Shown here piece after piece: positions 1 to 64,000 of a stretch of DNA of 64,000 bases. Source of the stretch: Isoetes taiwanensis (Eukaryota > Streptophyta > Lycopodiopsida > Isoetales > Isoetaceae); the NCBI GenBank assembly GCA_021234155.1, contig JAJEKV010000001.1:14120356-14184355 (forward strand). Direction: 5' to 3'. Numbering within the stretch: the first letter of the stretch is position 1; every line of letters starts with the position of its first letter. A program made the position numbers and the translations under genes. The notes under the pieces are model-generated. The model saw nothing but the letters and a program-made list of their open reading frames with translations, did no database searches and had not been told where the DNA came from.

Positions 1-748
1 CTTCGTCTTAAATATAGTGCTAACAATGTGAAGAGATGCTGAAAAAATTGGTTCAATGATCTGACCTGCAAGAAGCCGACCTGTTTTTCTTCTTCTGCCT
101 CCTTTTTGTAATTCCTCCCTTCCTTCTATTTCTCCTATTAGATTGGGATCTTTGCCACGGGGATAGATTATGGGAAGCGGTGAGGCAAGCGATGGATGGA
201 TGATCGGCAAGGCATGATTCAAGGGAATGCAGATACAGAAGCGGTAGAACGTATGATTTCCGCAAACTGAGGTTTATTAGTTATTAAATACTCACGTAAC
301 TGAACAAGAAATCTTTTAACTTGTCCGATTTCCAGTAGACAAAAAATGTTTAGGGTTCTTTGAACCGTAAAAAAACGTCATGGCTTTCTCCCCCCTTTTT
401 ATTTTTTTTTAGGCTATAAAATTCATATTTTTTTCCTTGTGTGCCCATATTTCAAATGATAGCCATATAGAACAATATCTAGAACAATTGGGTATGCCAT
501 TGCCATATGTGGATGGATTCAGCAGTAGTAGTCAGGGAAATTAGAACCTTTTCTTTGTGTGCCTATTCCAAGTGATAGCCATATAGAACAATTGGGTATG
601 TCGTTGTCATGTGGAGCACAATAAATCTGGGATGGGTTCATCATAGTCAGGGAAATTAGAACAAGGAAACAGCCAGCTAACCATGTGCTGAAGGAAAGAT
701 AATCAGAGCATAGGAAAATAGCATGTTTTGGATGACTGAATGTGTTTT
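1..748. repeat. Tandem unit 1, left part (split by copia insertion)
   Basis: The first 250 bases are repeated at 27,233-27,500 and, from base 127 on, at 21,506-21,650. Bases 350-740 are repeated at 21,660-22,055. Unit 1 continues at 21,044 after the copia element. On the minus strand the segment near 130-180 reads like a 5' leader or small exon, but the frame is not preserved between copies. I see no convincing complete gene here. The unit looks like a locally duplicated, non-transposon sequence, possibly a gene remnant. Confidence 0.7.
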
Positions 749-1332
749 TATCAGAAGACCTATATATTATACAGGGATCTAAGGTTGCACAGTATATGAA
801 GGTGCAGAGACATGTGAACCTGATACTTAACCTAGGTTGCAGAAGGTGCATTATTATTGTGCATAGGGTCAGAATTCCCTAAGGTCGAAATAAGGAAATC
901 TAAGGCGTATGGTTAATGGTTCGATAAAAAGCCAGTGGTTAACCCATGATATATTTGGCGGTCAAATGCTGTTTAAACAGCTAGCAAGTGACCAAGTTAG
1001 AAACGAGAAGCTTGAGGCAAATCTGGTGCCGGATCAATTTGGATCGGTGCCGAGTAAACTAAGGATAAGAAGGATTGTAATTGTGTGATATTTTGAACTG
1101 TGAAAATTGTGCCGGATCCATAAGTTTATGGATGCCAGGGCTGTCGGGGTAAGATAGTTTATGCCAATGAATGCCGATTCATAAAATATTGCTACAGTGC
1201 TCAAATATTGTATTTCAATGGTTTAAGTTTTTCATTTGGGCTAAAGTTGTAATAAACTTTGTGTAAGATGTGATAAGAATTGAGGAAAGGAAATTAGATT
1301 TTGATTGATCTATTTCTAACCAAATTCTATCA
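749..1332 (+). repeat. Copia 5' LTR
   Basis: It matches 20,459-21,043 along its length, for example ATATTTGGCGGTCAAAT and GGTTTAAGTTTTTCATTTGG. It ends just before the primer binding site, probably at TTCTATCA. The two LTRs differ mostly where this copy has CAG or GCAG. The first bases do not show a clear TG. A purine run about 60 bp before the 3' LTR start leaves open that the first bases of this LTR are lost. Confidence 0.85.
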
Positions 1333-1333
1333 G

Positions 1334-1345
1334 TGGTATCAGAGC
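1334..1345 (+). other. Copia primer binding site (initiator-Met tRNA)
   Basis: TGGTATCAGAGC lies one base after the LTR end. It is complementary to the 3' end of plant initiator methionine tRNA, the usual primer of plant copia elements. Confidence 0.93.
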
Positions 1346-1371
1346 TATAGATCCAAATCACAGTTGCAATT

Positions 1372-2139
1372 ATGTCAAGTAGATTTGGTGCCAACTTGCT
1401 TAGTGCTGTTGAAGTATTCAAAGGTGAAGGTGGTTTCCAGATATGGAAACAAAGTATTCAGGAGGTTCTAGAGTTTGAGAACCTGTGGTATTTGATTGAT
1501 CCAAACTCAGTAAAACGTGTTGTTACTAATGTGAGTGCAGGGTTAGCCAATGCAGGAGGAGCTAGTTCTAGCTCAAGCAGAGAGGGCTCCACAGTTGGTG
1601 GAGATGTTGAGACGAGTAGAGGGAGAGAAAGTGGAAGTGCAACAATTGCAACGAGTCCTCAAGTTGATGAAGCTCTCAAGATCAAGGAAGCTCAAGCCAT
1701 CATTTGCTGCAAGGTCAGTGCTGTGATTAAACTGAAACTTAGAGGCTTAAGTCCAAGTGATATGTGGGCATATATGATTAAAAATTATGAGGCTAAGACC
1801 TCATCACAGATCGATGTGCTGGAGAAACAATTAAGGAAATTAAAATTGCACGAAAAGGATAATATCACAGATTTCCTTGATAAATTTGATTCTATCATAG
1901 CAGACTTAGAGGGAGCAGGTGTGATTTTGAATGAACAGTATCAGCTGCTGGCTATCTCAAGGGCAGTGTCACATAATGCATACTTGGCTACGTTGTTAAG
2001 GAATATAGCTAAGACTAAAGAGCAGGCAATCCAAATGATACGAACTGAGTTTGAACAAAAGCAAATAAGTCTTGAAGAGGAAGATCAAAGCACCCAGGTT
2101 TTGTACGAGGAAAGTACAAAGGAAGAAAGAAAATGTTGA
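1372..2139 (+). CDS. gag: Copia Gag (capsid part)
   Basis: This is a 255-codon open frame starting at the first ATG after the primer site. The N-terminus (about residues 14-35, FKGEGGFQIWKQSIQEVLE) fits the DUF4219-type gag start. Residues about 105-240 fit the UBN2/Retrotran_gag copia domain, with MWAYMIKNYEAKTSSQ and a charged helix rich in Lys and Glu. Gag would form the virus-like particle that packages element RNA. The frame ends at ACAAAGGAAGAAAGAAAATGTTGA, just before the zinc knuckles, which continue in another frame; a small indel therefore separates capsid from nucleocapsid. Confidence 0.88.
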   Translation: MSSRFGANLLSAVEVFKGEGGFQIWKQSIQEVLEFENLWYLIDPNSVKRVVTNVSAGLANAGGASSSSSREGSTVGGDVETSRGRESGSATIATSPQVDEALKIKEAQAIICCKVSAVIKLKLRGLSPSDMWAYMIKNYEAKTSSQIDVLEKQLRKLKLHEKDNITDFLDKFDSIIADLEGAGVILNEQYQLLAISRAVSHNAYLATLLRNIAKTKEQAIQMIRTEFEQKQISLEEEDQSTQVLYEESTKEERKC

Positions 2140-2265
2140 TGAGAATAGGACCTTGCTACATGCAATAATTATGGTCATCTTAAGGCGATCGCCCCAAGGG
2201 AAAAGGAAATCATATGTTACAATTGAAGGTAAAGGGCATTTTGCCTTCAAAATGTTCTAGTCCAA
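2140..2265 (+). pseudogene. gag: Copia nucleocapsid zinc knuckles, out of frame
   Basis: Two CCHC-like knuckles can be seen across shifted frames. The first is near 2,152-2,190 (Cys-Tyr, Cys, Gly-His-Leu). The second is near 2,213-2,260 (Cys-Tyr-Asn-Cys followed by Gly-His-Phe). Single-base indels and one lost Cys codon disrupt both. They belong to the Gag C-terminus and bind genomic RNA in this family. About 180 bases of low-complexity sequence follow before the protease. Confidence 0.6.
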
Positions 2266-2439
2266 GGGGACCGGTTTGAGGAGGAAAGGGCAGGGCCAGG
2301 GGTAACCGAGGGGGTGCAAACCTTAAAGCAAAAGGAGCAAACAAGGCAACACCTACCTTAAACTCCCTAAGGGACACAAGGTGATGAAGATGAATGTAAT
2401 GAAGATGAGGAGGTAAGTCTTTCAAAATTATGCCATCTC

Positions 2440-2512
2440 GTTCATGATGTAAATAATCATAACATGATGATTATAGATTCAGAGTCGAGGACAAAGGACA
2501 TCCTCTCCACAC
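2440..2512 (+). pseudogene. pro: Copia aspartic protease remnant
   Basis: The run ATTATAGATTCAGAGTCG reads Ile-Ile-Asp-Ser, the start of the copia protease active-site block. The Gly-Ala or Gly-Cys expected after Asp-Ser is lost by a local base change. The region lies correctly between the zinc knuckles and the GAG-pre-integrase domain. It is short, out of frame with its neighbours and not functional as read. Confidence 0.45.
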
Positions 2513-3028
2513 TTGTTAAAGAATTGTACTAAAACAAAGGGAGGACATGTTCAGCTGGGCAATGGAGATTTACAAGAGATTAAAGACTCTAGAATTCTTG
2601 AACTCTATGATTTGGATGGGAAGGCAGTCAAACTAGAAGATGTTTTGTGTGTTCCAGGATTAATTAGAAATCTGATTTCGGTCTGTCAGCTTGTAGACCT
2701 TGGTTACAAAGTGTTGTTTGAAAAATTACAATGTAAAGTGTTTTTCAACAATCAATTGAAATTTATTGGAAAAAGAGTGGACAATTTGTTTGGTTTAAGC
2801 ATTGATCAATGTCTTCCCAGTTTGAATGTTGTAACATGTGCAAATGTCAAAACCTGGCATGAGAGAATGTGTCATGTCAATTCAAAAACGGTGCAGCTTA
2901 TGTTGAAAAAGGGGCTGATCAAGGGCACTGAACTAAAGGATGAGCAATTTAAATGTGTAGGATGCCTTTTGGGCAAACACACGAGACTTCCATTTAAGAA
3001 GTCAACAAAAAGAGCAAAAGGGGCTTTG
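2513..3028 (+). CDS. pol: Copia protease end and GAG-pre-integrase domain, cut by gypsy insertion
   Basis: The open frame carries the C-terminal protease strand region (LEDVLCVPGLIRNLISV, typical of copia) and then a GAG-pre-integrase zinc domain. That domain has TWHERMCHVNSKTVQLML with its His pair and CVGCLLGKHTRLPF with its Cys pair. The frame runs into the gypsy LTR at 3,029, so the last residues of the long open frame to 3,106 are not copia. The target duplication CTTTG is 3,024-3,028, and the integrase core resumes at 16,100. Confidence 0.88.
3024..3028 (+). repeat. Target site duplication of gypsy element A (left)
   Basis: CTTTG here and at 16,095-16,099 flanks the complete element A. 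Joining the copia sequence across it restores a continuous integrase start. Confidence 0.9.
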
Positions 3029-4570
3029 TGTGACGTCCCCTACTCGTATACGGTGCACTCACCGTATACAAACAGGAGTTCTTCCCCCACACCAGCTCCA
3101 TGCTGATACAGGGCCCTCCACATATCACTGCACCCGTAACGAGTCTCAGTGGGAAGAGTGAAGGTGTCATTCTACCCCGTCTCCCTCAGGGCCTACCTAG
3201 CTGCGGAAGCGTAAACATACATGTCAGTAGCACATACATCAACATCCTGTGACCATCTCGAAGGATGGTCCTCCTCATATCTGCATAGACAAAGATCAGC
3301 ACATCACATAGGGGATCCTACCCAAGGCTCGACTCAAAGGATAACCGACGGCTTGGGTCTCGAGTTCAGTTCTTGTGCATGTAATTCATGGCAATGGAAT
3401 TGGCGGCATAAGAACATGGCATAGGGTTGTCCACTCCATCCGCCCCTCCCCTGCACACTTTGCAAGTAGGCTGAAAAGTGTTGGGACTTTGATCAGAGCA
3501 GCCGGATGCATAGCCAAGGGCTATTCCCGGGTCTCATCCTCCCGGTTCCGAGGGCGGTAGGGATCACCCCTCCAGAGATCTACATGCTAACTCAAGGTGA
3601 CTAGAGGGCCACCGCCCGTATTCGATGAACCCACCGGAAAGTGTACACCACTTCACTTATGTCGAGCCCATGCCTTTACCCCCTTTCGGTGGTAAGCCAT
3701 TAGACCTAGTCACAATGATCCCTGGTAGGCTTTACACACCGGGGGATCGCTTGAGTCGAACATGAACCTCCTTCTTAGCCGGTCCTGGCCCCTCCACCCA
3801 CAACCGTGTGGCTCTTGTACACCAGCCGAATCTACAAAGCAGTGCTAGAGAGGCTACTCTAGGAGCATCAACTACAAGCTTTAGGGCCTCTACCCCCCTT
3901 CCCAATACAAGGAGTTCACAGAGATACATCAACCCAATACATCACAGAAGAACTAAAGAACTAGATCTAATCATAGAGTTAGGTTCTTTAGTTAGTGTCC
4001 GAGATCTAAGATCTAGATAGCTGCTATGGGCAATTTAATAGTCTAAACCCTCACGATTCTATGATTAGAAGACGGTTTAAGCTATTAAATTGACCAAATA
4101 CCTGATCCTTGAGTGGCTCCTCCTGACCTGAGTTCAACCATCCTGCTGAGCTGATCGAATTCGGGGAAACTGATGGCGCATTAAGCGGCACGGGGGCGGT
4201 TTTGGCTCCTGGGGCAGCCAAAACTGAGCTCTAAAACCCTAAGGACGAAAACTAGCAAGCTAGGGTTTTCCTACCCTAAATAGACATGGGGGTTTAGGCT
4301 AGGGTTTCCAATTACCCAATTTGGCATGTGGGATAATTGGAAAGGCCCCACTTGCCTTTAGTGGCTAGGTGGCAAAATATGCCAACATGGAAAGGTGTGC
4401 CCTCATTAATGTGCACATGTGCACATTAATAATATATGAACACTCTAGTAAGTTGCCCCTAGGGCTACTTACCGGCTATCCGGCATTACCGTCAATCGGG
4501 TGGCGTGTACGTGGCGTGGCAAAGACAATGTACGCCCCGGAGCGATATCTCGTGTCTTTGGAACGTCACA
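3029..4570 (-). repeat. Element A LTR (3' LTR in element orientation)
   Basis: 1,542 bp with terminal inverted TGTGACGT/ACGTCACA. It matches 14,547-16,094 and the B/C LTRs. It holds a conserved inverted repeat at 4,031-4,092 and several AAACCCTA telo-box motifs near 4,235-4,310. It has one copy of the GTGCACATTAAT block near 4,405-4,430, which is tandemly duplicated in the B/C LTRs. Confidence 0.95.
4031..4092. other. Conserved inverted repeat inside element A LTR
   Basis: CAATTTAATAG-CTAAACC pairs with GGTTTAAGCTATTAAATTG across a loop of about 25 bases. The same stem is present at 15,548-15,609, 33,302-33,359 and 54,594-54,654. It is maintained in all four full LTRs of the family even though the loop sequence changes. 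Confidence 0.75.
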
Positions 4571-4583
4571 TTCTCCCCACCTT
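4571..4583 (-). other. Element A polypurine tract
   Basis: The minus strand reads AAGGTGGGGAGAA directly before the LTR start TGTGACG. This is the plus-strand DNA primer position for a minus-oriented element. The equivalent of copy B is 33,955-33,967. Confidence 0.8.
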
Positions 4584-5419
4584 GAAATGATCTTTGTCCG
4601 GCATGACGTGGGTCTCCCCACCTTGGGATCTTTCCTAACTTTGCACCCCGCAATCAACGTGATACCTACAATATAATCTTTATACATTTATCACGATTAC
4701 TCTAAGGTAATTACTTTTAGAACATTATTACGTTATTATATTATGGAATACTTATCAATTCATAACACCATTAACAAGTTATTCACTATGTTAAGTTAGA
4801 CAAAATTTCAACATTTCATATCTATAATTCTCGTCCGAGGTACTTTTCATTCCTTGCAACACATTCCAACAAAACTTGTGTTGCAAGTCTTGAGCTTCGA
4901 CCTCCTTGCCCTCCGGAGCTCCTCACTGGCTGCAGTCGACACTCACGTTAGTACCGATTAATTATTAATTAAAATTTTTGGTTATATGGTGACCACCCCA
5001 CCTATCTACATGAGTGCATGGCTAATCTCGGTAGGAAGAGGATGAATCTTCCATAATGGCCGTGGAGACAAAAGCCTATATGCCTATATGCCACTCATGC
5101 CTACACCTCTAGTTGCCCAACAGGAGGATATCCTTCGGCGTGGGGCGTGAAGGATGGATTCCTCCTATCAAAGCATATATGGGGCTAAAGGTGCTTTCCC
5201 TATCAATGCATTCCTTAATGACCTCTTTTCTCTCGAGGCCAGTCTCCTTAGTGGAGACCAGTAGACTTTCTAATCCTACCTTCCACTTTCGCCCAAGCGG
5301 AACGCTTGCGGTCATGCCTTCATTGACATTACACCCGCGCCCTAGAGATCACCGTAGTGGTCTCATCATGATAAATAAGATGCACCCATACCAAGCATAG
5401 GTTGCATCGCGAGATTAAT
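4584..5419 (-). other. Element A 3' untranslated region
   Basis: Between the chromodomain stop and the polypurine tract there are about 840 bases with no conserved open frame. The same noncoding sequence follows the chromodomain in copies B (33,968-34,840) and C (43,769-44,600). It carries TATATGCCTATATGCC near 5,078 and an AT-rich half near 4,680-4,820. Confidence 0.6.
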
Positions 5420-6169
5420 CTATACAAGAATTAACCTCATGGAAATCGACATGCACGAGCGATTTCTTGGAGATGACCTTGTCGTCCCATTGCTCCATAA
5501 ATTGTGGGTACCTTTTACTAAATCTTTCTTAAGTACCCACGTGGCGTCTTCCACTGGTAAGTGTTTCCACTTGACCAAATACTGGAGGAATTCTGATCTC
5601 CTCGTTTTCTTGAAAGCTTTATCAAGAATCAATTCTGGGACTATTTCCAGCTGTTCCTCCGTCATTTCCAACAACGTTGGAGTGTCCAAGACTTCGTCTG
5701 GATTTGGAGTATGCTTCTTCAACAAACTCACGTGGAAGACCTTATGAATCTTTAGGTGTGCTGGCAAATCCAACTTGTAGGATTGATTACCTACTCTCTT
5801 GATTATTCTGAAGGGTCCAGCCCACCTTGGAGCAAGCTTCTTGCAATTCCCAATCTCGAGCCGCTGCTTTACCTTGATCTTGAGCCAAACATCATCTCCA
5901 ACTTTGAACTCTCTTCTGCTTCGATGCTTATCGGCGATGCTCTTTTGTCGACTTCTTGCTGCTAGCAGATACCCTCGAACCTCTTCCACGAGCTGCTGCA
6001 TATCGGCCAACATCTGCTGCGAAACTTCTACTTTTGACACGGGGTTGTGCCAAGTGTCTGGAGTTAGGCACTGATAGCCATAATTGATCATAAATGGCGA
6101 CATTTGGGACGATTCCTGCTTGGTGCTATTGTATGCAAACTCCACCAAGTGAATAAATTCTTCCCACAT
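5420..6169 (-). CDS. pol: Element A integrase C-terminus with chromodomain
   Basis: This 249-codon open frame is the least damaged part of pol. Its N-terminal residues WEEFIHLVEFAYNST are the end of the integrase catalytic core. About residues 105-150 form the GPY/F module (LAPRWAGPFRIIKRVG, then HKVFHVSLLKKH). About residues 185-235 form a chromodomain with YLVKWKHLPVEDATWV. The Trp of the chromodomain cage is present, but the first aromatic residue and the third (Tyr in HP1) are not, as in the group II chromodomains of plant chromoviruses. The module targets integration to chromatin. It continues upstream in shifted frames at 6,170-6,700. Confidence 0.92.
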   Translation of the reverse strand: MWEEFIHLVEFAYNSTKQESSQMSPFMINYGYQCLTPDTWHNPVSKVEVSQQMLADMQQLVEEVRGYLLAARSRQKSIADKHRSRREFKVGDDVWLKIKVKQRLEIGNCKKLAPRWAGPFRIIKRVGNQSYKLDLPAHLKIHKVFHVSLLKKHTPNPDEVLDTPTLLEMTEEQLEIVPELILDKAFKKTRRSEFLQYLVKWKHLPVEDATWVLKKDLVKGTHNLWSNGTTRSSPRNRSCMSISMRLILV

Positions 6170-6740
6170 ACTTTGCTTATTCCGGACATAGTTTAAGTAG
6201 CATGTCTTCTAAGATCATGTTGGTCCGCTCCGTTTTGCCCATCCGTCTGAGGATGATACGCCGTGCTCATGGATAGCTTGGTGCGAATTGTCGCAAAGAG
6301 GTCTTGCCAAAAGGCACTCATGAACTTCGGATCTCTGTCAGATAATCTCCCTTGGCATGCCATGAAGCCTCAAGATCTCTTTGGTGAAGAGCTTTGCTGT
6401 ATCCATAGTCAGTATCACAGGGTCCCGCAAGGCACAAAATGTGCCATCTTTGACAACTTGCCACCACTACCATCAAGGCATCCTTGCCTCTCATTGTTTT
6501 TTTGGTCCTGTGATGAAATCCATGCTGATTACCTCCCACTTAGCGTTGGCGCTAATGGCTCTAATGCCCCGGAATTGAAGTCTGCTGCGCGCCGTCTGGC
6601 AGCATAGCTGACATTCCTTGATGTAGCGAAATATTTGCTTCTTCATTCTCGGCCAATAATAGCTGCGCAAGACTTTGAAATATGTTTTCATGAATCCCGA
6701 TGGCCAGCTATTGGGCTGTTGTGCGTGTCATGGAGGATCA
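6170..6740 (-). pseudogene. pol: Element A integrase zinc domain and catalytic core, frameshifted
   Basis: The zinc-binding region is read at 6,491-6,691 (LRSYYWPRMKKQIFRYIKEC, then Cys-x2-Cys) and runs into KWEVISMDFITG, which carries the first catalytic Asp of the DDE core. The rest of the core is split between at least two frames (6,318-6,539 and below). Copies B (35,390-36,110) and C (44,970-45,900) show the same order. Confidence 0.82.
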
Positions 6741-6879
6741 ACTTCCTTACACCTGATGATTAGTGCGCACAACTTGTTCTTATGGTATAACGGAGGTTGC
6801 CTTCCTTCTTATAATGCTTGAAGGCCTCCCGCTCTTTATACATTCTAGCCTCCTTAGAGGCTTGCCCATACTTCCACGA

Positions 6880-7480
6880 AATCCACATCCGTTGGCAAGG
6901 ACTCTTCAATCCTCTTACCAAAGTCGCTGGAGAAGCGTCGAAATTGCGTTACCAATGCACTCTAGTTGTCGGGGGATGCCTTGAAAGCGCATCTGCTACC
7001 ACATTGAGTTTTCCACGGCTTGTAGACTATATCAAAGTCATTATTCCTCGAGGAACTCCATCCATCTCCGGCCTCAGATTGAGGTGTGGTTAGCGTGAAT
7101 ACATATTGGAGGCCTCGATGGTCGGTATCCAATTGGAACTTCCTTCCCAAGAGGTAGTGCCTCCATATTCTTAGCATACGACAAGCGCGGCAATTCACGA
7201 TGCGTCGTTGGGTAGCAGCGTCTCCGGCGTCGTTCATCTTCACCGAAATCATAAACTACCACAGCTCTTCTTGCATAAGCCTTTTGTAGCTATCTTACTG
7301 CATCCGTTGCTGCAAACATCTTTCTCGGGTCCGGCGAGGGTTAAGGCGGGGAACATTGTTAAAGCTTCCTTCAACAATTCAAATCCTTTTGGGCTTTCTT
7401 GTGCCAATGCTCTACCCAATCTTTCACCTTCTCGCCCCTCGAATCGTTAACGGGGCTGCTATCTTAGCAAAGTTCTTCCA
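6880..7480 (-). pseudogene. pol: Element A RNase H, frameshifted
   Basis: Fragments in two frames show the gypsy RNase H end. One reads LGRKFQLDTDHRGLQYVFT and another NDFDIVYKPWKTQCGS, matching the HYLLGREF...DHRSL...YDFDIVYKPGK pattern of Ty3 elements. The region lies correctly between RT and the integrase zinc domain. Equivalent parts are 36,277-36,700 in B and 45,950-46,520 in C. Confidence 0.8.
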
Positions 7481-8290
7481 CGAACTTCCTAGTACCACCG
7501 CTAGGCCAGAAAACTTAGACCTCGTGCACATTCTTGGTAGGCCCTTTGAATCCTTTGCTTCAATCTTGGGGGGTCCGTCCGAGATGCCTTCTGCCGAGAT
7601 CACATGACCAAGGTATTCCACCTTCTCGATTGCGAAGTGGCGCCCGACAACTTGGGACCTGGCGGGTGCCTCCTCAACTTCTCTAGCACCCTTCTCAAGT
7701 GTTGCACGTGCTCTTCAAGGGATACGCTATACACCAAAATGTCATCAAAGAAAACAATCACAAAGGTGTCCAGAACTCCCTCAAGATATCGTTCATGAGC
7801 CTCATGAACGTTATGGGGCATTTGATAAAAGCGAAAGGCATCACTGTGAACTCATAATGCCCATACCAAGGCGTCTGAAGGCGGTCTTGTGGATATCCTC
7901 CTCCTTTATCCGGTATCGATGGTAACCCCCCACCTTAAGTCGATTTTGGAGAAGATCTTTGCTCCTTGAAGCTGATCCATCAAGTCGCCCGATCTTGGAA
8001 GCGCATACTTGTTCTTAATGGTGTGCTTATTCAACCTGCCTATAGTCTATGCACATCCTCAAAGATCCATCCTTCTTCTTGACAAAAAGAATGGGGCGCC
8101 TCCAAACGGCGAGACACTAGGTCTAATGAAACCCAGGTCGAGCAGCAGCTCCCGCAATCCTTCTTTAGCTCAGGCAACTCCCCAGCGTTGTCATTCTATA
8201 TGGGGCCTTGCTTGTCGGTTTTGTTCGGTTCGAGTGCTATCTGCTTTTCGACTCCCCTATAAGGAGGGAGCTGCTGATCTCATCTGGAAA
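7424..8290 (-). pseudogene. pol: Element A reverse transcriptase, frameshifted
   Basis: The catalytic block [12 protein letters not shown] with the two active-site Asp residues is open at 7,600-7,821, followed by [19 protein letters not shown]. The thumb-side GHVISAEGI block follows at 7,424-7,621. The N-terminal RT part is in other frames up to about 8,290. The polymerase would copy element RNA to DNA; as assembled it has at least three frame breaks. The matching catalytic segment is near 37,140-37,210 in B and 46,920-46,990 in C. Confidence 0.85.
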
Positions 8291-8700
8291 GAGATCGTGG
8301 AACTCATTGATCAACTTAGCTATTTGCCTCGGCAACTTAAAGCATCTTGTCTTCTTTGCTTCCTTCCAATTCCGCTCACTAATCTCAAGCTTGAAGATGT
8401 ATGCTACCTGCTCACTCTTGATGCACTTGAGCGGTAGTTTAGAAGACATACACCGCATGATGGGGACAACTTCTTTACATTGTTATCTCAATGATCTTGC
8501 GTCGGGTGTTGGGAAGGTCACCTTCCCTTTCCACAATCAATAATGGCCCCTGCTGGTCCAAGGTACTCCATACCTATTATCAAGTTAGTACTTGCCAATG
8601 CCCATTATACGCTTTGCGGATCTTAATCCACAGGCAAGTCGATGTCAAAGTTGATTCTTTTACTGCTTAGATGCGCGCTACTTGCTCCACTTGCTAAGAC
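8237..8700 (-). pseudogene. pol: Element A protease region and PR-RT linker
   Basis: Read on the minus strand, the end of the retropepsin-like domain is visible as LIIGMEYLGPAGAIIDC with the Gly-Met-x-x-Leu and Ile-Asp pattern of Ty3 proteases. The linker before RT follows and includes EFHDLFPDE. The active-site DSG/DTG triplet is not cleanly readable. Copy C shows the same linker (47,481-47,687). Confidence 0.7.
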
Positions 8701-8959
8701 AAGCGGGCCTTGGCTTTGACTTTAATGGTTTCAACTTCAACATTTGAACCGTGCGGGAGATCTTGAAGTTATGGCTACTTCAGAATCTATTAGGACTATA
8801 AATGGCTTGGCCTTGGCCTTTCCCCACTGTGGAAATTACTTTTATCTTGGCTCTCTGCTTTTCTGTATCTATTCGCGGCAAATATATGACCTCACCCTGA
8901 ATGTAGTCCCTGCGGGCCTCCTACCCGTCGTCGTCGGACGAGTGTCCCAATCTCCCAAC

Positions 8960-10216
8960 TCTGCTACGCTATTTGCACTCATGACATATGGGCCGTTCTT
9001 TGTCCTATGGCTGGCTGGAAACACACCTGAAGCAAAGCTGCTTTTCTATGCACTCTGTCTCTTTCCTTGGGCATGGCTGCGAGAAAGGATCGCCTTTGCT
9101 TTGGAGTAGTTTGACCCTTCTGTTTGTCTTTGAAGGACACACCTTCTTCTCTGCTTGTTTCCCTTGATTGCCACTATATGGGGCTCTAGCTTTTGGTCAC
9201 AGGGTTTGTTCTCGGGCTAAAACTGCACTTTGCCTTGCCTTTATCTTGAAGTATCACTGCTGTTGCCTCGCCCGCTATTAGAGGTCCCTGTCCCTTGCAA
9301 GCTTATTGCCTTGGACTCGCTTAGATACTTTCTAGGGTTTATTGCCCTTACAAGCTTGCGGATCTCCTCATTCGGACCTTCAATGTAGCTTTCCCTTGCA
9401 TGCTTCTCACCTAACTTTGGCACATCTGCCTTAGCCTCATAAATTCCTCGTGTATTTCTGTCTTGACTTGTTGCCTTCTTTGCAACTGTAGAACTGGCTG
9501 CATCATCTTTGGACTTGTGCTCTCTGGAGCGTAATGGCGGCAGAGGCTTTAGCAAACTTCTTGAACCTGCAAAGCATCCCTGCTTAAATATGAGCCTTGG
9601 CATAGCCCTTCCACCAAATCGTCTTTGCTCCCCGGGTTATTTTTTTGCCACCCCCCGCCTTTATCCTTATCCTTCATACCATAGGCATTTGCGTATTAGC
9701 TCATCTCGTCAAATGAAGCCTCTGCTTCCATGCGACTTTGTTCTAAGCTGAGAATTGCTCGAGCTTCACGGCCTTCCAAACATTTCCCAATCACGAGTCT
9801 ACTTTTCTTACGGTAGTCGGAGGTTCTTGTGTCCCTTTGTCGTCCCTCGGGTGGTTCCTCGCCTTTAGATGCGCTTCGGACTTGGTTACGCTCTTCTTCT
9901 TCCCTCGGATCCGGTCTGAATCTGAGCTTAGTCGAGTCGAGCTGGGGACCTTCCTCTCTTGCTCCTCTTCTTGTCTCTACTTGTTCTCGGTGATGCTTGC
10001 GGCCGGTTGGCGTTACCACCCGAACTGCTCACAGCGTGCGGCTAGCAAGGCCTTTATCGTTAGATTGCTCCTCATTTTGCGATATTTCTTCTTACTCATT
10101 TGTCCAAACTCTTCCAAGCAGGTTCCTTGCGAGCGTGGCACAGCTCTGTTCCCCCGTAAGTTCCCGGTTGTGTTCTCCTGGCTCAAGCCTCTAGGCTGCA
10201 TACACAAGTGGTTCAT
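8960..10216 (-). pseudogene. gag: Element A ORF3 N-terminal part: Gag-like and zinc knuckle
   Basis: ORF3 starts at the ATG ending at 10,216, in the context ATGAACCACTTGTGTATG, which is kept in copy B (39,600) and copy C (49,521). It begins with a charged, probably coiled region (EEFGQMSKKKYRK in A; TPEEEISQMRTDLEQIKAF in C). It continues as basic Arg/Glu-rich sequence. A CCHC-like knuckle (Cys-Phe-x-Cys, Pro, Cys-His-x-Cys) lies near 8,985-9,050, just before protease. At least four frames are used, so indels are numerous. By position and knuckle this is Gag fused to Pol. Confidence 0.65.
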
Positions 10217-10370
10217 ATCTGCATGGTTAGTTTTTCCTTGCTTTCTTGCATTATTTATGTTTGTTGGCATGGTTGAGGGGACACAAAATGTATCAACAAA
10301 ACATTTATAGTGCAAGAGAATGTTATATTTATATTTTATATTACACTAATACAAGAACTTGCAACTCTTG
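10217..10370 (-). promoter_or_regulatory. ORF2-ORF3 spacer with TATA-like AT tract
   Basis: Between the ORF2 stop and the ORF3 ATG is an AT-rich spacer. Its minus strand carries TAATATAAAATATAAATATA at about 10,327-10,346, roughly 115 bases before the ORF3 ATG. In copy C the equivalent is ATTATATATAATATATG near 49,635-49,655. This may be a third internal promoter; it is inferred from position and composition only. Confidence 0.4.
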
Positions 10371-11897
10371 CTAATCACTTGTTGATGCGGTAAGATGGAT
10401 TATCCTCCAAGAACTTTTTTCACTTGAAACATTTCCCTTTGAATGGCCCAAGTTCCTAAGAACATTACCGGAGATCCACCCCGTAATGCTCTTGCTAAAT
10501 CTTCTATTCTCCATTGGGAGGTATAAGTCGCTGTCATCGCGGCGGTCTTGCCTGCCCTTTGTAAGGTATGGCGAGAAGTCGAAGGCGTCGAGTGCTACCG
10601 CTCTTTTCACCAGGATTGCATACTTTCGGTGTTAAGGGGTAGCCGTGCATGCGGCCGAATCCCGAGTGCAATCGACAACGATACTCCTTCCTCGCCTCAC
10701 GGGGGGTGAACTTGCGGTGGATAACCGCTATTCTTCCATCCATCAGCAATGGCGGTAATGGCGTAATGACACGTCGTTGAGATGGGTCCTCGGCTACTCG
10801 GTATCCCATTTCGATTATGCCTTCAAATCATCAACCTCTACGTGGTGAGCTCCTGTAGTCTCATTTCTTTGAAGCCCCTCACGAGTTGGTCGCTGTCTAT
10901 CAGGGAGGTCTTTGCGGATGAGCTTTAGTTAGGATGTTTGAGGTCATAGTGGATCCCCATGCATTCTGGAAACAAGGAACTCTTCCTCCTCGGTAGCTTG
11001 TTCCTCGGCCTTATGCGCCTCCATGATGCACTGATGTTCTTTGTAGGCTTGGATGTGGGAGGTAAACTCTCCCGTGTAAGTATGGCTTCCCTTACTTGGA
11101 GGGGAAAGTCGGACTCTCCTCGGACGATGAAGTCGTCAAGTCCGTTCCGGAGTTGGTGCGGCAACTCTTCAGGTCGGTACTCCTTTCCACTGCACTCGGG
11201 AGGTTTTGAATGTAAACCCAGGGTGAAACTCCTCACCTTCCCCGATTATAATGGGGGCTAGGCTTGTGATGCCTAACTTGCCCAGGGGTGGCGCCGACTC
11301 ACGAGTCTGCCGGCTTCTTCGAGTCTTGCCACTCCCCGCTCTGCTTGGCGCTGCTCCTCTGTAGGGTCGAGCTCAACATCTCTTCCTCCTCCTCAGTTCA
11401 CTGTTCATCCTGTCTTCTTCCTTCCTTCCTGCTCCTGTTCACTGCGTGTGAGGGAGTTGTTATATTTTTCTGACTAATGGATCCACGTCCATGGGGGGAA
11501 TAGAGGTTTCCCCCACGATGTTCTCGGCACGGTGGGTGAGAAAGATTGCCAGGGCAGTGTTGAAAGAGAAGTACTTGGTCCTGTTGTGATTAGGACCATT
11601 GGCTCCAGTGTCGCGGTCGCTTTTGTTTTGTGGTATTTGGCGATGTTAGGGACATCGTCTAATCTTGCCTGCGGGGATGTCTAGGAACAAAATATCCTAC
11701 ACAAGGAGGGGAGTTGCACTAGCTGGTTCTACCCTAGCTTGAAACTTCGGTCAGGACTCTACTATAAAGGCTGGGGTCGCGTGCAAGGTTGCCTGGACGT
11801 CTACCTCCTTCCTGAAGATCTGGAAGATTTGGTCGACGTCGGCCTCAGCAGCATGAGCGCTGGCGTTGTACCATCTGTGGAAATCAGAAGTTGCCAT
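10371..11897 (-). pseudogene. Element A ORF2, unknown product (about 500 codons)
   Basis: The start is the ATG ending at 11,897 (MATSDFHRWYNASAHAAEAD), about 115 bases after a TATA box. The stop is at 10,371. Conserved blocks shared with copies B and C are LGITSLAPIII near 11,250 and ILVKRAxALDxFDF near 10,590. Indels split it into several frames. I do not recognise a domain. It sits where the capsid part of Gag might be, but no classical retrotransposon gag motif is visible. It could be a separate capsid protein or an accessory protein. Confidence 0.55.
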
Positions 11898-12011
11898 TGA
11901 TTAATTGCAGAAGAGGGTAACAAACGGTTGCAAGAGCGCCTCAGGGAGTTAGGAAATCGGCTAGAAGGGCGGGGAGGCGGATTTGTAGGGTGCTATGTGA
12001 GAAGTGACGGC

Positions 12012-12021
12012 CCATTTATAG
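12012..12021 (-). promoter_or_regulatory. TATA box before element A ORF2
   Basis: The minus strand reads CTATAAATGG about 115 bases before the ORF2 ATG (11,897). Equivalent TATA boxes CTATAAATAG occur at 41,332-41,341 (B) and 51,292-51,301 (C). Confidence 0.6.
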
Positions 12022-12207
12022 AAAAGGGGAAACCCTAATTTTGGATGACTTGGAAATTTCCTAGGATTGGGTAATTCTAACTTATCTGAGGTCAAAATAG
12101 GAGTTTGAGGACTATAGGAGATGCTTGAACAAGGCTAGGTTACCTAAAAGATGCTATGCAGTAGGTTGAAGGTGACTTTGACAAGTCCTGGTGAAGAATT
12201 GGTAAGA

Positions 12208-12470
12208 GGTCTCCGCTTAGCCTCGCTTCAATCCTAACTTTTTGTTTTTTGACGGGCGCCGAAATGTGAGACATCAGTCCCATTTTAATCAAAGATGTCC
12301 AACTTGGGTAAACTAATGGTGTAGGGTGATGGGCTCATCAAATTAGGCGAATCGACCCCTTATTTGGTCAATTTGGAGCTGTTTTGGTCAAGCATGGCGA
12401 GGTCTCCACGACTTAGCCTTCCGCTTCAATCCTAACTTTTTGTTTTATGACGCCGGGAGCTGAGTGAGAC
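12208..12470. other. Two hairpin repeats between ORF1 and ORF2, element A
   Basis: Two segments (12,208-12,272 and 12,411-12,470) start GGTCTCC and end GTGAGAC with partly complementary interiors; both contain TTCAATCCTAACTTTTTG. They occupy the same places as the strong hairpins of copy C (51,474-51,525 and 51,658-51,724). The loop sequences differ between subfamilies, while the GTCTC/GAGAC ends stay. Confidence 0.55.
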
Positions 12471-12616
12471 ATCATGTCTCGGCTCCCCAAATGTCCTATT
12501 TCACTGAAATAAAAAGCTAAAACTTATTAATTTGCTCTAATTACTCAAGTTTATGTCATCAAGGTACACAAAATTGCTCTATATTACAAAATTTTTAATT
12601 ATTTACAACAAAGTTT

Positions 12617-13867
12617 CTATATGCGTTCTCCCTTAATGCGGTCGCAAGACTCATGTCTTGTCGCATTAAGGTTACCAGCCATGGATAGTCTGCGGTGTTG
12701 AATCTTCAAAATGTTGCACTATCTTTGCCTCGCCGCCTCTTGCATTGCCAGCCCGGCCCTCGTCAGGTGACTCTAAAGTTCATTCTATAGGCACACGCGA
12801 TAACTTCACGCACCAACCGGCGAAGGGGGCACGGGGGATTAGGAGGCCAAGCTTCTTGTTGGAAGTGTCTAATCTCCCTTAACGCTCTTCTCTCCACCTC
12901 CTTCCTATCCGCTTTCTTCTGGGTGGCTTGGGAACCTGGGCTTAGGTGGTGGCGGCCTTAGGGTTTCTTTGCTTAGTTGGTCGCCCTCCCTCGATGAACT
13001 TAACTCTGTTTTCTTCATAATATTTGTTATAGGCCTCCCATTTCTTCATGTAGGCCTCGTGCTCTCTCATCTTCCTCTCATAAATCTTTACCACCGCCGG
13101 TGGACGTAGGCTTCCCCGGCGGTCGTGGTTACTTCTTTCTATCCCATGCATCTGTATTCCGGGGGGAATCTGCACTTGGTCTTGGTGGGGTTGCTTTCGG
13201 TCCGCTTTCAGGTACTTCACACCTTTCGTCGCTGGGTGCTTGGAAGACTCCACCTGCCGGCGTTAGGGTTGGAAGTCTTCATTAGAAGAGTCGTCCGGGA
13301 AGGGTTTGGGGGTTCGTCAGTTCTTGGCTCCTTGATAATAATGTTGGGGTTAGGCCTCTTCCTTGGCGGGCGGTCCTTTGTTCTCCTTCGCTAGACCACG
13401 AACTTCCCCTTAAACTTTCTTCTTTTCTTACGCTACCTTTTGTTCCTCCTCCTTCCTTTTCCTCTTTTTGTCTTCCCTTCTCTTAGCCCATTTCGTACTT
13501 CTGATGAACCTTCTAAGGTCTGCTACCTCCGGCTGGCTCGGACATCATCACCTGCTCATCCTGCTTTCGAGGATTTCCGGTGGGTCGCGTCACGAATGAA
13601 TGCGCTTGTTCTGCTCTTGGATCTCCGCTCTATTTCTTAGTTACACCTCCCTCGTCTCTTAAGTCCATGGGTTAGGTGATGTGGCCTCGTCCTCCTCCAC
13701 TGGCGGTTGAAGACATCGATCAAATCGGAGGTGTCTTCCTCTTCGTCCGGGCGAGCGACCCCCTCTTGCGAGCCTCTCCGCGAAGCATCTTCCGATGATC
13801 TCTGCCTCGGTGGTAGCTGGTGGTTTTCACGCTGGCGGCAGCTTCCTTTTTGTTTGGTTCGGGCCAT
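12617..13867 (-). pseudogene. Element A ORF1: histone H3-like protein, frameshifted
   Basis: The start at 13,867 reads MARTKQ, identical to the histone H3 tail start, and then leaves the H3 pattern after an indel. A charged middle region is open at 12,942-13,253 (MREHEAYMKKWEAYNKYYEE). The C-terminus shows H3 fold pieces in shifted frames: RALREIRHFQ (near 12,890), [10 protein letters not shown] (near 12,850), [13 protein letters not shown] (near 12,715), VTLMRQDMSL (near 12,650) and IKGER before the stop at 12,617. Blocks, order and stop position agree with copy C (51,869-52,897). A histone role is inferred; the nucleotide frame here is broken. Confidence 0.8.
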
Positions 13868-13970
13868 GTTTTCTTACGGATCGTCAATCGGATAAAAGCG
13901 CCCGAAAGATGCCCTAAGTTGGGAAGAGCGGATTTCTAGGGCTTGGGCCGAAAAATGAGGGGTTCTACAT

Positions 13971-13980
13971 CTATTTATAG
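13971..13980 (-). promoter_or_regulatory. TATA box before element A ORF1
   Basis: CTATAAATAG on the minus strand, about 105 bases before the ORF1 ATG (13,867). It is the same as at 42,950-42,959 (B) and 52,998-53,007 (C). Confidence 0.65.
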
Positions 13981-14080
13981 CTTGGGGAATTTTAGGTCAA
14001 AACTCAAGTTGCTCCGTTTAACATGCTAAGGCACCAACTTATCTAAAACTTATACTTATTTCAGACTTTTTCTACCTATT

Positions 14081-14343
14081 GGTCTCCGCGGCTTGCGCCT
14101 CGTTCCAATACTAATGTTTAGTTTTATTAACCGGTAGCGGAATGTGGAGATCTCATACATTTCTAGGGTTTTTAGGTAATTAAAACATGCTATTCTAACT
14201 AATTCCTACCTTAGAATTAGCCTTACCACATTATTTATCTCAAATTCATCATGTTTTGGTGTTCTTGACTTCGATGTCTCACGGCTTTATTTAAACTTCA
14301 AAACAAAAAAGTTAGTTTTGCGACCGGTAAAATGGCGGAGACC
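14081..14343. other. Two hairpin repeats upstream of ORF1, element A
   Basis: Segments 14,081-14,151 and 14,276-14,343 start GGTCTC or GTCTCAC and end GGAGATC or GGAGACC, with partial inner pairing. They correspond to 53,084-53,150 and 53,286-53,351 of copy C. Confidence 0.5.
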
Positions 14344-14530
14344 ACCTACTTAGAAAATTTTGGCTCATTCTTTTTAATCTTGTTAAATTCCAATTCACTT
14401 AATTGTTACTAGCTTAGCATAACTACAAAGGTGAGAAAAAAATTTTCCCACTTTTCGAGGCTTGAGGATCCTATCAAGTTAGTACTCTTTTGGGAACATG
14501 GTCGATTGCTTTGCTCTTGGTCTCCAAGAA

Positions 14531-14545
14531 CATTGCTCGATACCA
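14531..14545 (-). other. Element A primer binding site
   Basis: The minus strand reads TGGTATCGAGCAATG right after the 5' LTR. This matches the initiator-Met tRNA site TGGTATCAGAGC except for the missing A of the CAG. Copy C shows the same at 53,552-53,566. Confidence 0.75.
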
Positions 14546-14546
14546 G

Positions 14547-16094
14547 CGTGGCGTCCCCTACTGGGATGCAGGTGCACTCACCGTGATACAAACGAGGAGT
14601 TCTTCCCCACACCGGCTCCATCGTCTGAGGGCCCTCCACATATCACCGCACCCGTAACGAGTCTCGGTGGGGAAGAGTGAAGGTGTCATTCTACCCCCGC
14701 TCCCTCGGGGGCCTACCTAGCTGCGAAGCGTAAACATACATGTCGGTAGCACATACATCAACATCTGTGACCATCTCGAAGGATGGTCCTCCTCATATCT
14801 GCATAGACAAAGATCAGCACATCACATAGGGGATCCTACCCAAGGCTCGACTCAAAGGATAGCCCGGCGGCTTGGGTCTCAGTTCGTTCTTGAGCAGAAT
14901 TCATGGCAATGGAATTGGGTAGGCATAAGAACATGGCATAGGGTTGTCCACTCCATCCGCCCCTCCTTGCACACTTTGCGAGTAGGCTGAAAAGTGTTGG
15001 GACTTGATCAGCCCGCCCGCATGGATGCATAGCCGAAGGGGCTATTCCCGGGTCTCATCCTCCCGGTTCAGAGGGCGGTAGGGATCACTCCCTCCGAGAT
15101 CTACATGCTAACTCAAGGTGACTAGAGGGCCTTTGCCCAGATTCGGACCAACCCACCTGGAAAGTGTACACCACTTCCTGGGTGTGAGCCCATGCCTTAC
15201 CCGCACTGGGTAAGCCATTAGACCTAGTCACAATGATCCCCGGTAGGCTTTACACACACCGGGGGATGCTTAGGAGTCGAACATGAACCTCCTTCTTAGC
15301 CCGCCCCCCTCCACCCACAACCCGGGTGTGGCTCTTGTACCCACGGGCCGAATCTACAAGGTGTGCTAGAGAGGCTACTCTAGGAGCATCAACTACAAGC
15401 TTTAGGGCCTCTACCCCCTTCCCAATACAAGGAGTTCCACGTAGATACATCAACCCAATACATCATGAACTAAAGAACTAGATCTAATCATAGAGTTAGG
15501 TTCTTTGGTTAGTGTCCAGATCTAAGATCTAGATAGGCTACTATGGGCAATTTAATAGTCTAAACCCTCTGATTCTATGATTAGAAAGACGGTTTAAGCT
15601 ATTAAATTGACCAAATACTGATCCTTGAGTGGCTCCTCCTGACTGAGTTCAACCATCCTGGCAGCCGATCCAGTGGGAAACCGATGGCGCAAACCGGCCT
15701 TGGCCCGTGGGAGGCGGTTTTGGCTCTGGGGCAGCCAAAACCGAGCTCTAAAACCCTAAGGGAAAACTAGCAAGCTAGGGTTTTCCTACCCTAAATAGAC
15801 ATGGGGTTTAGGCTAGGGTTTCCAATTACCCAATTTGGCATGTGGGATAATTGGAAAGGCCCCACTTGCCTTTAGTGGCTAGGTGGCAAAATATGCCAAC
15901 ATGGAAGGTGTGCCCTCATTAATGTGCACATGTGCACATTAATAATATATGAACACTCCTAGTAAGTTGCCCCTAGGGCTACTTTACAGGCTATCCATTG
16001 GCATACCGTCAATCGGGGTGGCGTGTGCGGCGTGGCGTGGCGCGATTACAATGTATGCGTCGGGAGGCATTATCTTGTCTTTGGAAACGTCACA
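14547..16094 (-). repeat. Element A LTR (5' LTR in element orientation)
   Basis: About 1,548 bp, matching 3,029-4,570. It ends AACGTCACA before the CTTTG target duplication; its start reads CGTGGCGTCC where the other LTR has TGTGACGTCC. Differences from the partner LTR cluster at CAG/CTG/CCG positions, for example ACAGGAG versus CGAGGAG near 14,590. Confidence 0.93.
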
Positions 16095-16099
16095 CTTTG
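16095..16099 (+). repeat. Target site duplication of gypsy element A (right)
   Basis: CTTTG, the partner of 3,024-3,028. Confidence 0.9.
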
Positions 16100-16875
16100 G
16101 ATTTGATCCATCAGATTTGTGTGGCCCATTAAATGTGACCAGCCTATAAAGAAAAGGTATTTCATGACATTCATTGATGATTACAGTAGAATGGCCAAGG
16201 TTTATTGTTTGAGTACTAAAGATTTAGCTTTGCAAGCATTCAAACAATATTTGAATGAAGTACAACTTGAGGCGGGGAGAAAGATCAAGATTTTACATTT
16301 CGAGGCAGGGGTGGTGAGTATTTATCAAATGAATTTAAACAATATTGCAATGAACATGGAATTAAGAGACAGGTTGACATGTAGATTTAGCCCTCAAAGA
16401 AAAATGGAATTCTTGAGAGAAAAAACAACTATTCTTAATGCCGCCGGAGCATGCTCAAATATTCTAGATTGCCTAACTTTTTGTGGGAAGAGGCGGTAAA
16501 GCTCGTTGTATTTGTACAAAATCTGCTGCCTTCAATAAGCATTAAAGGAGAAGTTCCACATGTATTATGGGCGGGAAATTCCCAGTTATGAAAGCTCAAG
16601 GCCTATGGATGTTTGGCCTTTGCTCCGTTCTGAAAGAGGTAAGGAAAAAGCGGATGGCAGGGTGTATATTACATATCTAGTTGGATATGATCAACAATCA
16701 AAAGCCTACGGTGTATGATCCCGTAAGAGGAGAATTATCATAAGTAGGGATGTGTCTTTTGATGAGGAACAATATTATAAGATTACATTTAAGATTAATA
16801 GCAAAGAAATTTTACCCTTTGCTGATAGGAGTATAAAAGCAAGTAAGATTTGAAAGTGAGAAGGCTAAGCCTCAA
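16100..16875 (+). pseudogene. pol: Copia integrase core, continuing after the gypsy insertion
   Basis: Directly after the target duplication the copia frame resumes with GATTTGATCCATCAGATTTG (Asp-Leu-Ile-His-Ser-Asp-Leu, the integrase core start). It then reads KRYFMTFIDDYSRMAKVYCL with the catalytic Asp region. The second catalytic block and the Glu helix (16,290-16,450) are shifted between frames. The core C-terminal region (LWEEAV...) and the linker (GYDQQSKAYGV near 16,690) follow in other frames. At least four indels make it nonfunctional as assembled. Confidence 0.85.
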
Positions 16876-18360
16876 ATGACCAGTAACTATGATGAGGATG
16901 AAGACTCGGATATTAAAGAAATACTTGCAGATACTAATGGTTCTAATGTTGAAGTTGTGCTGCCAGAAAATTCAGCTGAAAGTATAATGCCAGAAACTCC
17001 CACTATTCCTCAAAATGAAAAACAAAATAAGCAGCCAAGAAAGAAAAAAAGAACTGAAGCAGAAATGTTGCAAGGGGAGTCTGGAGCAGCCATGGCAACA
17101 CTTGGGCGAGATGAATTGGGCAAAAGTAGAAGACTCCAAGAAAAAGAAGGTGAGACTCTTAGCTTATTTGAGATTTTAATGCATCTTGACATGTCAGTTC
17201 CAAAAACCTATGATGAAGCTATAGCTTCACCTGATAAGGAAAAATGGATTAAAGCTATGATGGACGAAATGGAGTCATTCAATAGGACAAACACATATGA
17301 GGTGGTTGATAGGCCTGAGAACAAGAATATTGTTGGCAATAAGTGGTTGTTTAAGATTAAAACAGAGTCAGATGGAATAACACCAAAATTTAAAGCCAGA
17401 TTAGTAGCTCAGGGATTTACACAGAAGTATGGGCAGGATTATGAAGATACATTCTCTCCATTGGTTAAAATGAACAGTATTAGAATGCTATTGGCCATAG
17501 CAAATGCAGCAGATTTTGAAATTCATCATATGGATGTGAATACGGCTTTTCTGAATGCAAATTTAGAAGAAGAGATTTACATGAAAGTACCTCCAGGAAT
17601 TGAAGAAGAATCAGGAAAGGTGTGGAAATTAAATAAAGCCGTATATGGACTTAAGCAATCTCCCAGAGAATGGTATAAGTGCATAGATACCTTTCTCAGA
17701 GAACAAGGGTTCAGCAAATTGCAAAATGATGGAAACCTTTACAAATATCAAGTTGGAGATGAATGGTGTATCATAGCTTTGTATGTAGACGACAACATAA
17801 TGGTAGCTAAAGGTACAAATGCCTTGAAGCATTGCAAAGACATTCTGAACAGTAAATTCAGAATGTCGGATCTTGGAGAGCTGAAGAAATTTTTGGGTAT
17901 TGAAGTGCATAGAGACAGACTAACTAAGACACTGGTACTTACACAAAAAGGGCAGATAGAGGGAATGCTTGAGAAATTCAAAATGAACGACTGTAACATA
18001 TGCAAGACTCCAATAGTGCCAGGGTGCAAGATCTCAGCAAAAATGTGTCCCACAACAAATGAAGAACGAGATGATATGAAGAATGTTCCATACATGTCAT
18101 TAATAGGGTGTCTATCATATGTAGCCAACTGTACCAGGCCTGATATTGCCTATGTGGTGAACATGCTGAGCAGATACAATAATGATCCTGGAAGAGATCA
18201 TTGGACAGCAGCTAAAAGGGTCCTGAGATATTTGAAAGGTACCATGAATCATGGGATTAGTTTTTGCAATGATGATTTGCAGTTATCAGCATACTGTGAT
18301 GCAGATTGGGGAGGGGACTTGGACTCTAGAAAATCCACTTCAGGGTATTTAACGTTCTTA
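16876..18360 (+). CDS. pol: Copia reverse transcriptase and first part of RNase H
   Basis: This long open frame (its stop at 18,465 lies inside the inserted segment) holds the RVT_2 domain at about residues 115-360. KARLVAQGFTQKYGQDYEDT, HHMDVNTAFLNA (first catalytic Asp) and the active-site LYVDDNIMV near 17,780 are intact. The connection and RNase H start follow: TRPDIAYVVNMLSRY and YCDADWGGDLDSRKSTSGY. The N-terminal 110 residues are a charged linker from integrase. RNase H is cut at 18,361 by an insertion that starts with a GGAA repeat; the rest is at 19,939-20,251. Confidence 0.93.
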
Positions 18361-18386
18361 GGAAGGAAGGAAGGAAGGAAGGAAGG
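18361..18386 (+). repeat. (GGAA)n microsatellite
   Basis: About 6.5 GGAA units exactly at the junction between copia RNase H and the inserted segment. Confidence 0.95.
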
Positions 18387-19938
18387 TACTTTATCGTCCA
18401 CGGAGACCAATCCGGTCTATGGGACCCAATACAAAAAATGCGACAAGCCCGGATTACTGCCCTGATTAAAACCCCACCCGGCTGGTTTTCGAGGGGAAAA
18501 CCGTGGCGACAATCACCTTCTTTGGCAAAATTGTCCTAACATATAAAATGCAAAACACCCAAATATATACGGTCATTTTGCGCATGACTAGTAGTGCCTA
18601 ATCAGTGAAAGTCGGTGAGGGGCAAAGGTGACCTCGCAGTCCAGATTACCTCACGAATGCTCGACCCGGAGGCACGCATCTTGGCGGTGTGTTCATCGAA
18701 GAAATGTAAGGGGCAAGTCCGACCGCATTACTAAGGGGCGACATCCGGCCGAATCTCCACCCACCGGCAACTCTGGAAAGTGTGAGACTCATCCTCAATG
18801 GCACCCGTTTGGCAAAGATCGACAACTGTCTGGCGGGGCTCCCAATCCACCTCGCCGAATCTCGATCACGAAGATGGTGGGCACTCTTGCGAATGGAGGC
18901 AATGAGTCTGCTTTTGAGGGCAAATGGGAACGCAGTAGAGGCCATGCCCTAAGCAACTCTGTTGATGTGCTCCTTGTAATGGGCCGTTTTGACATGCTCT
19001 AGGGGTCCCCGAGCTTGCCAAAGAAACAAGCGTCTAGATACTCCATGAGTCGCCACGATCGCACACAGGTCCACCTGCACATCACATTGCTCCTGACGTT
19101 CCATCTCGGCGAACCATCTCTCTTACCCCCTCAACGGGCCCTAAGCGGCTTGCTGGACCCATTGCCACGCTATGCCAGCCCAAAAGGAGCCGAGCATCAC
19201 CCATAGTAACCACTTCTCGAAAATAGGCGATGTGTCTATCAAGGAGGGCTGCCAGCGGGCGTAAGAATCCGATTTCTGCGTGATGTCGATAGGGGACTGA
19301 AGGTTTCACCCCGTGCGGGTGCCAAAATGCCATACACTGCTCCAAGTCATTCCAAAATCGCCGAAAGAGGCGGCGGGGCCCCAAACCGACCCCGCATGAA
19401 GGGACGGTTCGACCGATTAGCAGATGTACTGATGGCCCCAATCATAGAGCTGCGCACGGTGACTGTTGTTCGCATGGCATAAAGCGCTTTCGGCCTAATA
19501 CCACAGTTTTGATAGATGCCTCAATGCTTTAGGAGGGGAACTCCACCCCTAGGGTACTTGTAGGTGGGCGTGGCGTCCGCGGGTTGTCCCCGATATGTGA
19601 GTCAGAGGCATGGGGGTGGCGGAAGAGGATATCAGAACCACCACGGTCTTGGCCGATTCACGCGCATAATACGTAGCGACAAAATGTGTCTAGGGCATCC
19701 GGTGATCGCATAACCGGGGTGTGGGCGGCCAGCCAACATCGTCGCATATAGATGAGCCGGGCGGATGACCCGGTGCAAAAGTTGTATGCCATCCCCATGC
19801 TCGATTAAGCGGGACTCTAACCGATCAATGTAGAGGCCAAAAGTGTTGTTGGCGAGGGGCAACCTGCCCGGACCGATACTCTTGGTGAATGCTTGGCGTC
19901 CGGTACGCAACTGGAGGTGCTCGGTTTCATGGAAATGT
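18361..19938. other. Unidentified 1.58-kb insertion in copia RNase H
   Basis: Copia RNase H stops after GYLTFLG and resumes at 19,939 with the residues KQNSIALSS. The insert begins with about six GGAA repeats (18,361-18,386) and is richer in G+C and CpG than the copia around it. The longest open frames are on the minus strand: 119 codons at 19,082-19,441 (with FWNDLEQCMAFWHPHGVKPS), 104 codons at 19,632-19,946 and 99 codons at 18,646-18,945. I recognise no domain. No clear terminal inverted repeats or target duplication are visible, apart from GGAA near both ends. Confidence 0.7.
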
Positions 19939-20251
19939 AAAAACAAAATTCAATAGCACTGTCTAGTCTTTGAGCAGCATATGCTGTACATTGGAAACCA
20001 AGGAATTGATATGGGAAAGAAGATTACTAATCGGGCTGGGTTCCGGTCAAAATGAAGCCACAAAGCTATACTATGACAGCACAAGCTGCATTGCAATGAC
20101 TAAGGACCCAGTGTTCCATGAAAGATCAAAGCATATCAATTTAGAACTGCATTTCATCAGGGATGTTGTAGGGAAAAACTTGGTGAAGTTAATCTATGTT
20201 CACACTTCAGCATTTGTGAGACACGCTAACAAAAGCATTACCGGAAGGTAA
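19939..20251 (+). pseudogene. pol: Copia RNase H, C-terminal part
   Basis: The sequence resumes the RNase H domain. LSST(E)AEYA is partly lost by indels. Then LETKELIWERRLL, KLYYDSTSCIAMTKDPVFHE with the catalytic Asp, and RSKHINLELHFIRDVV follow in the frame 19,970-20,251. The end VHTSAFVRHANKSITG is typical of the copia Pol end, although VHT(S) is usually followed by Gln-x-Ala-Asp. Confidence 0.88.
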
Positions 20252-20388
20252 ATTCTACGGTGAAAAATCGATTACAATGCATAGGTTATAACATGAAGGG
20301 GAAATTGTAAGAAATTGTCATGTTATATCTATGGTTGGACTTGTATCATACACAGATTGACTACAACTAAGTTGTGGCTTTATATGTT

Positions 20389-20401
20389 TGAAGGGGGAAT
20401 A
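20389..20401 (+). other. Copia polypurine tract
   Basis: The purine run GAAGGGGGAA lies after pol and about 60 bases before the region matching the 5' LTR. A TG follows, so the true 3' LTR could start near 20,403. Confidence 0.55.
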
Positions 20402-20458
20402 TGATTTGATGAGCTTGCGGTGTATCGGTATATGTTGTAATGATGAGCAAAGGTTGCA

Positions 20459-21043
20459 TTATCGAAGACCTATATATTATCTGAGGGATCTAAGGTTTAC
20501 CCGCGATATATAAGGTGCGAGACATGTGAACCCTGATACTTAACCTAGGTTCTTGAAGGTACATTATTATTGTGCATAGGGTCGAATTCCCTAAAGGTCA
20601 AATAAGGAAATCTAAATATGGTTAATGGTTCGATAAAAAGCCGATTGGTTAACCCATGATATATTTGGCGGTCAAATCTTTGTTTAAAACTTGATGACCG
20701 TTAGAAACGAGAAGCTTGGGCGAATCAGTCTTGGATCAATTTGGATCGGTCTTGGTGGAAAAATAAGGATAAGAAGGATTATTGTAATTGTGTGATATTT
20801 TGAACTGTGAAAATTGTGCCGATCCATAAGTTTATGGATGCGAGGGGCTATCGAGGGAGTAAGATAGTTTATGCCAATGAATTAGATTCATAAAATATTG
20901 CTATAGTGCTCAAATATTGTATTTCAATGGTTTAAGTTTTTCATTTGGGCTAAAGTTGTAATAAACTTTGTGTAAGATGTGATAAGAATTGAGGAAAGGA
21001 AATTGGATTTTGATTGATCTATTTCTAACTTAAATTCTATGGA
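20459..21043 (+). repeat. Copia 3' LTR
   Basis: It matches 749-1,332. Nearly all differences are at places where the 5' LTR has CAG, CTG or CGG, for example GGTGCAGAGAC against GGTGCGAGAC. The end reads CTATGGAG where CTAT-CA plus the target base G is expected, itself a CAG. Confidence 0.88.
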
Positions 21044-21505
21044 GTTTTTAAGGATAAAATGTGAATAATGAGCAAATGGAGAATAGATAACTTAGCCAAT
21101 GCATCCCAATATAATAAGAGAAATAGAAATCATTGAAATTCAACACACTTACGTGTTACCTTCCAGTAATGTAGCCCGTATTCTTTCACTCCTCACACCC
21201 ATTATCTCAGTCTCTGCAACTTCATAGTTTGGAATAAGCATGTTTTGTATCCATCCCCTGCAATTTTTGTTAATCATTACTGCATTCAAATCCTAATAAT
21301 GTTGCCAAGGGCAACAGTAACTAGAGAAAAATGACATATTTTTTTTATTATCACGCTTTGGTGATATGGGACGGTTTAAAACAACTTCAAAATGCTTTAC
21401 TTTTAGAGCTTTCGTGTTCCATCTTCGACTTATTACTTGAGATTAAGCTCTTTTTTAATCACTACAATAGGAAACATTTCTTATTTTTAGTGGTTGGTTT
21501 TGGTT
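21044..21505. repeat. Tandem unit 1, right part
   Basis: This continues unit 1 after the copia element. Bases 21,047-21,311 are repeated at 22,067-22,330 and 27,598-27,867; bases 21,300-21,505 are repeated at 27,860-28,050. The junction to unit 2 lies at 21,505/21,506, where GGTTGGTTTTGG runs straight into TTCTATTTCTCC. Confidence 0.75.
21164..21268 (-). other. Candidate coding exon in tandem unit 1
   Basis: On the minus strand an acceptor-like AAAAATTGCAG is followed by an open stretch (for example NMLIPNYEVAETEIMG) that ends GGAAG before GTAACACGTAAG, a good donor. The copies at about 22,165-22,290 and 27,705-27,830 keep the acceptor side and first codons but differ later, mostly at CAG/CTG sites. 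I do not recognise the protein. It may be an exon of a gene broken by duplication and insertion. Confidence 0.35.
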
Positions 21506-22330
21506 CTATTTCTCCTATTAGATTGGGATCTTTGCCACGGGGATAGATTATGGAAAGCGGTGAGTCAAGCGATGGATGGATGATCTGATGTGCATGTGGA
21601 GGGCAAGGCATGATTCAAGGGAATCTGGAGATCTGAGTAAGCGGTGAGATAAAAAACGTTTAGGGTTCTTTGAACTGTAAGAAAATGTCATGGCTTTCTC
21701 CCCCTCCCCCCCTTTTTGGCTATAAAATTTATATCCTTTTTCCTCGTGTACCCATATTTCAAATGATAGCCATATAGAACAATATCTAGAACAATTGGGT
21801 ATGCCATTGCCATATGTGGATGGATTCAAAAAGAATAATAGGAAATTAGAACCTTTCTTTGTGTGCCTAGTGATAGCCATATAGAACAATTGGGTATCTG
21901 GTTGTCATGTGGAGCACAATAAATCTGGGATGGGTTCATCATAGTCAGGGAAATTAGAACAAGGAAACAAAAGGTAAATCGAAGGATGCCGACTAACCAT
22001 GTCTTTGAAGGAAAGATAATGAGGAGCATAGTAAAATAACATGTTTTGGATGATTGAATGTGTGTTAAGGATAAAAATGTGAATAATGAGCAAGTGGAGA
22101 ATAGATAACTTAGGCACAGATCCCAATATAATAAGAGAAATAGAAATCATTGAAATTGACACACTTCGCATGTCAGTAATGTAATGTAGCCGTTTTCTTT
22201 CGCTCTCACACATGATTGTCTCGGTCTCTAAACTTCATAGTTTGGAATAAGCATGTTTTGTATCCATCTCCTGCAATTTTTGTTAATCATTATCGCATGC
22301 AAATCCTAATAATGTTGCCAAGGGCAACAT
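21506..22330. repeat. Tandem unit 2 (truncated)
   Basis: It repeats 127-740 of unit 1 and then 21,047-21,311, without the copia insertion. It therefore serves as the approximate empty site of copia at about 22,060. It ends after GCCAAGGGCAAC, where the degraded gypsy region begins. Confidence 0.75.
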
Positions 22331-23459
22331 TTATGCCCTAAGAAGAGCTGGGTCCTCGGCCACTGGTTGTCTTCCTCGTCTCATCTCATAGCTAGTATTG
22401 CACATGGTTGTGAAAAGTAACTTCTTAATGGTCCATAAAGTAACTTGCCCCGTCTCAAGAATATAAGTCAATTGTGTGCCTTTTAAATCAAAAACGTTTA
22501 TTTTGCAAAATCAAGGCAATCATGAAAATCTGCTTTGCTATAGAAGTCCCCTAAAGATGTCTCAGTATGATCTTATCGAAATCTGGAAGTGGAAATGGGC
22601 ATTTGCTCCCTTGACGTGATGTGATACCCACGGATGAAGAAACAAGTTGGAGCTTGAAGTTACCACAGTCACTTGCAAGTGTTGGGAATCTGCTGACCGT
22701 TATTTGGAGCACATAAGAGTGTTTGGGCTGATTAACACTTCCCTCATTGTCTCAAGGTGATGTCCTTGAAGTTGACATGATTTATGAAACCCGCGGCCAT
22801 GCCAATTATGGGAATGAGGTGGGTTGGCATACTAATGTGACCTGCAGGATGGAAAAACGATGTGGACCCGGGGATGCCACATAGTTTAAGGCGTATGTAC
22901 CATGTGAGTAAAAGGGGTGGGTTTTACCCTAAACAGGTATGTATAAATATCTGAGGAGGGCTTGGCTAGGGGTTTTTCTTGGGGTGGGGGACCCAAAGTA
23001 ATGTGTACACGGGAAGGGCGCGAAGGTTGGACAAGGCGTGATCTGAGGAGGGTTTTTGCTGACCCCATTAACGACGTGGTATATCACTTTTATAGTAGGT
23101 GAAACCCCAGGGGCGTGGATGGATATGAACGGATGATATGAGTATGAAGTTGGATGTAATATGGATGAACCCTCGCATGGATCCCGCGATTGGTTAGTAA
23201 AAAGCATCTACCTAGGTGGATCGTCATGCCATTATGGAAAATGGATGGCATGCAATTGGACCCGCAAATGGGGAGGTGGAAAATATGCTTAACAAATGGA
23301 AGGTTCTATGGAGTGAGATGAATGCCAAGGAACCCGCATGGCCTTAGAATCGTTAGTCTTTTTCCTCTTGTAAATTGTCATGTCCCAGGGGTGGTGCTCA
23401 TCATCATGATAAAACCCATTTAAGCAATTCTGACACTCAATCTTATTAGCACAATCTAG

Positions 23460-24310
23460 TTACAATATGTGCATCCTTTTCTAATGGTAAATGCCCCAAA
23501 AGTATTTTTTTAATAGACCTTGTAAATACTTTTTGTTCACCTTCATTGAGCCGAATGCCAATTGTAATTGCTCGTTTTCTTCCCTTTGACAATAATGAGC
23601 TCTTGCACTTCTTTTCCTGGGCCACATCAATAGTCAATATGGGATGAAGTCCTTGCAACAATTTCTCTCAACTTCTTTTTTTAATTGTCTTCACTTAAGT
23701 GTTCTAACAAAGCTTTAGATAAACCATCGACCTCATAGTTTTAAGATCTAGCCACATGGTTAAGTTTCCATGCACCTTGAAGCATTCAAGAGCTTCAAGA
23801 ACCTGATCCCTATATCGAGCCATCCCAACATCTCTCGAAGTTTGATACTACCCTAATGCTTGCTCCGAAAACCAACCACCGGAGTCCCCAAAGATCTTAA
23901 GCTCACTAATTTCTACTTTGCTTGCTTCCTTTAATCCCAACAAAAAGTGCTTCATATTCAGCCGCATTTGGAAGTCATTCTTGGTAACATTTTCTAGCCT
24001 TTGCAATTATGAGTCCCTCCTTATCCTTAATCACAATACCCGATGCTTTGCCATGTTTGCCTTGCATGATATTCCTCCATCAAACCATAGGTGTAGGTTT
24101 TCTATCGGACTCTTATCTAGGCAATCACATTCCACCATCACTCCCGCAATGGTATAAATCCCACAAGCCTTTGGCTGTAAATAATCTTCGTCAATTGTTA
24201 ATATCTCCTTCGGATGACAGATTATTGCCCTCTTTATTATACAAGGTACGCTTTTGATCCCATGTAAATAAATAGTACATATGCCTTGAGACCATAAAGG
24301 TCCTAGCATC
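23460..24310 (-). pseudogene. pol: Gypsy RNase H remnant
   Basis: The minus-strand frames show LWFDGGISCKANMAK (first catalytic Asp), a degraded AAEYEAL block, GDSGG and a conserved final block with His and Asp, as in Ty3 RNase H. An open frame upstream (24,031-24,309) shows RT-RNase H connection-like sequence. Several stops and shifts break it. Confidence 0.65.
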
Positions 24311-25039
24311 CACGGGTTTTAGCCAAACTCTTACAAACAATAGATCATATGTGTCACGAATCACACAGTGATGTCCAAAGAGACCACTAGAAAATTTCTA
24401 GCAACTATGATCCCCCAACGTTGATTGGCACCTTATTGACCATTCCTATGGGACTTACTTTCCCATTAGTAAAATTTTCAGAATTAAAGATGTACGCTTA
24501 TCAATATGAAGCCCCGATTTGTTGCATTATGTGATACGGCATAACATTGAGACCAGAGCCACACCATCCAAAATTACATTGCTTAAGAGGCTATCTCCAT
24601 ATGTAGCCCAGGTGAAAATATCCTGGATCAACTTCTTCTTGAGGGATCACAAGGTTAGTGGAGGTATCTTGCTCCAAGTTTTCATGTTCAAACATTTTAG
24701 AACAAATATTCCTATAGGTAGGTGCAATTTTCAGCAAGGTATAGATATCAATGTCAACTTTGATGCCTTCATTAGTGATTCCAACTCATTAAAGACTACT
24801 TTTCTGCTTGTGCTGGACCTAGACCTTATGCCATGAGATGAGTTCATTGGGGCTCTATTAGATAAACCATAGTGTTGGGAGCGGTGTGGACAGCCAAAAC
24901 ATCCCCCTTCTTCACCTTGCAGCTCTAGATAACACATTGAAGCACTACTTGTTTGATCAGATTTCTTACCCATTCTTTGCTTCTTGCTTCATTATATACT
25001 CTTTTTCGCTTTGCATCGAAGTTCACTATGGTCCACCTC

Positions 25040-26330
25040 TTTGCGGAAAAAGCGGATAGGGCATTCCTTTCCATAGTGGCCTCTCTTTCATGCACTTGGG
25101 CATGGCCTTCCAAAACAATTATCCTCATTGTGGCCATATCTCTTACAAAAATTGCAAGTGCTTACTTGTGTGCTGTTGTTTTCTTCATAACCTCCGCCAG
25201 ATGCTTGGAAACTTCCATTAATGTTTGCATGCCAGATTCAAGCCTATCTGTATCTTTGGAAACCTCAGCTCGAATTTCATCTTCAAATTTAACTTTTTTA
25301 TCCTTTTGGATGGTATAACATGGTTGTACAGAATCTGGTTCTTGCTCCCAATCTGGATAAAAATGTGAAGTCCCATGATCTTCATCCAGGAGAGACTGCA
25401 TAACTTTTGAGATCTCCACAACTTTGGAAAAGGCCTTTTGTATGGAGTCCAATGCCCCTGTATTCTGCAACTTGCACATCTTGCTATACCTTAAAATATA
25501 TGCATGGAACCTTTCAACATAAGCTGGAACACTTTTGCCTCTTTTTAGACAAAAGGTATGAAGTTCTTGAACTTCGGGCACTTCGGGCATCATGCACTTC
25601 GGGCATGGCCTTCCAAAATAATTATCCTCATTGTGGCCATATCTCTTACAAAAATTGCAAGTGCTTACTTGTGTAGCTTCTTTGCTCTTTTCTTCATAAC
25701 CTCCATAACTTTGAAACTTCCATTAATGTTTGCATGCCAGATTCAAGCCTATCTGTAGCTTTAGAAACCTCAGCTCGAATTTCATCTTCAAATTTAACTT
25801 TTTGGATGGTATAACATGGTTGTATAGAATCTGGTTCTTGCTCCCAAACTGGATAAAAATGTGTGAAGTCCCAATGATCTTCATCCCGGAGACCTGCATA
25901 ACTTTTGAGATCTCCCATCGGCTTTGGAAAGGTCTTTTGTATGAGTCCAATGCCCCCAGTGATTCGCAAATCTTGCACATCTTGCTATACCTTAAAATAT
26001 ATGCATGGAACCTTTCAACATAAGATGGAACACTTCGCCTCTTTTTTAGACAAAGGTATGAAGTTCTTGAACCAACTCACCTTGAGAGTTTGCTACTCCA
26101 AATCTCTCCCACGAAGCTTTGACTTAAGGTGTCCCATATATGGGAGGGGCAAGCTGTGATATTGAAACCAAGTTAAAGCTTCTCCCCTCATGCATATTCC
26201 AAAGACATCCACTTTGTCACCTTTTTTTACATACCATACCAGTCGATAATATTCTTCAAGTTGCAACAAGTATTCTAAAGGGTTTGAGAAGCCATCAAAG
26301 AGTGGTGGAGAGACAGTAATGTTACTTTAA
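25040..26330 (-). pseudogene. gag: Gypsy Gag with zinc knuckle, partly duplicated
   Basis: The N-terminal part (26,100-26,330) shows FDGFSNPLEYLLQLEEYYR in shifted frames and MRGEALTWFQ, the core of the Retrotrans_gag family. The central open frame 25,162-25,593 has SVPAYVERFHAYILRYSKMC and a long charged tail. The knuckle CNFCKRYGHNEDNC (Cys-x2-Cys-x4-His-x4-Cys) lies near 25,110-25,165 and, duplicated, near 25,610-25,665. Gag would package RNA; here it is a remnant. Confidence 0.78.
25091..26070 (-). repeat. Direct tandem duplication inside gypsy gag
   Basis: About 490 bases are present twice, at 25,091-25,589 and 25,590-26,070. Both begin near CATGGCCTTCCAAAA and end after the segment encoding ELHTF. 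Both carry the CCHC knuckle and the adjacent Gag C-terminus. The copies differ at scattered bases, so they are not a simple assembly echo. Confidence 0.85.
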
Positions 26331-27232
26331 TTTGATAAGGGTATACATGATTAAGAGGAGGTGACACTCAAGAAGTGTAGTGGTCACGCCATTTGTAATA
26401 TGGTAGGAGTTGGCATTGATGTGGGAATTTGTTGATGATGCAACACAATCTTCAAGATCTCCGTGGATCTTTTGGGACCCATTGACAATCCAACTTATTC
26501 TTGCTAAGAGGATCCCTTAGGACCTCCATATAATAGTTAACCCTACCTGGCATAGGATCAACAATATGATATTGGCAATATGGACCTCCAGTTTGTGAGG
26601 AAAATCACTCCTAATATAACTAATTCATAATTGCCAATCAATATTACTTTGAGTTTCTTTCCTAAATAGTACAATGCACCTTTGCTTTGCAATTGCTAAG
26701 AAATATAAATAACTAACTCAAATTCAATTCTAATAAATTGAGCACGATCCCGATTTTCATATATTCCCAACAAGGCAAAGATACCATATATGCTTCGACA
26801 GTTTTAAAGTAGTTCGAGAACACAGTAAGAAGGTATACAACTATAAGACTAAATTTAAAATTTGCAAGTGTGTCTAGCATTCAACATAAGTCCCCGGAGT
26901 TTGCAGATACACCGACAATCTCAACTTACACTCGCTTGTGCATCACTGCGGTTCTAAATAATAGAAATCCATGCAAGAGAACCTCATGCATCAAATATGC
27001 ACGCTTATTACGGTAGTTCCAAGAAAACCTAAAATTTGTGTTCAATCTTTGAATGTTCCTTCCTGAATTACAAGCTATTGGTTGTTCTTAATGAACCTTA
27101 TCATATCTACAGAATCCAGAGTAAATCGCCCGGAGAACCTCCGCCCTTAGAAAAAATTGTCTCTCCTTGTTTCAATCAAGGAAAACCCCACAAGGAAAAA
27201 CCCGACTATGACTTATTTTCGTAAAATGTTTA

Positions 27233-28050
27233 CGATCTTCGTCTTAAATATACCGCTAACAATGTGAAGAGATGAAAAATTGGTTCAATGATCCGACCGC
27301 AAGAAGCCTATTTTTCTTCTTTTCTCTCCTTTTTTGTAATTCCTCCCTTCCTTCTATTTCTCCTATTAGATTGGGATCTTTTGCCATGAGGATAGATTAT
27401 GGGAAGCGGTGAGGCAAAGAATGGATGGATGATACAGATGTGCATCCGGGAGATCGGCAAGGCATGATTCAAAGGGAATGCGCAGCATGTAAGCGGTGGA
27501 GACAAAAAAACTTAGGGTTCTTTTTGAACCAGAAAACCCAGTAAAAGATAATGAGAGCATAGGAAAATAGCATGTTTTGGATGATTTGAATGTGTTTTAA
27601 GGATAAAATGTGAATAAATAGCAAATGGAGAATAGATAACTTAAAAGCACGCATCCCAATATAATAAGAGAAATAGAAATCATTGAAATTCAACACACTT
27701 TTACGTGTTTCGCTTCTCGGTAATGTAGCCATTTTTTCTTTTGCTCCTTCACACATTATCTCGGTCTTCAACTTCATAGTTTGGAATAAGCATGTTTTGT
27801 ATCCATCTCCTGCAATTTTGTTAATCATTAATGAGATGCAAGTCCTAATAATGTTGCAAGGGCAACAAGAACTAGAGAAAATGACATATTTTTTTATTAT
27901 CACGCTTTGGTGATATGGACGGGTTGGAAACAACTTCAAATGCTACTTTTAGAGCTTTTTTCCATCTTCCAGCTTATTACTTGAGATTAAGCTCTTTTTA
28001 ATCACCAATAGGAAACATTTCTTATTTTTAGTGGTTGGTTTTGGCTTCAC
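27233..28050. repeat. Tandem unit 3
   Basis: It repeats bases 1-250 of unit 1 and then 21,044-21,505, but lacks the middle part (350-740 of unit 1). The exon-like block recurs near 27,705-27,830. On the minus strand one frame stays open for 156 codons (27,469-27,939), which is probably chance in a repeat. Confidence 0.72.
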
Positions 28051-28297
28051 AATTCTTATTCCTATTCATAACCCTATAATATAAAGCTATAATATTGCCT
28101 TTTACTAAAAAATTTACTTGTAACTTATTGTGTGATATATGATAAAGAATATTATTATTCAAAATAACCATCTATATATTTGAAAAGGATCGTGCATAGA
28201 TAGGCACAACTTTTAAAAGAAAAGAAAAGTGGCAAAGCAATAAAGTGCATTATTAATAACAGATGAGAACTAGTTTTCAAATAGCATTATATAGATC
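28051..28297. other. AT-rich spacer
   Basis: Between tandem unit 3 and the dirigent-like gene I see no coding sequence. It would hold the 3' untranslated region of the minus-strand gene. Confidence 0.5.
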
Positions 28298-28835
28298 CTA
28301 TATAGGAAGAGATATTTGAAGCTTGTAATAGATGGTAGCAGAGATTCCATCAAATGAAGAGAGGTAATGAAAGACATATGCAACTCCCCAAGCACGCTCA
28401 AAATCACTGCCTCCAACAATGGTAGACCTTCTGCTCTCCTCGCCATCCCTTGATCCAAACAAGTCGAGAGTGCCATTGTATTTGTCACTCTTCAACACCG
28501 CAGATAATGAGAAAAGAAATGAATCCTTCCAAGGAAACAAGAGAAAAATGAGCCCCTCATCCTGCCCAAAGATTTAGAGGTAGGCAACTCATCCTCGATG
28601 ATAGCATCATCCACTACCTAAAAGTCCAAATGAGGGATTCATTAATGTTCCAGGACCTGCAACCCCAATAAGGTGATGTTAGGCCCCAAAAATGTATCAT
28701 CATGTACGTAAAATTCCATAATGCTGCTCTTTTAGTTGGCAACATGGTTCCCTTTGGAAGGATTGGTATGGCTGATGCAAATTCTATCACCCCGACTAGA
28801 AGAAGATATAGAAAAATAGGTACACAACGTATCAT
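28298..28835 (-). pseudogene. Dirigent-like protein gene, frameshifted
   Basis: The start at 28,835 opens a signal peptide (MIRCVPIFLYLLLVGVIEFA, then SA). After a frame change come EFYVHDDTFLGPNIT, matching the Phe-Tyr-x-His-Asp strand of dirigent proteins; VVDDAI...TSKSLGRMRG, matching the Val-x-Asp-Asp and Ser-Lys-x-x-Gly-Arg-x-x-Gly block; and in the last open frame (28,298-28,540) YNGTLDLFGS and STIVGGSDFERAWGVA. The length, about 180 residues, and the single exon fit the family. Dirigent proteins are secreted and steer phenoxy-radical coupling in lignan synthesis. Three frame changes make it a pseudogene or a poorly resolved gene. Confidence 0.75.
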
Positions 28836-29389
28836 CTTCTTATCTTAGTTATGGAGATAAACGAGGCTAAATAAACTTCTTTCTTTCTTAACATATAATG
28901 GTTGACACAAAGAAGTGTACATTTTCGTGTTGATTAGTTCAATGGTACGATTTTATTCCAAATTTTATTCCCTTTCCTTTTCCTAAATAAAGTATGTACT
29001 CATTTTTCATGTTGCTTGGTAGTTAAAAGTATAGGTCCAAATTGGATTCTATATTTTATTCCCTTTCTTCTTTCATGTTCTTCTTTTGCATATAATTTTA
29101 GCGTGAAACTCTGGCAGTTGTTTACACACAACGAACATTGCATGAATATAAAGCATAATTCAAATTTAGAAACTTTTAGTGCTTTTACACATGTCCTAGA
29201 AAATAGGATGTGATTGTTGCATAGAATGCTACAAAAAGACCAGGATGTGCGACCATGTTTGGGTCATGCATTCTATAAAGAATGGTAGACCATGTTTGGA
29301 CATACGACATCAATGAAAGAAAGAACTAGAATTTGTAAATGTAAAGTAGGTACAAAATGGCCACCACATGATAGTCCATCATTCGTCCA
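28836..29389. other. AT-rich intergenic region
   Basis: This is the upstream region of the dirigent-like gene. It contains a short imperfect direct repeat around ATTTTATTCCCTTTC (near 28,963 and 29,053) and repeated GACCATGTTTGG (near 29,248 and 29,289). I see no gene. Confidence 0.5.
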
Positions 29390-31884
29390 AATAAATAACA
29401 AAAAAACCTTTTGACTAGAAAAACCCAAACCATTATACTTTGAAAAACAAGCATCAATAAGCGGTTCTAACACATACAGGTGCATATCGTTAAGACTTAG
29501 ACAAGGTCAATTATCAAAACATTTCCATATATTCAATGTGAAAAATATCCCTTAAATTTCATAAATGCATATAATAAAACCCGTGTTTCAAAGATAATAT
29601 TTGCTCCAACAATTATTACGAAAGCAAGTAGAATACCTTCATCAATAGTAGCACATCAAGATTATCTTATAATCATTATGAAATTGTCGAGTATAAATGT
29701 ACAATCTCCACACCATATTTTCCAACCTGAAAGCATGATTTCCACTCTCCTTATTTATAAGAAAGCAAAATCAGAGTACAAGACTGCTTACTGCCAAAGA
29801 GAACGAAAGGACGGTTAGCCAAGTTCATGGGTAAGAGCCTAAGCTCCTAGCGTGTGTCATGGGGGTCCTCTAAGGTTATCCCCCTTCACACCGCCAAAAT
29901 CGAAATACATAGAATTATACATGGCAAATGCCCATCAATCCTACCGATGATACAAACGATTGATGTATCAATTAAAGTCAACTTAAACCGTGTATAAGGC
30001 CCTTTTTTCACGCCAGTCACAAAATGTGGTCATTATATACCATATAAGACACCATTTGTGACCTCCAAAAAATGAGACACACAAATCTAAACTTGTTTTT
30101 CCACCGCATGGTAGTCATAAAATATGACACCACTAAAATGCTAGTCGAAAAGCTTGAAAAAAATAAGACACGCCTTATTTTTTTAGTTATTTTAGTTATT
30201 AGTTCAAATAAGACTAGGTGTCTTATTTTACTACGGGGAAATCCCGGAATAAAAATAAGACTCCATTTGGTATCCAAACCTATTCGAACCCTAAATAAGA
30301 CATGTCTTATTTTTAGTGGAAAACGATTTACTTTAAGACAATAGGTGGCCAAACATCATTGGATAAAATATGTGACTTTTAGAGATAAGACTACCGTGGA
30401 AAAAGGGCCTAACAGCATATAACATAGGTCACTTTCAACTTGTATTATCATTTTTCAGGGGGATAACCTGACTCTCCATTATATTGGTAGTCTATCATAA
30501 TGAATTATCATAGAAGCATTTATCTCTACCTCCTCTATTCAAAGAAACTCATTTTTTAGGAAATACTTCAACACCTTCGGCTTAAATGTAACTTAGTTCA
30601 TAACAAAGATATGTGCGATAAACCATCTAATTAAAATTTAAAGAAGTCTGCCCAGCCACATACCATATATGTTTATCTACTCAATTTATAACCTTCGACT
30701 CTAGTACCATGATTTGCATTTAGCATCCAAAGACAAAGAAAGTTATAAATCTCATTTAATGGATATGTAGCAATTTATTCAATTCCACACCCGTATTCAA
30801 GTCAACAACCGTAGAAGCAAATCCGAAAGCTACCAATGTTATTTTAACCATAAGATATCTCAATATGTAAAGGTGTTCAACAAACTTAAGTAGTCATCAC
30901 ATAGAATTTAAAAGCCAAGTGCTATAACTATTTCTCTAATACTCACAACATATCCACAAATGCAATACATCTAATCGATAAATTTCTTATTGAAAACATT
31001 TAATAAGCATATCAACCCCAAATCGATTAGCTTGAGGGGATTCTCCTCCTTGCTGCCGCCATTGCTTAGATTAGCACCACCGCGGTGGCTAAACCAAGCT
31101 AAGATTTCAGGCCAAGCCCATATTACGGACCGCGCCTTACGATGTAAACACGAAGCCTTCGATTATATCTTTTTCCTTTTTGCATGCCCAGAGCTCTTCA
31201 GACTATCCAAATTAATGCTATACTTTTGTCGGAGAATCATTGTACTTTTGTTTGCATTTCACGTAATAATCCCAAAGAATACTGCTATCACCATGCTATT
31301 TTTACAAGATTTTTCCTTTGCTTATTGCCATCGCCAAAGGACCGTGATCCCATAGCATTTTCAGATCCTTATATAACTAGTCATTGACGCCATGGTATGC
31401 CCATCTTAATCCCCGACATGCCCCCTATTGAACCTTATTACGTGAATGCCATGGGTCGAACCCTAGCTTTATACACATAACCCTAAAATCGCAAATGCCT
31501 TGTTTTGTCAGACAAGAGTTATTTCGCCGTTTGCCACGGCTTTCATTTTAGACATTGTTTGTATTTTTATACGACCAAATGCATACCATATGTGTTAAGG
31601 TTACGTGGTTAAAATTCAATTTGCCATATCCCAAATAATGATAAACACATTAAACATCCTGCTCCATAATGCACCATTACCATGAACCAACATGCAATCG
31701 CCAAAGCCCCTTGCCGACAACTCTACGCATAAATGCAGTACTTACCTTATGAGGCAAAGGCTACTTAGATCTTAATTGCCATATCTTTTCCGATAGCTCA
31801 AACCATCACAAATGCCCCGCCAAATTAGATACCTAGCCATCAAACACTCCCCAGAGATTTATGCCACAAATTTGTGGACTTAAT
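29390..31884. repeat. Segmental duplication, copy 1
   Basis: It matches 55,355-57,443 from ACCTTTTG-CT-GAAAA to GTGGACTTAAT. Copy 1 has a 412-bp MITE that copy 2 lacks; copy 2 has about 85 extra bases near 56,268-56,352. Other differences cluster at CAG/CTG sites. Minus-strand exon-like blocks (near 29,800-29,890 and 31,030-31,460) resemble blocks of the 3-kb tandem repeat at 57,457-64,000, so both may derive from one gene family. No protein family is recognised. Confidence 0.85.
29998..30409. mobile_element. Tourist-type MITE (PIF/Harbinger-like)
   Basis: A 412-bp insert with terminal inverted repeats GGCCCTTTTTTCACG and CGTGGAAAAAGGGCC, flanked by TAA at 29,995-29,997 and 30,410-30,412. 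Copy 2 of the surrounding duplication has the empty site with one TAA (GTGTATAACAGC near 55,947). The 3-bp TAA duplication and GGCC ends fit Tourist/PIF-Harbinger MITEs. The interior has repeated ATAAGAC/GTCTTAT motifs on both strands and no transposase. Confidence 0.9.
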
Positions 31885-32306
31885 AATAAAAATCTCGCCT
31901 CCATCCGGTGTCGAAAGCCTCAAGAAATTTCATATTCACTTTATGAAGTGATGAAGCAACAAGGTGAGTAGGGACCTTGTTGCAGCCAAGGCCCTACCCA
32001 ACCCGTAATGCTTTTCTACTCATATCCACAATAAAGTACAATGTACAAGGAAAATACTCATTTATCATGATCATCAAGCCATTTTTTATATCCTTTATAT
32101 TGAACCAATTCTTGTAGAATATTTTCAAAATCTCATAATCCGTGGGCAAATGCCTTCTAAGCTTATTAGGCAAATGCCTTTCAATCAATAAATTCAATAT
32201 TCTAAATGAACAATGGAAATAACCCGGGCCGACATCCAAGTATGGTCCGTGAAACTCCATAAATCCAAGAATTGCCGATTTCCAACTCCTCCAACTTTGT
32301 CATTTT
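31885..32306. other. Unique spacer before the composite gypsy element
   Basis: After the duplication ends the sequence is unique in the window. A minus-strand open frame of 88 codons (31,994-32,260; start MEFHGPYLDVGPGYFHCSF) is the only candidate. It resembles a possible exon but matches nothing I recognise. CCTTGTTGC near 31,976 and GGCAAATGCCTT repeats near 32,144 and 32,168 are also seen. Confidence 0.35.
32302..32306 (+). repeat. Target site duplication of composite B-C (left)
   Basis: ATTTT precedes TGTGACGTC; the partner is 55,245-55,249 after AACGTCACA. Confidence 0.85.
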
Positions 32307-33954
32307 TGTGACGTCTTCACTGTGATACTTGCAATCCACCGTCATACAAACAAGAGTTCATCCCATACCAGCCCATGTCGCATATTGTGGCCTTCCACAT
32401 GACGACACCGCAACGCGGATCGGCTTCCAGTGGGAAGAGGAAGGGGTCATTTACCCGCCTCCTCGTGGCCCACCCTAGTCGCGGAAGCCGCAATACATGT
32501 CAAAGATATAACATAAGCACATATCCACCTCAAGGGTGGTCCATCACATCCCAGATAAACAAGGTGAGCAATAATACATATGGGGAATCCTACCCACGCC
32601 CGCACTCAAGGAATGACCCACCAACCCCGCAGTTCATTGCGCATGCAATTCATGGCAATGGATTTGGTCACGGCATAAGAACACTTTCAGGTAGGTTGTC
32701 CACCCATCCGCCTTCCTGCACACTTTGGTGCAATAGGCTGAAAGTGTTTGGACACTATAGCCCACACGGATGCATAGCCAAAGGGCTATTCCCTCGGTCT
32801 CATCCTCCCAGCCTCCGATGGGGCGTGAAGGGATCACTCCCCAGGTCTACATGCCCACCAAGGTGACTAGAGGGCTAACGCCCGTGGACTGGACCAACCC
32901 ACCGAAAGTGTACACCACTTCACTCTGCAATGAAACCATGCCTCACCCGCACTCGTGAGCCATTAGACCTAGTCACAAATGATCCCCGGCAGGGCCCACA
33001 CACCTAGGGATCTTCGTGAGTCCAGACATGAACCTCCCTCTCACCCGGGCCTCGCCCCTTCACCCACAACCCCGGTGTGGCTCTCAGACAAAGGCCGAAT
33101 CTATAGTGTGCTAGAGAGGCTAATCTAGAGCATCTACTACCGCTTTGAGGTCTCTACCCCCTTCCCAATACAAGGAGTTCATAGAGATATCATCCATATA
33201 TAGAACAGTGAAGAACTAAAGAACTATATCTAATCTATCATATAGAGTTAGGGTTCTTTAGTTAGAGTCCGCATCTAGAGATCTAGAAGGTCTGCTATGG
33301 GCAATTTAATAGGCTAAACCCACCACTATGACTGAAATAGGGTTTAGACTATTCAATTGGCCAAAATACCCTGGATCCTTGAGTGGCTCCTCCCACCGAA
33401 GGATTCGACCATCCCTCACAAAACACCAATCAAGGGAAACTAATGGTGCAATTCTCTCCAGAACGGGAGGCGCGTTTTGGCTCTTGAGGCAGCCAAAACA
33501 GAGCTCTAAAACCCCAGAAAACTAAAAAATGGGCATGCTAGGGTTTCCCATCCCAAACAGACAAGGGGTTGGCTTAGGGTTTCCAATTATCCCTTTAGGC
33601 ATGTGGATAATGGGGAATGGGCCCACTTGCCTTTAATGGCTAGGTGGCAAAATGTGCCCATATGGAAATGTGCTCCACATTAATGTACATTGGAGAATGT
33701 GCACATTAATTGCACTTGGGTACATGGCCCACTTGGCATCAAGTGTCCATATGGAAATGTGTGCCCACATTAATGTGTACATTGAAAATGTGCACATTAA
33801 TAGTTGCACATATTCCTTGGGTAAGTTGCCCCCCAGGGCTACCCAATGCCCAAGCAATGCTAGCTGCATACATCAGTTGGGGTGCAGCGTACGCCAGGAT
33901 TCGGCAAGATACAAGATACATCCTGGGACCGTGATAATCGCCCCGAACGCCACA
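32307..33954 (-). repeat. Copy B LTR
   Basis: About 1,648 bp, TGTGACGTC to ACGCCACA. Compared with element A it has a tandem duplication of about 115 bases around GTGCACATTAAT (33,655-33,812), also present in the copy C LTR. It differs from the copy C LTR mainly at CAG/CTG/CCG sites. The inverted repeat is at 33,302-33,359. Confidence 0.92.
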
Positions 33955-33967
33955 TTCTTCCCACCTT
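33955..33967 (-). other. Copy B polypurine tract
   Basis: The minus strand reads AAGGTGGGAAGAA next to the LTR. Confidence 0.7.
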
Positions 33968-34839
33968 GAAATGATGATGTCCGGCAGATCGTGGGTCTCC
34001 CCACCTTGGGATCATCCTAACCTCACAATCAACCCGATACATACTGCATAAACTACTATAATACTTACACATTTATTAAGATTACCTTAAGGTAATATTT
34101 TAAAACATTATCACGCCATTATATTATGAAATAACTTATCAATTCATAACATCTTTAAGCAAGTTACTCGATAGTTTTACTTATCAATGACAATTAAGTT
34201 TATCGTAATTTTAACATTTCATGTCTAACATTATTGTTCGAGGTACTTTTCATTCCTGCAACACATTCCAACAAAATTTGTGTTGTAAGTTCGTAGGCTC
34301 CACCTCCTTGCCCTCCTCCTGAGCTTCTATTGGCCTGTGTCGACACTACGCTAGTACCATTTTAATTATTAATAAAAATTTTGGTTATATGGTGACCACC
34401 CCCACCTATCTACATGGATGCATGGCTAATCTCCTACAGGGGGAAGAGGGTGAATCTTCCATTATGGGTCAGTGGAGATGCCTATATGCCTATATGCCGC
34501 CATGCCTACACCCTAGTTGCCCCAACAGTGGAGGATAGGTCCTTCCCCGATATGGGCGTGAAGGCCTTTTTCTTTTCCCAACCTCCTAAAGCATATATGG
34601 GCTAGAGGTGCTTTTCCTATCAGTGCATTCCTTAATGACCTCCTTTCTTCGAGGTCGCCTACTCCGTGGGGACGGGCAGACTTCTAATCTACCTTCCACC
34701 GCAAGCCGGTAAACGCCACCATGCCTACATTGACATTACACCACTCCCTAGAGATCACCGTAGGGTCCCATCATCTAAATCCACGATGCCACCCATACCT
34801 AGCATATTGCATGCGCAGATTAACTTTAACTATACAAGA

Positions 34840-37800
34840 ATTAATCTACACAAATCGACATGCCCCGAGCCGATTTCTTCTGGAGATGACTTTGCCGCCC
34901 CATTGCTCCATAAACCGCGATAATCGCTTACAGATCTTTCTTAAGTACCCACGTCAAGTTTTCCACCGGGTAGTGTTTCCCACTTAACCAAATATTGAGG
35001 AACTCCGACCTCCCTTGTTTTCTTGAAAGCTTTATCGAATCACCGAACTATTTTTCCAAATGCCCTCCGCCATTTCCAATAACGTTGAGTGTCCAAGACT
35101 TCGTCCCGATTTGGAGTGTGCTTCTTCAACAAACTCACGTGGAAGATCTTATGAATCTTTAGGTGTGTCAAGGCAAGTCTAGCTTGAGGGATTGATTACC
35201 TACTTTGACTATTCCGGAAGGTCCGTACCCCACCTTTGAGCAAACTTCTTTGCAATTCCCTAATCCCGAAGCCTTGGTTTCACCTTGATCTTGAGCCAAA
35301 CATCATTTCCAACTTTGAACTCTCCGGGACCGCTCGATGCTTGTCGTGATGCTCTTTCCTTTAATTTCTTGCTGCTAGCAAATATCCTCTAACTTCTTTC
35401 CACGAAGCTGCCGTGATATTGGCCAACATCCGCCATGAAACTTCTACTTTTTGACATGGGATTGTGCCAAGTGTCCGAGTTAGGCACCGATAGTCGTGAA
35501 TTAATCATAAACTCCTTACATTTGGGATGATTCCTGCTAGTGCTATTGTATGCAAACCCACCAAGTGAATAAATTCTTCCCACATACCTTGCTTATTCCG
35601 CATATAGTTCCGTGAGCATGTCCTCCAAAACTCGTTGGTCTGGCTCCGCTTGGCCATCCGGGTTCGAGGATGATATGCCGTGCTCATGGATAGTTTCGTC
35701 TCGAATGGTCGCGAAAGAGGTCTTGCCGAAGGCACTCATAAACTTTGATCCCTCGGCTTGAGATAATTCTCTTGGCATGCCATGCAGTTTTCCGGCGATC
35801 TCTTTTGATGAAGAGCTTTGTCGTATCCATAGCCGTGATTCAGGAGCCCCGCGAAGGCACAAATGTGCCATTTTCGACAACTTGTCGACCACTACCATCA
35901 AGGCATCCTTTCCTCTGCATCGTTTTGGAAGCCCGTGATGAAATCCATGTCGACACCTCCCACTTAGCTGCCAAGGCAACCGCCACGGCTCTGAAGGCTC
36001 TCGAATTCTCGTAGCTGTCAGCTTCGCCCTCGGGCTTCATATAGTCGACATTCTCTGATTTAGCGAGCTATTTGCTTCTTTCATTCCTCAATAATAGCCG
36101 GCCAAGACTTTGAAGTATGTTTTCATGAACTCCCATGGTATCCTATTAAGCAGCGGTCATGGAGGATCAATTTCCTTACACCTGGCGATTTTGGGTAATG
36201 CGACAACTTGTTCTTATGGTATAACAAAGTTGCCTTCCTTCTATAATGTTTAAAGGTTCCCCCGCCTTATCTCGTTCTAGCCTCCTTTAGAGAGGCTTTG
36301 CCCATACTTCCTTGAAATCCACATCCGCTGGCAAGGACTCTTCAATCTTCTTACCAAAGTCACCGGAGAGCGCCGAATTGCATTGCAATGCACTCTAGTT
36401 GTCGATGCCTTGAAAGCGCATCCGCTACCACATTGAGCTTCCCCGGGCTTGTAGACTATATCAAAGTCATACCTTTCAAGGAACCCATCCACCTTCTCTG
36501 CCAGTTGAGGTGTGATTGCGCGAATACATACCGAGGCTCTGATGGTTCTGTATCCAACCGAACTTCCTTCCCAAAAGATAGTGCCTCCAAATTTTTAATG
36601 CCCCCGGACGACCGCAAGCAATTCCCCGATCGCGGGGTAGCCGGCTGCCCGCTCATCTTCCCCGAATCATACGCTACCACACGCCTTTCTTGCATGAGCA
36701 CTACACCAGAAGCTATCCTTATTTCGCTCGGCTCGCTGGCTGCTTATCTTTCTCAACCGCAAAGTTAGGACTGGGGCTGTTAAAGCTTCCTTTCAATAAT
36801 TCAAAACTCGCGGCTTTTCTTGTGCCAATGTTTCTACCCAATCTTTCTTCTCCCGCCCTCGCCGTCCGTTAATCCGGTCATTATCTTAGCAAAGTTCTTC
36901 ACTAACTTCCTCAGTACCGCTAGGCCGAAAACTCGACTTCATGCACATTCCTTCGGCCGCCACCTAACGATCTGCCAATCTTGGCAGGGTCCATCGAGAT
37001 TCCTTCACGAGATCACATGACCTGATATTCCCATCTTTCTTCTGCTATGGCGACACTGACAACTTGGCGCATAACCGTGCCTCTTCAACTTCTAGCACTT
37101 TCCTTAAGTGTTGCACGTGTTTTCAAGGATCCGCGAGACACCAAAATGTCATCAAAGAATACAATCACAAAGGTGTCTAAGAACTCTTGAAGATGTCGCC
37201 TATGAGCCTCATATGAACGCCGCTGGGGACATTCGGGATAGTCCGAAGGCATACTTTGAACTCATAATGCCCATACCGCTCAAGGCCTTGTGGATATCTT
37301 CTTCCTTTATCCTGATCTCGATGATAGCCTGACCTTTAAGTCGATTTTGGAGAAGACCTTTGCACCTTGAGCTGATCCATCAAGTCATCTGGATCCGGGG
37401 AGCGATATTTCAGTTCTTAATGGTGTGCTTGTTCAACCGCCTCATAGTCTATGCACATCCTTAAACCGCCATCCTTCTTCTTTACAAAGAGAATGGTGCT
37501 CCAAATGGCGAGACGGTCTAGCCTAGGTCGAGCAACCCCTCAGAAGTTGCTTCTTCATCCCGGCAACTCCTCGTCAGCTATTCTCATGAGCCTTTGCTTT
37601 GTCGGCTTTGAGCCCCCCCTGGTTCGAGGCTATCTCACACTTGACCCCCGTAGGAGGAAGTCGCTGATCTCATCCGAAAGAGATCATGGAACCCCCGATC
37701 GCCTTAGCTATTTTGCTTCGCAACTTGTTGAGCACCTTTGTTTCTTTTGCTTTTCCGACTGCCTCGCTAATCAATTCAAGCTTGAAGATGTATGCCACCT

Positions 37801-39600
37801 GCTCGCCGATGCACTTGAACAACCGCTTAGAAGACATACACCGCATGATGGGAACAACTTTAATTGTGATTCAATGATCTTGCCGCCGGGTGTTGGGAAG
37901 GTCACCTTTCCACAATCAATAATGGCCCTCGGCCGTTCAAGGTACTCATTCCTATGATCAAGTCGTATTTTGCTAATGCTCCATTACTTCGCCTTCATCT
38001 CGATATAATCCTTGTAAGTTTTATGTCGGGTTAATTTTCTTGCTCGCTGGCCCGGCCATTGCTCCACTCATAAGACAATCTGCCTTTGGCTTTTGACTTT
38101 AGTGGGAGCCAACTTCAACATTTGAACCATTCGGGGATGCAAAAGCTATGGCTACTTCGAAGCCTATCAAGACTATGAAGGACTTGGTCTGGCCTTCCTA
38201 CTGTGGAAATTACTTTATACCGGGCTTCTCTGCTTGCTCTCAGACTATTATGCAAAGATATGACACTTCACCTCTAAATGTAGTCATGCTCTTCGCCATC
38301 GCCGTCACGTAGTGTCCTTACTCCTCCCAACTCCGCTTAGTGCTGCGACTCATGACGAGGGGCAGCTTCGCCGTCTCTATATTCGGCAGAAGCACCAAGC
38401 AAAAGCTGCTTTTCTATGCACTCCCGCTCTTTCTTCTTGGCATATTTACAAAGGATCGCAGACTGCTGAGAATTAATTCTCCTCGCTTGTCCTTGAAGGA
38501 CACCTCCGCTTTTCTCCTCAGCGCCTCTTAAGTTGCCACCATATGGCTTCTACCGACCCTGACCGGGTTGCCCTATAGGGCTATAACTCCCTCGCTGCCT
38601 TCTGCTCTTTATCTCCGTAATGCTCGCCACCGCCCGCTATTCTCAGGTCCCCGTTTCCTGTAAGTTTATTGCCTGGATTCTCGCTTTCCGATACTGCCTT
38701 AGGATTTATTGCCCTACAAGCTTAAGCGCGATCTCTTCATTCGTGCCCCTCAATGTAGTTTCTAATGATGTTTTCCAACTTTGGCACATTACATAAAGTC
38801 TTAGCCTCATTATGAATTCTCTCAGGTATTTCTAGATCGATTGTTCCTCGTTGTAACCTCGTAGAATCGCCGTGACGCGCCGGACTTGTGCCCTTTAGAT
38901 CGCATTGGCGCTTTGCTTAAACTTCAACTTATAAGCATCCTCGCGCGCATGTTTTGTGATAACCCTTCCTTAACGAACCAGGCGGCTCCTTTTCTGCTGC
39001 CAATTGCCACTCGGCTTTTGTTCTTTATCTCTTCATAAGCATTGCCGTGATTTCACTCATTTCGTCTACCATGCTCTCGCTTTAATCCTCGACTGTTTCT
39101 CCCCTCGAGAACTGCTCTTAAAGCCTGCCTTCCATACATTGCTCCAAGGCGACCTACCTTTCGTAGTCGAGGTCTCAGGTCCCTTTTGTCGTCTCCTCCA
39201 TGGTGTCCTTCGCTTTTGTATCCGGCTGTTTTGTCTTGCATCTGTTCGGTCTCTGCCTCGACTTTTCCTCTGAAGCTCTGGTTCGACTTCAGCTTATCTG
39301 GTCCCCTCGAGCTGGGACTTTCTTTGTTCTTTGTCCTTCCTCGCTTTCTCCGCTGAAGCCGATGTTTATGCGAATCAGCTGCTGCTCAATCAACTGGGCT
39401 TCGCTATGCTGCCAAGAAAGCCTTTATCCGCCAAGGTCCGGCCCTCATCTGCGGATATTTTCTTCTTCGGGTCATGGGTCCAAATTTCAAACAGTTCCTT
39501 TTGCTCTTAGGTGGTTCCCTGGCTTTACCGTTTTCCCTAAGGTCTTGCATTGTCGCTCCTCGAAGTTTAGGCCTTCTAACCGCATACACAAGTAATTCAT
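34840..39600 (-). pseudogene. pol: Copy B ORF3 gag-pol, heavily frameshifted
   Basis: It has the same domain order as element A. It starts at the ATG ending at 39,600 (ATGAATTACTTGTGTATG). Visible parts on the minus strand are knuckle and protease near 37,850-38,430, RT near 36,900-37,700, RNase H 36,277-36,700 (ERYDFDIVYKPGEAQCGS), integrase core 35,390-36,050 (MWEEFIHLV at its end) and a degraded GPY/F-chromodomain 34,850-35,330. No open frame exceeds about 170 codons. Many breaks sit where element A has CTG or CAG. Confidence 0.8.
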
Positions 39601-39757
39601 GGCTATATGGTTGTTTTACTTGTTTCTCTTGTATTGAAAATGTTTGTTGGTATAGGTGTGGGGGCAAAATACATCAACAAAACATTTAAAGTGCAACGTA
39701 AATTATATTCATAGCATATATATATAATATTTAGTAGCAAAAGTCTCCCGATCAAGA

Positions 39758-41221
39758 GTTCAACTAGTCTTGGAACGTTTCCAGAAGATCGTTGTCTTCA
39801 TGAACTTTCTTAATTCTAATGTTCACGACCTGAAAGCCTGGAGGACGCGGTTGAGCGCTTCGCGGTTTCGCTAGTTTACCTCCGCGGTCGGTTAGGTACT
39901 GGGCGGTTATCGCTTAATCTTCGGGCTTCGCTGATAGTATATGGTTCGGCGAGGTCGCGCTATTGTTCCTTCGACGACAAGATAGTCACGCTTTTCGTCG
40001 CTATTCAGCATGCCTACCGCTCCTCGAGGTAATCACTGCGGAACACCCTTCTTCACCTCCGGCTGAACTTACAAGGGTCAATCGCTTACTCTCCCATCTA
40101 CAGCCGCGTAGTACTCGTGGATCCGCTGCCAGCGTCAGCGATGATTCTCCACTTGTTTATTTCCTCGCTTATGTCACCGTAAGATATTCGCCGACCTCTA
40201 TCTCTTGAGTTCCCCTTGGCAGTTTTCACTAGGAGAGCCCACTCGGCCAGGTCGCATTCTCCCCTCAAGCCTTCTTGCCGGGGTGGGTGGTGTCAAGGCT
40301 CGGGCATTAGGATGCTCTGTGGGTCTTCCCACCATCCCCATTCTGTTTCTTGGAGGGCTGCAGGAACTCCTCCTCCTGGCGCCCGCCGGGCCCATCATCT
40401 GGCCTCGATGCCGCCGTAGGCCCCGATGCCCAAGTCGCATCAGGTAGGTGCTCTGGGCCCCTCACTTGAAGCGGAAAGTTCGAGGCTCCTGACGGCGAAG
40501 TCGCCCAAGCTCCGGGACCGTAGCCGGGTGGAGCACCATCCAACTGAGCCCTCCCCGCATTCTGCTCCTCGATGCCCACCGGTGAGCAGATACCCTCCGC
40601 TGATGATGATAGGCCAGCTTGTGATGCCTAGCCCGCTGGGGAGCAATCGATAGTCCGGCCGTCCGCCGAAGCCGACCAGCCCTGCTCGCTTGTTGCCGTT
40701 TCTTCCTCCTCGAGTCGAAAGGCCCGCGGTACTTATTGTCGCCCGACTTCTTCCTCGCTTCTTTCCCTCGTTTTGCCGATATCGTAATCATCTTCCTTCT
40801 CAGGCTGCAAGAGGATCCACCTCCATCTGAGGATAGAGGTTGCTCCCATTGGGTTTTCTGCCACGGATAAGAAAATAGCTAGGGCGGCTATTAGGAGAGA
40901 AATACTATCCCTGTTGGTCAGTCGTGACCATGTAGTCGAAGCCTCTCGCGCTTTGTTAGTTAGGTACTTTACATGTTAGACATCACCCAAGGCTGCTTGA
41001 AGGGATGGGCGGGAACGAAATAATTCTATGCAAGGGGGAACCTCGAACAAGGAGGGTCCTACCCTAGCTTGAAACTCAAGCTAACACTTCTGCCTATATG
41101 CCGGCTTGCATTTAGCTTAGCTTGATATCAATTTCTTTCCCAAAGACTTGGAAGATGTCGCGACATCCTTCTAAGAAAGATGGGTACCTGGCTGCACTCA
41201 TCAGCCTCAAGAAAGGGCTAT
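39758..41221 (-). pseudogene. Copy B ORF2, start codon lost
   Basis: Homologous to 10,371-11,897 and 49,680-51,175 (GxGITSWPIIISG block near 40,620). The start position reads ATA instead of ATG at 41,219-41,221. A TATA box lies at 41,332-41,341. Product unknown. Confidence 0.55.
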
Positions 41222-41331
41222 TGATCTAAATAAGAAGAGAGTATCGAACGATGCGTAAGCCGCCTCGTGGAGCCGGGAAGATCGCCTACAAAAGGAGAGC
41301 AACTCTGTGGTGCTAAATGAGAAATGAGGAC

Positions 41332-41341
41332 CTATTTATAG
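41332..41341 (-). promoter_or_regulatory. TATA box before copy B ORF2
   Basis: CTATAAATAG on the minus strand, about 115 bases before the ORF2 start position. Confidence 0.6.
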
Positions 41342-41892
41342 AAAAAGGGGAAACCCTAATTTGGATGACCTAGACCATCGAGATTGGGTGATTCCGATCT
41401 ATTAAAGGGTGCAATTGAGAGTTTGAAGACTACTTAGGTTGCCTGAGCATGTCTAAGATGGGCTAATGAACCCATTGCAACAATTTGGATCATTGAGGAA
41501 GAAAATGCCTCCATCGAGCAATGAAAAAGCTCATTTCGCCCGGCGCCACGCAGAGGACATGGGTTCTTAAATACAAACTTAATCATTTGGATAATCTAAG
41601 GTCGTAATTCTACTAAACTCGGGCCGAAGAAGCGTAATTGACCCCTATTTGGTCAATTTGAAGTATTTGGCATGGTCTCAACACGCTATGCCTGTACCAA
41701 AATGAGAATTCATTTTTCTCAGTCTCAAGGCGACACGTAGAGACATTATCACCTAATTTGCTCAAACCCAATTCTACCCAAAATAAAAGCCACAAAAAAT
41801 CATATCTAAGCTTAATTAAACAAGATTGAACTCATTATTTACAATAAAAAATTCTCTTTTATATTAACAAAAATTTTATTATTACAAGAAGT

Positions 41893-42852
41893 TCAAGGCC
41901 GCTCTCCTTTGATGTGTCTCGCCAAAATATATCTCGCTTCTTATGAGCGCGAATTTCAAGGGTAATCAGGCAAAAGCCGCTGGAATCTCAAAATGTCGCG
42001 ACTATTTTCACTCGCTGCCTCCCCGTAGGCACAACAAAGATCCTTACCTGGGCCACCCCATGTCCGCAGGTTGTACTCCTCGCATGACTTCTCTGACCAA
42101 GCGTTGAAACGTGCCCGGGATCATGAGCCCACAAATCTCTTCCGAAGTGTCGATTTCGAGCTTCTCTCGCCTTTCCGCTGTTCTGCTCCGCTTTTCCCCG
42201 TGCTCGAGGCTTGGGCTTTACCACGCCATGGCGCTGTGCTCCTTAATCTTCTTCTCGGCGACCTTGACCGGCTCATCACGTATGCCTTCCCGCTGTGGCC
42301 TTCGCCGCTGGGCTTTAGCTCTATCCACGCTCTTGTGCTGGGTGGGGGCTTTGGGCGCTGTCTTTGATGCTCTTTGGTTTCCTTCTTTCTTCGCCGCTCA
42401 CGGCCAGGTTATTGTCACCGCTTCCTGCCTTCTTTCGCCCTTCGCCAGCTTCCTTGTCTTCATATATATTCTCATCGATGAAGGCCGCTGAGAAATTGCT
42501 TCTTCTACATAGTATAAGTTGCCACGGCCGGGCCAGCTTCTCTCTCCTCCTCCTCCCCGCAGACGCCCAAGCCTCGAAGTTGCTCCTCGACCGTTTACGC
42601 CTATCTGCTCCTCGCTGTTTCCGCTTCTCCTCTCTCCTCCGCGATCTCGAATTTGCTCCATAATGTCTCGCCGCCTCTATGACCTCCGCTTTGTCAGCTC
42701 TCCGTCCGATCCTCCTTCTTTACCGGGAAGAAGATTCGGCCTTTGCCGAAAAGTCGCTCTTGCAAGATCCTCTCGAATCAGGCCGGGTCATCAAGGCCGG
42801 AGGATCCGGCTTGGCCAGCTTCCTCAAGCGGTCCGCTTTGCGCGTGGGCTAT
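41893..42852 (-). pseudogene. Copy B ORF1: histone H3-like, badly frameshifted
   Basis: It aligns with copy C from the start region (42,852, here ATA for ATG) to the stop at 41,893. The H3 fold is recognisable in pieces: [16 protein letters not shown] near 42,090-42,130 (one residue lost) and LLCL near 42,030. The 5' part (42,760-42,850) aligns by nucleotide to the H3-tail start of copy C, although the frame is lost. Confidence 0.7.
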
Positions 42853-42949
42853 GTTTGACTTGCTTCCCGATCCGAAGCAGGCGCCGTACATCGCTTTGGC
42901 AAAGGAGAGCAGATTTTCAAGGTGGTACGCGAATTGAGGGGATCGAGGT

Positions 42950-42959
42950 CTATTTATAG
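42950..42959 (-). promoter_or_regulatory. TATA box before copy B ORF1
   Basis: CTATAAATAG on the minus strand, about 98 bases before the ORF1 start position. Confidence 0.6.
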
Positions 42960-43043
42960 GTCGACTTTAGGTCAAACTTCAAACTACCTTTTGGGTTGCC
43001 TAAAACATCTAGTAAAACACCTACTTAAACATGGTTCATTGAC

Positions 43044-43312
43044 GCCATGCCTGCACTACCACGAAAAGCTCATTTCCTGCCTCGCCGACGCAGAGACATG
43101 GTAGGGCCTACCGGGCTAGATTTTTATGCTTTCTACACATATATAACATGCTAATTTTACTAATTCTTGACTGAATTAGAAATTTGCCGCTAATTTTCTC
43201 TCGCGGATTTGTGACTTTTGCGTGTTTGTGCCGCATCGTTCCCTACATCGCTATGCTTCCAGCCCTCAAAACCGAGAATCTCTATCTCGCCCGGCGCGAC
43301 GCAGGAGACCAA
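43044..43312. other. Two hairpin repeats upstream of copy B ORF1
   Basis: Degraded copies (43,044-43,103 and 43,241-43,312) of the hairpins at 53,084 and 53,286; the ends and the loop GAAAAGCTCATTTCCTG remain. The two downstream hairpins are at about 41,519-41,563 and 41,674-41,735. Confidence 0.5.
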
Positions 43313-43513
43313 TTCCTACTTTTTGAAGTTGGTCACCAATTTCAGTCTTTTTTATGTTTTCATTATGTTTTCACTTAACTGTTAATAGCTTAGCATCTAC
43401 TACAAAATGAGAAAAACTTTTCCCACTTTTCGAGGTTTATGATCCTATCGTTAGTACTATCGAACATGGTCGCTGCTTTGTCTTGGTCGCCAAGAACATT
43501 GTCGACGTACCAC

Positions 43514-43768
43514 CGTGACGCCTACTACTGCGGCAACGTCCCACCGATACAAAACAGAGTTCATCCCCATACCAGCTCCATGCCGAGCACAGGGCCTCCA
43601 CATGACACTGAAACCGGATCGGTGGTTCTAGTGGGAAGAGTGAAGGGCTATTTTACTCCCCGCCTCCCTCGCTCACGAAGCCGCGAAGGTGAATATGGCA
43701 TGTCGTAAGATATAACATAAGCACATATCCACCTCGGCGGGTGGTCCATCACATCTGCATAAACAAGG
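43514..43768 (-). repeat. Truncated LTR between internals B and C
   Basis: It matches the first 255 bases of the family LTR (GTGACG to AAACAAGG) and then jumps into the internal sequence GTCTCCCCACCTTGGG (as at 33,994). A short GGG microhomology spans the junction. About 1.4 kb of LTR, the polypurine tract and about 35 internal bases are missing. Confidence 0.88.
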
Positions 43769-44599
43769 GGGTCTCCCCACCTTGGGATCATCCTAACTCG
43801 GTGAATCAACCTCGACATATACGAGATAAAACCTATTTATAATATTTATTATTATTTATTAAGATTACCTTAAAGGTGTAATATTTTTACATTATTACCA
43901 TTAGAGTATTATGAAATAATTCAATTCATAAACATCTTTAAGCAAGTTACCGGATAGTTTTACTCTATCACGACAATTAAGTTTATCAAAATTTTAACAT
44001 TCATGTCTAACATTATTGTTAAATGGTAATCTTCATTCCTTGCAACACATTCCAACAAAATTTGTGTTGTAAGTCTTCGACCTCCTTGCCCCTCGAGCTT
44101 CTATTGGCTGCGTGTGTCGACACTAATTAGTACCCATTTTAATTATTAATAAAAAATTTTGGTTATATGGTGACCACCCCACCTATCTACATGGATGCAT
44201 GGCTAATCTCCTACAGAGGGAAGAGGGTGAATCTTCCATTATGGCCGTGGAGACAAATTTATATGCCTATATGCCGCCATGCCTACACCTAGTTGCCCCA
44301 ACAGGCGATGATAGGTCCTTCCCCATATGGGGGCGGAAGGCCTGATTCCTCCTATCAAAGCATATATGGGCTAGAGGTGCTTTTCCCATCGCATTCCTTA
44401 ATGACCTCCTTTCTCTCGAGGTCGCCTACTGCGGGGACGTATAGACTTTCTAATCTACCTTCCACTCGCCTGTTAGCGAAAACGCCATGCCTACATTGAC
44501 ATTACACCACTTCCTAGAGATCACCGTGAGTGGTCCCATCATTTCGGTAACGACGCGATGCGACCCATACCTAGTATAGGTCATCGTAGATTAATCTTA

Positions 44600-47500
44600 A
44601 CTATACAAGAATTAATCTACACAAATCGACATGCCCGAGCCGCATTTCTTCGGAGATGACTTTTACGTCCCATTGCTCCATAAAGCTGCGGATATCGCTT
44701 TTACTAGATCTTTTCTTAAGTACCCACGCCGTCTTCCACCTAGTGTTTCCACTTAACCAAATATTGGAGGAACTCCGACCTCCTTGTTTTCTTGAAAGCT
44801 TTATCGTGAATCAATTGAACTATTTCCAAATCGCCTCCTCTGTCATTTCCAATAACGTTGGAGTGTCCAAGACTTAAATGCGGATTTGGAGTGTGCTTCT
44901 TCAACAAACTCACGTGGAAGATCTTATGAATCTTTAGGTGTGTTTGGCAAGTCTAGCTTGTAGGATTGATTACCTACTCTTGACTATTCCTCGGAAGGTC
45001 CAGCCCACCTTGGAGAGCAAACTTCTTGCAATTCCTCCCCGAAGCCACCGCTTCACCTTGATCTTGAGCCAAACATCATTTCCAACTTTGAACTCTCGAC
45101 TTATTCGATGCTTGTCGGCGATGCTCTTCTCATTTACTTCTTGCGCTAGCAACATATCCTCTAACTTCTTCCACGAAATGCTGCATATTGGCAAACATCC
45201 GCCGCGAACTTCTACTTTTGACATGGATTGTGCCAAGTCCGAGTTAGGCACCGATAGTCGTGAATTAATCATAAACGGCATATTTGGGATGATTCCCGCT
45301 TGGTGCTATTGTATGCAAACTCCACCAAGTGAATAAATTCTTCCCACATACCTTGCTTATTCCGCACATAGTTCCGTAGTATGTCCTCCAAAATCTCGTT
45401 GGTTCGCTCCCGCTTGGCCATCCCGCCTCAGGATGATATGCCGTAACTCATGGATAGTTTCAATCTGGATGGTCGAGAAAGAGGTCTTGCCGAAAGGCAC
45501 TCATAAACTTTGGATCCCCGCTCGGAGATAATCTCTTTGGCATGCCATGAAGCCCAAGATCTCTTTGATGAAGAGCTTTGGTTGTATCCATAGCCGTGAC
45601 CGTGGTTCCGCAAGGCACAAAATGTGCCATTTTCGACAACTTGTCGACCACTACCATCAAGGCATCCTTTCCTCTTTAATCGCTCTTGGAAGCCCTGTGA
45701 TGAAATCCATGTCGATCACCTCCCACTTAGCGCCAGTAACGCTTAATGGCTCTAAGGCTCTCCGAATTCGTGAGTCTGCCTTCGTCACGACATAGTCGAC
45801 ATTCTCTCGATGAAGGAAGCTACATTTGCTTCTTCATTCCTGGCCAATAATAGTTAAGCAAGACTTTGAAGTATGTTTTCATGAATCCCGCAGATGGCCG
45901 CCTATTGGGTCAAGCAGCGTGTCATGGAGGATCAATTTCCTTACACCGATGATTTGGGTAACACAACTTGTTCTTATGGTATAACAGTTGCCTTCCTTTC
46001 TTATAATGTTTAAAGGCTTCCCGCCCTTATCCGTTCTAGCCTCCCTAGAGGCTTGCCCATACTTCCTTTGAAATCCACGCCCTGGCAAGGACTCTTCAAT
46101 CTTCTTACCAAAGTCACCGGAGAGCCGAAATTGCATTGCAATGCACTCTAGTTGTCGATGCCTTGAAAAGCGCATCCGCTACCACATTGAGCTTCCCCGC
46201 TTGTAGACTATATCAAAGTCATACTCTTCAAGGAACTCCATCCACCTTCTGCGCCTCGGTTGAGGTGTGATTATGTGAATACATACCGAGGCTCTCGATG
46301 GTTCAGATCCAACTGAACTTCCTTCCCAAAAGATAGTGCCTCCAAATTCTTAATGCCCCGACGACCGCAGCAATTCCTCGATCGTGGGTGGGGGTGGCGG
46401 CGTTCGCTGCCGCTCATCTTCCGGAATCATACGCTACCACACGCCTTCCTGCGATGAGCACTACACCAGAGCCTATCTTTACTCGCTGCCCGTCGCTACA
46501 AGCTTATCTTTCTCTCGGGTCCCAAGTGGTTAGACCGGGCTGTTGTTAAAGCTTCCTTCAATAATTCAAACCCCTTAAAGCTTGTTGCCAATGCTCTACC
46601 CAATCTTTTCACCTTCTCGCCCCTCGCCAAGTCTCATTAACGGGGGTCGCTTATCTTAGCAAAGTTCTTCACGAACTTCTGTAGTACTACCTCGCTAGGC
46701 GGAAAACTTCTCGACTTCATGCACATTCTTCGGGCCCCAATCGAATGACGGCTTCAATCTTAGGTGGTCCATCGAGATTCCTTCACGAGATCACATGACC
46801 CGTGTATTCCACCTTTTCAAGGCGGCGACACTTCGACAACTTGGCGCATAACCGGTGCCTCTTCAACTTCTCTAGCACTCTCCTTAAGTGTTGTACGTGC
46901 TCTTCAAGGGATCTCGCTATACACCAAAATGTCATCAAAGAATACAATCACAAAGGTGTCTAAGAACTCCTTGAAGATGTCGCTCATGAGCCTCCCGAAC
47001 GCCGCGGGACATTCGATAAGCCGAAAGGCATTACCATGAACTCATAATGCCCATACCGCTGCTCCGGCGTCTTTGTGGATATCTTCTTTTTTATCCCGAC
47101 CGATGATAGCCCCACCTTTAAGTCGATTTTGAGAAGACCTTTTGCACCTTGAGCTGATCCATCAAGTCATCTGATCCGAAGCGATACTTGTTCTTAATGG
47201 TGTGCTTATTCAACCGCCTATAGTCTATGCACATCCTTAAACGCCATCCTTCTTTACAAAGAGAATGGGTGCTCCAAATGGCGAGACGCTAGCCTGGGTC
47301 GAGCAACCCTCCGAAGTTGTTTCTTCAGCCCGCCAACTCCTGCGTCCATTCTCAGATGTGGAGCCTTGTTTGTCGGCTTTGTTCCCTGCTCGAAAGTGCT
47401 ATCTCACACTTGACTCCCGTAGAAGGAGGGGAAGCCGCTTGATCTCATCTCGAAAGAGATCATGGAACTCGTGGATCAGCTTAGCTATTTGTTTCGGAAC

Positions 47501-49521
47501 TTGCCGAGCACCCCTCGCCTTCTTTGCTTTTCTCGACTCGGCTCATCAATCTCAAGCTTGAAGATGTATGCGCCGCCGCTCTTGATGCACTTGAACAGTA
47601 AGGGCTAGAAGACATACACCGCATGATGGGAACAACTTCTTTACACATGATCTCAATGATCTTGCCGTCGGGTGTTGGGAAGGTCACCTTTCCACAATCA
47701 ATAATGGCCCCCTCGCCGGTTCAAGGTACTCCATTCCTATGATCAAGTCGCATTTGCCAATGCCCATTACTTCTGCCCCCATCCGATATTAATCCGCAAG
47801 TCGATGTCGGGTTAAATTCTCTTTCTTTGCCGGGCCGCCTTCTTGCTCCACTTTGCTAAGACAACGGGCCTTGGCTTTGACTTTAGTGGTTTCAACTTCA
47901 ACATTTGAACCATTCTGGGATGCAAAGTTATGGCTACTTCGAAGTCTATCAGACTATGAAGGACTTGGTCTTGGCCTTCCCCATCGGGAAATTACTTTAT
48001 ACTTGGCTTCTCTCGCTTGCTCAGATCTATTATGCAAAGATATGACACTCACCCTGAATGTAGTCGCTGCCTTCCTCGCCATCGCCGCCGACAGTGTCCC
48101 AATCTCCCAACTCCGCCTAGTGCCGCACTCATGACGTAGGGGCAGTTCCGCTGTCCTATGGCCTGGCAGAAGCACACAAGCAAAGCCGCTTTTCTATGCA
48201 CTCGTCTCTTTTCCTTGGGCATAGCCTACAAAAAGGATCGTGACCGCTTTGGAGTAGTTTGACCCTCCCCGCTTGTCCTTGAAGGACACCCCGCTTTTCT
48301 CCTCGCCGCTTCCCCTAGTTGCCACCATATATATGGGCTCTAGCCGGCCGGACCGCTGCCCTAGGGCTATAACTCCCTGTTGCCTTGCCTTTATCCCGGT
48401 AATGCCGCTGCCTCGCCCCGCTATTCGTAGGTCCCGCTCCTTGCAAGCTTATTGCCTTGATTTCCCGTCTAATTGCCTTTAGGATTTATTGCCCTTACAA
48501 GCTCTCTTCATTCAGGATGTCTTCATTTGGCACATAAAGTCTTAGCCTCAATGTATTTGCTCTCTCATCTTTGGATCAATGTTTTTAAAACCCGCCCAAC
48601 TTTGGCACAAAAAATAAAGTCTTTAGCCTCATGAATTTTCCTATGGTTAAAATGCATATTTTTTAGAATTTGTTCCCCAATAATAAGTAAATCAGAATTT
48701 TTGCATCATCTTTGGACTTGTGCTTTTGCCTTGAAAATGAAAAATATTATGGCGCTTTGAAGGCTTTGGCAAACTTCAAGAACTTACAAAACATCCCTAA
48801 GGCAAGCCATGTGCCTTTTTAACGTATTTTAACCCTTCCACCAAATCCGTGCGGCTCCTTTTTTGTGCTGTTGCCAATTGCCACTCTCCCTTTGTCTTTA
48901 TCCTTCATACCATAAGCATTGCCTGCATAACCCACTCATTTTTCAAGTTGCCAATTGCCATGCCTTTGTCTTTATCCTTCTAATCCTGACCACTCATTTC
49001 TCCCCTCGCTTCTAACTGCTTTCTCCCCGAATCGTTCCGGGCCTTCCATACATTGCCCAGTCGAATCTACCTTCTTCGGTAGTCGAGGCCCCCGTGTCCC
49101 TTTGTCGTCCCCCTCCATGGTGTCCCTCCGCCTTGCATCTGTTGTGTTTCTTTGTCTTGCATCCGTTGGGTCCTGGGCTGATCTTCTTCTTCCTGAGTCG
49201 GTCGACTTCGAGCTTGAGTCCAGAGTCCGAAATGGGGACCTTCTTCTCTTGCTCCTCTTCTTGTCCTTCCGCGCTCGAAGATGCTTGCGGTAACCGAAGC
49301 GTTGCTCACCAGAACCAGCTCACGCTATGCTGCCAAAAAAGCCTTTATCTGCTCAAGGTCCGTCCTCATCTGTGATATTTCTTCTTCTGGGGTCATGGGT
49401 CCAAATTCCTCAAACAGGTTCCTTGCCGGAGGTGGCCTGGGCAGACTCTGTTCTTCCCTAAGGTCTTGGCGTTGTCGTTCCCCTGAGCTTAGGCCTCTAA
49501 CTGCATACACAAGTAATTCAT
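44600..49521 (-). pseudogene. pol: Copy C ORF3 gag-pol, frameshifted
   Basis: It starts at the ATG ending at 49,521 with a charged N-terminus (TPEEEISQMRTDLEQIKAF at 49,325-49,510). Then follow the knuckle region near 48,030-48,200, the protease/linker (47,481-47,700, KEVVPIMRCMSS), RT 46,700-47,450, RNase H 45,950-46,520, integrase 45,200-45,900 (MVVVDKLSKMAHFV at 45,640) and GPY/F-chromodomain 44,630-45,100. Two local tandem duplications of about 80-100 bases lie in the gag part (48,520-48,650 and 48,850-48,990). Nonfunctional as assembled. Confidence 0.82.
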
Positions 49522-49679
49522 GGCTATATGGTTAGTTTTACTTGTTCTCTTGCATTGCTTATGTTTGTTGGTATAGGTGTGGGGCAAAAATACATCAACA
49601 AAACATTTAAAGTGCAACAGAAATTATATTCATATATTATATATAATATTTTAGTACAAAAGTCTCCGGGATCAAGAGT
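49522..49679 (-). promoter_or_regulatory. Copy C ORF2-ORF3 spacer with TATA-like tract
   Basis: The minus strand carries ATTATATATAATATATG at about 49,635-49,655, about 115 bases before the ORF3 ATG. The spacing is like that of the TATA boxes before ORF1 and ORF2. Confidence 0.42.
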
Positions 49680-51175
49680 CTAACTAGTCTTGGAATCGTG
49701 GGTAAGATCGGTTGTCTTCAGGAACTTCTTAACTTGGGCCGTTCCTACCAATGACCGGTTCCTGATGACGCTTTTGCCGACGAGCAGCCAGCAAGCATGA
49801 GCTCTTCCACCTCGCGGTCGGGTCAGAACGGGGTCAATGCACATCTGCGCTATCGCCGATGGGGTATGGGCGAAGTCGAAGAGGTCAAGTGCCATTGCCC
49901 TCTTGACTAGGATGACATAGTCGGCGTTTCAGCTATTCGAGCATGCCCTCTTAGAAGCTTTGAGAGTGCAATCAGCGTGAACACCCCTTCTTCACCTCTC
50001 CGCTGAACTTGTATCACCGCTACTCTCCCATCTAGCGACGTGGCGCGTGTAGTACCTCGTGGGATGCGCTGCCAGCGTCGCGGATGATTCTCCACTTGTT
50101 TGGCCTCCCCTCTACTATGCCGCCCCATATTCGCCGACCTCTATCTCGGTGAGCTCCGGGGTAGTCTTCAATTGTTGAGTCGACTTCGCCAGGTCGACTC
50201 CCCGCCTCTTGCCGGGGTGGTGTCGGTCGGCACGGCATTAGGGATGCTCGTGGGTCTTCCCACCTGATCCCCATCTGTTTGGAGGGCGGAACTCCTCCTC
50301 CGCTGGGTGCTCTCGCCGTCCATCATTTGCCCGATCGGCCAGGGCCCGATGCCCAAGTCGGCTCTCCCGTAGGTGTCGGCCTCCCTCACTTGAAGCGGAA
50401 AGTCCGAGGCTCCCCTGACATGAAGTCGCCCAAGCCTGGACCGGCCGTAGCCGGGTGGAGCAGCTCATCCACCGGGCCCCTCCCTCGCATTCTGAAGGTT
50501 TCCTCGATGTCGCCGAGGAGTAGATACTCCTCTCCGCTGATGATGATAGGGGCTAGGCTTGTGATGCCCAGCCCAAGTGGGGAGCAACTCGAGAAGTCCG
50601 GCCGCCCCGCCGGCTGACCAGCCTCGCTCGCTGCGCTTTTTCGCTTCTTCCTCGAGTCGAGTCGGTGTACTTATTGTCGTCCCACTCCTCTTCTTCTTCC
50701 TCGGCTTTTCCTCGTTTTGCCGATATCACATTCTGCTCCTACTCTGGCGGCGCTATGGGATCCACCTCCATCTGAGGGATAGAGGTTGCTCCCATTGGGT
50801 TTTGGCATGGGATAAGAAAATAGCTAGGGCGGCGGTGGGAGAAATACTTGGTCCTGTTGGCCATCCGGGACCATGTAGTCTCCGCAGCCCTCTGCGCCTT
50901 GTTAGTTAAGGTACTTGGCGATGTTGGGGACATCACCCAAGGCTGCTTGAAGGATGGGCGGGGAACGAAATACCCTATGCAAGGGGGAACTCGAACAAGG
51001 GAGGGTCCTACCCTAGCTTGAAACTCTGCTAACACTTGCCTATATGTGGGTTGCATTTAAGCGTAACTTGGATATCAATTTCTTTCCCAAAGACTTGAAG
51101 ATGTCGTTGACATCCGCCTCGGCTAAAGATGGGCATCTGGCCTCGCCTGCCATCACTGAAGTCGTGAGCGGCCAT
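49680..51175 (-). pseudogene. Copy C ORF2, unknown product
   Basis: ATG ends at 51,175, stop at 49,680. Blocks shared with A and B: GLGITSLAPIIISGEEYLLL near 50,565-50,520, WRIIRDAGSASHE near 50,085 and ILVKRAMALDLFDFAHTP near 49,910-49,860. Frame changes split it into at least five pieces. No signal peptide, zinc finger or known domain is visible. Its promoter cassette copies that of ORF1, so the two genes may be expressed alike. Confidence 0.58.
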
Positions 51176-51291
51176 TGATCTAGCTAAGAAGAGAGTATCG
51201 AATCGGATGCGTGAAGCCTCGAGGAGCCGGAAGATCGCCTAAGCAAAGTGGAGAGCAAACTTGCGTGGGTGCTAAATGAGAAATGGAGGAC

Positions 51292-51301
51292 CTATTTATA
51301 G
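51292..51301 (-). promoter_or_regulatory. TATA box before copy C ORF2
   Basis: CTATAAATAG on the minus strand, 117-126 bases before the ORF2 ATG. The leader after it contains TTTGCTCTCCACTTTGC and GGCGATCTTCCGGC, close to the ORF1 leader. Confidence 0.65.
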
Positions 51302-51473
51302 AAAAGGGGAAAACCCTAATTTTTGGATGACCTAGAATTTACTGAGATTGGGTGATTCTGATCTATTAAAGGGTGCAATTGAGAGTTTGAAGACTACTTC
51401 TAGGGTTTGAGCATGCTAAGATGGGCTAATGAACCTATTGCAACAATTTGGAGATCATTTGGTGAAGAAAATG

Positions 51474-51525
51474 CCCAGACCGATAATGAAAAGTTCATTT
51501 TCTGTCCTGGCGCGACGTGTGAGAC
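51474..51525. other. Copy C hairpin 4 (ORF2-proximal, left arm partly lost)
   Basis: The right arm CTGGCGCGACGTGTGAGAC is complete (51,507-51,525). The left arm keeps only GCCCAG and the AATGAAAAGTTCATT inner stem. Confidence 0.6.
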
Positions 51526-51657
51526 ATGGGTTCTAAATGGGCTAAACTTAATCAATTTGGATAATCTAAGGCTGTAATTCTACTAAACTCGCCGAGTTAG
51601 GCAGAATTGACCCCTTATTTGGTCAATTTGGAGCAGTTTTGGGCATTTTTGGGCATG

Positions 51658-51724
51658 GTCTCACACGTTGCGCCCAGCCCAAAAATGAGAATCTCATTTT
51701 CTGTCCTGGCGCGACGTGTGAGAC
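51658..51724. other. Copy C hairpin 3
   Basis: A 67-base near-perfect hairpin: GTCTCACACGTTGCGCCCAG pairs with CTGGCGCGACGTGTGAGAC, and the inner AAAATGAGA pairs with TCTCATTTT. It lies between the ORF1 stop and the ORF2 TATA box. Confidence 0.85.
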
Positions 51725-51868
51725 ATCGTCTCAATTTTGCTCAAAAACTCCAATTTACCCAAAATAAAAGCCAAAAATCGATATCTAAGCTTAATTAAAC
51801 AAGATTGAACTCATTATTTACACAAAAATTCTTTATATTAACAAAAAATTTTATTATTTACAAGAAGT

Positions 51869-52897
51869 TCAAGGCCGTTCTCCCTTGATGTGTCTGGCCA
51901 AAAATATATCCTGCCTCATGAGCGTGACCCTCTTCGCGTGCACTGTGCAGGCCGTTGAATCTTCAAAATGCTGCACTATTTTCGCCTCTGCTACCTCCTG
52001 TAGGCACAACAGCATCTCATCGGTCACCCCCATGTCCGTGTTGTACTCCTGCATGACTTCTCGGACCAAGCGTTGAAACGGTGCCCGGGGGATCAAGAGT
52101 CCATAACTTCTCTGGAAGTGTCGGATTTCCTTGAGAGCTCTCTGCTCCTTCTGCTTGCTCTTGCTCCGCTTCTTTCCTGGTGCTCTGGGAGGCTTGGGCT
52201 TTGGTGGTGGCGGCCGAGGTCGACTCCTCGTCGGTGTCGCGCTTCAATTGTCCATTACCACATTGCTTTCGTAATAAGCATTGTATGCCTCCCACTTAGC
52301 CATATAGGCGTTGTGCTCATAATCTTCTTCGATAGACCTTGACCGGGTCTATCACGTATGCCCTCCTGTTGTGGCGGGCTTTAGCTCTATCCCACGGGAA
52401 AGGTGGGGGTTTGGCTGCCTTGATGCCCTTGGCCTTCCTCTTCTTCGGCCCATACATTTTGTGGTTGGGTCGCCTTCGGTTCTTAGATCCCTCTTTCCTC
52501 GGCCATCCTTGTCTTCATACTTACCGATGAAGGCAGCGAGGTCTGCTTCTTGGGCAGGGCTAAGCCGCGGTTGCCGTTCTCTCTCTCTCCTCCTCCTCTG
52601 ACGTGGGCCCAAGCCTCGAAGTTGCTCCCTGACCTGTCGGGCTGCCCTATCTGTTCCGTTGCTCTGCTTCTCCTCTCCTCTCCTCTGCGATCTCCTCGAA
52701 ATTTGCTCCATAATGTCGCCGCTCCTCCTCTATGACCTCCGTTTGTCAAGCTCGGTCCGATCCCTCCTCTTTCTTTGGAAGAAGATTAGCCTTGCTTAAA
52801 GTCGTTCTTGCAGTATCCTCTGAATCAGGCCGGGGTCACTGGCGCTGGAGGATCCGCGTCGGCGGGGCTTCCTGGCGGTCTGCTTTGCGCGGGCCAT
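51869..52897 (-). CDS. Copy C ORF1: histone H3-like protein with inserted linker
   Basis: The start at 52,897 gives [14 protein letters not shown], matching the H3 tail (MARTKQTARK) except Thr3 to Ala, with Lys4 and Lys9 kept. The C-terminal 125 codons (51,869-52,243) are open and uninterrupted: a Pro/Lys-rich stretch, then [60 protein letters not shown] and IKGERP before the stop. By eye about half of 90 aligned residues equal canonical H3, covering alphaN through alpha3. There is no CENH3 loop-1 insertion. Between tail and fold lie about 220 codons of Arg/Glu-rich, shifted sequence with [14 protein letters not shown], also in copy A. Normal H3 is 136 residues; this would be about 340. Confidence 0.88.
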
Positions 52898-52997
52898 GTT
52901 TGACGGTTCCCCGATCCGAGCTATGCGCCAGAAGATCGCCTTGGCAAAGGAGAGCAGATTTTCTAAGCAGGGTACGCGAAATTGAGGGGATCGAGGT

Positions 52998-53007
52998 CTA
53001 TTTATAG
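52998..53007 (-). promoter_or_regulatory. TATA box before copy C ORF1
   Basis: CTATAAATAG on the minus strand, about 101 bases before the ORF1 ATG. The leader contains TCTGCTCTCCTTTGCC and GGCGATCTTCTGGC, similar to the ORF2 leader. Confidence 0.68.
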
Positions 53008-53083
53008 GGGTCGATTTTAGGTCAAACTTCAAACTACCTTTTTGGGTTGCCTAAAACATCTAAAACACCTAAATTTAAACATG

Positions 53084-53150
53084 GTCTCACACGTTGCGCC
53101 CAGACCAATAATGAAAAGCTCATTTCCTGCTCTGGCGCGACGTGTGAGAC
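53084..53150. other. Copy C hairpin 2
   Basis: GTCTCACACGTTGCGCCCAG and CTGGCGCGACGTGTGAGAC form the stem, with inner AATGA/TCATT pairing. It is about 80 bases upstream of the ORF1 TATA box and is flanked by CATG and ATGG. Confidence 0.85.
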
Positions 53151-53285
53151 ATGGTGGGGCCTACTGCTAGATTTTATGCTTTCTACACATATAACATGCT
53201 AATTTTACTAATTCTTGACTCGAAATTAGAATTATCAAGTTAATTTTCTGTGATTTGTGACTTTTTGGTGTGTTTAAAATTGAAT

Positions 53286-53351
53286 GTCTCACATCGCTAA
53301 GCCCAAAATGAAAAATGAATCTCATTTCACCTTACCGCCGACGTGTGAGAC
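53286..53351. other. Copy C hairpin 1
   Basis: GTCTCACATCGC pairs imperfectly with GCCGACGTGTGAGAC; the inner AATGAATCTCATT is partly self-complementary. Confidence 0.65.
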
Positions 53352-53551
53352 CACCCTACTTTTTGGAAGTTGGCTCACCAATTTCAGTCTTTTTATGTTT
53401 TCATTATGTTTTCAGTCACTTCTAACTGTTACTAGCTTAGCATCTACTACAAAAATGAGAAAAACTTTTCCCCACTTTTCGAGGTTTAAGGATCCTATCA
53501 AGTTAGTACTACTGGGAACATGGTCAGTGCTTTGCTCTTGGTCGCCAAGAA

Positions 53552-53566
53552 CATTGCTCGATACCA
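53552..53566 (-). other. Copy C primer binding site
   Basis: The minus strand reads TGGTATCGAGCAATG a few bases after the 5' LTR, matching the initiator-Met tRNA site apart from one missing A. Confidence 0.72.
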
Positions 53567-53570
53567 TGCT

Positions 53571-55244
53571 TGTGGCGATCCCCTACTGGTATAGACGGTG
53601 CACCCACCGTGATACAAACAGGAGTTCATCCCCATACCAGCTCCATGCCGATCTGGGGCCCTCCACATGACACTTGCAAACCGTGGCCGGGTTCTAGTGG
53701 GAAGAGTGAAGGGGTCATTTTACCCGCCTCCCTCGTGGCCTACCTAGTCAGCGGAAGCGTAACATACATGTCAGTATATAACATAAGCACATATCCACCT
53801 CGAAGGGTGGTCCATCACATCTGCATAAACAAGGTGAGCACAATACATATGGGGAATCCTACCCAAGGCTCAGACTCCAGGGAATGACTGACGGCTTGGG
53901 TCTCCGTGAGTTCATTGCGCATGAGAATTCATGGCAATGGATTTGGGTGGCATAAGAACATCTTGACTTAGGGTTGTCCACTCCATCCGCCCCTCCTCAT
54001 GCACACTTTGCGAGAATAGGCTGAAAAGTGTCCGGGACCAGATTGCCCACGGGATGCATAGCCAAAGGGGCTATTCCTGGGTCTCATCCTCCCAGTTCCG
54101 ATGGGGCAGGAAGGGATCACTCCCCCCAGAGGTCTACATGCCGACTCAAGGTGACTAGAGGGCCACTGCCCGTATTCGACTGAACCCACTGGAAAGTGTA
54201 CACCACTTCACGAGTGTCGAGCCCATGCCTCACCCGCACTCAGTGGTGAGCCATTAGACCTAGTCACAATGATCCCTGGTAGGCCTTACACACCAGAGGG
54301 ATCTTTCAGGAGTCGGGACATGAACCTCCTTCTCAGCCAGTCTGGCCCCTTCACCCACAACTTGGTGTGGCTCTTGTACACAGGCCGAATCTATAGTGTG
54401 CTAGAGAGACTAATCTAGGAGCATCTACTACCAAACTTGAGGTCTCTACCCCCCTTCCCAATACAAGGAGTTCATAGAGATACATCATCCATATATATCA
54501 CAGAAGAACTAAAGAACTATATCTAATCTATATCATAGAGTTAGGTTCTTTAGTTAGAGTCTGGTATCTAGAGATCTAGAAGGCTGCTATGGGCAATTTA
54601 ATAGGCTAAACCTACTGATTCTATGACTGAAATAGGGTTTAGACTATTCAATTGGCCAAATACCTGATCCTTGAGTGGCTCCTCCTGACCTGAGTTCGAC
54701 CATCCTGCTGAAACGCTCGAATCAAGGGAAACTGATGGTGCAATTCTCTCAGGCAGAGTCTGGGAGGCGGTTTTGGCTCTTGAGGCAGCCAAAACAGAGC
54801 TCTAAAACCCTAGAAACGAAAAATGGGCAAGTTAGGGTTTTCCTTCTTAAATAGACAAGGGGTTGGCTAGGGTTTCCAATTATCCCCTTTAGGCATGTGG
54901 GATAATTGGGAATGGGCCCACTTGCCTTTAATGGCTAGGTGGCAAAATGTGCCCATATGGAAATGTGTGCCCACATTAATGTGTACATTGGAGAATGTGC
55001 ACATTAATTGCACACTTGGGTATGGCCCACTTGGCATCAAGTGTCCATATGGAAATGTGTGCCCACATTAATGTGTACATTGGAAAATGTGCACATTAAT
55101 AGTTGCACATATTCCTTGCAAGTTGCCCCCTAGGGCTACCCACCTGGCTACACGTTAGCGTACACGTCAGTCGGGGTGGCGTGTACGCGTGACGGGGCAG
55201 TACAGTATACGTCCTGGGACCGTATACTGTCCTGGAACGTCACA
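53571..55244 (-). repeat. Copy C LTR
   Basis: About 1,674 bp, TGTGGCGATCC to AACGTCACA, then ATTTT. It carries the inverted repeat at 54,594-54,654 and the tandem duplicated GTGTGCCCACATTAATGTG block (54,965-55,100). It is rich in intact CAG/CTG triplets compared with the copy B LTR. Confidence 0.93.
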
Positions 55245-55249
55245 ATTTT
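55245..55249 (+). repeat. Target site duplication of composite B-C (right)
   Basis: ATTTT, the partner of 32,302-32,306. Confidence 0.85.
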
Positions 55250-55354
55250 TCTATGAAATAAAGATATCCAATGTTTTTAGAACAAATTTATACACCTGAA
55301 CAATATCCAACCTTTATCTAAGATATTGGTATAACCAATACACTGAAGACAAAA
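55250..55354. other. Flanking unique sequence
   Basis: AT-rich sequence that would have joined 32,301 before the composite inserted. No gene seen. Confidence 0.5.
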
Positions 55355-57443
55355 CGAAAAAACCTTTTGGTCTGGAAAACCCAAACCATTATACTTGAAA
55401 AACAAGCATCAATAAGCAGTTCTTAACACATACAGGTGCATATGCGTTAAGACTTAGACAAGGTCAATTATCAAAACATTTCCATATATTCAATGTGAAA
55501 ATATCCCTTAAATTTCATAACAGACATAATAAAACCTGTGTTTCCAGCATAATACTGCTCCAACAATTATTACGAGCAAGTAGAATACCTTCATCAATAG
55601 TAGCACATCAAGATTATCTTATAATCATTATGAAATTGTCAGAGTATAAATGTACAATCTCCACACCATATTTTCCAACCGAAAGGCGTATTTCCAGCTT
55701 CTTATTTATAAGAAAGCAAAATAGAGAGTAGAGGACCCTGTTACCTACAGTAGAACCAAAGGACGGTTAGCCAAGTTCATGGGTAAGAGCCTAAGCTACT
55801 AGTAGGTGTCATGGGGTCCTCTAAGGTTATCCCCCTTCACACTGCTTGCAATCAGTAAATACATAGAATTATACATGGCAAATGCCCATCAATCCTACCA
55901 GATGATACAAACGATTCAGTGTATCAATTAAAGTCAACTTAAACCGTGTATAACAGCATATAACATAGGTCACTTTCAACCTGTATTATCATTTTTCAGG
56001 GGGATAACCTGACTCTCCATTACATTGGTAGTTTATCATAATGAATTATCATAGAAGCATTTATCTCTACCTCGGCAGTCCAGCAAACTCATTTTAGAAA
56101 TACTAACACTCAGCTCAATGTAACTTAGTTCACAACAACATATGTGCAGATAAAACCATCTAAGTAAAATTTCGTAATCCTGCTCCAGCCACATACTCAT
56201 ATGTTTATCTACTCAATTTATAACTCAGCTCTAGTACCATGATTTGCATTTAGCATCCAAAGACAGCAAGTGCTTCTAGCTCTAATAAATAATCATGAAT
56301 GTCATAATTAAGCTTTACTTGTGCAGTATTCAGTGTTCAGTCCAGGTCTATGGTCATAAATCTCATTTAATGGATATGTAGCAATTTATTCAATTCCACA
56401 CCATTCAAGTCAACAACCAGAGAAGCAGATCTGAGGGCTACCAATGTTATTTTAACCATAAGATATCTCAATATGTAATAGCAGGTTCAACAAATTTCGT
56501 AGTCGTCACATAGAATTTAAAGCCAAGTGCTATAACTATTTCTCTAATACTCACAACACATCCACAAATGCAATACATCTACTGATAATTTCTTATTGAA
56601 AACATTTAATACGCATATCAACCCCAAACCTGATTAGCTTGAGTGGGCTTCTCCTCCTTGCCAGTGCCGTCAGTTAGATTAGCACCTCCTGTGTGGCGAA
56701 CAGCCAAGCTAAGATTTCAGGCCAAGCCCATATTATGGACTGCCCTACAGATGTAAACACGAGCCCTTCGATTATATCTTTTCCTTTTTGCATGCCAGTA
56801 GCTCTTCAGACTATCCAGCCAATGCTATACTTTGCTGGAGAATCATTGTACTTTGCTGCATTTCTGTGCAATAATCCCAGCAATACTGCTATCAGCCATG
56901 CTATTTTTGTGCCCATAACATTTTCGTATCCTTGTATAACTAGCGGCAGATCGCCATGGTATGCCCATCTTAATCCTGACATGCGGCCGCTATTGAACCT
57001 TATTACAGTAGAATGCCATGGCCGAACCCTAGCTTTATACACATAACCCTAAAATCGCAAATGCCCTTGCTACTGTACAGTAGTTATTTCTGGTCGTTTG
57101 CCACAGCTTTCATTTTTAGACATTATTTGTATTTTTATACGACCAAATGCATACTATATGTGTTAAGGTTACGTGGTTAAAATTCAATTTGCCATATCCC
57201 AAATAATGGTAAACACATTAAAACAGCCCGTTCCATAATGCACCATTACATGCAATCGCCAAAGCCCTTGCCACTGACAACTCTACGGTACAAATGCAAA
57301 GTACTTACCTTATGAGGCAGTGCCACTAGATCTTAATTGCCATATCTTTTTTCCGATAGCTCAAACCATCACAAATGCCTGCCAAATTACATACCTAGCC
57401 ATCAAACACTCATGCATTTATGCCACAAATTTGTGGACTTAAT
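55355..57443. repeat. Segmental duplication, copy 2
   Basis: The MITE-free copy of 29,390-31,884, with more intact CAG/CTG triplets. On the minus strand an exon-like block near 55,740-55,860 reads VKGDNLRGPHDTY then stop. Another near 56,700-57,045 begins after an AAACCCTAGC-rich leader and has one open frame of 78 codons (56,806-57,042). Both have counterparts in the 3-kb tandem repeat. Function unknown. Confidence 0.82.
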
Positions 57444-57444
57444 T

Positions 57445-57457
57445 AAAAAAAAAAAAA
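57445..57457 (+). repeat. Poly(A) tract at duplication/tandem-repeat junction
   Basis: Thirteen A residues join segmental copy 2 to the first 3-kb repeat unit; the later unit starts have only GATAAAAACC. Confidence 0.9.
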
Positions 57458-59030
57458 CCTTTAAACCTGTTCAAACAGACTTTCTACCTTTCCAAGACCT
57501 TTTGCAAAGATCTTTTTAAGGTACAATTAGCAGCCCTAAGTTTAAAACAGGTGTATTTCAACTTAGGCCATGACATGGTTATAATTTCAGCAAACTACAA
57601 ACTCTTCTCCAATATCTAGAACATTTAACGTATATTACAAGGTTTTTAGTCCAAATAATTGAAAGATCCTTGTATTGCAAATAATGATAATAGTCAAATG
57701 TACCCCAGTACTGTTACATGAATCAGCACGTCTATATCCATTGTTACAGCAATTTGAGAATAAATGTATACGTTCAAAGTGATCTTTGTTGTTAAACAGC
57801 CTTGAAATTCGATCTTGAATCATTCTTAGCTTCCATGTCATGTAGACAAATTGAATACTAGGAAAACATACACAGGAGCAAGAAAAACCAAAGGACAGTT
57901 AGCCTTAGTCAGGGTAAAGTCCTAAGCACTGACAGGTAAGCATTAGATTTCTTGAGCTTATCGCCCTTCACCTTGCATGTTAACATAAACACAATAGACA
58001 GATAAATTTGATCAGCAGAGAATTTCTAAACCTCTACCATAAATATTTAACTTAAATGCATCTGTAATTCTCAGAATGCACGTCAATAGAGGCATAAAAA
58101 ACAGCTAATTCCAAGTTAGGAAGCATGAATCCAAGTAATCCTTAATGTCAACCAGGTTAATGGCAAGTAGGAGCAACCTGTTGCAGATATGTCATGCTGC
58201 ATCATCATACAAAAATGTTAACAAGTCGTTTTATACTCTATCCCTAAGGCCAACCATGTTTTTCATGATCTCGTAGACTATTAAAACATTATGTAGTGGA
58301 GCAACTTTTTCATTTATGTAAGACTATATAGCACGGGATCATAAGCCTTTATTTGTCATGGCATATTCTCCATCCTCCATCATTGTCTTGGGAATCTTTG
58401 GATCCTTATCTTGCTGATGCAGGTTCCTTAACGGCAGTCTAAAGGCCAACATTATCCAGCAGATGCATGGTATCAAAAAGCTTTACAGTCATGGCCCCTT
58501 AGGCATTACACCATAGCATAGTATAAGTCTGGAAACGAAATATTATTCACATACTACAAAGTACAAGCAATTCCAGTATGCAGCACAACATGACGTACTT
58601 AAATATTTTTTCCGTCTACCACAGGTCGTTCAAGCTATATCTATTAGTTAATATATCTCCATTCTAAATGCACCACAGCATTTGAAGATCAGTATCAGAC
58701 CCATGTCATTGGAGACAACTTCCCACGCATTTTTTGAAACATGGAAACTATTATGCTTAAACAAATGATCAAAGGACAGGAATTGTTGCAGGAAAGCCCA
58801 GACTACTTGATTTATCACAAGATCCTATAGATCCAAATTTTAATCATAAACCATCATAGATCTTGAAAGAGTATAGGTAGACAAATCTATGGAGTTTTAT
58901 ATTCAAGAACTTTAACTAGATTCATGCATCTGCCTTAAACTATTGCATTAATCTCTAAATCAACTCATTATCAAGTGATTAATCATTCAAACTTTCAAAC
59001 CTGATTGGCTCGATTCTTGTTGCCACGTTC

Positions 59031-59351
59031 TTGTGCACCATTAATGGCATTTATGCTTGGATGAATAAACTTGATCTTAACTCTACATCCTCCGGCTCTT
59101 TCATAGATTTCGAATTTTCAACTGCACCGCTCATGCTGATCTCCAGATTTTTTGAAGTTTCACAATGCCGTGTTAACTTGGATGACAAGAGGCTGGCATC
59201 TCCAGTATTATCAAATGCAAGAACAGAACAATCGGCTACCATTTGCAATTTCATCTTCATCAAAATCATCCCAGCTCTTCAAACCAGTCGCAGCAATCAT
59301 ATACAGACCGCATGCATGACATTCGACTGCCATATTAGGGTTATATCATAG
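59031..59351 (-). other. Exon-like block in tandem unit 1
   Basis: The minus strand begins after an ACCCTAA-containing leader with MAVECHACGLYMIAATG and a following WDDFDEDEIANGS. It ends near 58,998 with CAATCAG before GTTTG, a donor-like site. The second unit (62,097-62,395) has one base fewer in the middle, so the two units favour different frames. The alternative minus frame MILMKMKLQMVADCSVLAFD is open for 72 codons in both. Unidentified. Confidence 0.35.
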
Positions 59352-62096
59352 CATTAACTTAGATCACGGGTCTTACGGGCGATTCACATCACCACGAAAA
59401 CCTAATCGTGTGAAATGCGAGCCATGCTCAAATAGAGTTTTAGGGTTCTGAAAATGCGCCCCTATATTCCATTATTCCCATAGTATTTCCTTTTTTTTTC
59501 AAAGATACCGTGTTTTATGTACTAAGGATATTTCTGTCCAAACAACAAACTATGCAATCATGGTTCTTTATCATACTCCATTCTTCTGAGGAACATTCAA
59601 ATGCCATGTGAAAAAGTAGTATACCTCTAAGGAGCCGTCTACCTTAGTAATATGTAAGAAAATCTTCCACGAACTTTTTTTGAGGCATCAATGGAACTAT
59701 CTCATGGAATTTCTTTATCACTATTTATGGAGACAATTCAATGGTCTTGTAAGCGTATCCATTGCTAAATCTTTGTAAAAACATGCAAGTTCTCGTCAAC
59801 GACAAACACATGTGTCACAATAAAAAAGCACGCCTCCAACCAAAGTAGTTTAGGGGGCCACGATTATTCAAACTAGAAAGGCTTTCTAGAATGGTGTCTA
59901 ACGAGGGAGAGTAGGACCACTATTTCTGGCGTGACACAGGGGGCCCTACCCTCACTATTCTTATTCTACTCATTTCTATTTATGTAAACATATATTCAAA
60001 ATAAAATCAAGAGCTCATACCTTAAAAGGAGCCATATTAGAGCCAAATGGTAGTAGAAGATATCCAGCCAAATGGCAATAGAAGTATCAGGTTTTTATCA
60101 TTTACAACCATGCTCGGTAAAACTCAAAAAACCCAAGCATAGTCTATACTCCAAGGAGAAGTCATTTCCATGTTTAAGCTTTCTTTTATCAGATATATTT
60201 TTCAATCTTCTATGAGAAGCATCTTCTAAAGATATGAATTTGTTACCTTAGTGAGTATTAGTCCAAATTGATAGAAAGATATTACTAGGTTACAACTTGT
60301 ATGGCGGTTAGCAAAGTTAAAGTTCCTCAATGGCTTCAATGAATTATTCCCAGCGTAGTCTCCAATAAATCCACATTGTCATTAGTACTCCACAGATATT
60401 CATTTGATTTTACACCGAAAAATAAAGTAACCATGATCATGGTCTCTAGTAAAACTAGAGAACCCGAGTATTGATAAAAACCTTTAAACCTGTTCAAACA
60501 GACTTTCTACCTTTCCAAGACCTTTTGCAAAGATCTTTTTAAGGTACAATTAGCAGCCCTAAGTTTAAAACAGGTGTATTTCAACTTAGGCCATGACATG
60601 GTTATAATTTCAGCAAACTACAAACTCTTCTCCAATATCTAGAACATTTAACGTATATTACAAGGTTTTTAGTCCAAATAATTGAAAGATCCTTGTATTG
60701 CAAATAATGATAATAGTCAAATGTACCCCAGTACTGTTACATGAATCAGCACGTCTATATCCATTGTTACAGCAATTTGAGAATAAATGTATACGTTCAA
60801 AGTGATCTTTGTTGTTAAACAGCCTTGAAATTCGATCTTGAATCATTCTTAGCTTCCATGTCATGTAGACAAATTGAATACTAGGAAAACATACACAGGA
60901 GCAAGAAATCCCGTTACCTGCAGTAAACCAAAGGACAGTTAGCCTTAGTCAGGGTAAAGTCCTAAGCACTGACAGGTAAGCATTAGATTTCTTGAGCTTA
61001 TCGCCCTTCACCTTGCATGTTAACATAAACACAATAGACAGATAAATTTGATCAGCAGAGAATTTCTAAACCTCTACCATAAATATTTAACTTAAATGCA
61101 TCTGTAATTCTCAGAATGCACGTCAATAGAGGCATAAGAAACAGCTAATTCCAAGTTAGGAAGCATGAATCCAGGTAATCCTTAATGTCAACCAGGTTAA
61201 TGGCAAGTAGGAGCAACCTGTTGCAGATATGTCATGCTGCATCATCATACAAAAATGTTAACAAGTCGTTTTATACTCTATCCCTAAGGCCAACCATGTT
61301 TTTTCATGATCTGTAGACTATTAAAACATTATGTAGTGGAGCAACTTTTTCATTTATGTAAGACTATATAGCCTGGGATCATAAGCCTTTATTTGTCATG
61401 GCATATTCTCCGTATCCTCCATCATTGTCTTGCGGATCTTTGGATCCTTATCTTCGTCACGGGGTTCCTTAACGGCGGTCTAAAGGCCAACATTATCCAA
61501 AGAGATGCATGGTATCAAAAAGCTTTTACATCATGGCCCCTTAGGCATTACACCATAGCATAGTATAAGTCCGAAAGCGAAATATTATTCACATACTACA
61601 AAGTACAAGCAATTCCAATTATGCAAAGACAACATGACGTGCTTAAATATTTTTTTCCGTCTACCACAGGTCGTTCAAGCTATATCTATTAGTTAATATA
61701 TCTCCATTCTAAATGCACCACAGCATTTAAAGATCAGTATCAGACCCATGTCATTGGAGACAACTTCCCACGCATTTTTTGAAACATGGAAACTATTATG
61801 CTTAAACAAATGATTAAAGGACAGGAATTGTTGCAGGAAAGCCCAGACTACTTGATTTATCACAAGATCCTATAGATCCAAATTTTAATCATAAACCATC
61901 ATAGATCTTGAAAGAGTATAGGTAGACAAATCTATGGAGTTTTATATTCAAGAACTTTAACTAGATTCATGCATCTGCCTTAAACTATTGCATTAATCTC
62001 TAAATCAACTCATTATCAAGTGATTAATCATTCAAACTTTCAAACCCTGATTGGCTCGATTCTTGTTGCCACGCTCTTGTGCACCATTAATGGCAT

Positions 62097-62395
62097 TTAT
62101 GCTTGGATGAATAAACTTGATCTTAACTCTACATCCTCCGGCTCTTTCATAGATTTCGAATTTTCAACTGCACCGCTCATGCTGATCTCCAGATTTTTTG
62201 AAGTTTCACAATGCCGTGTTAACTTGGATGACAAGAGGCTGGCATCTCCAGTATTATCAAATGCAAGAACAGAACAATCGGCTACCATTTGCAATTTCAT
62301 CTTCATCAAAATCATCCCAGCTCTTCAACCAGTCGCAGCAATCATATACAGACCGCATGCATGACATTCGACTGCCATATTAGGGTTATATCATA
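62097..62395 (-). other. Exon-like block in tandem unit 2
   Basis: Copy of 59,031-59,351. Here the frame YDCCDWLKSWDDFDEDEIA is continuous because an A is absent from the run CTTCAACCAG. Unidentified. Confidence 0.33.
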
Positions 62396-64000
62396 GCATT
62401 AACTTAGATCCGCGGTCTTACGGCGATTCACATCACCACGAAAACCTAATCTGTGTGTGAAATGCGTGCCATGCTCAAATAGAGTTTTAGGGTTACGAAA
62501 ATCTGCCCCTATATTCCATTATTCCCATAGTATTTCCTTTTTTTTCAAAGATACTGTGTTTACATGTACTAAGGATATTTCTGTCCAAACAACAAACTAT
62601 GCAATCATGGTTCTTTATCATACTCCATTCTTCTGAGGAACATTCAAATGCCATGTGAAAAAGTAGTATACCTCTAAGGAGCCGTCTACCTTAGTAATAT
62701 GTAAGAAAATCTTCCACGAACTTTTTTTGAGGCATCAATGGAACTATCTCATGGAATTTCTTTATCACTATTTATGGAGACAATTCAATGGTCTTGTAGC
62801 GTATCCATTGCTAAATGCTGTAAAAAACATGCAAGTTCTGGTCAACGACAAACACATGTGTCACAATAAAAAAAGCCTGCCTCCAACCGTAGTTTAGGGG
62901 GCCACCTGATTATTCAAACTAGAAAGGCTTTCTAGAATGGTGTCACAACGAGGAGAGTAGGACCCTGCTGCTGTGACACAGGGGCCCTACCCTCACTATT
63001 CTTATTCTACTCATTTCTATTTATGTAAACATATATTCAAAATAAAATCAAGAGCTCATACCTTAAAAGGAGCCATATTAGAGCCAAATGGTAGTAGAAG
63101 ATATCCAAATTAAATGGCAATAGAAGTATCGGGTTTTTATCATTTACAACCATGCTCTGTGAAACTCAAAAACCCAAGCATAGTCTATACTCCAAGGAGA
63201 AGTCATTTCCATGTTTAAGCTTTCTTTTATCAGATATATTTTTCAATCTCCTATGAGAAGCATCTTCTAAAGATATGAATTTGTTACCTTAGTGAGTATT
63301 CGTCCAAATTGATAGAAAGATATTACTGCAGCTACAACTTGTATGGCGTGTTTGAAAGTTAAAGTTCCTCAATGGCTTCAGTAATTATTCCTGTAGTCTC
63401 CAATAAATCCACATTGTCATTAGTACTCACAGATATTCATTTGATTTTACACCTGAAAAATAAAGTAACCATGATCATGGTCTCTAGTAAAACTAGAGAA
63501 CTGGTATTGATAAAAACCTTTAAACCCCTGTTCAAAACAGACTTTCTACCTTTCCAAGACCTTTTGCAAAGATCTTTTTAAGGTACAATTAGCAGCCCTA
63601 AGTTTAAAAAGCAGTGTATTTCAACTTAGGCCATGACATGGTTATAATTTCAACCAAACTACAAACTCTTCTCCCAATATCTAGAACATTTAACGATATT
63701 ACAAGGTTTTTAGTCCAAATAATTGAAAGATCCTTGTATTGCAAATAATGATAATAGTCAAATGTACCCCAAGATCATTACATGAATCAAAGACGTCTAT
63801 ATCCATTGTTAAAGACAATTTGAGAATAAATGTATACGTTCAAAGTGATCTTTGTTGTTAAACGACCTTGAAATTCGATCTTGAATCATTCTTAGCTTCC
63901 ATGTCATGTAGACAAATTGAATACTAGGAAAACATACAGGAGCAAGAAATCCGTTACTGCAAAACCAAAGGACGCTTAGCCTTAGTCGGGGTAAAGTCCT

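What the first reader, a model, noticed from the sequence alone, without database searches (positions are those of the whole stretch)
51869..52897. A Ty3/gypsy chromovirus that encodes a histone H3-like protein
ORF1 of copy C starts [10 protein letters not shown] (H3 tail, Lys4 and Lys9 kept) and ends in a complete H3 histone fold with [16 protein letters not shown] and IKGER and a stop where H3 ends. The fold is open over 125 codons. The same blocks in the same order occur in copies A (12,617-13,867) and B (41,893-42,852), so this is a family trait, not a chance insertion in one copy. About 220 codons of Arg/Glu-rich sequence separate tail and fold, unlike any ordinary H3. I know of no well-known LTR retrotransposon carrying a histone gene.
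Basis: partly seen in the sequence, partly recalled or inferred. Interest (0 to 1): 0.95.

Follow-up and report, generated by a model that had tools for sequence, protein, structure and literature searches.

The report
Retrotransposon that encodes its own histone
In a plant genome that is very probably the quillwort Isoetes taiwanensis, a large family of jumping genes carries its own altered copy of histone H3, a protein that packages DNA, and evolution has kept that copy intact, so the element may be building itself into its host's chromatin.

Summary
Window 51,872-52,243 (minus strand) is a real H3 fold (PF00125, E=2e-28) ending a broken ORF1 that opens with the H3 tail. Elsewhere in the same genome (size matches Isoetes taiwanensis) ORF1 is open: 411-459 codons in the 14 copies read in full, lying between the 5' LTR/primer site and an orphan ORF2, before gag-pol with a chromodomain. 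At least two lineages exist. Type 1 (fold 83-89% identical to host H3) has an orphan N-terminal part of over 300 residues in place of the tail. Type 2 (the window's type; fold 57-59%) starts with exact ARTKQTARK, then Pro; 419 genomic sites encode MARTKQTARKP. The fold is under strong purifying selection (pooled dN/dS 0.02-0.05, lowest part of ORF1), and the eight H3-H3' interface positions inspected are kept. Capture of H3 by a chromovirus, retained and diversified, is well supported. Function is inferred: most likely incorporation into host nucleosomes as an H3 replacement. No expression or chromatin data were available. Not every LTR-sharing copy has it: 1 of 5 primer sites taken without regard to H3 had the fold in place. 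The searches listed found no report of a retroelement-encoded core histone.

The parts
51869..52243 (-). H3 histone fold, C-terminal end of ORF1 of internal region C (stop at 51,869-51,871)
   Evidence: PF00125 E=2.1e-28; PDB H3 hits; 50 of 88 fold residues identical to host H3
52244..52897 (-). ORF1 5' part of C: H3-like tail [13 protein letters not shown] from 52,897, then spacer, broken by five stops
50419..51202 (-). ORF2 remnant of C (orphan protein)
   Evidence: tblastn; type 1 vs type 2 ORF2 hhalign E=3e-8, probability 95%
46029..47938 (-). pol remnant of C
   Evidence: tblastn
40488..41275 (-). ORF2 remnant of B
36299..38004 (-). pol remnant of B
32307..55244 (-). composite insertion BC: LTR - internal C - LTR fragment - internal B - LTR; target duplication ATTTT at 32,302-32,306 and 55,245-55,249
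53571..55244 (-). 5' LTR of the composite (K2P 0.229 to the other outer LTR, measured from 53,580)
32307..33982 (-). 3' LTR of the composite
43370..43768 (-). partial middle LTR between the internal regions
   Evidence: self-comparison
3029..16094 (-). element A, complete structure, target duplication CTTTG at 3,024-3,028 and 16,095-16,099
14547..16094 (-). 5' LTR of A (K2P 0.092 to the 3' LTR)
3029..4570 (-). 3' LTR of A
12617..13867 (-). decayed ORF1 of A: MARTKQ from 13,867, H3 blocks near its end in several frames
11117..11948 (-). ORF2 remnant of A
6857..9525 (-). gag-pol remnant of A
5423..6169 (-). integrase C-terminus with SH3_Tf2-1 and Chromo domain of A
   Evidence: PF24626 E=7.7e-23, PF00385 E=1.2e-8

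Best explanation
A lineage of Ty3/gypsy chromoviruses captured a host histone H3 and keeps it as the C-terminal part of ORF1, the first long ORF after the primer-binding site, followed by an orphan ORF2 and then gag-pol. Shown by sequence: a real H3 fold, fusion to a long N-terminal part, position inside LTR elements, lineages as far apart as synonymous saturation, strong purifying selection on the fold, retention of the H3-H3' interface positions and many nucleosome contacts. Inferred: the ORF1 protein enters the nucleus, pairs with host H4 and replaces host H3 in some nucleosomes, so that its long N-terminal part, instead of an ordinary tail, stands out from the nucleosome. I think the use is to make chromatin the element can live with. 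Type 1 has no ARTKQTARK tail, hence no K4 or K9 for host enzymes to mark, and offers its own domain instead (a stretch like H3 30-44, such as HPATGGK...KPHRFRPG, is still recognisable by eye, so a K27-like site is not excluded). Type 2 shows K4 and K9 but a proline where Ser10 should be and no recognisable K27 stretch: readers would see it, while S10 phosphorylation could not act on it. Docking of the element's own integration complex on such nucleosomes is a possible second use.
For: Fold and interface: (8 of 8 H3-H3' positions that I listed from memory, C110, H113, R116, M120, D123, L126, A127, I130, are host-like in types 1a, 1b, 1c and 2 by majority residue). Fold dN/dS is the lowest part of ORF1: type 1a (5 copies) 0.024 against 0.142 N-terminal and 0.145 middle; type 1b (6 copies) 0.051 against 0.106 and 0.236; type 2 fold 0.039 (8 copies), and 0.036 against 0.227 and 0.137 in one full-length pair. 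In the 10 pairs of 1a there are 0-4 nonsynonymous changes where neutrality predicts 12-107: not obtainable by picking the best of about 10,000. Host H3 pairs look alike (26-45 synonymous, 1-3 nonsynonymous in 5 pairs). Tail: 419 sites code exactly MARTKQTARKP, reversed control 0; 17 of 30 type-2 folds in the range where the tail list is complete have such a site 0.8-1.4 kb upstream on the same strand, 0 of 30 on the wrong side. Element context. Precedent for nucleosome entry by an agent-encoded histone: bracovirus H4, and single viral H3s with long tails (PMC9145170, passages).
Against: Type 2 has changed several DNA-facing or loop positions (R63P, L65A, F84V) and its chaperone-recognition stretch 87-90 reads EMLL instead of host SAVL, so assembly by host chaperones is doubtful for it; 1b has L60P. 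Of five primer sites chosen without regard to H3 one had the fold, so copies without the cassette exist and may replicate, perhaps in trans. The chromodomain keeps only W45 of the three aromatic cage residues (by eye), so it is unlikely to read H3K9me by the HP1 mechanism. Copies compared for selection were found through their folds and, in type 1, picked for long frames.
Confidence: 0.6

Rival explanations
1. ORF1 is a nucleic-acid packaging protein: the H3 half binds the element's cDNA or RNA in the particle or pre-integration complex, without entering host nucleosomes.
For: ORF1 begins 588-761 nt after the primer site in 10 of 12 copies, where a structural gene could sit; the middle region is highly charged (by eye).
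Against: A gag with capsid domain already follows. DNA packaging alone would not need all H3-H3' positions nor a host-like ARTKQTARK at the exact N-terminus.
Confidence: 0.15
2. Decoy: the protein titrates H3 chaperones, writers or readers, weakening silencing, without stable incorporation.
For: Type 2 tail is an exact H3 1-9 peptide; fold diverged at the chaperone stretch; histone-tail mimics are known in viruses (listing only).
Against: Type 1 has no such tail yet keeps the fold closest to host H3; constraint is strongest in the fold, including the tetramer interface.
Confidence: 0.13
3. Passive transduplication: an H3 gene fragment was picked up and is carried as dead cargo.
For: Gene capture by mobile elements is known; decayed copies exist, A and B among them; some LTR-sharing copies lack the fold.
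Against: Fold dN/dS 0.02-0.05 and synonymous saturation between types with the fold still open; two lineages keep it next to homologous ORF2s.
Confidence: 0.03
4. Assembly artefact or host H3 pseudogene next to an element.
For: None found.
Against: 12 of 12 fetched copies are fused ORFs and 55 of 135 non-host-type places lie in open frames of 300 or more codons; LTRs, primer sites and target duplications frame copies.
Confidence: 0.01

Closest known systems
Single viral histones: bracovirus H4, xenomavirus H3, Dishui Lake phycodnavirus H3 (PMC9145170, passages seen)
   Same: One host-like core histone in a mobile agent (folds mostly 73-89% identical to eukaryotic counterparts), some with an extended N-terminal tail; bracovirus H4 enters host nucleosomes
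   Different: Those are DNA viruses or derivatives; here an LTR retrotransposon in many genomic copies, with an N-terminal part of over 300 residues and a second lineage at 57-59% identity. That review's main text has no occurrence of retrotransposon, retrovirus or RNA virus
Plant LTR retrotransposons with additional ORFs (PMC7264820, passages seen)
   Same: Extra ORFs beside gag-pol
   Different: The review's main text has no occurrence of 'histone'
Phalaenopsis Gypsy elements with an ALKBH5-like RNA demethylase ORF (PMC9289625, passages seen)
   Same: Host-like enzyme domain acquired by Ty3/gypsy, active in vitro
   Different: RNA demethylase, not a chromatin structural protein
Chromoviruses with group II chromodomain (PMC3350952, passages seen)
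   Same: pol with integrase-borne chromodomain; cage residues Y24 and Y48 missing
   Different: No H3-bearing ORF1 is mentioned in the passages seen
CENH3 / CENP-A (recalled)
   Same: H3 fold with a long divergent N-terminus
   Different: No lengthened loop 1: the 88 fold residues align to host H3 without gaps; encoded by a mobile element

Membership tests
Ty3/gypsy chromovirus | LTRs with TG...CA ends and 5-bp target duplication | tested here: met
   TGTGACG...CGTCACA; AAAGT (L014), GTGGC (L011), CTTTG (window A), ATTTT (window BC); of 8 type-1 copies tested a convincing exact 5-bp duplication was seen in 2
Ty3/gypsy chromovirus | gag capsid, PR, RT, RNase H, INT in that order | tested here: met
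   PF19259/PF03732, PF08284, PF00078, PF17917, PF17921 over cut-off; PF00665 (31.7 of 32.6 bits) and CCHC just or well below cut-off
Ty3/gypsy chromovirus | chromodomain at the INT C-terminus | tested here: met
   PF00385 over cut-off in L024, L025 and window A
Chromovirus with group I chromodomain | aromatic cage Y24, W45, Y48 | tested here: not met
   only W45 kept, by eye against residues named in PMC3350952 and the recalled HP1 sequence: group II-like
Histone H3 | core histone profile over curated cut-off | tested here: met
   99.5 bits window C, 143.6 L009, 141.2 L010, cut-off 26.4
Histone H3 | H3-H3' four-helix bundle residues | tested here: met
   8 of 8 positions (recalled) identical to host in types 1a, 1b, 1c, 2 by majority
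Histone H3 | about 135 residues with tail joined directly to the fold | tested here: not met
   ORF1 411-459 aa in 12 type-1 copies, 415-416 aa in L036/L039
CENH3 | lengthened loop 1 relative to H3 (recalled) | tested here: not met
   fold of 88 residues without gaps in 28 of 28 loci compared, 8 of them host H3
Single viral histone of the bracovirus H4 kind | incorporation into host nucleosomes | not testable with these tools
   needs biochemistry

The most novel reading that the evidence does not exclude
The first known reverse-transcribing element that supplies its own nucleosomal histone: it replaces host H3 in part of the host chromatin with an H3 whose outer part is its own protein, evading silencing and possibly guiding its integration, and two lineages have evolved opposite solutions (tail replaced; tail copied exactly but with Pro at position 10).
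Probability: 0.5. Interest if true: 0.97.

Novelty: new variant of a known kind. Interest (0 to 1): 0.92.

Why it matters
LTR elements are silenced through histone H3 marks. An element that brings its own H3 would act on the very protein that carries those marks. It makes testable whether a transposon can rewrite chromatin by supplying a histone variant, how much of H3 outside the fold is dispensable, and what in H3 stays under constraint when the host's interest is removed: the family is a natural mutational scan of H3 over long times.

Tried and rejected
Chance similarity: rejected. Misassembly or pseudogene: rejected. Passive capture: rejected by dN/dS. CENH3: rejected, no loop 1 insertion. 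Relatives elsewhere: full ORF1 found 4167 proteins, 120 listed, most aligned over 21-22% of the query, the size of the fold; 11 of them put into an alignment carry ordinary H3. The N-terminal 230 residues of L016 ORF1 matched none of 2376 candidates, the ORF2 alignment none of 7998. The method needs shared 5-residue words, so distant relatives are not excluded. A low identity (31%) between type-1 pol and window A pol first suggested distant clades; not upheld, since integrase is 81.5% identical over 157 aa (type 1 against L041) and some tiles reach 19-25 of 25; frameshifts lower the overall figure. Protein and codon trees of the fold do not settle whether there were one or two captures. A named chromovirus clade was not assigned for lack of a reference set.

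Full report
Identity of the genome. The window lies in G000:C907 of a 1,658,258,908-base assembly of 1110 contigs. The published Isoetes taiwanensis assembly is 1658.30 Mb in 204 scaffolds plus 909 contigs (PMC8566536, passages). I take the source to be I. taiwanensis, an inference from size and piece number. That paper's main text has no occurrence of 'histone'.

The observation. Minus strand 52,897-51,869 reads an H3-like start, [10 protein letters not shown], and ends with an H3 fold and a stop where H3 ends; five stops lie between. The 124 codons 52,243-51,872 hit PF00125 with 99.5 bits, E=2.1e-28, and H3.3/H3.1 chains in the PDB with E near 1e-26. Copies A and B show the same blocks in order but broken within the fold.

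The window's elements. A is a complete insertion, 3,029-16,094, minus strand, LTRs 88.9% identical by BLAST (K2P 0.092), target duplication CTTTG. It carries ORF1 remnants, ORF2 remnants, gag-pol remnants and an integrase end with a chromodomain. B and C are the two internal regions of one composite insertion, 32,307-55,244, outer LTRs at K2P 0.229, duplication ATTTT, with an LTR fragment at 43,370-43,768 between them.

Genome-wide. A PF00125 search of the own genome listed 150 scored hits of 8705 first-look candidates, 150 of 150 over cut-off. Fifteen are host-type H3: the same 15 places are 98-99% identical to a typed H3.3 peptide, and the eight read, L001-L008, are ordinary 136-codon H3 genes. 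The next places are at most 90% identical to it. Of the other 135 places, 55 lie in open frames of 300 or more codons and 36 of 400 or more. I fetched 12 of these 135, chosen for long frames: 12 of 12 are fused ORFs of 411-459 codons from the start codon chosen. L018 has in addition a short extension after the fold. Searching with the window's fold gave 150 scored hits of 9981 candidates, 84-100% identical, open frames up to 488 codons; the eight loci L033-L040 are the window-type family, L033 being window C itself, and in several of the eight ORF1 is broken.

Anatomy of the elements. Of 12 type-1 copies, 9 show a long direct repeat between their 5' and 3' pieces; the 8 measured have LTRs of about 1.6 kb (L016: 1.3 kb aligned) at K2P 0.027-0.092 (at a recalled 6.5e-9 per site and year about 2-7 million years, uncalibrated for Isoetes). 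Ends are TGTGACG/CGTCACA; the primer site TGGTATCAGAGC is of the initiator tRNA-Met type (recalled); ORF1 starts 588-761 nt after it in 10 of 12, with 3-9 other ATGs between, so how ORF1 is translated is open. The junction of LTR end and primer site occurs 4444 times within two mismatches, the reversed control 0 times. Then come ORF2 (443-469 codons in the three longest copies; no Pfam hit in the 4 copies scanned), gag with Ty3_capsid, protease, RT, RNase H, integrase and chromodomain. ORF2 of type 1 and type 2 are homologous: hhalign probability 95%, E=3e-8, 22% identity.

ORF1 types. Type 1a (five copies) starts ME-x-x-KQVY-x-RKPR, type 1b (six) MPRFKLTxDLKK, type 1c (one, L010) MANTKSAPD; 322-370 residues precede the ALREI motif at H3 residue 47. 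Just before it all three keep a stretch like H3 37-46 (such as KPHRYRPGTV), and 1b a stretch HPATGGK that resembles H3 30-34 or 11-14 (by eye). Type 2 (L036, L039 read in full) starts [12 protein letters not shown]: residues 1-9 of H3 exactly, then proline in place of Ser10, then about 315 residues rich in Glu, Arg, Lys and Pro, then the fold. The type-1a start can be lined up by eye with [12 protein letters not shown] (KQ..RKPR); a hint only. Codons for MARTKQTARKP occur at 419 sites, reversed control 0, 795 with one mismatch allowed; with Ser, Thr or some other residues at position 10 the tail occurs at 25 sites, 15 of them the 15 host H3 places. Of 30 type-2 folds in the part of the genome where the tail list is complete, 17 have an exact tail 0.8-1.4 kb upstream on the same strand, 0 downstream; 13 of 30 have none.

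Selection. Fold dN/dS (Nei-Gojobori, pooled pairs): 1a 0.024, 1b 0.051, type 2 0.039 (8 copies); N-terminal 230 residues 0.142, 0.106, 0.227 (type 2: one pair); middle 0.145, 0.236, 0.137. Copies were found through their folds, which favours conserved folds. That cannot be the cause: the 10 pairs of 1a show 0-4 nonsynonymous changes where 12-107 are expected without selection, and the pool was about 10,000 candidates. Window C, which the window and not a score supplied, shows 3-5 nonsynonymous changes where 34-59 would be expected against seven others, though those seven were picked by likeness to it. Between types and against host H3, synonymous sites are mostly saturated, so the capture is old; the number of captures is unresolved.

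What the fold has kept. Against host L004: 1a 77-78, 1b 73-76, 1c 78, type 2 50-52 of 88 identical. The eight H3-H3' residues that I listed from memory are kept in every type; R52, R69, R72, R83, K115, R116, V117, T118 are majority residues in every type. In type 1 the differences gather around 86-89 and 101-107; in type 2 they are spread over the fold. The chaperone-recognition stretch 87-90 (position as in PMC9145170, passages, and recall) reads SAVL or TAVL in the host genes read, HAIL in 1a, FAIL in 1b and 1c, EMLL in type 2. Type 2 also has R63P, L65A, F84V; 1b has L60P.

Results against a simple picture. Of the first five perfect LTR/primer-site places in the list (5 of 100 listed, 4444 in all), one (L045) has the fold at the expected distance, L042 has gag there, L046 LTR sequence, L043 and L044 nothing that matches held elements. 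So deleted, nested or H3-free relatives exist and may be common; five sites are too few for a rate, and five more could not be fetched. Type 1 against L041, the stretch downstream of type-2 copy L036 and presumably the same element: integrase 81.5% over 157 residues, protease region 51-55% over about 125; 10 of 28 gag-pol tiles and 10 of 14 integrase tiles match 15 or more of 25, the rest less, partly through frameshifts. ORF2 is only 22% identical between types. The 5' cassette has either evolved faster or been exchanged between elements; not settled.

How it probably works. Steps shown: capture, fusion, place in the element, selection on the fold, interface kept. Steps inferred: translation of ORF1, nuclear entry, pairing with H4, nucleosome assembly, effect on silencing. 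I put 0.6 on nucleosome entry as the main function. The chromodomain keeps only W45 of the cage named in PMC3350952 (passages; alignment by eye), and its best PDB match is the Chd1 chromodomain, so I do not build the case on it reading the element's own K9.

Relation to what is known. Agent-encoded single histones are known in DNA viruses (PMC9145170, passages; bracovirus H4, PMC5423620, start of abstract). Additional ORFs in plant LTR elements are known (PMC7264820, passages), including an acquired, active ALKBH5-like enzyme in orchid Gypsy elements (PMC9289625, passages). I found no report of a retrotransposon-encoded core histone (listings only; open-licence full texts, no preprints; most subscription papers are not held). 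I file it as a new variant of a known kind (gene capture by a chromovirus) whose cargo has no precedent that I could find.

Noticed in passing
window 32,307-55,244: Composite LTR-internal-LTR fragment-internal-LTR insertion with a single 5-bp target duplication at the outer ends: a tandem element, as from unequal recombination or template switching.
   Followed up: partly
window 57,453-60,963 and 60,476-64,000: Direct repeat of about 3.5 kb, 95.6% identical, at the end of the window.
   Followed up: no
window 1,372-3,106 and 16,119-18,465: ORFs that look like Ty1/copia-type gag and RT/RNase H (by eye), on either side of element A.
   Followed up: no
L042 (G000:C1:1695241-1695941): gag lies about 1.5 kb after a perfect type-1 primer site: an LTR-sharing copy without ORF1 and ORF2 there, deleted or primitively H3-free.
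   Followed up: partly
L011, L024 against L041: Integrase of types 1 and 2 is far more alike (81.5%) than ORF2 (22%): the 5' cassette may move between elements as a module or evolve faster.
   Followed up: partly
L027:5641-6264 and 4608-5303: Fragments of a second Gypsy-like pol near the type-1a copy of L015 (by eye).
   Followed up: no
L009-L020, between primer site and ORF1: 3-9 ATG triplets precede the ORF1 start in the 10 copies with a recognised primer site, which raises the question of how ORF1, ORF2 and gag are all translated.
   Followed up: no
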